Virus record (IMG/VR): IMGVR_UViG_3300049740_000919 | Span: 1 to 37,373 of that record | Direction: 5' to 3' (one strand) | From: a virus | DNA length: 37,373 nucleotides | Shown: positions 1 through 37,373 of the stretch, one piece after another | How the letters are laid out: the number at the start of each line of letters is the position of its first letter | Position numbering within the stretch: the stretch's first letter is position 1 | Notes under the pieces: generated by a model | Told to the model about the DNA's origin: nothing | The model's input: the letters and a program-made list of their open reading frames with translations, nothing else | The model's database searches: none | Made by a program: the position numbers and the translations under genes

Positions 1-103
1 TTCTAGCACTGCTGACTTCAACGCACCAGACATCACTTCATCCCCAGTGGTAGAAGATGATGATGCGCTGTCCTACTTCGCCAAACTTGCCGCAGAAGAT
101 TGA
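1..103 (+). CDS. C-terminal end of an incoming gene; possibly gp32 ssDNA-binding protein
   Basis: Only the last 33 residues are present, read in the frame starting at base 2 and ending with TGA at 101-103. The tail is rich in Asp and Glu and ends in a short motif reading ALSYFAKLAAED. An acidic, flexible C-terminus is characteristic of T4 gp32-type single-stranded DNA-binding proteins, where it contacts replication partners, so gp32 is my best guess. The fragment is too short to show the OB fold or zinc site, so other acidic-tailed proteins are possible. The following small gene begins with a TTG overlapping this stop, which suggests translational coupling. Confidence 0.4.
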   Translation, partial: SSTADFNAPDITSSPVVEDDDALSYFAKLAAED

Positions 104-303
104 TTAAGTTCATCTGGAAAGGTCTGATTCATCCAGTCACAATGATAAACCTTACGTTTGTTGGGATGCTGCTGGTGATTCAGACCGTTCATACTAAAGC
201 ACACCTTACTTTAGAGGCAGACGTTCATGGTCATGTGCATCGAGCACTTAAAAACAAACCAGAACTAGCACGATCTACGTGCTACGAATTAGACTTTTAA
301 ATT
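100..303 (+). CDS. Small membrane protein of unknown function
   Basis: A 66-residue ORF with a likely TTG start sharing two bases with the TGA of the gene before it. An ATG at codon 15 is an alternative start. A hydrophobic stretch at about residues 13-30 (NLTFVGMLLVIQTV) is long enough for one transmembrane helix. The rest is polar with several histidines (DVHGHVHR). The ORF ends with TAA just before a strong terminator hairpin, so it is the last gene of its transcript. I do not recognise a family. Coding status is supported by its close fit between the upstream stop and the terminator. Confidence 0.5.
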
Positions 304-308
304 ACACG

Positions 309-338
309 AATGGGGGAAATTTTTTCCCCCATTTTTTT
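309..338 (+). terminator. Rho-independent terminator between convergent genes
   Basis: An 11-bp perfect stem (AATGGGGGAAA at 309-319 pairing with TTTCCCCCATT at 323-333) has a three-base loop and is followed by a run of seven T (332-338). It sits just after the small membrane gene on the plus strand and 16 bases past the stop of gp53 on the minus strand. The T run makes it a good plus-strand terminator. Read from the other strand the stem is followed by CGTGTAAT, so it is probably weaker for the gp53 operon. Confidence 0.85.
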
Positions 339-353
339 GTCTAAAAAAGTCGA

Positions 354-1013
354 TCAGACTCCAGTCTTCTTCAGTCTATTGGAGATGAAGTCAGTTGAAT
401 CTTTATACTTGTTTGCTTGTCTGAACTGGTCGATGAACCCATCGAGATAGGTAGGTTTGAGGATGAAGATTTCTCTAGATTTCTCTTGCTGTTCTTCTTC
501 CCATTCAAATACTGTCACTGGTTTGCATAGAACATTACCTTGCACAGATGTGGTGAGTCCTGTTCCAGAGTCACGGAACTTCTTAGACCCATCGAAGAAT
601 GCTTTGTCTACAATTAGTCCTGCTTCCTGTTGGACTAGATCAGCAGAGTCTTTATATTCATAGGTCTCGTAGTGTTTGATGGTTGCATATGGATCTGCAT
701 ACTTACCTTCAAGATACTTTCTGAAGGTGTATGAATCTAGTGGCCAATCAAACAATGGGTTGACGATGTTATTAGTCAATAAGATAATCCAATCGTAGTT
801 AGGACTACCATAGAATTGATTAGCAATCTGCCATGGTTGTTCAAAGTCTCCGATCTGATACTGTCTAAAGAAGACAGCATACTGTTGGAACTCTTCTGAT
901 AGTTTGAACCTACGAAAAAAGTTTTTTGCTACAACGAAATCAGATTCCGAGAAAGGATAACTGATAGGTTTAGTATCATATTTAATGTCAGGTAGATAAT
1001 TGAAGTATGGCAT
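354..1013 (-). CDS. 53: Baseplate wedge protein gp53
   Basis: A 219-residue protein similar in size to T4 gp53 (about 196). The family-typical segment is QIANQFYGSPNYDWIILLTN near residues 62-81, followed by NNIVNPLFDWPLD. The N-terminus (MPYFNYLPDIKYD) is also typical of cyanophage versions. gp53 is a wedge component that links neighbouring wedges into the baseplate ring during assembly. It is the last gene of the minus-strand operon. Its ATG shares one base with the TGA of gp48, so the two are probably translationally coupled. The stop lies next to a terminator hairpin. Confidence 0.88.
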   Translation of the reverse strand: MPYFNYLPDIKYDTKPISYPFSESDFVVAKNFFRRFKLSEEFQQYAVFFRQYQIGDFEQPWQIANQFYGSPNYDWIILLTNNIVNPLFDWPLDSYTFRKYLEGKYADPYATIKHYETYEYKDSADLVQQEAGLIVDKAFFDGSKKFRDSGTGLTTSVQGNVLCKPVTVFEWEEEQQEKSREIFILKPTYLDGFIDQFRQANKYKDSTDFISNRLKKTGV

Positions 1014-2152
1014 CAGTAAGAAGCTCCTCCGTATGAGATTTCGTTGCTGTATACAAGTTTGCTTTCAAGGAAGCTAAGAGTTAGACCTGTTGCTACAGGA
1101 GAACCATCTCTATATGTAGAATACTGACCGTCAGGTGTGTATGTAATGTTAACTTCTTTAATTGCACATGGTTTGAATTGACTCAAGTATGGATGTGGTG
1201 ACTTACCCTTCATGAACTCAACGATACACAGGTTAGGAACACCAATGTAATTTCTATTGTTGTTCTGTTCTGATACATTCTTTTCTTTGTTGAATGCATT
1301 GTTTAATGTGCTGCCAGGAGATGCTCCAAAATGAGGTAGAGATGCACGTTTAAATGTAGTGCAGATGTCACGAATTACAACTGCTTCTTTCTCAGAACGA
1401 GGTGCCATCTTGAAACTCAAACCAAAATTTCTTAACTCAAACCCAGAGAATAATAGTTCAGCATTAGGGTTAAGAATTACACCACCGATGCCACCAAGAA
1501 CATCGTTGGCATCAACTGAACCACCAATCTTACCAGGCAAAGCATTCATTGCACCAGCAACACCAGATGCTAGTAGAGATTGTCCTCTGGTCATAGCATT
1601 ACCCATGTTTTGTAGGGTTGATCCAATACTATCAACAGCACTGCCGCTGTTCAGAAGTGTTCCTGCTTGACGCAACATGTCTGCGCCAGTGTTAGTGAAA
1701 CCTTTGCCACCCCAGTTAGCACCATATGATGCGCCAATATCCTCTGGCATATACATCATAATACTTGGTAGGTTTGCATCTACAAAATCACCAATGCTAT
1801 TGTTGTAGATGTTCAGTGCTTGACCACTCTTTAATGCTCTGGTTTCTTTACCATCTTTGTTAACGAATTCCTGCTTTCCAAGAGTAGCAAAGGGAGGATT
1901 ATATTTAACAAACTTGAACTTTACATAGTCAGTGTGATTTTCATAAACTTTCTCGGTTGGATATGATAATCTATTGCTAGTGGGTGGAGCTCCACGCTTA
2001 CCTTTGAAAGAATATTTTACAGTTTTCTTTTCTGCCTTATCTGCTGCAGCATCAGATGTCTGTGCTGCTTTTGCACCACTACCAATTTCAGCAGTTACAT
2101 CAACACCCTCTGGCGTGAGCGGAGTGCCGTCCTCAAGATTAACGCCTGCCAT
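1013..2152 (-). CDS. 48: Baseplate tail tube cap protein gp48
   Basis: A 379-residue protein close to the length of T4 gp48 (364). The N-terminal 60 residues are low complexity and rich in Ala and charged residues. The C-terminal half (about residues 225-375) has the pattern of the tail-tube fold: FSGFELRNFGLSFKMAPRSE, then an Arg-containing helix (IRDICTTFKRASLP), then alternating strands ending in SFLESKLVYS. gp48 sits on the hub and, with gp54, forms the platform from which the gp19 tube polymerises. A central Gly/Ala/Met-rich stretch (residues 155-215) may be helical. It starts one base inside the stop codon of the gp2-like gene and ends one base inside the start of gp53. Confidence 0.82.
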   Translation of the reverse strand: MAGVNLEDGTPLTPEGVDVTAEIGSGAKAAQTSDAAADKAEKKTVKYSFKGKRGAPPTSNRLSYPTEKVYENHTDYVKFKFVKYNPPFATLGKQEFVNKDGKETRALKSGQALNIYNNSIGDFVDANLPSIMMYMPEDIGASYGANWGGKGFTNTGADMLRQAGTLLNSGSAVDSIGSTLQNMGNAMTRGQSLLASGVAGAMNALPGKIGGSVDANDVLGGIGGVILNPNAELLFSGFELRNFGLSFKMAPRSEKEAVVIRDICTTFKRASLPHFGASPGSTLNNAFNKEKNVSEQNNNRNYIGVPNLCIVEFMKGKSPHPYLSQFKPCAIKEVNITYTPDGQYSTYRDGSPVATGLTLSFLESKLVYSNEISYGGASY

Positions 2153-2814
2153 TACTTCACCATCTCCTTATCTGATTGTTTACCATAACCTTTGATTACT
2201 CTGCTGCCTTTGATCTTATCATAAAAAGATTCTGCTGTTTCTTCCCAGACAAGTTCTTTATCGTAAGGAAACTGAGTAGAACCAATATTTCTTACAAAGT
2301 CTTCAGTTGGTAATAGTATAGCGGTGTCCCATTCATCGGCAGCAAGATCTAGGAGGAGACCATCAACGTGATTCTGTAGATATTTATGAAAACATACCTT
2401 AGGAATATCAATCCTACCTTTCATAAGTTTTTGCACTGTCTGGATCCTCTTCTTTGGATTCATGTAGTGTAGGTTTGCTCCAAAGAACTCTGTTGGTGAT
2501 GCCTTGACGACATACACTAGAGGATTCTTATCATAATACGGAAGATACTTCATCTTCGCTGTATATTCAAACATAAACAAGTGTCCTTCCTTTGTGAAAC
2601 GACGAAGGGTATTCTCATCTTGGTTAGTTTGTCGTTCATCTCGTATGAACTTACTTAAATCAGTTTTGTAACTTGATGCTGCTTGCTTTACTGCAGATCT
2701 ATACCATGCGAGAGATTTCTTCTCTCCTCCTGCTGCATTAGATACTTTTTCAAACAGTGTGTTGGTTCTGGTATAAGTCTTGGTGCGTTGAACAGACTTA
2801 AATCCTTGTGCCAT
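2152..2814 (-). CDS. 2: DNA end protector-like protein (gp2-like)
   Basis: A 220-residue protein (T4 gp2 is about 274). The recognisable core is the run EGHLFMFEYTAKMKYLPYYD and then FFGANLHYMNPKKRIQTV, near residues 76-125. I know this type of sequence from T4-like proteins annotated as gp2, the protein that binds packaged DNA ends and protects them from RecBCD. The basic N-terminus (residues 1-70, many Lys and Arg) fits DNA binding. Its neighbour is gp4, which acts at the same head-completion step; genes 2 and 4 are also adjacent in T4. Confidence is moderate because divergence from T4 gp2 is large and I could not align them. Confidence 0.65.
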   Translation of the reverse strand: MAQGFKSVQRTKTYTRTNTLFEKVSNAAGGEKKSLAWYRSAVKQAASSYKTDLSKFIRDERQTNQDENTLRRFTKEGHLFMFEYTAKMKYLPYYDKNPLVYVVKASPTEFFGANLHYMNPKKRIQTVQKLMKGRIDIPKVCFHKYLQNHVDGLLLDLAADEWDTAILLPTEDFVRNIGSTQFPYDKELVWEETAESFYDKIKGSRVIKGYGKQSDKEMVK

Positions 2815-2815
2815 T

Positions 2816-3253
2816 TTAGACTCCTAAGTGTTCTTCGGTGAGGATTAAAAATTTCATCTGCCTGTCCTCACAGAAGTCCTCAGCTGCAGACCACTTAGCG
2901 CGGTTCTTAGCGTAAGTTAGAACTTCTCTTCTCCAAGAGGCAGTCTTACGTTTCGGTTTCTCATTCGGTGCTTGTGTTTGCTTCTTGGGTTTAACTTCGA
3001 TCAGATATTTACTGACCATGCCTGACTTAGATACAACTTTAATATAGAAGTCAGGGTAGTAGCGGTGGACTCGTCCGTCTGTTGGACAACGATAAGGAAT
3101 GATTACTTCCTCGCTACCCCACTCAACTATGGAGGTATTCATGTCACAGAAATACATAAACTTACGTTCCCACAGACTTCTATAAATGATACGGGTAGGG
3201 TTACCCTTATACTTCTGTGGATGCTTGGGTTTATATATCCCTGAGTATGCCAT
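2816..3253 (-). CDS. 4: Head completion protein gp4
   Basis: A 145-residue protein from the ATG at 3253, beginning MAYSGIYKPKHPQKYKGNPT, which matches the length (150) and N-terminus of T4 gp4. A longer reading from 3304 adds 17 residues, but it would start upstream of the likely late promoter at 3277-3283 and lacks family similarity. Conserved features are the RSLWERKFMYFCD segment, E and D residues in a PDFYIKV strand, and an LIEVKPKKQ motif. The E...D...EVK arrangement recalls PD-(D/E)XK nucleases, a relation proposed for gp4-type proteins. gp4 acts with gp2 to complete filled heads before tail joining. It is the first gene of the minus operon. Confidence 0.88.
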   Translation of the reverse strand: MAYSGIYKPKHPQKYKGNPTRIIYRSLWERKFMYFCDMNTSIVEWGSEEVIIPYRCPTDGRVHRYYPDFYIKVVSKSGMVSKYLIEVKPKKQTQAPNEKPKRKTASWRREVLTYAKNRAKWSAAEDFCEDRQMKFLILTEEHLGV

Positions 3254-3256
3254 AAA

Positions 3257-3264
3257 TATAAATA
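3257..3264 (+). promoter_or_regulatory. T4-type late promoter for the tail hub operon
   Basis: An exact TATAAATA octamer on the plus strand, 39 bases before the ATG of the tail-tube-fold gene. It overlaps the leader of the divergent gp4 gene, so two opposite late promoters share a 50-base intergenic region. Confidence 0.65.
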
Positions 3265-3276
3265 TACCACCACGAT

Positions 3277-3283
3277 TATTTAG
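3277..3283 (-). promoter_or_regulatory. T4-type late promoter for the gp4-gp2-gp48-gp53 operon
   Basis: On the minus strand this reads CTAAATA, the form of the T4 late -10 element common in cyanomyoviruses. It lies 24 bases upstream of the gp4 start codon, a short leader as usual for late genes. No -35 element is expected, since the phage late sigma factor gp55 recognises only this octamer region. Confidence 0.6.
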
Positions 3284-3302
3284 CGTGTCAATTAAGAACT
3301 TC

Positions 3303-4076
3303 ATGCAAACGATTATCGCTCATGGCGGTATATCGTATAGCAATAATTATGATGTGGAGTGGATCTTTCCTAACAATACTGGTAATAACTCATTGGTTTC
3401 TAAACTTAATGAGTTTAATTTTGGATTGTCCTTATCAGGAACCCTAGGTTTTGGTGACCAGGAAGGACAGGAAGGACTAGTCGGTGGAAACATTCTGGGA
3501 AGTGGTGTTCAATCTAAAGGCACTGTTATCAAATACTTTTGCGAGGAAGCACAACTTCCAAACGTTTCTGCGATGACTGGTCAAACTACTGGTAGATTAC
3601 TTGGCGAAGGTCAGGTAAACTATGCACACACTAGACTCTATACTGATTTTCAGTTGGGGTGGATTTGTGATGCAGACTTGACACCATTGAAGTTCTTGAA
3701 CCTGTGGTATGGTCACATTTTTGGTGAGTATGATATTGCGGGAAAGAAAATCAATCCACAAAATGTAACGGGACAGAAATTGTCAAAATTTAAGGACACT
3801 GCTGCTGAAGGTAATAACATTCTATCTGAAAGAACCATCAGGTTAAACTATCCTGATGAATACATGGCAAAATGTTTGATCACTAAGACTGAGAAGGGGG
3901 CGAATGCTTCTAATGGCAGAGCAGCAATGGCATATACAATGTTAGACTGCTTCCCATATGCTATTGATGCTGTGCCTCTATCTGCAGGTGCATCCCAAGC
4001 AACTAAAGTGACAGCAAACTTTTATTATTCTAAGCACACCATTTCCTACAATAATATTCAAAATTTTAAAGGCTAA
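3303..4076 (+). CDS. Tail-tube-fold baseplate protein, probably gp54-like tube initiator
   Basis: A 257-residue protein starting at the ATG at 3303 (MQTIIAHGG). A 39-residue upstream extension would run through the divergent promoters and is unlikely. The sequence has tail-tube character: a helix-plus-strand segment around residues 105-135 (TRLYTDFQLGWICDADLTPLKFLNLWYGHIFGEY, read in two parts), then strands near the end (AMAYTMLDCFPYAIDAVPLS, followed by KVTANFYYSKHTISY). In T4 the tube fold is shared by gp19, gp48 and gp54. Because gp48 is encoded nearby and this gene heads the hub operon, gp54 is more likely than gp19, which in cyanophages usually follows the sheath gene gp18. T4 gp54 is longer (320), so the name is left open. 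Confidence 0.6.
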   Translation: MQTIIAHGGISYSNNYDVEWIFPNNTGNNSLVSKLNEFNFGLSLSGTLGFGDQEGQEGLVGGNILGSGVQSKGTVIKYFCEEAQLPNVSAMTGQTTGRLLGEGQVNYAHTRLYTDFQLGWICDADLTPLKFLNLWYGHIFGEYDIAGKKINPQNVTGQKLSKFKDTAAEGNNILSERTIRLNYPDEYMAKCLITKTEKGANASNGRAAMAYTMLDCFPYAIDAVPLSAGASQATKVTANFYYSKHTISYNNIQNFKG

Positions 4077-4082
4077 ATTATT

Positions 4083-4799
4083 ATGGCATTACCATCACTG
4101 GCGACACCAACTTATGAAACTGAGTTGCCATCTACAGGAAAGAAGATCAAGTATCGTCCTTTCCTAGTCAAAGAAGAGAAGGTTCTCCTCCTCGCTACCG
4201 AGAGTGAAGATAGGAAAGAAGTAAAGGAAGCAGTCAAGACTATTGTCAAGAGTTGTGTCCTATCTAGAATCAAAGTAGAAGATCTTGCATCGTTTGACCT
4301 GGAGTTTTTGTTTCTGAAGATCAGAGCAGCATCTGTTGGTGAAGATGTTAACATGAAGATCACATGTCTAGATGACAATACGACCAGAGTTGATTATACT
4401 TTAGACATCTCAGATGTAAAGGTTACTATCCCTGAGGGTCACGATAAAAAGATCGAACTGACTGACAAGGTTGGTATGATCATGAAGTATCCTGGACTAG
4501 ATGAGTTCGTTGACTTGACACTACTTGGAACTGATTTGGATGATCCTGATAAAGTATTTCAAACCGTTGCCAGGTGTATCGAACAGATCTATGAGGGAGA
4601 AGACGTATATGATGACAGCACTACTACTTTCAAAGAAAAGATACAGTTCGTGGAGTCACTGACACAAAAACAGTTTGAAAGTGTGAAAAAGTTTTTCACA
4701 ACGATGCCTGTGTTGCGTCATGACTTTACTATAACTAATCCAACGACTGGTGTCGAATCGTCCTACACGTTGGAGGGTTTACAATCTTTTTTCGAGTAG
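4083..4799 (+). CDS. 26: Baseplate hub assembly protein gp26
   Basis: A 238-residue protein (T4 gp26 is 208). The N-terminal motif TGKKIKYRPFLVKEEKVLLLA, followed by an acidic-basic helix and TIVKSCVLS, is typical of the T4 gp26 family. A mid-protein LEFLFLKIRAASVGE stretch is also characteristic. In T4, gp26 is needed with gp51 to assemble the central hub. It starts seven bases after the preceding stop and is followed at once by the gp51-like gene, the same pair order as in T4. The C-terminus (PVLRHDFTITNPTTG) looks beta-rich. Confidence 0.85.
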   Translation: MALPSLATPTYETELPSTGKKIKYRPFLVKEEKVLLLATESEDRKEVKEAVKTIVKSCVLSRIKVEDLASFDLEFLFLKIRAASVGEDVNMKITCLDDNTTRVDYTLDISDVKVTIPEGHDKKIELTDKVGMIMKYPGLDEFVDLTLLGTDLDDPDKVFQTVARCIEQIYEGEDVYDDSTTTFKEKIQFVESLTQKQFESVKKFFTTMPVLRHDFTITNPTTGVESSYTLEGLQSFFE

Positions 4800-4801
4800 G
4801 C

Positions 4802-4981
4802 ATGTTCTATAATACTTTGGAGAACTATTTTAGAACAAACTTCTCTCTCATGCAGCATCATAAATACTCTTTGACTGAGATTGAAGGAATGATGCCTTGG
4901 GAGAGAACAGTTTATGTTTCTCTTCTGAACCAGTGGATTAAGGAACAAGAAGAAAAAATAAAAGCTCAACAAAATGCCTGA
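4802..4981 (+). CDS. Small gp51-like hub assembly protein
   Basis: A 59-residue ORF beginning MFYNTLENYFRTNFSLMQHH and ending KIKAQQNA. The segment EIEGMMPWERTVYVSLLNQW resembles the short PWER-type helix seen in small phage tail-assembly proteins that follow a larger chaperone-like gene. Position right after gp26 matches T4 gene 51, and cyanophage proteins at this position are called gp51, although T4 gp51 is much longer (249). It starts two bases after the gp26 stop and overlaps the next gene by eight bases, so the three are likely coupled. It lacks any membrane segment. Confidence 0.6.
   Translation: MFYNTLENYFRTNFSLMQHHKYSLTEIEGMMPWERTVYVSLLNQWIKEQEEKIKAQQNA
4859..4866 (+). promoter_or_regulatory. 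Possible internal late promoter
   Basis: A CATAAATA octamer inside the gp51-like gene, about 108 bases upstream of the large lysozyme-domain gene. It differs by one base from TATAAATA. It may be coincidence in coding sequence. Confidence 0.25.
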
Positions 4982-7577
4982 GGTTGATCCTAAAAGGAAA
5001 AAGAATATAAAGGAACTCATCGACCGTATGGGGAAAGGGTTCGATGAGAACTTGCTGGATCCTCTTGTAGATTCTATTGTTAATGAACCTGAGAAACCAC
5101 TACCAAGTGAGAATAAGGTCAAGGCAAAGGAGATAAAGTATAAAGTCATTGAGGTTGCACCCACTGGTCAGGGTGAAGATCTTGCTTCTTTTTTTGGTGC
5201 TAAAATTGGAGAGTCATTCTCCATGGCAGCAAAGGCACGTCGTGCTGACAAAGGGTTAGAAAAAAAACCTGCATTCTTCTTAAAGAAAGCATTAACTAAT
5301 CAGTTTGGTGGTGACTTAGTAAACAGAACTAAAGGATATCTTTCTGGGAGTCCTGATGACACACAAGATCCTGCACTAAGCAGGAGTCAAAGGTTCACTG
5401 CGAGTGTGCAACCTTTTATGGGTGAGCAGGGACCACTCCCTGCACCAGTCCAAGGACCAGAGAGAACTGGTATCCGTGGTGCATTTGATAAAGTTGCAGA
5501 ACAATTTGATCAACTGATTGCTCTTAAGAAAAATAAGGCAGAGCAATCTAAGGTAGCAAATGAGATCCAACAGGTAGAAGTTAAGGAAGCTACCGAAGAG
5601 ATCACAGAGAACAATGAGTTAAAGAAAAAGTCTACTGAAATCCAGAAAGATTTCATAGCATTTAATAGAGAGCAGCAAGGTGATGCTGAGATTCTTGAGG
5701 TAGAAACTACTGCCGAAGAAAGAGATCCAATGTCAGACACATTGGAGATTGATAATCGTCGCGATGATGATGAAGATGAAGAAGAAGATGATGATCGTGA
5801 TGGTGGTAATAAATTCACAGACTTCCTGGACTTTGGTCTAGATTTATTAGATGGTGGAAGTTACTTCGGTAAGTCTGCTAGTGTAGGTAGACGAGGTGCG
5901 GGTAGAGTTGTCCAAAGGACAGCACTACGACTTGGTGGCAGGAAATTAGCACAAAGAGGATTAGTTAAAGGTGCTCAATCAGTAGTCAGCAGAGCAGCAG
6001 GTGCTATCTCATCGAGAGCAGTTCTTGGATTCTTGCGTCCTATCTTCAAACGCATTCCTATTGTTGGTGGATTGATTGACTTTGTTGTGTCCCTTGCAAT
6101 GGGAGAACCATTAGGTAGAGCAGCAGCAAAAGCAATTGGTGCCACACTTGGTGGTGCATTAGGCACACTGATTCCTATCCCTGGTGTCGGCACGATTGCT
6201 GGTGGTATTGTTGGCGACCTAGTTGGTGGTTCTATCTATGATGCAGTCACTGGCGGCGGAAGTGGCATTGCTGCGACTGCAGGAACAGAGAAAGCACCAC
6301 CATCAGTTGATCCTGCTTCTGAAGAACCGCCAGAAAAACTAGCATCGGGTGGTGTTATGGCAGGTGAAGCAGGACCTGAGGCAGTGTTTAGTCTGAGTTC
6401 TACTGAAGGTAGGAAGGTAGTTGATGAAGTATCATCGGTTCAGAACACATCGATGTCTGCACTGCCATTCATCTTAGGTATCACACAGAATGTAACTAGT
6501 CTAATTTCTGGTCCAGCAAAACCATACATCCAACAAGAGATTGGAACATTAGAAAGATTGTTTGGCATTGCAAAGTTTAACGTCAGTGAAGTTGTCGGCA
6601 AGGGTATCGATGCTGTTAAGTCTGTTGGTAAGAACGTAGGTATTAACATCCCTGGAACAGGAGGTGATGCTGAAGGTGTAAAATCACAAGAATCAATGAC
6701 TAGCAATAATCCTGGGGCGGTAACCCCAGTCAATGTTCCATCTGGTGATGTAAAAGAGAGAGCGAAGGTTGCATTCCAATTCTATAAGTCAAAAGGATTC
6801 TCAGATTCTGGTGCTGCTTACATGGTTGGTAACTTGATGCAAGAATCTACATTAAATCCTGCTGCTAATGGAGATGGTGGACGTGCATGGGGTCTAGCAC
6901 AGTGGAGAGATGATGCTGCATCTGGCGCAAGATGGATTAAGTATAAAGAATGGGCAGCAGCAAACAGCAAAGAACCTGGAGACTTCTTTGCACAGTTAGA
7001 ATATACTATTGTTGAGGGCAACCAATACGACTCTGGTCTGAAAAAAATGAAAGGTAATAATGTCCAAGAACATATGCAATTCGTAAAAGCATATGAAGGT
7101 TACAGTGAAGAGGGTAGTCGTTTTGGATATGCTCAAGACATTCTTAATAATGTTGCGGAGTATAAAGGAGCAACTACTCCATCGATGACTCCCCCACCAT
7201 CAACACCTGTCCCTGCAAGTGAAAGTAGTGATGAAGATGGAGGACACAATGCAGAAAGTCCTGGACCAGTAGGTGCAACACCTGAATTGATAGGACCACC
7301 AGCACCAACAGTTGCTGCAGCAGAAAATGGTGGGCATACACCAGAGAGTCCTGGTCCTGTGATTCAGGCACCACCAATGCCAGCAGCACTCGCAGAATCT
7401 AACAAGAAAAGTCATATAACTGTTCAACCTATCATTTATGCAGGAACTTCTACACCTATTGGTTACCGAAAAAATATTGATACAGGTGGTGGACATATGG
7501 CTCGCTTCTTTTATGATAAAACAGGAGAGAAAACAACTCTTGCTGACTTGAAGGCAGCGAGGTTACAAAATAACTGA
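4974..7577 (+). CDS. Tape-measure-like tail protein with lysozyme-like domain
   Basis: An 867-residue protein in several parts. Residues 68-145 form a domain shared with the next large gene. Residues 165-250 are charged and probably coiled coil. A very acidic patch lies at about 260-277. Residues 330-430 are hydrophobic and glycine-rich (GATLGGALGTLIPIPG). An ASGGVMAGEAGPEAVFSL motif near 460 is a signature often seen in phage tape measure proteins. Residues 590-735 look like a phage tail lysozyme domain: MVGNLMQESTLNPAANGDGG with E624 as likely catalytic Glu, then GLAQWRD. The C-terminus has two 30-residue Pro/Gly repeats. It probably sits in the tail lumen or hub and cuts peptidoglycan on DNA entry. 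The T4 counterpart may be gp29, but I cannot show that. Confidence 0.75.
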   Translation: MPEVDPKRKKNIKELIDRMGKGFDENLLDPLVDSIVNEPEKPLPSENKVKAKEIKYKVIEVAPTGQGEDLASFFGAKIGESFSMAAKARRADKGLEKKPAFFLKKALTNQFGGDLVNRTKGYLSGSPDDTQDPALSRSQRFTASVQPFMGEQGPLPAPVQGPERTGIRGAFDKVAEQFDQLIALKKNKAEQSKVANEIQQVEVKEATEEITENNELKKKSTEIQKDFIAFNREQQGDAEILEVETTAEERDPMSDTLEIDNRRDDDEDEEEDDDRDGGNKFTDFLDFGLDLLDGGSYFGKSASVGRRGAGRVVQRTALRLGGRKLAQRGLVKGAQSVVSRAAGAISSRAVLGFLRPIFKRIPIVGGLIDFVVSLAMGEPLGRAAAKAIGATLGGALGTLIPIPGVGTIAGGIVGDLVGGSIYDAVTGGGSGIAATAGTEKAPPSVDPASEEPPEKLASGGVMAGEAGPEAVFSLSSTEGRKVVDEVSSVQNTSMSALPFILGITQNVTSLISGPAKPYIQQEIGTLERLFGIAKFNVSEVVGKGIDAVKSVGKNVGINIPGTGGDAEGVKSQESMTSNNPGAVTPVNVPSGDVKERAKVAFQFYKSKGFSDSGAAYMVGNLMQESTLNPAANGDGGRAWGLAQWRDDAASGARWIKYKEWAAANSKEPGDFFAQLEYTIVEGNQYDSGLKKMKGNNVQEHMQFVKAYEGYSEEGSRFGYAQDILNNVAEYKGATTPSMTPPPSTPVPASESSDEDGGHNAESPGPVGATPELIGPPAPTVAAAENGGHTPESPGPVIQAPPMPAALAESNKKSHITVQPIIYAGTSTPIGYRKNIDTGGGHMARFFYDKTGEKTTLADLKAARLQNN
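5751..5808 (+). other. Segment coding for a strongly acidic linker
   Basis: Encodes DNRRDDDEDEEEDDDRDGG, with 13 Asp or Glu in 19 residues. It occurs after the predicted coiled coil of the lysozyme-domain protein, at the place where its paralogue has an arginine-rich segment. Confidence 0.8.
7233..7361 (+). repeat. Two copies of a 30-residue Pro/Gly repeat
   Basis: The coding sequence repeats with a 90-base period: EDGGHNAESPGPV starting at 7233 and ENGGHTPESPGPV starting at 7323, each followed by a proline-rich linker. It lies between the lysozyme-like domain and the C-terminal end of the protein and is probably a flexible spacer. Confidence 0.75.
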
Positions 7578-7583
7578 TAAATA
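7576..7583 (+). promoter_or_regulatory. Late promoter-like octamer before the M23-domain gene
   Basis: GATAAATA (one mismatch to TATAAATA) overlaps the TGA stop of the lysozyme-domain gene and lies about 82 bases upstream of the next ATG. The 88-base gap also holds a small hairpin (GTGAAA at 7589-7594 with TTTCAC at 7599-7604, loop CAAA) of unknown meaning. Confidence 0.45.
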
Positions 7584-7665
7584 CATAGGTGAAACAAATT
7601 TCACTATACAATTACACAAATTCCGAAAAAAAATCTCCGCAAAAATTTAAAGAAAAAGGTCGAGC

Positions 7666-9870
7666 ATGGCAGCAGGCACCGAGAGTTACGAAGCACCACA
7701 ATATGGAAATCTCGCTGGTGCTATTGGCGGGAAGATTGGTAGTGCTCTCACGATGGCAGCAACAGCAAGACGCCAGCGTGATGGAGAGAAAGAAAGATTA
7801 ACTGATGAAATTACTTCACTAAACAAAAAAGAAGATAAGACTGAAGACGAGAAGCAGCAACTAAAAGATTTACAGAAGAGACAAGAAGATTTAAATTCTC
7901 AAGGATTTGGATTTATTGGAAAGAAAGCACTGGGCACTGAGTTCGGTGGAGATCTGAGAAGAAGAACAAAAGGTTTCTTCCAGATGAGTCCTGATGATCA
8001 GGATGATCCAGCATTAGATAAGAAGAAAAGATTTGAAGCACTCCTGCGAGCACAACCAGCAGGTAATAAACAAACACCACCTGGAGCACCACCAGAGGCA
8101 CCAAAAACATCTCAAGATGGTGGTGTATTAGGATCATTTGCTACTGGTATCATTGAGAAGATTAGTCTTCTTTCTAAGAAAGTAGATGATCTAAAAAACG
8201 TAGAACAGAAAGATCAGACACCTAAAACTGTAGTAAATCTCAGTAAAAATGTAGGTAGTATCAGAAGGTTCTTCTCTAAGAACAATAAGATTGAAGAAGA
8301 ACAAGTAAAGATTTCTGAGCAGCAACTGGAGCAGCAGAAAGAAGATTCTGCTGATGCAAAAAAAGCAAGAGCAGAATCAATAGCAGAAGGTAGAGACAGA
8401 TCTGCTGGCAATAGTGGTATTGACAATAGCAGAGAGGGATCCACTCTCAAGGGACTAGGTGGTGGATTGCTTGACCTTGCTGGTGATCTGCTTGGTTTTG
8501 GTGGTCGTAGGCGTCGTGGTGGCAGGAGAAGACGTGGTGGTCGCCGAGGGGGTGGTATTGGTTTAGGTATGTTCGGCAAGCGTGGCAGGCGCAGAAGCGC
8601 GTCTCGTGGCGTGAGTAGAGGTAGGACTCAATACACTGCTCCTGTCGGACCACAACCGATGAACTCTGCTACACCATGGGCAGCAAAAGGTGCTGGTGAT
8701 CGTGGTGGTCAATTTGGACAGGGTGGATTTGCTCCAAGAATGGAGTCATCACCAATAAAGTTTGCAAGTGGTGGTATTGTTGACAATCCAACCACGGGAC
8801 AGGCAGTTATCCCAAAGAACAAACTGACACAAGCAGTCAAAACTAATCAAGATAATGTAAAGAAAGCAGATCCTTTTGCTAAGGTGATGCAACTACCTAC
8901 CATGGCAGCAGGTGCTCTGCTTATGTCAACGGTTGGTAATGTTATCAACAACATGGGTGGAGTTTCCAAACTATTCCGTCCAGTTTTGTCGAGGATGTTT
9001 GTTCCTGCTGCTACAGCATTCGGATTGCCTGCTAATCTAATTACTGCATTCTTTGGTAGTGGTGCTTCAGCGAAAGGACTCGGAGGTATCGGCAAAGGTA
9101 AAGGTAAAGGTAAAGGTGGTGGATCTAATGGTGGTGGTAGTGAAACAGCACCTGGAGTCACACCTGGATCTACTATAGGTGGAGGAACAATTAGTGGTGG
9201 TGGTTCTGTTGATGGATATGGAATCTCATCACCTTTTGGTCCTCGTAATACTGGTATTCCTGGTGCTTCTACTAATCACTTAGGCGTTGACTACCGCACA
9301 CCACAAGGAACCAAACTCTCTATCAAGAGACCAGGAAAAGTTATTGCTACTACTGCTCCTGCTATTGGTAACAATGGTGAAGTATATATTCAGCATGATG
9401 ATGGATCTAAGTCTAGATACTTACACCTGAGTGCTGTAGCAGTGTCTGCTGGTCAGCGTGTTGATGCTGGAGCATTCCTTGGTAAAACTGGTGGAGAACC
9501 TGGAACTCCTGGTGCTGGTCCTACTAGTGGTGCTCACCTACACTTTGAATACTATCCAGATGGATCATCTGGTCCTGTTGATGGTTCTGGTGTTGCATCA
9601 TCTGTCTTTAGTGTTGGTGGGACCCTCACACCTACTGCTCCACCAACAGCAGTTCAACCAACTGCTGTAGCAAGTCCATCAGCACAGACACCCCAACCTG
9701 CTGCAGCAACACCAGAATCAAATCAACCAGCAACCCTAGAACCAATTGTTCTTCCTGCTCCTGCAGCACCAGCGCCAGCAGCAGCACCTGATAACTCAGG
9801 CAATGGTGGCGCTAATCTCCCAGTGAGAAACCCTAACGCATCAATGTCATTACTAGGAGGTATGCCGTAA
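7666..9870 (+). CDS. Tape-measure-like tail protein with M23 peptidase domain
   Basis: A 734-residue paralogue of the gene before it. Residues 13-128 match the shared N-terminal domain (FIGKKALGTEFGGDLRRRTK). Residues 30-75 and 200-245 look like coiled coil. Residues 279-330 are extremely arginine-rich. KFASGGIVDNPTTGQAVIP near 365 matches the ASGG motif of the paralogue. Residues 525-640 are an M23 (LytM-type) metallopeptidase: H538 and D542 in NHLGVDY, and H624/H626 in AHLHFEYYPDG give the HxxxD and HxH zinc ligands. The C-terminus is Pro/Ala-rich. Such domains cut the peptide cross-links of peptidoglycan. The start is ATG at 7666; a GTG frame beginning at 7589 is a shadow. Confidence 0.78.
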   Translation: MAAGTESYEAPQYGNLAGAIGGKIGSALTMAATARRQRDGEKERLTDEITSLNKKEDKTEDEKQQLKDLQKRQEDLNSQGFGFIGKKALGTEFGGDLRRRTKGFFQMSPDDQDDPALDKKKRFEALLRAQPAGNKQTPPGAPPEAPKTSQDGGVLGSFATGIIEKISLLSKKVDDLKNVEQKDQTPKTVVNLSKNVGSIRRFFSKNNKIEEEQVKISEQQLEQQKEDSADAKKARAESIAEGRDRSAGNSGIDNSREGSTLKGLGGGLLDLAGDLLGFGGRRRRGGRRRRGGRRGGGIGLGMFGKRGRRRSASRGVSRGRTQYTAPVGPQPMNSATPWAAKGAGDRGGQFGQGGFAPRMESSPIKFASGGIVDNPTTGQAVIPKNKLTQAVKTNQDNVKKADPFAKVMQLPTMAAGALLMSTVGNVINNMGGVSKLFRPVLSRMFVPAATAFGLPANLITAFFGSGASAKGLGGIGKGKGKGKGGGSNGGGSETAPGVTPGSTIGGGTISGGGSVDGYGISSPFGPRNTGIPGASTNHLGVDYRTPQGTKLSIKRPGKVIATTAPAIGNNGEVYIQHDDGSKSRYLHLSAVAVSAGQRVDAGAFLGKTGGEPGTPGAGPTSGAHLHFEYYPDGSSGPVDGSGVASSVFSVGGTLTPTAPPTAVQPTAVASPSAQTPQPAAATPESNQPATLEPIVLPAPAAPAPAAAPDNSGNGGANLPVRNPNASMSLLGGMP
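8500..8628 (+). other. Segment coding for an arginine-rich basic region
   Basis: Encodes blocks such as GGRRRRGGRRRRGGRRGGG and then KRGRRRSASRGVSRGR, about 43 residues with roughly half Arg or Lys. In a protein of the tail lumen it could bind DNA, or pair with the acidic segment of the paralogue. Confidence 0.8.
9091..9120 (+). repeat. GGTAAA hexanucleotide repeat
   Basis: Four near-perfect copies of GGTAAA (the first GGCAAA) encode a Gly-Lys run that continues into a Gly-rich linker just before the M23 domain. Confidence 0.8.
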
Positions 9871-11264
9871 TGTCAAACTCAGTTAAGAAATTTGAACCTC
9901 AGAAAGTAGTCATTGCTGACGTTGATGGCGTCCAGTATGATGTTACTAAAGCAGTTGGAATGTTCTCTTACTATGAGGATATCTATCAACCATTTGTTAC
10001 AGCAAACATGCTGATGGTTGACAGTGGACAAAACTTTATTGGTAACCTACCTATACAAGGTGGAGAGGAAGTTATTGTTAAACTAATCAACGTTAGAAAG
10101 GAAGCAGTAGAATATAAGATGAGGGTTCAGAAGATCGTAAACAGATCTGTTGAAAGGAACATGCAATATTATACTTTAGTGCTTATATCTAAGGAAGGTC
10201 TGGAGAATGATACTTCTAGAGTAACAGAAAAATATAAAGCAAACTCAGAAGCAATTGTTAAGGATGTTCTTAAGAATGTATTGAAGACTGATAAAGAATT
10301 GTTTGCAGAAGAATCTCAATTCAAGATGAGTATATTCCCTAATGGTAAGAAGTGCCATGCTTTGGTGCAATCATTGATGTATAAGACAGTATCAAAGTCA
10401 ACCAAGTTCAACAAAGGTGGTGGTGTTGATGATACTAAGAGCGAATCAGAACTAGGTGGTAATAATAAGAAGAAGTCATCAGGAACAGCAGGTTATCTAT
10501 TCTTTGAGAACAAAGATGGATTCATCTTTCAATCTATGGATAGACTATGCTCAGATGGGACAGATTCTTTCGGCGGCACTCCACCAGTAGAAACATACTA
10601 CTCACGTCCATCTGCTGGTATGCCACCTGATCAGGTATACTATAACATTGAGAACTATGCATTCGATGGTGACATCGACATGTCGGAGAAGTTAAACAAC
10701 GGAATATATTCTACACATATGTGTTACTTTGATATCTCTTCTCAAAAGTATGAAGAGTATACCTATGACATGGCAAAGACATTCAATAACATGTCGCATC
10801 TTGGTAGTCAGGTAACACTAGCAAAGTATCAAAAACAATTAGCATCAAGACCTAGCAGAGTTATGAGTATCCTGCTAGACCATGAGGCATGGTATAGCGG
10901 AGAAGATGTTGCTAACCCAGAAGAGGGTGGTGATACACAGTTCCCAGACTATGCAAAATATTATACTGCACAGTCTATTGGTAGAAGATACTTGATGGAT
11001 ACTCACCGAGTTCAGATTGAGATCGCTGGCAACTCAGACCTGAAGGTAGGAGATAAGGTTAAGATTATGCTACCTAACATGGTAGCAGAGCAACTGAGAG
11101 AGGAACAACCATATGATGAGGAGGCAAGTGGCACTTATCTAATTGCTGCATTGTCTCACAACTTTTCATTCATTGTTGATAGTGGAGAACCTAAGTTCTT
11201 CACCAACTTGGAACTCATTCGTGACACCATGGGTATTAAAGAATACACCTCCAAGGTTAAATAA
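9870..11264 (+). CDS. 27: Baseplate hub protein gp27
   Basis: A 464-residue protein (T4 gp27 is 391). The beginning (KVVIADVDGVQYDVTKAVGM, then YYEDIYQPFVTANMLMVDSG) is the typical hub entry: two beta-barrel domains that form the trimeric ring carrying gp5. A middle charged insertion (about residues 175-205, KFNKGGGVDDTKSESE) is probably a loop. FFENKDGFIFQSMDRL at about 211 and the C-terminal ISHNF-like strands also fit the family. A strong Shine-Dalgarno AGGAGGT (9855-9861) is placed eight bases before the ATG, and the ATG overlaps the stop of the M23 gene by one base. It is followed directly by its structural partner gp5. Confidence 0.82.
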   Translation: MSNSVKKFEPQKVVIADVDGVQYDVTKAVGMFSYYEDIYQPFVTANMLMVDSGQNFIGNLPIQGGEEVIVKLINVRKEAVEYKMRVQKIVNRSVERNMQYYTLVLISKEGLENDTSRVTEKYKANSEAIVKDVLKNVLKTDKELFAEESQFKMSIFPNGKKCHALVQSLMYKTVSKSTKFNKGGGVDDTKSESELGGNNKKKSSGTAGYLFFENKDGFIFQSMDRLCSDGTDSFGGTPPVETYYSRPSAGMPPDQVYYNIENYAFDGDIDMSEKLNNGIYSTHMCYFDISSQKYEEYTYDMAKTFNNMSHLGSQVTLAKYQKQLASRPSRVMSILLDHEAWYSGEDVANPEEGGDTQFPDYAKYYTAQSIGRRYLMDTHRVQIEIAGNSDLKVGDKVKIMLPNMVAEQLREEQPYDEEASGTYLIAALSHNFSFIVDSGEPKFFTNLELIRDTMGIKEYTSKVK

Positions 11265-11283
11265 GAGTAGGAGTTATTAAAAG

Positions 11284-14217
11284 ATGGATCAATCTTTATC
11301 ATCACTGTATCCCATACACCAGATTGGTTCTGACGGATTCTCCTGGTGGATCGGTCAGGTAGAGACCAACAAAAAGGACGACCCTAAAAGGTCTGGTAGA
11401 TATCGTGTGCGTATCATTGGACAACACCTGAAGACAGGTGACAATGCTACATCTACACAGGAACTACCATGGGCGCACATCATGATGCCTGTGACTACAC
11501 CGTTCATTGAAGGTGGCACTGGTGGTGCATCTCCTGGACTGCAACGTGGTTGTTTTGTTGTTGGATTCTACCTGGATAATGACAAGCAGAAACCTGTCAT
11601 CATGGGTTCTATTGGTGGTGTCAAAGGTGCTACTAAAGATTCATTCCAAGATGACAATCCAAGTGCTCCACTAAACTTCAAACCTGTCATTGATCCTAAG
11701 ACTAATCCAAAGCAAAATCGATCTGCAGATACCCAGAGTGGTAAGAACAAGAGCGGTGCTAACACAGACAAGGGTGTTGTTGATGCAGATAAAGCAGATC
11801 TGAAAGATGGTGCTCCACCTATATTATTAGCAGCATATGCAAAGCACAGTGAAACTAACCCCACTGGTGGTAAGAGTTGTATTGTTGTTGCTAACCCTAA
11901 CTGTGGACAAGAGAATAATCTTCGTAGTGGTCTGACTAGAATCGTTGGTGATCTTCTTGCTGCTAACCAAGCATCAGGAGGAAACATTGGTGACTTCTAT
12001 GTCAGTAAGATCAATGGTCTTCTTTATAATGGTGTTGGACAAGCACGATATCATATTAGTCGTGTAGTCAGACTAGTCAAGAGTTTCATTGCTAGAGGAA
12101 AGACAGAGATCACAAAGGCACTGCGTGGTGCTATTGATTTTCTGAATAAAACTCTACTAACAACAGAGGCAGTAGTAGGTAACACTGGACCACTCGCAGA
12201 TCCAGATAAAGCATTCAAACCTATCACAGAGAAGAGCAACAGACTCAAGACAGTTAAGAAAATCTTTGATGATATCTTTGGAGCATTAGGATGTAGTATC
12301 GCAGACATCACTGATACTATTGCACGATTCATCACTGATCTGTTGATGGGATTCATTCAAGATGTATTCAATAATGCTGCATGTTTTATAGACACACTAG
12401 TTGATGGCATTCTGAATGAGATCCTTGCTAAATTTGATGAACTTGTCAATGTAATTCTTGCACCTATCCAAGCAATTTTAGAAGCAATTGCTGCACCATT
12501 GAACTTCATTGGTGGAATCATCAATAAGTTCATGAAACTACTGGGAATCACCTGCACAGGACCTGGACAGAAGTGTGAACCAATCCAACAGAAATGCACA
12601 GACTGTGGTAACGAAGAAGATGACTCGCTTGATAAACTGCTGAAGGCACTTGAATCAGGAGTCGGCGATGAGTCTGCATTTATTTGTGATGAAGCAAAAC
12701 AAGTTCCTAGTAAAAAACCTACCGAAATTTCATTTGTTGGTGGTGTTCCAGATGATCTCTCACCATCTCCAGAAAACACACCACCATCTGGTGATGCTGT
12801 TATCGACTTCCCAATTCCAGAGATAGATCTTGACGAAGATTTTGACGATGATCCTATTGATGAAGACAATTTACCTGATGACGGATCAATTATATTCCCT
12901 GATCCTGATGATGATGGTTTGCCTACCCTACCATTGGGCAATGAACCATTCATTGAAGTATACACAGAGAGTAATCTATACAATGAAGGAGACACTATCG
13001 TTTACAATCTAACGGGTGTCAACATTCCTGACGGAACTCAGTTTGATTATGAACTGTCTGGTCCTACTATCACACAGGGTGACATCGATGGGTCTCTCAC
13101 GGGAGAGTTCACTGTTACAAATAATACTGCTACAGTTTCTGTTGTTCTTGCAACAGATGAGGAAGTAGAACAAGCACCAGAACTACTGATCTTTACTGCT
13201 ACTACAAAAACTCCAATCATATTAGATACAGATAATGATGGAACAACAGAAGAATTTCCATTAACGACTTCTACTGATGTTGCAATTGATAGTGATGTTA
13301 ATGATCCAGTATCACCAGATCCATCACAGGTTGCTGTTTGGAATCTTACTACAGATAAGAATTCATATCAGGAAGGAGAAGATGTTCTAGTCACAGTAAC
13401 TACACAATATGTTGCTGATAATACTGAGGTTGATTACTACATTATTGGTAGTGGCATTACAGCAGAAGACTTTGTAAGTAGAACACTATCTGGAACTCTA
13501 GTCATTAAAAATGGTGCTGCTGCATTTGTCATTGGTATTGAGGATGATAGCACTGTTGAGGGTATCGAGAATGCAACTATTATTCTTGCAAGCAAAGGGG
13601 TTAGCACATCATTTAGCATCACTGAAGCAGGTGGTGAGGAAGATGAAGTAATAGATGATAATAATGATGATGACTTCACAATCAAGAAACCAATTGCTGG
13701 TGATATTGTTACTGATAACACTGGTGCTATTGTAGAGATTCCTATTAAAGTTCCTGGTGGACCATATCAGACTGCACCTCAGATCATCATCACTGGCGAT
13801 GGATATGGTTCTGGTGCTGTTGCTCTGCTCAATGATAAAGGGTTTGTTACTGAAGTCCGAGTCACTAGACAAGGTATCAACTATGTCCCTAATACAGCTG
13901 ACGAAAACAATCTACAATGTGTCGTTGATTCTTTCACTCTGCTATCTCCTGGTAGTGGATACACTGAAGCACCCGTTGTTCTGATCAATGGCGTGAAAGA
14001 TATTGCAGAGGCAATTATCGATCAAAGAGGATTTGTCGTCAGTATTAGAACACTTGACAGAAGCAAGCGTTATACAGACATGCCTACTGTCACACTATTA
14101 GGTGGTGGAGGCGGTGGTGCTCGTTTCTTACCTAACATGGTTTGCCTAGATAGTAATGAACTTGAGCGTAAAGGTTACGCCAAGATTGGAACTGGATCTT
14201 ACGTTGATTGTCCATAA
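11284..14217 (+). CDS. 5: Very long gp5-like baseplate spike protein without visible lysozyme domain
   Basis: A 977-residue protein; T4 gp5 is 575. Residues 1-130 form an OB-fold domain typical of gp5 (GFSWWIGQVETNKKDD, GRYRVRIIG, ELPWAHIMMPVTTP, GCFVVGFYLDNDKQKPVIMG). I see no T4-type lysozyme. Instead, residues about 330-425 are long hydrophobic helices, followed by a cysteine cluster (C424, C431, C438, C441), an acidic linker, two Calx-beta-like domains (about 556-660 and 683-790) and a C-terminal region (826-960) with repeated GDGYGSG and GSGYTEAPVV strands. It may form the central spike with gp27. A GTTAAATAAG sequence at the end of gp27 could be a weak late promoter, and AGGAG at 11269-11273 is the likely ribosome site. 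Confidence 0.78.
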   Translation: MDQSLSSLYPIHQIGSDGFSWWIGQVETNKKDDPKRSGRYRVRIIGQHLKTGDNATSTQELPWAHIMMPVTTPFIEGGTGGASPGLQRGCFVVGFYLDNDKQKPVIMGSIGGVKGATKDSFQDDNPSAPLNFKPVIDPKTNPKQNRSADTQSGKNKSGANTDKGVVDADKADLKDGAPPILLAAYAKHSETNPTGGKSCIVVANPNCGQENNLRSGLTRIVGDLLAANQASGGNIGDFYVSKINGLLYNGVGQARYHISRVVRLVKSFIARGKTEITKALRGAIDFLNKTLLTTEAVVGNTGPLADPDKAFKPITEKSNRLKTVKKIFDDIFGALGCSIADITDTIARFITDLLMGFIQDVFNNAACFIDTLVDGILNEILAKFDELVNVILAPIQAILEAIAAPLNFIGGIINKFMKLLGITCTGPGQKCEPIQQKCTDCGNEEDDSLDKLLKALESGVGDESAFICDEAKQVPSKKPTEISFVGGVPDDLSPSPENTPPSGDAVIDFPIPEIDLDEDFDDDPIDEDNLPDDGSIIFPDPDDDGLPTLPLGNEPFIEVYTESNLYNEGDTIVYNLTGVNIPDGTQFDYELSGPTITQGDIDGSLTGEFTVTNNTATVSVVLATDEEVEQAPELLIFTATTKTPIILDTDNDGTTEEFPLTTSTDVAIDSDVNDPVSPDPSQVAVWNLTTDKNSYQEGEDVLVTVTTQYVADNTEVDYYIIGSGITAEDFVSRTLSGTLVIKNGAAAFVIGIEDDSTVEGIENATIILASKGVSTSFSITEAGGEEDEVIDDNNDDDFTIKKPIAGDIVTDNTGAIVEIPIKVPGGPYQTAPQIIITGDGYGSGAVALLNDKGFVTEVRVTRQGINYVPNTADENNLQCVVDSFTLLSPGSGYTEAPVVLINGVKDIAEAIIDQRGFVVSIRTLDRSKRYTDMPTVTLLGGGGGGARFLPNMVCLDSNELERKGYAKIGTGSYVDCP

Positions 14218-15296
14218 TGTCACAAGAGAAAGCAACAGAACAAAAAGCAAGTTCTGAACAGAAGAAACTACAAAAAAATGGTCCAGCAAGACCTGAAGGT
14301 GCTGATGCGCCCGAAGAAGGTCAGTTTAGTAATGAAGATTTTAATGTAATTGCCACCAAACATGGGTGGACAATGGGAACCTATACAAACAAGGATGGAT
14401 CTACAGGTTTCATTTTAACTAATGGTCAATCGATGTTCCACTTCGATGTGAATGGTAACATCGTCATGGCAACAGGTAAACCTGGACAGTCAGGTTGTGG
14501 TGGTAAGGTAGTCATTCATGCTAAAGATCACCACGAAAAAACTGACACCTATGCTCTACATGTTCGTGGTAATGATGATGAGCAGACTAAAGAAGAAGAT
14601 GGAAGCACTACAAAGACATCACCATATTCTATATACGTTGAAGGTGATGTTGCCATCGAATCACAAGGTGGTGATGTTGGAATCAAAGGAGATAACATTA
14701 CACTAAATGCAGTCAATAATTTAACTTTACGCGCAGGAGAGAATATTAACATAGAACCTGCTGAAGGTCAAGGTAAAGTAAATGTTACTGCTGCTGATAT
14801 TAATATGGATTCATCATTCACTAGATTTACTACTAGTGGTGGTTTTTATGTTGATGGATCAGGTGAGTTTTCAGTCAACCAGAAAGATCAGATAGGTGCA
14901 TCAACATCTTTCAATACTATTGGAACAGTCAACCAAGTCATCAAAGGTGACTATAATTTAAGAGCAACTGGTAATCTACAACTAGAATCAGACTTTGGTC
15001 ACTTGTTATTCAAATCTACTAAAGGTGGTATGGCAAGAATCATCAATGGTGATGATACTAGCACTGTAAGAGGTTTGAAGGATTTGACTGTCATTGGTAA
15101 GTCAGTGAACCTTGATGAACCACCTGCAGCATATAAAATGAACCTAGGTTCCTCATTGAAAGGTTCGCTTGAAATTAAAGGTGCATCGTTCTTTAATGCT
15201 ACATTTGTTGGAGCATCGATCTTTAACAGCACCAACGTCAACATCGTTGGTAAGACTGCTGTCACCATGACAGGTAAATCAATTTTCTTGAATTGA
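14217..15296 (+). CDS. Beta-rich protein, probable detached spike needle
   Basis: A 359-residue protein starting at the ATG that overlaps the gp5 stop (TAATG). An in-frame TTG nine bases earlier is less likely. Residues 1-45 are charged and disordered. From about 120 onward the sequence is short alternating strands: VAIESQGGDVGIKGDNITLN, LTLRAGENINIEPAEG, KVNVTAADINMDSS. This pattern is that of gp5 C-terminal or VgrG-type beta-helical needles, where every few residues the chain turns. In T4 the needle is the C-terminal part of gp5 itself. Here the gene lies directly after gp5, so I infer a split spike. No metal-binding tip motif (HxH) is seen at the end. Confidence 0.65.
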   Translation: MSQEKATEQKASSEQKKLQKNGPARPEGADAPEEGQFSNEDFNVIATKHGWTMGTYTNKDGSTGFILTNGQSMFHFDVNGNIVMATGKPGQSGCGGKVVIHAKDHHEKTDTYALHVRGNDDEQTKEEDGSTTKTSPYSIYVEGDVAIESQGGDVGIKGDNITLNAVNNLTLRAGENINIEPAEGQGKVNVTAADINMDSSFTRFTTSGGFYVDGSGEFSVNQKDQIGASTSFNTIGTVNQVIKGDYNLRATGNLQLESDFGHLLFKSTKGGMARIINGDDTSTVRGLKDLTVIGKSVNLDEPPAAYKMNLGSSLKGSLEIKGASFFNATFVGASIFNSTNVNIVGKTAVTMTGKSIFLN

Positions 15297-15350
15297 TTAC
15301 GTAAAACTCGAAAAATTTTCTCTGTCCAAAAATACCTAAAAAAGTCGAGC

Positions 15351-15379
15351 TTGACAAATCCTCACAAAACGAGTAGGAT
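15351..15379 (+). promoter_or_regulatory. Sigma70-like early promoter
   Basis: A perfect -35 hexamer TTGACA at 15351-15356 and a -10-like TAGGAT at 15374-15379 are separated by 17 bases, the ideal spacing. Start of transcription would fall near 15386, about 50 bases before the first small gene. This kind of promoter is read by host polymerase and would express the small-gene cassette early. Confidence 0.6.
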
Positions 15380-15411
15380 GACTCTGTAAGGGTTCAAGGG
15401 TTACTGTGACT

Positions 15412-15418
15412 CTAAATA
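15412..15418 (+). promoter_or_regulatory. T4-type late promoter of the small-gene cassette
   Basis: CTAAATA lies 20 bases upstream of the ATG at 15439 and 33 bases downstream of the -10 element of the sigma70-like promoter. The rest of the gap 15297-15438 holds A/T tracts and a possible CTCGA (15307-15311) with TCGAG (15345-15349) inverted repeat, with no gene. Confidence 0.6.
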
Positions 15419-15438
15419 CTATTGAATGATACTTCATT

Positions 15439-15633
15439 ATGCATTACAAACCATATAGTCCTGAGTGGCATAGATATCGATATTTAAAAGAAGCACTTAA
15501 CAAGTATCTTGACGATTACGTTGAGAACAATATAATCATGGAAGATATTCTGGATATTATTTGTATTCGTCAAGAAGAAGCACATGCTGAATATCATAAA
15601 CTTGAAGATTTAGAACTAAAACTCCGAGACTGA
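15439..15633 (+). CDS. Conserved-looking cyanophage protein of unknown function
   Basis: A 64-residue protein starting MHYKPYSPEWHRYRYLKEAL. It is rich in Tyr, Glu and Leu and looks almost fully helical, with no membrane segment or cysteine cluster. It is the first gene of the cassette behind both an early-type and a late promoter. The next gene begins one base after its stop. I recognise the N-terminus as of a type seen in cyanomyovirus hypothetical proteins, but no role is known to me. Confidence 0.65.
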   Translation: MHYKPYSPEWHRYRYLKEALNKYLDDYVENNIIMEDILDIICIRQEEAHAEYHKLEDLELKLRD

Positions 15634-15634
15634 C

Positions 15635-15949
15635 ATGCTATCAACTCAATACAGACTACGACTGGAATTTATCTGTAAATGCATTGCAAATGGGGAAGAA
15701 GTAAAATTATCTGATATGATTTGGGCGAACAAATTAGCAAAGGCAAACACAACTGCCAATGAAATGTTAAAGATGGCACGTAGGCAAATCACATATAAAA
15801 TTGAAGAAGGTAGCACAGACGATTTTTTGAATAGAATGGGTTTAGGTGATCCCGACCCATCCAACCATAAGAAGGGATTCACTGATGCTGACGATATCAA
15901 GAATTGGTTTCAGCAAGACAAACCTGATGATTGGAGACAACGTGACTAA
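15635..15949 (+). CDS. Cyanophage hypothetical protein
   Basis: A 104-residue protein. The N-terminal half (MLSTQYRLRLEFICKCIANG, then LSDMIWANKLAKANTTANEM) looks helical with many Ala, Lys and Arg. The C-terminal half is acidic and ends GFTDADDIKNWFQQDKPDDW. I have seen this architecture in cyanomyovirus hypotheticals; no function is known to me. A basic helical half plus an acidic tail could suit a protein- or nucleic-acid-binding role, but that is speculation. Its stop overlaps the GTG start of the next tiny gene by eight bases. Confidence 0.7.
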   Translation: MLSTQYRLRLEFICKCIANGEEVKLSDMIWANKLAKANTTANEMLKMARRQITYKIEEGSTDDFLNRMGLGDPDPSNHKKGFTDADDIKNWFQQDKPDDWRQRD

Positions 15950-16046
15950 GAAACAATACAAACAATTGCTACTGGACCACTTTACAGAGCAATTAGATAA
16001 ACTCACAGCAAAGGAACTTAAGGAACTTGCTGCGAGACATACATGA
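15942..16046 (+). CDS. 34-residue protein with GTG start
   Basis: A tiny ORF starting at GTG 15942, with GGAG at 15933-15936 as ribosome-binding site five bases upstream. The product is a helical, Lys/Leu/Glu-rich peptide (TKKQYKQLLLDHFTEQLDKL). A longer reading from 15846 lies fully inside the previous gene and is rejected. It overlaps both neighbours (eight bases upstream, four downstream in an ATGA arrangement), which supports its being a real, coupled gene. Confidence 0.5.
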   Translation: MTKKQYKQLLLDHFTEQLDKLTAKELKELAARHT

Positions 16047-16174
16047 AGGATTATGTCTGTATCCCCATGTGGGATCCTATTTACGAGATGATGCGCTATC
16101 ATTGGGTTCACAAGTCAGAAAAGGATCCTGAGCAATTCGTGAAAAATCTCAACCCAGAGCAAGAAGTGCTATGA
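16043..16174 (+). CDS. 43-residue protein of unknown function
   Basis: A short ORF beginning MKDYVCIPMWDPIYEMMRYH and ending EQEVL, with its ATG overlapping the stop of the GTG gene (ATGA) and its own stop overlapping the next start (ATGA). It is rich in aromatic and Met residues in its first half and polar in its second. No motif is recognised. The ATGA chain through 16043, 16171 and 16461 is the main evidence for coding. Confidence 0.5.
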   Translation: MKDYVCIPMWDPIYEMMRYHWVHKSEKDPEQFVKNLNPEQEVL

Positions 16175-16464
16175 AACAACTTTTTCTAGTTCCTGATGGC
16201 GATGGTAGATGTGTCACTCATGATGGACACGTTCAAATGGGTAGTTTCAATCACTCAGTAGAGAAGCATCTTGAGTTGTGTCCTGATCAAGATTGGCAGG
16301 TAACATATTGGATGCCTGATCCACTGGGGTTGAGATACAAGAGAGCAAACTTTCAGCATACTATGAAAGCAAACGAAGGTTCTGCTAGAACTGATAATGC
16401 TGGTGATAGTCGTCCTAGAGACTTCCCTGACCAAGCAACAAATAGATTAGAGAGAACATTATGA
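16171..16464 (+). CDS. Hypothetical protein
   Basis: A 97-residue protein starting MKQLFLVPDGDGRCVTHDGH. The first 60 residues look compact (HVQMGSFNHSVEKHLELCPD, then WQVTYWMPDPLG); the last 35 are polar and likely unfolded. Two cysteines and several histidines are spread out rather than clustered, so no metal site is evident. It is tied to both neighbours by ATGA overlaps. I do not recognise the family. Confidence 0.6.
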   Translation: MKQLFLVPDGDGRCVTHDGHVQMGSFNHSVEKHLELCPDQDWQVTYWMPDPLGLRYKRANFQHTMKANEGSARTDNAGDSRPRDFPDQATNRLERTL

Positions 16465-16613
16465 AAATGTGGGAGACAAAATGCTCTGGATGTGGTAGAA
16501 TGGTTCCAGCGAATCAGGCACCTCAGGTTGGATGCTATGTTCCATCTGAGAAAAGATACAAAAATTCCTTATGCAAACCTTGTTGGGTAAATAAAAATAA
16601 TGGCACTATCTAA
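16461..16613 (+). CDS. Small zinc-ribbon protein
   Basis: A 50-residue protein with cysteines at 8 and 11 (CSGC) and at 38 and 41 (CKPC), the two CxxC knuckles of a zinc ribbon, plus C25. The rest is basic (KRYKNS). Small zinc ribbons of this kind in phages often contact nucleic acids or polymerase, but the target here is unknown. It overlaps the previous gene by four bases and the next by 14 bases. Confidence 0.6.
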   Translation: MKMWETKCSGCGRMVPANQAPQVGCYVPSEKRYKNSLCKPCWVNKNNGTI

Positions 16614-16797
16614 TTCAGTTGAAAAATCACTTGAAGAAGCACAAGCACATTTACGTAATGCATTAGCATATGCTGCTAGGCAAGAACGACCTATCGTTTG
16701 CACACAAATTGCTAAGTTGTTGACTGATATTGAAAGTATTGGTTCTTTTGATGAACTTCTTGATACACTTGACAATACCTTAAATGAAAAAAGTTAA
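16600..16797 (+). CDS. Small helical protein of unknown function
   Basis: A 65-residue protein (MALSNSVEKSLEEAQAHLRN) that looks like two or three amphipathic helices with one central cysteine (IVCTQIAKLL). It starts inside the zinc-ribbon gene (14-base overlap) and ends inside the next gene (14-base overlap). No family is recognised. Confidence 0.6.
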   Translation: MALSNSVEKSLEEAQAHLRNALAYAARQERPIVCTQIAKLLTDIESIGSFDELLDTLDNTLNEKS

Positions 16798-17098
16798 GAT
16801 TACGCCAGAAACTTATCAAAAGATGGAAGATGAGTTCCGAGAAGAGGGACTTGCTTTCACTATTACTATTCCTACACAGGAAGCAATTGATAAGTGGCAA
16901 AATGCTGCTCCTATACACCAACCAGTAAGACACCCTGTCGATATGGTTGCAGAGATGTGGAAGAAGCATAGAGAGCAACCTGAGGCGGGTCCTGAGGCAG
17001 ATAAAATTGCTGGTCTGGACCTTATTAAAAGAGCAGGTGGTTTACTAAATGCTCAAGTCGAATATCTAGATAACAAAATTGTGATTACTTATGGATGA
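16784..17098 (+). CDS. Hypothetical protein
   Basis: A 104-residue protein beginning MKKVKITPETYQKMEDEFRE. The N-terminal half combines a strand (LAFTITIPTQ) with helices, the middle has VDMVAEMWKKHREQPEAGPE, and the end is a beta hairpin (LLNAQVEYLDNKIVITYG). No motif for a known activity is visible. It overlaps the next gene by eight bases. Confidence 0.6.
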   Translation: MKKVKITPETYQKMEDEFREEGLAFTITIPTQEAIDKWQNAAPIHQPVRHPVDMVAEMWKKHREQPEAGPEADKIAGLDLIKRAGGLLNAQVEYLDNKIVITYG

Positions 17099-17282
17099 TT
17101 TCAACACACCAGGATCCAATAAAAGTTGGATGGATGAAGGTTTCAAAAAATTTATAGTTGATACTCAACTACATAACATATGCAAAATATTGGGCGGTGA
17201 AGCAAATCATTATATTTGCACCGATAAAAAAACTCAACACGAAAAAATTGTAATCGAATACAACCATCAAAAGAAAAAATGA
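17091..17282 (+). CDS. Hypothetical protein
   Basis: A 63-residue protein beginning MDDFNTPGSNKSWMDEGFKK, mildly basic at its end (EYNHQKKK). It has two cysteines (HNICKIL and HYICTDKK) that are too far apart for one knuckle. No family is recognised. Its stop overlaps the start of the glutaredoxin-like gene by four bases (ATGA). Confidence 0.55.
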   Translation: MDDFNTPGSNKSWMDEGFKKFIVDTQLHNICKILGGEANHYICTDKKTQHEKIVIEYNHQKKK

Positions 17283-17524
17283 TCCCATTAACAGCAGTCA
17301 TCTATACCAATGGATCGCTAGAGTGCGAGAGAGCAGCACAACTCCTCAAGTCACTAGGTGGTGAATTTTTAGAATATCGTCTTAACACGCATTTCACTCA
17401 AAGATCATTTGAGCAAGAATTTGGATCAGAAGCAGAATATCCACAGATTGCCCTTGGAGCAAAACATATTGGACATCTGAAAGAGATGCTTCATTATGCA
17501 CAAGAACATGAATTATTGAAATAA
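17279..17524 (+). CDS. Glutaredoxin-like protein with SxxC in place of CxxC
   Basis: An 81-residue protein with the glutaredoxin layout: strand (TAVIYTNG), active-site turn, long helix (CERAAQLLKSLGG), strand, then the cis-proline motif EYPQIALGAKHIGHLKEML with P55. The active site reads S13-L-E-C16: the usual first, nucleophilic cysteine is replaced by serine and only the second is kept. Normal glutaredoxins reduce disulfides with the first cysteine, so this protein may not work as a standard reductase; it could bind a partner, glutathione or an iron-sulfur cluster in another way. It sits directly before an oxygenase-like gene and overlaps it by one base. Confidence 0.7.
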   Translation: MIPLTAVIYTNGSLECERAAQLLKSLGGEFLEYRLNTHFTQRSFEQEFGSEAEYPQIALGAKHIGHLKEMLHYAQEHELLK

Positions 17525-18141
17525 TGGATATTTTAGGAATTTTTGCAACACCTATCGCTAAACAAGACAATTTTTTATTAGAAGAAGATTGTATCAGATT
17601 AGCAGATATATGTGCAACACTTGAATACTATAAAAAAACTGCAGAAATAAAATCATATCGATCAGAAGATCGTAATGTTTTGGGAAAATATTTTCCAGAA
17701 GTAAAAACATCAATTGAGACTTTATTTACTGATTTTGCGTATAGCACACTTGCAGTAAAACAAACATGCGAGTTTAAACTTATGAGTTCATGGGGAACTA
17801 TGACTCCTCCTGGTGGCATGTCAAATAGACATTCTCATTGCAATTCTTTTTGGTCTGGTGTGTTATATTTGAGTAATGATACCAGTCCAATTTTGTTTCA
17901 TCGAGAAAAATCTGCTACAATAGTTCTAGATGTAGATACTATTACAGAATATTCATCTAACGAAGTAGCACATACCCCATCAATGGGTCAGGTAGTTTTT
18001 TTCCCAAGTCATTTGACTCATCAGGTTAGCAGAAATAGAAGTAATGAAGATCGTTTTTCGATTGCATTCAATATTCTTCCTAATGGTGTTTTTGGTCTCC
18101 ATGACTCAACCGCACACATCTCTGTGTTAGAACTCACATAA
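17524..18141 (+). CDS. Putative 2OG-Fe(II) oxygenase
   Basis: A 205-residue protein. A cupin-like core has RHSHCNSFWSGVLYLSND near residues 102-119 and FFPSHLTHQVSRNR near 160-173, followed by R177 and SIAFNIL. Cyanophages commonly encode proteins of this pattern (H.H.nS..SGv.Yl, then FPs.l.H.V and a late Arg), grouped as 2OG-Fe(II) oxygenases of the PF13759 kind. Likely iron ligands are H103 or H105 and H166; R177 would bind 2-oxoglutarate. The substrate is unknown. The TAA stop lies inside a CATAAATA late promoter-like octamer. Confidence 0.7.
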   Translation: MDILGIFATPIAKQDNFLLEEDCIRLADICATLEYYKKTAEIKSYRSEDRNVLGKYFPEVKTSIETLFTDFAYSTLAVKQTCEFKLMSSWGTMTPPGGMSNRHSHCNSFWSGVLYLSNDTSPILFHREKSATIVLDVDTITEYSSNEVAHTPSMGQVVFFPSHLTHQVSRNRSNEDRFSIAFNILPNGVFGLHDSTAHISVLELT

Positions 18142-18144
18142 ATA
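18137..18144 (+). promoter_or_regulatory. Late promoter-like octamer before the cpeT region
   Basis: CATAAATA contains the TAA stop of the oxygenase gene and lies 16 bases before the ATG at 18161. It has one mismatch to TATAAATA. Confidence 0.45.
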
Positions 18145-18160
18145 TCGAAAAAGGGTAGAC

Positions 18161-18433
18161 ATGGGCGAAACATACCAATTATCTCAAAGATATGTTTATC
18201 TTGAAGGTAGCGCGGTTCGTATGTATTTCATACATGGTATGCCATATACCTTTGACGAACTTCCAAAAGGTGTTGAAGAGATGCCTCAAATACAAACTGA
18301 GGCACTACGTTATAAAGATTATGATTTAGAAGAACTCTATAATATTTCTTCTTATCTTATGGAAGAAGAATGTCATCCATTAATGTTTGATTTACCACTA
18401 GAAAACCCTGCGTTGCTGCCTAAAGATGATTGA
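18161..18433 (+). CDS. Hypothetical protein upstream of cpeT
   Basis: A 90-residue acidic protein beginning MGETYQLSQRYVYLEGSAVR. It has a short beta-like N-terminal half (YVYLEGSAVRMYFIHGMPYT) and an acidic helical C-terminal half. No known motif is visible. It overlaps the cpeT-like gene by eight bases, so it is probably co-translated with it. Confidence 0.6.
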   Translation: MGETYQLSQRYVYLEGSAVRMYFIHGMPYTFDELPKGVEEMPQIQTEALRYKDYDLEELYNISSYLMEEECHPLMFDLPLENPALLPKDD

Positions 18434-18965
18434 TCAATTTTATGAATGGTTTGAAGGAAGATATAATAATAAAATTCAAGCATTTTCACATCCATCTAAA
18501 TTTGCATACATTATTGTTGAGCATCGTGCTGTAAACAATCATGGACTGTTTTATGGTGAGCAAGCATATTTTAATCAAACTAGAACACCATATAGACAAT
18601 TTCTTTTACAAATTTCTGAATGTCATGGTAAAGTTGTTGTAAGATCAATGGAACCAGAAAATAAGTCTACTTATACTGGTTTCAAAAATCTTAATCTTAT
18701 ATCTGGTAGTCCTTTGACACATAAGAAAGGATGTGATACAATATTTACTTGGCGTCCTGATGCTAACCAATTTATTGGTGAGATTGAACCAGGATGTAAC
18801 TGTAAAGTAAAATGGGGAGATAAAGATTCTTATCTCCAAAATATTGCAGCATTAGGAGATGGGTGGTATAATGTAGAAGATAAAGGGTTCGATCCTGAAA
18901 CTAATCAGCAACTCTGGGGTTCCAGACATGGCAGATTTTTATTCAAGAAAGAAACATCACAATAA
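18426..18965 (+). CDS. cpeT: CpeT-like phycobiliprotein lyase
   Basis: A 179-residue protein, the usual length of the CpcT/CpeT family. Family-like elements run through the protein: FYEWFEGRYNNKIQAFSHPS, then FAYIIVEHRAV and FYGEQAYFNQTRTPYRQFLL, a central KKGCDTIFTWRPD segment, GCNCKVKWGDKDSYL, and a WGSRHGRFLFKK end. CpeT-type lyases attach or help attach phycoerythrobilin to phycobiliproteins. In cyanophages cpeT is a common auxiliary gene thought to alter host light harvesting. It starts eight bases inside the preceding gene and is followed by a tRNA gene. Confidence 0.85.
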   Translation: MIDQFYEWFEGRYNNKIQAFSHPSKFAYIIVEHRAVNNHGLFYGEQAYFNQTRTPYRQFLLQISECHGKVVVRSMEPENKSTYTGFKNLNLISGSPLTHKKGCDTIFTWRPDANQFIGEIEPGCNCKVKWGDKDSYLQNIAALGDGWYNVEDKGFDPETNQQLWGSRHGRFLFKKETSQ

Positions 18966-18967
18966 TC

Positions 18968-19049
18968 GTCGGTATGGCGGAATTGGTAGACGCGCCAGAT
19001 TTAGGTTCTGGTGAGGCAACTCGTGGAGGTTCAAGTCCTCTTACCGACA
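18968..19049 (+). tRNA. tRNA-Leu (anticodon UAG)
   Basis: A full cloverleaf of 82 bases. The acceptor stem is GTCGGTA (18968-18974) with TACCGAC (19042-19048) and discriminator A. The D arm contains GGTAGACGC. The anticodon stem CCAGA/TCTGG holds the loop TTTAGGT with anticodon TAG. The long variable arm (TGAG with CTCG) marks a class II tRNA, as expected for leucine. The T arm is GGTTCAAGTCC. CCA is not encoded. It reads CUA and other CUN codons. Confidence 0.93.
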
Positions 19050-19059
19050 TGTAATTAAT

Positions 19060-19632
19060 ATGATTAAACACACTCCATATATTATTGAATACCCTGGGTT
19101 CGTTAATCCCAGAACAACTGGTTTCATACAAGAACAAGCATCTACACTACTTAAGTTTGATCCTAAAAATACTACTTTTCATAGAAAGAATCGAGGATAT
19201 CATCTAGGCGAGTGGAAGCATGTTGATGGTATGCAGGAACTCAATTATGAAATTGATAAGATTGGCAAAAAAGCATTCATGCGATACTATAAAGATTGTC
19301 CTTTAATCGCATATAGTATTATCCAGAGTCAAGGATTTATTTCTAACTATGTGTATCGTTTTTATGACAAGTCAGATCATTATAATTGGCATGTAGATCG
19401 ATCTCACGATAATACTCAACTAGTAGTTTCTTTTCTACTTTATCTTAATGATGGGTTTGGTGGAGGTGATACTTTGTTTATGAATGACAAACTTAGAATC
19501 AAACCTCAAAATGGTAGTGTTCTGATGTTTCCATGTGGACCACATTTTCTTCACAAATCTACAAAAGTTACTTATGGTCAGAAACACGTTATGTGGAACT
19601 GTTTCGGACAAAGAGCAAAGGCACCCGTATAA
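19060..19632 (+). CDS. 2OG-Fe(II) oxygenase, prolyl 4-hydroxylase type
   Basis: A 190-residue protein with the full set of expected ligands: H111 and D113 in YNWHVDRSHD, distal H165 in FLHKSTKV, and K175 in GQKHVMW as the 2-oxoglutarate-binding residue. The SFLLYLNDGFGGGDTLFM segment before the second histidine is typical of P4H-like enzymes. Such proteins hydroxylate a side chain of a protein or other substrate with 2-oxoglutarate and oxygen. The substrate is unknown. The gene is placed just before the giant fibre gene, and its stop lies inside the late promoter for that gene. Confidence 0.82.
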   Translation: MIKHTPYIIEYPGFVNPRTTGFIQEQASTLLKFDPKNTTFHRKNRGYHLGEWKHVDGMQELNYEIDKIGKKAFMRYYKDCPLIAYSIIQSQGFISNYVYRFYDKSDHYNWHVDRSHDNTQLVVSFLLYLNDGFGGGDTLFMNDKLRIKPQNGSVLMFPCGPHFLHKSTKVTYGQKHVMWNCFGQRAKAPV

Positions 19633-19635
19633 ATA
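19628..19635 (+). promoter_or_regulatory. Late promoter of the giant fibre gene
   Basis: An exact TATAAATA overlaps the TAA stop of the oxygenase gene and lies 36 bases upstream of the ATG at 19671. Confidence 0.65.
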
Positions 19636-19670
19636 AACTTTAGGAAAACGACAACTGGGCTCGGGTAGTT

Positions 19671-22600
19671 ATGCCGCTAACAAGACTTGATAATCTGTAT
19701 TCAAGTAAGACTGGTAAGTATCTTTACGTATCACCAGATGACTTTAATGCAACTGATGAACTAGACAATAGAGGTAACTCACCTTTACGTCCATTCAAGA
19801 CAATCCAGAGGGCATTTATTGAAGTATCGAGATATTCGTATCTCCCTGGTGCCAACAACGATAGATTTGACCAGTTCAGCATCATGCTGATGCCTGGTAA
19901 TCACTATATTGATAACCGTCCTGGTCTTGTAACAGAGACTGCTGTTGAAGCACGTTATTTTGATGCTGGAAATCTTCTTGAGGGTAACCGTCAGGAAGTT
20001 ATTGATCGTTCTGTAGCACAAGTATCTGTTCAGCATCCTGATTTCTATTATCCTGGTGATCCTCAGACTGGTGCATGGTCTCGCTTCAAAGATGCATATC
20101 GTCTGATTCAGAAAAACAGAGACGAACTGATTGATAGAGCAACTGCACAGATTCCTGTTGCTCACCCTGACTTTGTATATCCTGGTGACCCAGTAGAAGG
20201 ACTCTGGTCACGTTATAAAGATGCATATCGTCTGATCCAACTTAATAAGGATCTTATCGCTCAAGATGCGTTCGACTTCATGAACGGATCTTCTCCACCA
20301 TCTCCTCTTCCTAATGGTTACGGCACTTCATGTGTTCGTGACATCGGAATCATGATCGATTCGATCGCTCTCGATGTTCATGAGGGTGGTGGTAACAAGT
20401 ATACTAGAAAGTATATCACCAACTACTTTAATGATGCAGGCACTGATTGGACTGGAACTGTTGACCGTTACACTCCATCTGATGCAACTTATGATCCTGC
20501 AACTGGTCTAACTGTAATTACATTTGCACAACCGCATAGCATTACTGGTAACGATCAAGTTTACTTTGATGAAGGTGCTCTAACCTTCACTTGTGCAATG
20601 GATGGTGATCAGGCTGAGAAGTCCTATCCTCGTGTTGGTATCGATCCTTTCGCACTGAGAGGTTATGATGTAACTGCAACTACTGCAAACAGCATCACCA
20701 TTCAAGGTGGTATCTCTGGTCCTAACAAGTATTTCCAACCAAGTGCTGCAGACTACAACCCTGTAACGGGAGAGATGGTTGTCACTGTTGGACAACATGG
20801 TCTAGGTGTTGGCCGCGGCGTTGTTCTAGAAGATAACTCCTTCACCTTCACTTGTGCTCTCGATGGTAACGTCGAGCAGAAGACATACCCACGTCCTGGA
20901 CAAGATCCATTCGCAGGTAAGTCTATTCAAATTGCTGCAGTTGGTTCTACATCACACACTGCAACTGGTTCTACCTACAATACATCAACTGGTATTGTTA
21001 CCCTAGATATTGCAACTCATGGTTTCTCTACTGGTGACTACATCCTGGTTGAGGATGAGTCCCTGTCATACACTTGTGATCTAGACGGTAACGTTAGTGC
21101 TAAGGCATATCCTCGTCCTGGATACGATTATCCATCAGGTCGCTGGATGGAAATCACTGTTATCGATGCTGATACCATCTCTATTAACATTGGTTCTTCT
21201 GAGTATCAAGGTGCTCACACCTTTGTGAGTGCAACTGCTGATGGTGTCAAGCGTCAAGATGGCACTTTTACCATCAACGTGGGTATTTCTTCTGACACCT
21301 CTGCTCATACCTTCATTAGTGCAACTGCACAAGCAATCAAGCACGAACCACAAACTGCTCACACATTTGTAAGCGCACTTAATAACGGTCTTCGTGTTGA
21401 TAAGACTGGTGGTCTTCGTGGCGAGGAAGCATCTGCACTGGTTGCTTTCTCGAAAGCAGTTGAGTTGATGAAGCAGGCGATCACCAACAACTACACTTCT
21501 ACATCTGGTCCTGGAAATGAGTATCAGGATCTAACAGTTGTTACTGGCGAAGCAGTTTATGGTGACGGTAACGGTGATGTTACTAACACTGACCCCACTG
21601 CATGTTCTGATGTTCAGACCTTCATTGACAACCTCTATGCTACTATTGATAGCATCTTCAATGATACTGATCTAAGAGTTAACAATGGATCATTCCTCCT
21701 CAGCAACGTTCTCCCTGCTGAATCTGTATCTGATAAGATTTCTGCTGGTCATGCTAAGTGTAAGCGTGACACAGGATTTGTTCTAGATGCACTTTCACTA
21801 GACGTTCATGAAGGTGGTGGTAACCGCTACACCAGAAAACTTCTCCAAAACTATTTCGACGCTACAGGTAATAACTGGGTAGTCAATGGTCTACAAGGAG
21901 AGACTGCAGAATCTTTAACTGCATTCTCTACACTCTTCACTCAGATGAAGAAGGCAATCACTAACCAATTGTCTTTCAAGGATATTGGCATTACTCCTGG
22001 TGATGCAATCTATGGTAACAGCAACAACCCTCAGGAGAATTTACCTTCTGGTAACCCTGCTGCATGTGCTGACATTCAAACCCAGATTGATACCCTAGGT
22101 GCAATCGTTACTCAAATCATTAACGATGAGAACCTAACCAATCTGCCTGAAGAGACTCTATCTGATGTTATCTCTGCTGGTCTTGCTAAGTGTAAGCGTG
22201 ACGCTGGTATCATCACTGACGGTCTGATCAATGACCTTCGCACAGAAGGTAATGCAAACACGATTACTAATACAAAAGCATACTTCGATCGCTTCGGCAA
22301 TCCTATTGCTAATGGTCTTCTGGGTGAAGAATCAGAATCTATCACTGCATTCAAAGGCATTGCAACATTTGCTAAGCAAGCAGTTACTAATCAACTGTTC
22401 TTTAAGGATCTGACTATCTCTCCTGGTCCTGCATATGCTGGTGCAAATACTCCTGAAATTCCAAATCTAGCATCAGGTAATGCTGCTACTTGTGTAGATG
22501 TTCAGGCAACAATTGATACTCTTATTGGAATCCTGACTGATGTTATTGAAGTTGGTAACTTAGATGAACTAGCAGCAATCAAAGTTACAGGTGTTCTTCC

Positions 22601-25600
22601 TTCATTCAATTATAACCAAGCACTAGAAGAGTGGCAGGACAACTCCATTGTTGATCTAGCAAACCCTGACAACGTTCTTTATAAGTTTAATGCTGCCGAT
22701 GGTGGTTGTATTGTTCCTAGAGGTTGTTCACTGATTGGTTACGACCTGAGAAGAACAGTTGTTCGTCCTCTGTATGTTCCTGATCCTGCTGATACTTCAC
22801 AACCAAGAACTTCTATCTTCAACCTAACTGGTGGTTGTTACATCTGGCAGTTCACTATTAAAGATGGTGACCTATCTGCACAATCTCCTCTGTATGATGC
22901 ATCTGCTGGTGTTGGTAAGGTTTACTACAAGAAAGGTTCAACTGATCTTGCAATTCCTGAGTATTCTCACCACAAAATCTGCATCATGGAGTATGCAGAT
23001 TCTAAAGATCTTGACAACTACTATGACAAGGTAGGTAAATCATTCCAACAGTTCCAACCAACTATCGATGATGGTGGACTGGAAGCACTGGTTCAAGAAA
23101 ACAGAATCGTTGGTCCTCTGTCTGACAGCAGAACTATCGAAAGTATCAGAATTGATGACTCTGCAACCTTCAGTGGTAATGCATCTAATAGCACAATTCT
23201 GAATAATGTTACCAATGCTGAGAGTCTTGAAGTTGGATATGAGATTACATCACCTGATGTCAGTGTTGTTATCTCTCCAAACACTAGAATTGAGAGCATC
23301 TCTGGCACTACAGTTACGCTCAACCAATCGATTTCGGGAACTGGTAACGTATCATTCCTTGCATCCTTTGGTTATGCTAACATCACAATAAACACAAAGA
23401 TTGACCACGGTTACTTCGAGGGTCAGTATGTTGCTATCATCAACTCTGGACTGTCTGATGAGATCAACGGAACGTGGAAAGTTACCTCAATCGATGGTAA
23501 TAATCCTAAAGTATTTAAGTATGAAGTATACAACAATACCGCAGCATCTCTTGGATTAGTCTCTGGACAGACATATCTGTCAGGTGAAGTCGGCGGAGTT
23601 AGCACAAATGCGGTAGTTCTTGCGGAAATTGACTCTGTTGAGTCCGCATCTCCGTATGTTTTCAACTGCTCAATCCGCTCTACCTGGGGTCAGTGCGGCA
23701 TGTGGGCGGATGGATCCAAGGCAACTGGATTCAAGTCAATGGTCGTAGCTCAATATACGGGAGTTAGCCTTCAAAAAGATGATCGTGCATTCATCCGTTA
23801 TGATGCATTAACTAACACTTGGAACCAAGCATCACTTACTGACGCATTTGCTACCATTCCTTACCATACTAAGGGTGATGCATACTGGAAAGATGACTGG
23901 AGAAACTTCCACATCCGTGCTTCGGATGACTCTTTCGTTCAGTGCGTCTCGGTCTTTGCTGTTGGTTTCTTCGATCACTTCCTGATGGAAAGTGGTGGAG
24001 ATATGTCCATCACGAACTCCAACTCTAACTTTGGTAATACATCACTTCACTCTGTTGGTTTCAAAGGATTCTCCTTCAACCAAGATAAGGGTGGTTACAT
24101 CACTGACATTGTTCCTCCTGAGGTTGTATCTACAAGCAACGAAGTTATCAACCAGTGGTATACTCTAGATGTTCCTGCATCTAACTCAAGAACTAACCAT
24201 ACCAGACTGTATCTTGCTGGTGACGATATTGAAAATCCAGATGATCGTCCAGCATCTTCTATCAATGGATACAGAATTGGTGCTAAGTCTGGTGAAACTC
24301 TATCTGTTGATCTTGCACGTTATGCAATTGAACCAACTGGTCCTATTGAGTTCTCTCAGACTCTGGAACCAAATGGATTCAAGTCCTGGACAGTTGGCAT
24401 TGAGACACTGACACCTAACAGTGCAAACGTTGACAACTATGCACAGGATGCTGCTAATCAGATTGAAGATAACAAGGAACTGATTCAAGCAGAAGGTTAT
24501 CAGTATATCATTGCTAAGTATCCTGAACTACTCACCAAACCAAACATCACGATTGGTAAGTGTGAAAGAGACATCGGATACTTCGTCGATGCTGTTGTAA
24601 ATGACTTGAGAATTGGTGGTAACATTAATTCTATTCAGGCAGCAGAAGGTTATTATATTTCTGGTAACCTTGAGTATATTACTGGAGAACTCAATGAGTC
24701 TATTGATGCATATGATTATGTAAAAAATATCATGATCGCAGCAATGCGTAACTTTGACTATCTGGTTAGAGATGCTGAGACATTTAGCGGTTCTGCAATT
24801 GTTAATGTTCCCTCTACTCAGGGTCTGATCATTGGTATGAGAGTTGTTGAGTATGATCCTAGCGATTTTACCAACGGTCTCCTTAATTCAACTGCAACAC
24901 CAATCTACACCAACGTTCCACAGAATGCGTTCATTAAGCAAATTATTAGTGATACTCAGATCGAACTTGGTATCCCTGGTGCTAAACTAACTGCTGGTTC
25001 TACTAGAAACGCTACTGGTAGTGTTAGTGGTGCATTCCTCTACTTTACTCTAGAGAATCCTGCATGGGCAAGTATCTCACCTTCTGTTGATCCTACGATC
25101 ACTCAAGATGCTCAAATTGATGGTAACGGCAATCCTTTACCTGAGTGTCAGAACATTGCAACCACAATCGAAGGTTACTTCAATGAAATCTTCCTGGTTC
25201 TGAATACTGGTTACACTGCACTTGGTAGTAGAGAAATTGATGCCTTCAATGGTATCATGGATAACAAGCGTTTCATTGCTGCAGAAGCAGTTTACAGAAT
25301 CGCTAACGATGCTGCATATGCTGGCACCAAACTGGGTCAAGGTTTACTAGCATCGACTGGTGAGACCATCCAGGATGCTTGTGTAGACGACGTTGAGAAC
25401 ATTCTTGGTCAGATTGCTTACAACGTTAAGTTTGGCGGCAACAACAGAGTCTATGATGCAGCAGAACTGTATCTGGTTGGTGCTCATGTTCAAGGTGAAG
25501 AATCCGAATCTATTGCTGCATTCAACTTGGCAAGAGACTTGGCAATTAAAGCAATGCGCCAGGAAACAATTACTGTTGAGGGCGATCATGGTCTGACTCA

Positions 25601-28600
25601 GGTAATTGACAATGGAGTTCCACCTGAGTATGATCAGAATGGTCAACTTGTTACTCCTCCTTGTGCAGATGTTGCACTTACAATCTCCACGTTAACGTCA
25701 CTTGTCACAACTGCTATCAACGGCGGTTCGATTGGTAACAAGACTCTACCAGCATTCAGTGCTGTAACAAGAGTTGAACCAACTTCTGATCTGACTGGTC
25801 TATCTGCTCGTGCAACTCTATTCACTCTGGCAACATCTGGAGTCGTAGGTAACCCTAACCCACATGATCTAGAGACTGGAACACCTGTAAGACTGGTTCC
25901 ACGTCCTAAAGCAGGAACGTTCCCAGACAAGCGTGTTATCAGACTACCAAAAGGTTTCGATACTAATACCAAGTATTATGTTATTGCTCCTGGTAGAAAC
26001 CTCTATCCTGAGAACTTCTCTGTAAGCAACAGTGTTATCACTGTTACTGAGGCAGCAGGAACTAGCTTCTCAACTGCAAACTCAACTAGAGCAGCTGTTG
26101 CTGGAATTTATCGTTCACTGGTTGCACAACCTAAGATTGATACTGATGGAACTGCACTCGCAAGAGGAACTGGTCTGCGCTACAACTTAACTGTTAATGC
26201 AGATGGTTCTATTGAGTTTGGCAATGCAGTAAACAGTCTCGATGGAATCGCTAATGGTGGTTCTAGATACGAAATCGGCGACATTGTTGTTATCAGTGAT
26301 GGTCAACTTGGTGGATCTGGTGCTCCTGATCTGGAGATTGAGATCACTGCTGTATCCCCTGCAGAATATCCTGGTGTATTCGATGGCACTGAGACTAACA
26401 AGTTGATGCTTGCAACCTCACCTGAGAACGCAGCAGCAGGTATCTACATGTATTCTTCGGAGACTGACTCCGTTGATTCTCAAGTTGAGATTGTCATTAA
26501 CAGATTTGTCCTTGATACTAAGTATGATCTCCATAAGTATAAGTCCAACGTTGTTGGTGCTTCCGAGATTGAGACAAACGTTGCACACATCTTTGACGTT
26601 CCTGCTCCTAACACTACTCCACAGATAGTATTTGTTAGAATTGCAGATGACATTCAAGGTTCTACACTACCTCAACTAAGTGGATCTGCATCATCTATCT
26701 CAACACAGACTGAATACTTTGTTCGCTATGTTTCTAACAAGCGTGTCACACTTCACCTAACTGCAGCAGATGCAGAGTCTGGTGATAGAGCACTGACATT
26801 TGTTTCTGGAACAGGTAACAACTTCTATATCTACGCTAACAAGCGTCCATCCCCACTGAGATTTGACCCTGTATACAGCACTGCATCCAACCAAACTGGT
26901 CTTTGGTATCTGAATGTTGCTGACGAGTCTAGCAATGGAACTGCAGACTATAACCGTTACAGCATCCTATCTAGATTCCACGGTGGTAATGAATTAGCAA
27001 ACGACTTCCAGACTAAAACTGATCCTACTTTAGATACACGATATACTCGTGTTGAGGATAAACGTGAGAAGGAAGAACGTGTTTACAGAATGCGTTATGT
27101 TGTTCCTTCTTATCTGGAGACTGTTAGAGATCCTCTCAACGGTTTCGTTATCAAGACGAGAACTGATGACAAGCGTCGTTTGATTCCACAGAGAGTTCTA
27201 CTGAAACCAATTGCAGGTAACCCTAACAACGTTGCATCTTTCTACAACCCTCTAGGTTCTAACGAACAGATTGGTTTGAATAAGGATGAACTGATTGCTG
27301 ATCAGATCAGAACAATTGATCCATCTGTTGTTGATCTGCTACCTGAACAGCAAAATCTGTATGATCCATACCTGGCACCAAAAGTAATTGAGTTTGACTC
27401 TAAGATTGCTGCTACTATTCAGTCTGCTAGGAAGGTTGTTCCTGCTGGTCAAAGTGATGAGTTCATTGAACTGACTTTGTTCGATCACACAATCGTCAAC
27501 CAGTCTGTTAAGAACGAGATCTTCACTGTTGTTAGAACTAACTTCTTGCAAGGTGGATTCCTCCAACCAAATGCTACACAGTCTAATGAGAACAACAAAA
27601 TCACCTGGGAGACAGTTTCAGGTAATGCAGCATCTTCTGGTTCTGCATATCTTCAGGCATGGTTCAATGATCTTAACACAGCACAGATCTGTCTAGTCCT
27701 GAAAGATGTTCAAGGTGATATCTATTATGATCCTGCTGGTAATGTCACATTTACTCAGTCTAATGGTGCTAATGTTCAACTGACTGATGTTCCTAACTCC
27801 TTCGGTGAGGTTGCCGTAACGCCAAGAGATAAGTCACTTCGTGACAACTATCTCTACAGAGTAGAAGGTTCTAATGTTTACACCATCTGTCCTGGTGATA
27901 CAATCACTGATGACACTGGTCAGAACACTTACTATGTTCATAACATCGAAGATCAAGGTGACTTTGAAGATTGCTTCTACATCTTCGATATCGATACTCT
28001 GCAGAAGCGTATTCCTAACCAGCAAGATGGTATCTATTACCTGACTTGCCTACGTGGTAACATCTCTCCATTCCCAACTGGATCTGGTGTTGGTGAGAAC
28101 TTCAGAAACTTTAAGTTCTCTCAACCTATCTCTCAACTGTATCCTATCAACTACAAGAATGATCCTCTATGGTTCCAAGTTGATGGCACAACTGGTGTAA
28201 GAGATACATCTGTTGTTGATGTTCCTCAGACATTCTCTGCTGCTGACAACTACGTTCACGGTCTAGTTACCGTTAACGATGCTAAGGGTAGTGAGACCAA
28301 AGAGATGGTCGAAGACATTACCCGTAATACAGCACTTGATCAATACTCATACACTAATAGCACAACTGATGCTAGCAGTGGAGACATCATTGATAATAGA
28401 ATTCAGGCACAAGAGGGTAACGCAACCTCTGGTTCTGAAGATAGATTGATTCCTATCTCTGGCGACTCTCAGTTCCCAACAGAGCGTAAGCTTTACATCG
28501 AACTTAGAAGACCATCTATCGCAAGATCTGGTAACCACACATTTGAGTATCTTGGATTCGGTCCTGGTAACTACTCAACTGGTTTCCCACTGCGCCAGGA

Positions 28601-31600
28601 AGTGGTCTTAACTGACAAACAGGACTTCTATGCTCAAGCGAAGCGTGAAGACGGTGGTATCGTCTTCTACACGGGTCTGAACAGCAATGGTGACCTGTAT
28701 ATCGGTAACAAGAAAGTTAATGCTATCACGGGTGAGGAAACATTCCTTGAATCTGCTGCATTAGTTGATTCTGAGGACGAAGATGAGGATATCGGCACCC
28801 TCGTTACGACGTTCGACTCACCTGTAACGTTCAACTCTACTATTACAGTAGCAGGTAAGTCTACTCTCAACGCTCCTGTTGAGATTAACGTCGAGGCAAG
28901 CGAAGGCGATGCTCTAAGAGTATTCTCTAACATCGGTGCTGGTGATGATCCTACACTGTTTAATGGTTCCTGGAGAACTCAGTCTGATGGCGATGTTGTC
29001 ATTAGTAAGAACCAGATTAAGGCAGCAGTCTTCTATCTGAATGCACGTCCAAAACCAGGCGCACAATATGGTCAGTCTTACACCTGGAGAACTAACTATC
29101 TCGCAGGCGAACCTTCCAACATTGTTCCTTGGCAAGAAACCAACTACTTCTATGCATCACAGGAAGTTTCCTACGGTGGTAATGATCCAGAAGCAGGAGA
29201 TATCATCTACAAAGGTAGCTCCGTTGGTCAAAGTGGTTCGATCGGTTGGATTCTAACTAACCAGTTCAAGTCTGCTGAGACATCTGTTCAGACTATCAGT
29301 GCTGATGGCACACAAAATCTGACGATCACCTGGATTGCAACTGAAACCAATGATTCTATTGGTATTAAAGGCAACTCTACTATTAGAATCTCAAACTTCA
29401 GTAATCCTGTTGCTAATGGAACATGGGAGATCGTTGGATGGGATGATTCTACTTCACCTGGACAACAAACACTTAAGTTCAGAATCAGCACACCAATTGA
29501 AAACGGAACTGTATACAACTGGGCAGACCAAAATGCTGGTGCTGACCTACAGTTCTCTGTTTCTAACTGGAAAGAGACTGGAGTCCTGGGTGCTGAAACT
29601 CTCAGAACATATACTGAGCAGCGTGGTGACTTTAGACTGGGTATCAACACTGTAGCAAGAGCAGCACATTCTGTTGTTCTAACTGCTAACGTTGATGACT
29701 TTACAACACCAAGAGCAACCCTGGATGTTGTTGGAACAACATTCATTAGTGGTAAGACTCTGGTTGAGTATAATCTTGCTGGTGATGTAGATGACAACCG
29801 CTATGATGACAATAATCTCAATAGCGACCAGCGTGAAGGTCTAACTGGTGCTCCACTTCTGGCACAAGGATTCATTCCTCAGGACAATGCACTGCTGGTT
29901 GGTGGTGATAGCAATGATCTAGAGCAACGTGCAACTCTCCGTGTTGCAACTACAGACGCTGCAGTTGTAGATCAAGGCATCGGTTATCAAACTGGTGGTA
30001 GACTGGGTATCAACACAACCCTAGGACTACAAGCACGAGATGAACTGGATCGTAACCTAGTTGTTGTCGGTGATGGTAGAATCACTGGTAACTTCTTGAT
30101 GGAGCAAGACATCAGTGTAGACGGTGGAGACATCAACACTACATCTGAGACCTTCAACCTGATCAATAACAACGCGAACATCATCAACTTTGCTGGTGAT
30201 GCTCAGTTGATCGATATGTTCAGCAACACTAGCAATGATCAAACGATCACTATTGGTAGTAATGCTAACTTCCAGACAGTCAGAATCGGTAATAACTCTG
30301 GAAGATCTATCTTCAGTGTTCATGCTTTGTCTGCTAACGCTCTGGTTGACATCGCATCGGTTGCTGACGACGCTACTAATGCATGTCAGGTCTTCATTGG
30401 TGGAGCATGGGCAAACACAGACTCCAAGGTTGTTTTAGGATCTTCTCAGACAATTGCTGCTGGTAACATAGAGATTGGCAGTAAAGTTGCTGCTGGAACA
30501 GGAGTTTCCAGACTCTTCACTCAGACAGGAAAAGCAAGACTCTTTGATGATGACAGAACGCAGGTCATTGAAGCATTCACTAAGGCAAATGACATCACGA
30601 TTGCATCTCTAGGTGGATCTACAACCATCAGAAACTCCCTGAAGGTTCAAGCATCTGCAACGGTAGACTCTAACATCATTCTAGATGGTGGAACAACTGC
30701 TGGTATCATTGAGATTATAAGATCTAGATTCTCTACTCCTCTCAATCTTCACAATCTTGGTTCACTTGACGTTCCTAACCTAGACTTCTACAAGTATTCT
30801 ACAACTGGTAGATTCGTTGATACTGAAGGTAACAGATTCTGGGGTGGATCACAAGACCAAGCAGGTGGTGGTAGAATCGGAGCATTCGATAATCTACAAG
30901 CAGCACCTGATGCACTCCGTGTTTCTGGTCAGTATACCTTCAGATTTGCTGATGGTGGCACAGGTTCTGGAGCTGCATTCGACGTTGGTGTTGCATTTGA
31001 CGGCACCGTTACTGTTGAACTAGTTGCTGCAGGTTCTGGATACGCTGACAACCAGACATTGACTATTCGCGATAATCAACTCGGTGGCGGTGGTGCTCCT
31101 GACATTACGTTTGACATCAACGGTGTTACTGATGCAAGTGAAGTATTCATCCTTCCAATCACAACACCTGCTGCATCTGATTTTGATATCGGTGATCTGA
31201 TCCTCTTGGATCGTGGTAACGCTGCATCTCCTGATGAAGTTACTCCAGCAGGTGGAACTCAGGTTCTTAACCTGAGAGATCAGCAGTATTCTGAGATCAT
31301 GCGTGTTGTCGGTCTAGACAATCTTACTAATCCTAATGATCCTCAAGGTTTCAGAATATCTGTAACAAGAGCACAAGAAGGAACTGGTGATCCTGCTACT
31401 GGTGACGGTTGGACTAACCACCCCGATGGTTGTGTCATTGCTAAACTTGACAAGCAACCTGCAGCATCTTACATTACTGGTAAGGACGTTGGTTCATTTG
31501 CTGATCCTAACGTTCCTGACGGTATCTTGGATGAACCAAGAGCTGGTATCGATGGAACCAGTGCTAACGTAAGAATCGGTGTTGCTGAATTTGGTGGGGT

Positions 31601-32675
31601 TCTAACTACACTAGACCTTCTGAGAATTGATCAGTCTGAAATCGTTGCAATTGCTGATGTTGTCAGCACTGACATTCAGTCCCTGATTGTTACCGATGGT
31701 GGCGATCCTGCTGTTACTAACTTCAAGGTTGAGTCTACAACTGGTAACACAGTTATTGCTGGTAATGTTGGTATTGGACTTGGATTCAATCAGTTCACTA
31801 TTGCTGGTAGTTCTGGTAACACCAACATCGCTGGAACTCTCACGGTAGAGAACACCATCACACTGAATGGTTCTACTATTCCTTCAACTGAGTTCTTTAC
31901 TATCACTAACGGTGGTCCTTCTTTCGAGGATGATGGCGTAACAGTTATTACACCACTGAGAACTACCTTCCAAATTGATAGTGCAACTGGTAATATGGTG
32001 ATGAATGGTGGTAATATCAATATCTTCGGAGTTGATGGAACTACACCACGACTAACCTTTAACAACTCTTCGGGTGACTTCACCACTTATGGTTCATTCT
32101 CAGCACTTGGTGATGGAATGTCTTCCTTCGGTGGTCCTGTCACAATGGCAGGTGACCTAACAGTCAATGGTGGTGATCTACAAGTTAACCAGAACGGTGT
32201 TGAAGTATTCGCAGTAGATGATGATGGTTCAGTTAATATTGGTGGCATCTCTAACTACTTCTCCAGCACTGGTGGACGTAAGTGGGTTGTTTCTAACACC
32301 AATATTATTAATGCTGAAGCGAACGTTAATTACTTCGTTGACGTTTCTGGAACATCACTACTCAAACTACCAGCGAACGCTCAAATGGGCGATATGATTC
32401 GCATTATAGATATAGGTGGTATCCTTTCATACGACAAGTCTCTAGTTGTTCGTGCTCCTAATCTGGTAAGGATTCAGGGTTCGGTCAGCAACACAGGAAC
32501 TACTGTCACGGGTAACACTCTAGGAGAGAACTTCTCACTCACACACGACGGTGGTGAATTAGTTGTTCAAACACCAAATGCAGCATTCGGTCTTGTTTTT
32601 GCTGGCACTTCTGATGCTGATGGTGGTCCTGGAGCGAATCCCAATAAGGCAGGATGGTATCTAATGGACGTATAA
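19671..32675 (+). CDS. Giant tail fibre or structural protein (4334 residues)
   Basis: One uninterrupted 13-kb frame. The N-terminus (GKYLYVSPDDFNATDELDNR, then SPLRPFKTIQRAFIEVSR) resembles the start of a beta-helix or tailspike domain and of cyanophage structural proteins. Repeats: a 43-residue pair (109-194), three copies of a CALDG-type domain (about 272-515), five CxRDxG-type segments starting near residues 221, 697, 841, 1631 and 1904, and two QLGG modules (about 2170-2230 and 3755-3821). The last 500 residues are short strands with many TITLNGS-like pieces, ending GWYLMDV, as in phage fibre tips. It probably forms a long fibre or baseplate decoration for host binding. I see no enzymatic motif. 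Confidence 0.8.
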   Translation: MPLTRLDNLYSSKTGKYLYVSPDDFNATDELDNRGNSPLRPFKTIQRAFIEVSRYSYLPGANNDRFDQFSIMLMPGNHYIDNRPGLVTETAVEARYFDAGNLLEGNRQEVIDRSVAQVSVQHPDFYYPGDPQTGAWSRFKDAYRLIQKNRDELIDRATAQIPVAHPDFVYPGDPVEGLWSRYKDAYRLIQLNKDLIAQDAFDFMNGSSPPSPLPNGYGTSCVRDIGIMIDSIALDVHEGGGNKYTRKYITNYFNDAGTDWTGTVDRYTPSDATYDPATGLTVITFAQPHSITGNDQVYFDEGALTFTCAMDGDQAEKSYPRVGIDPFALRGYDVTATTANSITIQGGISGPNKYFQPSAADYNPVTGEMVVTVGQHGLGVGRGVVLEDNSFTFTCALDGNVEQKTYPRPGQDPFAGKSIQIAAVGSTSHTATGSTYNTSTGIVTLDIATHGFSTGDYILVEDESLSYTCDLDGNVSAKAYPRPGYDYPSGRWMEITVIDADTISINIGSSEYQGAHTFVSATADGVKRQDGTFTINVGISSDTSAHTFISATAQAIKHEPQTAHTFVSALNNGLRVDKTGGLRGEEASALVAFSKAVELMKQAITNNYTSTSGPGNEYQDLTVVTGEAVYGDGNGDVTNTDPTACSDVQTFIDNLYATIDSIFNDTDLRVNNGSFLLSNVLPAESVSDKISAGHAKCKRDTGFVLDALSLDVHEGGGNRYTRKLLQNYFDATGNNWVVNGLQGETAESLTAFSTLFTQMKKAITNQLSFKDIGITPGDAIYGNSNNPQENLPSGNPAACADIQTQIDTLGAIVTQIINDENLTNLPEETLSDVISAGLAKCKRDAGIITDGLINDLRTEGNANTITNTKAYFDRFGNPIANGLLGEESESITAFKGIATFAKQAVTNQLFFKDLTISPGPAYAGANTPEIPNLASGNAATCVDVQATIDTLIGILTDVIEVGNLDELAAIKVTGVLPSFNYNQALEEWQDNSIVDLANPDNVLYKFNAADGGCIVPRGCSLIGYDLRRTVVRPLYVPDPADTSQPRTSIFNLTGGCYIWQFTIKDGDLSAQSPLYDASAGVGKVYYKKGSTDLAIPEYSHHKICIMEYADSKDLDNYYDKVGKSFQQFQPTIDDGGLEALVQENRIVGPLSDSRTIESIRIDDSATFSGNASNSTILNNVTNAESLEVGYEITSPDVSVVISPNTRIESISGTTVTLNQSISGTGNVSFLASFGYANITINTKIDHGYFEGQYVAIINSGLSDEINGTWKVTSIDGNNPKVFKYEVYNNTAASLGLVSGQTYLSGEVGGVSTNAVVLAEIDSVESASPYVFNCSIRSTWGQCGMWADGSKATGFKSMVVAQYTGVSLQKDDRAFIRYDALTNTWNQASLTDAFATIPYHTKGDAYWKDDWRNFHIRASDDSFVQCVSVFAVGFFDHFLMESGGDMSITNSNSNFGNTSLHSVGFKGFSFNQDKGGYITDIVPPEVVSTSNEVINQWYTLDVPASNSRTNHTRLYLAGDDIENPDDRPASSINGYRIGAKSGETLSVDLARYAIEPTGPIEFSQTLEPNGFKSWTVGIETLTPNSANVDNYAQDAANQIEDNKELIQAEGYQYIIAKYPELLTKPNITIGKCERDIGYFVDAVVNDLRIGGNINSIQAAEGYYISGNLEYITGELNESIDAYDYVKNIMIAAMRNFDYLVRDAETFSGSAIVNVPSTQGLIIGMRVVEYDPSDFTNGLLNSTATPIYTNVPQNAFIKQIISDTQIELGIPGAKLTAGSTRNATGSVSGAFLYFTLENPAWASISPSVDPTITQDAQIDGNGNPLPECQNIATTIEGYFNEIFLVLNTGYTALGSREIDAFNGIMDNKRFIAAEAVYRIANDAAYAGTKLGQGLLASTGETIQDACVDDVENILGQIAYNVKFGGNNRVYDAAELYLVGAHVQGEESESIAAFNLARDLAIKAMRQETITVEGDHGLTQVIDNGVPPEYDQNGQLVTPPCADVALTISTLTSLVTTAINGGSIGNKTLPAFSAVTRVEPTSDLTGLSARATLFTLATSGVVGNPNPHDLETGTPVRLVPRPKAGTFPDKRVIRLPKGFDTNTKYYVIAPGRNLYPENFSVSNSVITVTEAAGTSFSTANSTRAAVAGIYRSLVAQPKIDTDGTALARGTGLRYNLTVNADGSIEFGNAVNSLDGIANGGSRYEIGDIVVISDGQLGGSGAPDLEIEITAVSPAEYPGVFDGTETNKLMLATSPENAAAGIYMYSSETDSVDSQVEIVINRFVLDTKYDLHKYKSNVVGASEIETNVAHIFDVPAPNTTPQIVFVRIADDIQGSTLPQLSGSASSISTQTEYFVRYVSNKRVTLHLTAADAESGDRALTFVSGTGNNFYIYANKRPSPLRFDPVYSTASNQTGLWYLNVADESSNGTADYNRYSILSRFHGGNELANDFQTKTDPTLDTRYTRVEDKREKEERVYRMRYVVPSYLETVRDPLNGFVIKTRTDDKRRLIPQRVLLKPIAGNPNNVASFYNPLGSNEQIGLNKDELIADQIRTIDPSVVDLLPEQQNLYDPYLAPKVIEFDSKIAATIQSARKVVPAGQSDEFIELTLFDHTIVNQSVKNEIFTVVRTNFLQGGFLQPNATQSNENNKITWETVSGNAASSGSAYLQAWFNDLNTAQICLVLKDVQGDIYYDPAGNVTFTQSNGANVQLTDVPNSFGEVAVTPRDKSLRDNYLYRVEGSNVYTICPGDTITDDTGQNTYYVHNIEDQGDFEDCFYIFDIDTLQKRIPNQQDGIYYLTCLRGNISPFPTGSGVGENFRNFKFSQPISQLYPINYKNDPLWFQVDGTTGVRDTSVVDVPQTFSAADNYVHGLVTVNDAKGSETKEMVEDITRNTALDQYSYTNSTTDASSGDIIDNRIQAQEGNATSGSEDRLIPISGDSQFPTERKLYIELRRPSIARSGNHTFEYLGFGPGNYSTGFPLRQEVVLTDKQDFYAQAKREDGGIVFYTGLNSNGDLYIGNKKVNAITGEETFLESAALVDSEDEDEDIGTLVTTFDSPVTFNSTITVAGKSTLNAPVEINVEASEGDALRVFSNIGAGDDPTLFNGSWRTQSDGDVVISKNQIKAAVFYLNARPKPGAQYGQSYTWRTNYLAGEPSNIVPWQETNYFYASQEVSYGGNDPEAGDIIYKGSSVGQSGSIGWILTNQFKSAETSVQTISADGTQNLTITWIATETNDSIGIKGNSTIRISNFSNPVANGTWEIVGWDDSTSPGQQTLKFRISTPIENGTVYNWADQNAGADLQFSVSNWKETGVLGAETLRTYTEQRGDFRLGINTVARAAHSVVLTANVDDFTTPRATLDVVGTTFISGKTLVEYNLAGDVDDNRYDDNNLNSDQREGLTGAPLLAQGFIPQDNALLVGGDSNDLEQRATLRVATTDAAVVDQGIGYQTGGRLGINTTLGLQARDELDRNLVVVGDGRITGNFLMEQDISVDGGDINTTSETFNLINNNANIINFAGDAQLIDMFSNTSNDQTITIGSNANFQTVRIGNNSGRSIFSVHALSANALVDIASVADDATNACQVFIGGAWANTDSKVVLGSSQTIAAGNIEIGSKVAAGTGVSRLFTQTGKARLFDDDRTQVIEAFTKANDITIASLGGSTTIRNSLKVQASATVDSNIILDGGTTAGIIEIIRSRFSTPLNLHNLGSLDVPNLDFYKYSTTGRFVDTEGNRFWGGSQDQAGGGRIGAFDNLQAAPDALRVSGQYTFRFADGGTGSGAAFDVGVAFDGTVTVELVAAGSGYADNQTLTIRDNQLGGGGAPDITFDINGVTDASEVFILPITTPAASDFDIGDLILLDRGNAASPDEVTPAGGTQVLNLRDQQYSEIMRVVGLDNLTNPNDPQGFRISVTRAQEGTGDPATGDGWTNHPDGCVIAKLDKQPAASYITGKDVGSFADPNVPDGILDEPRAGIDGTSANVRIGVAEFGGVLTTLDLLRIDQSEIVAIADVVSTDIQSLIVTDGGDPAVTNFKVESTTGNTVIAGNVGIGLGFNQFTIAGSSGNTNIAGTLTVENTITLNGSTIPSTEFFTITNGGPSFEDDGVTVITPLRTTFQIDSATGNMVMNGGNINIFGVDGTTPRLTFNNSSGDFTTYGSFSALGDGMSSFGGPVTMAGDLTVNGGDLQVNQNGVEVFAVDDDGSVNIGGISNYFSSTGGRKWVVSNTNIINAEANVNYFVDVSGTSLLKLPANAQMGDMIRIIDIGGILSYDKSLVVRAPNLVRIQGSVSNTGTTVTGNTLGENFSLTHDGGELVVQTPNAAFGLVFAGTSDADGGPGANPNKAGWYLMDV
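19995..20252 (+). repeat. Tandem 43-residue repeat at the N-terminus of the giant protein
   Basis: Two copies, 129 bases apart (starts 19995 and 20124), both encode a unit of the form E.IDR..AQ....HPDF.YPGDP..G.WSR.KDAYRLIQ. Codons differ at many third positions, so the duplication is old or kept by selection on protein. Confidence 0.85.
20484..21212 (+). repeat. Three copies of a 74-88-residue CALDG-type domain
   Basis: Starts at 20484, 20748 and 20970. Each unit has the form Y....G...........H.......V...E......FTC..DG....K.YPR.G.DP, ending in short strands. The third is followed by three AHTFVSA-like motifs (21213, 21303, 21357). Confidence 0.8.
21759..22600 (+). repeat. Two adjacent ~144-residue CKRD-type repeats in the giant protein
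   Basis: Two units begin at 21759 and 22191 (432 bases apart). Each reads AKCKRD.G...D.L..D....G, then YFD..GN, then GL.GE..ES.TAF........AITNQL.FKD or similar, and ends with C.D.Q..IDTL. More distant copies begin near 20331, 24561 and 25380. Confidence 0.8.
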
Positions 32676-32682
32676 AAAACAC

Positions 32683-34386
32683 ATGTCTTTCTATCAAGAG
32701 ATCAGAACCGCAAAGGCAGCTGCCATCGGAACAATCATGCCATGGATCGGGAATATCTCAGATATTCCTGACGGTTGGATTGTATGCGATGGTTCTCAAG
32801 TCAGTGCCAAAGACTTTCCATTGCTTGCAAGAGCAATTGGAGACACATACAATCTATCTACTACAGTTACTCAAGGTCTAATCAATACCTTTGCTAACAA
32901 CGCATCAACACAAGCAGGAAGAATTCCTGATACATATATCTACTCACCGATTGATGGTAGTGGTGGTGGCGCAACTTTTGCTGTCATTGTTGCTGATGCA
33001 GGAACACAAGCAGGCGGTGCTCCTAATGGTGTTGGTGGAACAGTTACTGTTCAAAGACTACAGCAAGGTGCTAACTATGAAGTTAATGATGTTCTAACTA
33101 TTCCCTCAGGCAACTCTGGTGGTGGATCTGATATTTTAATTACTGTAGCTACTGTTGAAGAGGGATCTGTTTCTACATTTGGTGGAGAGTTTCCTAGTTA
33201 TCAGGGAGAGATTGTTCTTCCTGCTCTAATCAATAGACCTCTGGTTGATATGGAGCAATCATATCTTGGACCAGGATCTCCTACTGGTAGAATTTTTGAC
33301 GTTGATTCAACAGCAGTATCAGAAATTAGTTCATTCATTGGTGTAAACTCAGACACAGGTGTTCCTACATCATTTAACGATGTTGCTACTGACGTTGTGT
33401 TTGAATTGAATGAGAGAACGACAGCACCAGCTGGTGATAGTGGAGAGATTTCATACTACTACGGTGGTAAACTACAGGCAAACACTATTGTCACAGGATC
33501 TGGTCAGGGTAATCGTGTTATGTTCTTCGGTCCTAGAAAACTAGGAAGAGGACATATTAAAGGTCATGGTCATGGTGGTAGAATTGATACTATTGTAAAA
33601 GATCCTGAGACACAACCAGGAGAAGGTGTGATTCCATGGTCAAACATCAACTTTAACTTTGATGCACAGGTTGATACTTCTGATAGTGACATCTTCATTA
33701 CTAATGATAATGAATTTGAACTGGAATACAACATGAGTGATCAGTTAAGAGGTAGATCTGGTTTTGGTGGTGGTATCCCTGGACGTGTTATTGGTGCTAT
33801 TAATGCAGAGAATCCCCCAATTAACTGGACTCCACGAAACGTCGTGTGGACTCCCATTAAATCAGTCTTGACTCACCCACTCACACATAGAACATTTAAT
33901 GAGGGTGTTGGTCTAAAGAAAGGTGCATTGTCTGGTGGTATTGCTGGATTCAACAAAGGTCCTGGAGGAAGAGAAGCAGTTGACTATGGTCAGAATGGTG
34001 AGCAGATAACTCAGTTCAGTAATGGATTGACTAACTGGTATCCAGATCTTCTTGAATATAATGGTGATGCAGAAGCAGGAGCACTAGCAGATCCTTCGGC
34101 ATTCAATACTTATGATACGTTTAATAGTAATGCTGGTTGGGACTTTAAGAGAACAACTATTGGAGTTGCTGCATCAAGAGATATTATTCTCTCTCACACT
34201 CATGATGAATTTGATGTATCATTCGATCTTTCTGGTCTAAGACCATTAAATAGTTTGAACGTATACGTTACTGCTCCCGCAGGTAACTTGAATTTAGATA
34301 ATGCAAGAAACGTTGGTGTATTCCAGATTAATTTCAACACGACTCAACCTGGAATGACTTCAGTATATGTAATCAGAGCATACTAA
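32683..34386 (+). CDS. Tail collar fibre protein with HxH motifs
   Basis: A 567-residue protein. Residues 10-60 are a phage tail collar domain (AAIGTIMPWIGNISDIPDGW, then VCDGSQVSAKDFPLLARAIG), the fold found at the tip of T4 gp12-type short fibres. Residues 99-158 hold the shared glycine-rich module. Further on are two HxH sites: H295/H297 in HIKGHGHGG and H505/H507 in LSHTHDEFD. In T4 gp12 and gp37, HxH motifs bind zinc or iron along the trimer axis and stabilise the receptor-binding tip. It starts seven bases after the giant gene stop and is probably a receptor-binding fibre. Confidence 0.75.
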   Translation: MSFYQEIRTAKAAAIGTIMPWIGNISDIPDGWIVCDGSQVSAKDFPLLARAIGDTYNLSTTVTQGLINTFANNASTQAGRIPDTYIYSPIDGSGGGATFAVIVADAGTQAGGAPNGVGGTVTVQRLQQGANYEVNDVLTIPSGNSGGGSDILITVATVEEGSVSTFGGEFPSYQGEIVLPALINRPLVDMEQSYLGPGSPTGRIFDVDSTAVSEISSFIGVNSDTGVPTSFNDVATDVVFELNERTTAPAGDSGEISYYYGGKLQANTIVTGSGQGNRVMFFGPRKLGRGHIKGHGHGGRIDTIVKDPETQPGEGVIPWSNINFNFDAQVDTSDSDIFITNDNEFELEYNMSDQLRGRSGFGGGIPGRVIGAINAENPPINWTPRNVVWTPIKSVLTHPLTHRTFNEGVGLKKGALSGGIAGFNKGPGGREAVDYGQNGEQITQFSNGLTNWYPDLLEYNGDAEAGALADPSAFNTYDTFNSNAGWDFKRTTIGVAASRDIILSHTHDEFDVSFDLSGLRPLNSLNVYVTAPAGNLNLDNARNVGVFQINFNTTQPGMTSVYVIRAY

Positions 34387-34387
34387 G

Positions 34388-35272
34388 ATGGCAGTCAACA
34401 ATAACTATTCTAAAGTCAGGTCACATTATGGTGGTTACATTGGATCTATTCAGGTTCACTCAACTCCATACCTTGCAAACATAAATGATCCCAATGGAGC
34501 AAATTTTCAGGAGCATGTTCCTGCTGGTTATTTGAAGTGTGATGGATCTATTAGGAATGCACAGGAGTTTGTTGCACTATCACAAATCCTAGGTGTGGGT
34601 CAAAACTCTAAGTTTAGAAAGACAAATGTAGATCTTAGAGAAGCAGATCAAGACACAGGAGACCTAGGACAGTTCCAGTTACCTGATCTTGGATCTAAAG
34701 TTATTATTCCATCTAGATCAGTTGGTGACTACTTGAATACTTTTGTTGGTGATACTGAAGAGACTAGAGTTGGACCTGCCGTTGAAGTTTTATGTAACGA
34801 AGGAACACAGTTGACATGTGATTTTATTGGTAACTTCCGTGGAATACCAGTAGAGACATCATATGATTTTAGATCTAGTCCTAAGTATCAGTTCGAGACT
34901 ACATCACAGTCAGCATTCCTAGACATTGAGAACTTCCAAGGTCATGCTCACAATGCAAACACAAACTATCTAAACTACACTACAAACCATGCTGTTGGTG
35001 GTGATGGTAAAGATGGTGGTAATGCTAGTGGTAACTCTGGAGCAGGAAATGCTCTAGAACAGAGTGAAGCTAATACTACAGCACTATCATCACATACTCA
35101 TAGAATTGGTAAACCTACACAATACATTCACAATTTCCAATATCAGCATCAACCATTTGATATTCCTGCAGATAATGTCAATACTACATTGAATGTATCT
35201 GTCGAAAATGTTAATAAACTTGATGCTGTGGTTACTCCTTTTATTATTGTTACTTACATCATTAAAATTTGA
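34388..35272 (+). CDS. Second tail collar fibre protein with HxH motifs
   Basis: A 294-residue protein with an N-terminal collar-like region (YGGYIGSIQVHSTPYLANIN, then VPAGYLKCDGSIRNAQEFVA). It shares the general plan of its neighbour but is shorter. HxH motifs occur at H186/H188 (FQGHAHN) and H236/H238 (LSSHTHRI), divided by a Gly/Asn-rich loop (GGDGKDGGNASGNSGAGN). The end is beta-rich. The start codon is two bases after the preceding stop. It is likely a paralogue of the preceding gene and another tip or short-fibre component. Confidence 0.72.
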   Translation: MAVNNNYSKVRSHYGGYIGSIQVHSTPYLANINDPNGANFQEHVPAGYLKCDGSIRNAQEFVALSQILGVGQNSKFRKTNVDLREADQDTGDLGQFQLPDLGSKVIIPSRSVGDYLNTFVGDTEETRVGPAVEVLCNEGTQLTCDFIGNFRGIPVETSYDFRSSPKYQFETTSQSAFLDIENFQGHAHNANTNYLNYTTNHAVGGDGKDGGNASGNSGAGNALEQSEANTTALSSHTHRIGKPTQYIHNFQYQHQPFDIPADNVNTTLNVSVENVNKLDAVVTPFIIVTYIIKI

Positions 35273-35281
35273 GGTTGAGAT

Positions 35282-37093
35282 ATGGTAGTCCCAAGAACTC
35301 AATGTATTTCAATTATTGACGAATCGTCTCCTTCTGTATCTACCCATACAAACGACTGGAATAGTTTTAGATCAAACTTTCCTAATGCTGGTGGAGTAGG
35401 TCGCGAGTTCTGGTTGTTGCAACCAGCAGGTAGTAGATGGAATTTTAATGATCTAAACAGACCATCTAATTTTTTGAATGATTCTCTTGCTAACGGATCT
35501 GTTGGCGGGGGAACTTTTACTGTCAATAGAGATAACAATAATATAAGTCAACGATCAGACTGGTTTGCTATTACAAATCTATCATCACAACCACCAGGAT
35601 CTTATGTATCTGTATGGTTGGATGTCTCTGGTTCGATGGTATATTCAACAGTTCAAAAATCCTATGAGTATTTTGTAGAGAGATGCACTGCTGCTGGTAT
35701 CAATATTATTCTTGAGACTAGTAACAGTGGTGAGAGATGGATTCCTGGACATAATCAATTTTTTCTACCGAGCGCATCATTCTCTACTGATCCAAATTTT
35801 TTAAATAATTTTAATGAAGTTAACTCGGTAACTATTCCTTTCGGTGGATCTGCTACATTGTCATGGATTGTATTTGGAGACACAACTAGTGCAGACATTA
35901 GTGGTGTTGGTGCAGTTTCTGATCCTTCTGGAACTGTTACTGTAAGTCCAGCAGCAACTACAAACTATCAATTAACTGCAGTTGGACCAGTAGGAAATAG
36001 TATTAGAGTAATTACGGTTACAGTTCTACCACCACCTCCACCAACAGTTACATTTTCTGTATCTCCATCATCATATATTAGACCTGGACAAGCAACATTG
36101 TCTTGGACAGTTCAAGGTGTTAGTGTTTCTGATATTGATATCAATGAAGGTATTGGTGATGTGCTACCTATCACAGTATTTGATGAATTTGGTGTTGGAA
36201 CAGGTAGTATTATTGTCAATCCAAATATCAGTAGGACTTATACTATAACAGCAAAAAATTTCGGTGGTGCTCAGGGGTCACAAACAACGAAGTCAGTTAT
36301 CGTCACTGTTTATGAACCAACTGTTGCAAATATATCTGCTATCCCAAATCCCATTACTGTAGGACAACAGACAAACTTACAGTGGACAGTTACTGGGGAT
36401 GCTAACGAAGCATTTATTAGTCCTCCTGTAACTGCTACTGGAGAGGTTTTGCTAGCAAGTAATGCAAATGTATCACCAAATGTAACTACACGATATACTT
36501 TGACTGCTGATGGTCCTGGTGGATTTGACGAAGCATTTGTAGATGTAAAGGTATGTCAGATACCAACAATTGCTGGTAACTTCCCAGTCAATCTTGACTA
36601 TGGAGATCAATTCACTGTAGAAGTTACTTTTAGTAGTGCTACTAGTGGTGCGGGTGTAGTTATTACATACACTAACATTGAAGGTGTTACAACATCCGAT
36701 ACTCGTAGCATAGGAACATCTGCATCAGACGAAAATGGCACTGAAGAAACTGTAACTTTTAATTCAAACGTTCCGTGGGATGATTTTGGACCAGAAGTAA
36801 TTCAATACCAATTATTTGCTAGTGGTTGTGGAGGAACAGTATTTGCCTCAGCAGTTACTGTTAGTGTAGAAATCGATCAACTTCCTGATCTATTCAATAT
36901 TAGAGATTCTCTAGATAAGATACCCGAAGAAGAAGTTTATGCTCCCGATGAAGATATTGTATTAAGTGACCCTATCGTAGTTACTGATATAGATATCCCA
37001 GTAGAAATTAGATCTGATAAACCTATCAAGGTTAGATTTGATAATAATGATCCAAACTTAGAAACCAATTGGAACGACGTTAGGGAAATATAA
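35282..37093 (+). CDS. Ig-repeat adhesin-like protein with VWA-like motif
   Basis: A 603-residue protein. Near residue 110 it reads YVSVWLDVSGSMVYSTVQKS, where D114, S116 and S118 form a DxSxS pattern like the MIDAS metal site of von Willebrand A domains. Only about 170 residues precede the next part, so a full VWA fold is not certain. Residues 180-425 are three Ig-like repeats of about 80 residues, each with a SATLSW or QTNLQW strand and a TxNY or TxRYTLTA strand. The rest is beta-rich and ends acidic. Ig-like repeats in phage virion proteins usually mediate weak binding to cell surfaces. It belongs to the fibre operon, nine bases after the previous stop. Confidence 0.68.
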   Translation: MVVPRTQCISIIDESSPSVSTHTNDWNSFRSNFPNAGGVGREFWLLQPAGSRWNFNDLNRPSNFLNDSLANGSVGGGTFTVNRDNNNISQRSDWFAITNLSSQPPGSYVSVWLDVSGSMVYSTVQKSYEYFVERCTAAGINIILETSNSGERWIPGHNQFFLPSASFSTDPNFLNNFNEVNSVTIPFGGSATLSWIVFGDTTSADISGVGAVSDPSGTVTVSPAATTNYQLTAVGPVGNSIRVITVTVLPPPPPTVTFSVSPSSYIRPGQATLSWTVQGVSVSDIDINEGIGDVLPITVFDEFGVGTGSIIVNPNISRTYTITAKNFGGAQGSQTTKSVIVTVYEPTVANISAIPNPITVGQQTNLQWTVTGDANEAFISPPVTATGEVLLASNANVSPNVTTRYTLTADGPGGFDEAFVDVKVCQIPTIAGNFPVNLDYGDQFTVEVTFSSATSGAGVVITYTNIEGVTTSDTRSIGTSASDENGTEETVTFNSNVPWDDFGPEVIQYQLFASGCGGTVFASAVTVSVEIDQLPDLFNIRDSLDKIPEEEVYAPDEDIVLSDPIVVTDIDIPVEIRSDKPIKVRFDNNDPNLETNWNDVREI

Positions 37094-37373
37094 TGCCAAT
37101 CATTTACACTAGTGCTAATCTTCCAAATAGTTATGGTGGATACACCAATGGTGCCTGGGGCACCTTGATGAATACTTATGGTAGGCGCTTTACACCAGGA
37201 TCTGGAAGCGGTAATGCATTTGAAGGTGTTACATTTAGTTTTAGCGTTACTGTAAACTTTCCATACCCTGGCACTTATACAGTCCAAGCATCATGTGATA
37301 ACTTTGCAACTCTTAATGTTGCAGGTAATAATTGTAGTGTTGCTGGATTTAGAGGTGCAGCTACCACACAATT
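37093..37373 (+). CDS. N-terminal part of a further fibre-operon protein, cut by the window end
   Basis: Begins with ATG overlapping the stop of the Ig-repeat gene (TAATG). The 93 visible residues start MPIIYTSANLPNSYGGYTNG and contain beta-like strands (FEGVTFSFSVTVNFPYPGTY, then VQASCDNFATLNVAGNN). It looks like a further secreted or surface-binding beta-sandwich protein of the virion. Nothing more can be said without the rest. Confidence 0.65.
   Translation, partial: MPIIYTSANLPNSYGGYTNGAWGTLMNTYGRRFTPGSGSGNAFEGVTFSFSVTVNFPYPGTYTVQASCDNFATLNVAGNNCSVAGFRGAATTQ

Follow-up and report, generated by a model that had tools for sequence, protein, structure and literature searches.

How very abundant cyanophages whose gp5 has no recognizable lysozyme cross the cyanobacterial wall is a question to which the locus described here offers a testable answer. 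The window, i.e., the whole stretch of viral DNA analyzed (37,373 nucleotides), comes from a T4-like cyanophage, with Prochlorococcus phage Syn1 and S-RIM44 as nearest relatives (~88% DNA identity across the locus); the phage is a marine cyanophage. Its genes follow the order gp53, gp48, gp2 and gp4 (minus strand), a tail-tube-like gene, gp26, gp51, two large genes (hereafter A and B), and the genes of gp27-like, gp5-like, and spike proteins (Table 1). Searches with Pfam and PHROG recognized no lysozyme domain in the gp5-like protein and found none in the spike-like protein; A and B have therefore probably taken over the cutting of the wall. In the gp5-like protein, residues 266–463 are helical, match tape-measure PHROGs, and lie roughly at the position of the T4 gp5 lysozyme. 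Further downstream, an ORF of 4334 aa (19671–32675) probably encodes a giant fibre protein.

The Two Genes and Their Products

Table 1. Features of the locus (window coordinates; residue numbers refer to the respective protein)
Feature	Position	Strand	Remarks
gp26-like baseplate hub/chaperone gene (T4_baseplate, PF12322)	4083..4799	+	Pfam E = 1.7e-68; syntenic anchor
gp51-like small ORF, 59 aa	4802..4981	+	8 nt overlap with start of A; position as annotated gp51 in Syn1, S-PM2
ORF A, 867 aa	4974..7577	+	limits as in the initial annotation
A, shared N-terminal region, aa 63–315	5160..5918	+	HMM–HMM with B
A, Gly-rich hydrophobic segment, aa 350–430	6021..6263	+	many invariant columns; also in S-RSM4, S-SM1 A, Syn19 A
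A, KLASGGVMAGEAGPEAVFS motif, aa 455–473	6336..6392	+	invariant: K455, A457–G460, G464–E469
A, phage tail lysozyme domain PF18013, aa 596–725	6759..7148	+	E624 codon 6843–6845, catalytic candidate
ATAAATAC, T4-late-promoter-like site	7577..7584	+	at stop of A, ~80 nt upstream of B
ORF B, 734 aa	7666..9870	+	limits as in the initial annotation
B, shared N-terminal region, aa 9–315	7690..8610	+	BLASTP, HMM–HMM with A
B, KFASGG motif, aa 364–369	8755..8772	+	alignment of relatives
B, helical hydrophobic segment, aa 395–465	8848..9060	+	conserved; alignment and model
B, M23 peptidase domain, aa 537–634	9274..9567	+	H538 9277–9279, D542 9289–9291, H624 9535–9537, H626 9541–9543
gp27-like hub protein	9870..11264	+	phrog_350 'tail protein', T4-GC 15
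gp5-like protein with OB domain	11284..14217	+	Gp5_OB 50–129 sole Pfam match; phrog_430 matches OB part only
Separate spike-like protein	14208..15296	+	phrog_4540

Judging from sequence comparison, A and B are beyond doubt paralogous by their N-terminal region. In BLASTP, residues 69–264 of A align with residues 15–257 of B (29% identity, E = 1e-20), and the HMM–HMM match covers residues 63–315 of A and 9–315 of B (probability 99.7, E = 1.7e-25). The shared domain reported in the initial annotation is thus found, over a longer region than was then delimited, together with its motifs GGDL.RTKG and SPDD..DPAL. A single family, phrog_5453, matches both proteins nearly full length (A, E = 1.5e-284; B, E = 4.8e-267). 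The K.ASGG motif said to recur in both is present as well (residues 455–460 of A and 364–369 of B) and is well conserved within each family. Around this motif the A–B profile match is not significant alone (HMM–HMM probability 4.7), and a search with the short motif of A found no others beyond close relatives.

Behind the common region the two proteins differ in layout. In A there follow a hydrophobic segment, the ASGG motif, the tail lysozyme, a Pro-rich linker, and a C-terminal beta domain; in B, a basic Gly/Arg-rich linker, the ASGG motif, a helical hydrophobic segment, the M23 peptidase, and a Pro-rich tail. The hydrophobic segment of A is a candidate membrane-active region. Both enzymes proposed earlier, a lysozyme-like domain with E624 in A and an M23 peptidase with H538, D542, H624, and H626 in B, are borne out. 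The PF18013 match of A is well above the cut-off (E = 4.1e-18, 66.4 bits against 28.2), the fold matches the phi29 gp13 lysozyme 3csr (Foldseek E = 9e-5), and E624 aligns with E45 of gp13; this residue is gone in one relative from the window's own group (L043), where the lysozyme domain is replaced. An NCBIfam search of A gave nothing further. The M23 domain of B is likewise above the Pfam cut-off (E = 5.3e-16, 59 bits against 28.7); its fold matches LytM/ShyA-type M23 enzymes, and the four zinc/catalytic residues of its HxxxD and HxH motifs are invariant in all 16 relatives. Outside the enzymes the AlphaFold models are poor (mean pLDDT 46 for A and 50 for B), and in both the longest helices, of ~60 residues, are of low confidence and do not amount to a clear rod.

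Unlike the gp51/A and B/gp27 junctions, which overlap, A and B are separated by a gap (7578–7665) of 88 nt in the Syn1 group (89 in one locus) and 92 nt in S-PM2. The ATAAATA of the late-promoter-like site is kept in 18/18 aligned loci; across the whole window, motifs of this kind are not enriched. The gap with its conserved site hints at a separate dosage of B.

Distribution of the Pair and of Its Enzymes

The initial annotation knew of no T4 parallel with two such proteins side by side, but the arrangement is common among T4-like cyanophages. In 16 of the 19 examined whose slot is intact, gp51 and the gp27-like hub gene enclose two large genes (Syn1, S-PM2, Sf-CH11, S-SM1, Syn19, P-SSM2, P-HM2, S-N03, S-H34, S-B68, S-CREM2, S-SZBM1, S-SCSM1, S-MS29, S-SRM01, and ACG-2014h), and a single one in the other three (S-RSM4, S-CRM01, and ACG-2014j). 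The slot of S-RIM2 holds four ORFs.

The A–B paralogy can be detected by the N-termini in five lineages; in other slot pairs the HMM–HMM probabilities are 98.5 (S-SM1), 98.2 (cluster C), 96.9 (S-SZBM1), and 96.2 (Syn19), whereas none of six control segments from unrelated ORFs of the window reached a probability of 20; no relation between A and B was detected in P-SSM2 and P-HM2. N-termini from one genome resemble each other more than they resemble those of distant lineages, and the motif-bearing N-terminal region of the window is confined to the Syn1/S-PM2/S-RSM4/ACG-2014 group. In the tree of this group, in which support on the B side is weak and some of the ACG rows are long branches, A and B stand apart, and the ACG-2014h pair is placed beside S-RSM4 and ACG-2014j, not with A and B of the window.

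The enzyme domains of the slot, as identified by profile, are swapped freely, and include lysozyme, GH19, glucosaminidase, M23, M15/VanY, or none. Naming A before B, one finds PF18013 and M23 in the window and in S-PM2, GH19 and phage lysozyme in S-N03 and S-CREM2, and glucosaminidase and VanY in S-SCSM1. In other pairs an enzyme is recognized in one member, namely B in S-SM1 (lysozyme/M15) and S-SRM01 (M23), and A in P-HM2 (VanY); the profile search recognized no hydrolase in either member of the P-SSM2 pair. The single genes carry M23 in S-RSM4 and a lysozyme in S-CRM01. Hence, the suggestion that one protein cuts the sugar chain and the other the peptides fits the predicted domains of the window, but as a rule for every pair it is ruled out by P-SSM2 (none), P-HM2 (VanY only), and S-RSM4 (M23 only). 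Since the hydrolases are interchangeable and sometimes absent, the cutting of both bonds is often, not always, realised. The slot proteins of S-RSM4 (L010, 5921–8923) and of another locus (L091, 5797–8409) carry the name '2OG-Fe(II) oxygenase family like protein'; for S-RSM4 this is probably wrong, because Pfam finds M23 only.

Tape-Measure Affinity of the Slot and Tail Length

The order of genes at the corresponding place in T4 is 51-27-28-29, and A and B, lying between gp51 and the gp27-like gene of the hub operon, occupy the tape-measure position. T4-type phages of other lineages have a tape-measure gene at this place. The slot protein is also downstream of gp51 in HTVC008M, Melnitz-1, and pf16. 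HTVC008M has the order gp26-gp51-(110 aa)-687 aa, the last being a 'putative tail tape measure' that matches tape-measure PHROGs with E down to 8e-12, and in pf16 the protein of the slot is similar to gp29 of Vibrio phage YC (E = 5e-8; HMM–HMM probability 92). When the N-termini of cluster B are pooled, their profile matches the HTVC008M protein with a probability of 86 (E = 4.7e-6), compared with no more than 0.8 for the controls. Matches to tape-measure PHROGs outside the enzyme domains occur in B of S-N03 (605–641), in the S-CRM01 protein (283–323), and in A of S-SCSM1 (590–644). For the window itself, the N-terminal regions of A and B have no significant direct profile match to tape measures, so that they are assigned through synteny and sister lineages. 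A and B do not match the gp29 family phrog_1283, a search of the cyanophage genomes with the T4 gp29 profile gave no convincing match, and the cyanophage records examined carry no annotation of a tape measure or gp29 homolog at the locus. A search with the S-N03 motif had as best hits outside cyanophages two proteins annotated as tape measures, with E of 0.01–0.1, too weak to count. The earlier description as tape-measure-like therefore stands for the slot and its sister lineages; as a plain label for A or B it is only tentative, given the short helices of low-confidence models and a relation of protein length to tail length that depends on one phage.

These data suggest that A and B are probably duplicated descendants of a T4-type tape-measure-slot gene, residing in the virion tail and carrying wall hydrolases. 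Counting against this reading, a single gene suffices in S-CRM01 and S-RSM4, and P-SSM2 has a pair without recognized hydrolase.

A rival reading, in which A and B, like the TM4 tape measure with its hydrolase, would be true tape measures that bear the enzymes as passengers and jointly set tail length, deserves consideration but is on balance doubtful. It shares the slot position and the HTVC008M link, and there is a precedent in TM4, where a deletion of 114 aa in the tape measure shortens the tail by ~20 nm (PMC1796659). Among seven pair-bearing phages, which are not independent and whose published tail lengths are rough TEM values, tail length ranks with the length of A (Spearman 0.96, driven by S-CREM2) and less with B or A+B (0.68 each). 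S-CREM2 has both a tail of 418 nm and by far the longest pair of the seven (1565+1456 aa), but the extra sequence is largely low-complexity repeat, and without this phage the correlation of A with tail loses significance (r = 0.65, p = 0.16). The slope of tail length on A length, 0.34 nm per residue, is more than twice that of a helical ruler, so a simple helical-ruler fit fails. Nor does S-CRM01 fit the relation, as its single gene of 864 aa goes with a tail of 140–170 nm. Among the pairs seen, that of Syn19 ranks second in length (1548+1212 aa), while the P-SSM2 pair measures 529+516 aa; a ruler would imply a long tail for the former and a short one for the latter. The repeat in B of S-CREM2, the longest-tailed cyanomyovirus (L006, 11185–15555), is a strict 13-residue FxQSMGSVxPxx (aa 772–1310), with spacings mostly of 13 or 39 and interruptions of 105 and 28 residues. 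The rings of T4-type tail tubes are near 4 nm high. Thirteen extended residues span ~4 nm, near one ring, and one S-CREM2 repeat per ring is therefore conceivable.

It is unlikely, if worth weighing, that A and B are instead hub-lumen or pilot proteins akin to phi29 gp13 or to podovirus ejection proteins, with the tape measure elsewhere, the helical segment of gp5 being one candidate. phi29 gp13 is a lysozyme-plus-M23 tail-tip protein, and the lysozyme of A is of its type. In the same direction point a 915-aa 'Gp16' (9m7n), which matches the A lysozyme weakly and also the B M23, an M23 internal protein in the pre-ejectosome of cyanophage A4 (9k2v), and the tape-measure PHROG matches that fall in gp5 of several cyanophages. 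These gp5 matches are, however, short helical stretches, and gp5 length does not increase with tail length (812 aa in S-CREM2, ~893 aa in S-N03), so the gp5-like protein was rejected as a tape measure; moreover, a tape-measure-like protein occupies the slot in relatives.

Less plausible still is a two-component tape measure, in which three A and three B chains would form a sixfold bundle in the tube, their N-termini co-assembling and their C-termini delivering both cutters at the threefold hub. The within-genome matching of N-termini in each lineage, including the ACG-2014h pair, is what co-assembly of A and B would predict. In cyanophage A-1(L) the tape measure is a sixfold bundle of identical chains, of which three distal ends are modelled (PMC10966104); if the two-component arrangement were true, duplication would resolve the six-to-three mismatch that A-1(L) solves with identical chains. 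For heteromeric tape measures, the locus is in this respect a natural candidate.

Virion Location in Relatives and the Proposed Crossing of the Wall

That proteins of this slot are placed in the virion is supported by mass spectrometry in two other cyanophages: the slot pair ORF208/209 of S-CREM2 is represented in virions by 73 and 71 unique peptides (PMC10665884), and ORF213/214 of S-SCSM1 are likewise virion proteins (PMC9602691). The pair is absent from the virion protein list of S-SZBM1 (PMC9146016). For S-CREM2 and S-SCSM1, the authors proposed encapsulation in the capsid or a role in lysis or entry (PMC10665884, PMC9602691). That A and B are lysis endolysins contaminating virion preparations, as the name 'endolysin' of several homologs in RefSeq and PHROG might suggest, is very improbable in view of the hub-operon site with gp26, gp51, gp27, and gp5, the large common non-enzymatic N-termini, the strong virion signal in S-CREM2, and the pair of P-SSM2 in which no hydrolase is recognized.

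As probable descendants of the tape-measure-slot gene, A and B are most likely carried in the particle and serve to breach the wall of the host at injection. The shared N-terminal regions would assemble with each other in the tail or bind there to one partner in common, and both proteins would be packaged in the tube and leave through the hub on contraction. Once released, their hydrophobic segments may insert in or cross membranes, while the predicted domains would let A cut glycan strands and B peptides. The local hole in the wall, made in T4 by the gp5 lysozyme, would here be made by proteins of the tail lumen.

Several known systems share part of this scheme. T4 has the hub operon in common, as well as the steps of ruler and wall cutting, but there gp29 lacks an enzyme and gp5 has a lysozyme, whereas gp5 of the window has no recognizable one. 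The TM4 tape measure also places a wall hydrolase on a tail-lumen protein and aids DNA entry (PMC1796659); TM4 is, however, a siphophage with one gene and a proven ruler, whereas the window has two genes for which the ruler role is only proposed. phi29 gp13 (3csq/3csr) has a PF18013-type lysozyme with the catalytic Glu found in A, but it bears both enzymes on one protein, while in the window they are divided between two paralogs, each with a long N-terminal region. A functional precedent among cyanophages is A-1(L), in which the hub protein gp15 combines glycan-cutting and peptidase domains, whose activities were found by assay (PMC10966104), and the tape measure is a separate gene; the predicted enzymes of the window are on A and B. 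Also comparable are phrog_5453 and T4-GC 726/727/1041/1042 of Syn1 and S-PM2, which include both ORFs nearly full length, with locus and neighbours alike; the phrog_5453 annotation gives no function and does not state the split into two paralogs with different enzymes. The wall hydrolase borne by a virion or tape-measure protein is thus of a known kind, and what is new is the paralogous pair with exchangeable enzymes, apparently replacing the gp5 lysozyme. A literature search found no published description of such a pair, most subscription journals being beyond its reach. Proteins labelled 'hypothetical' or 'endolysin' in many genomes become candidates for a defined part of the tail.

Some A proteins carry N-terminal extensions. 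The one of S-PM2 (L002, 6966–10469) matches ADP-ribosyltransferase PF01129 over residues 66–218 (25.1 bits, cut-off 22.3), possibly a fusion between a tail protein and an enzyme that is injected, and extensions are also found in three other loci (L043, L056, and L059).
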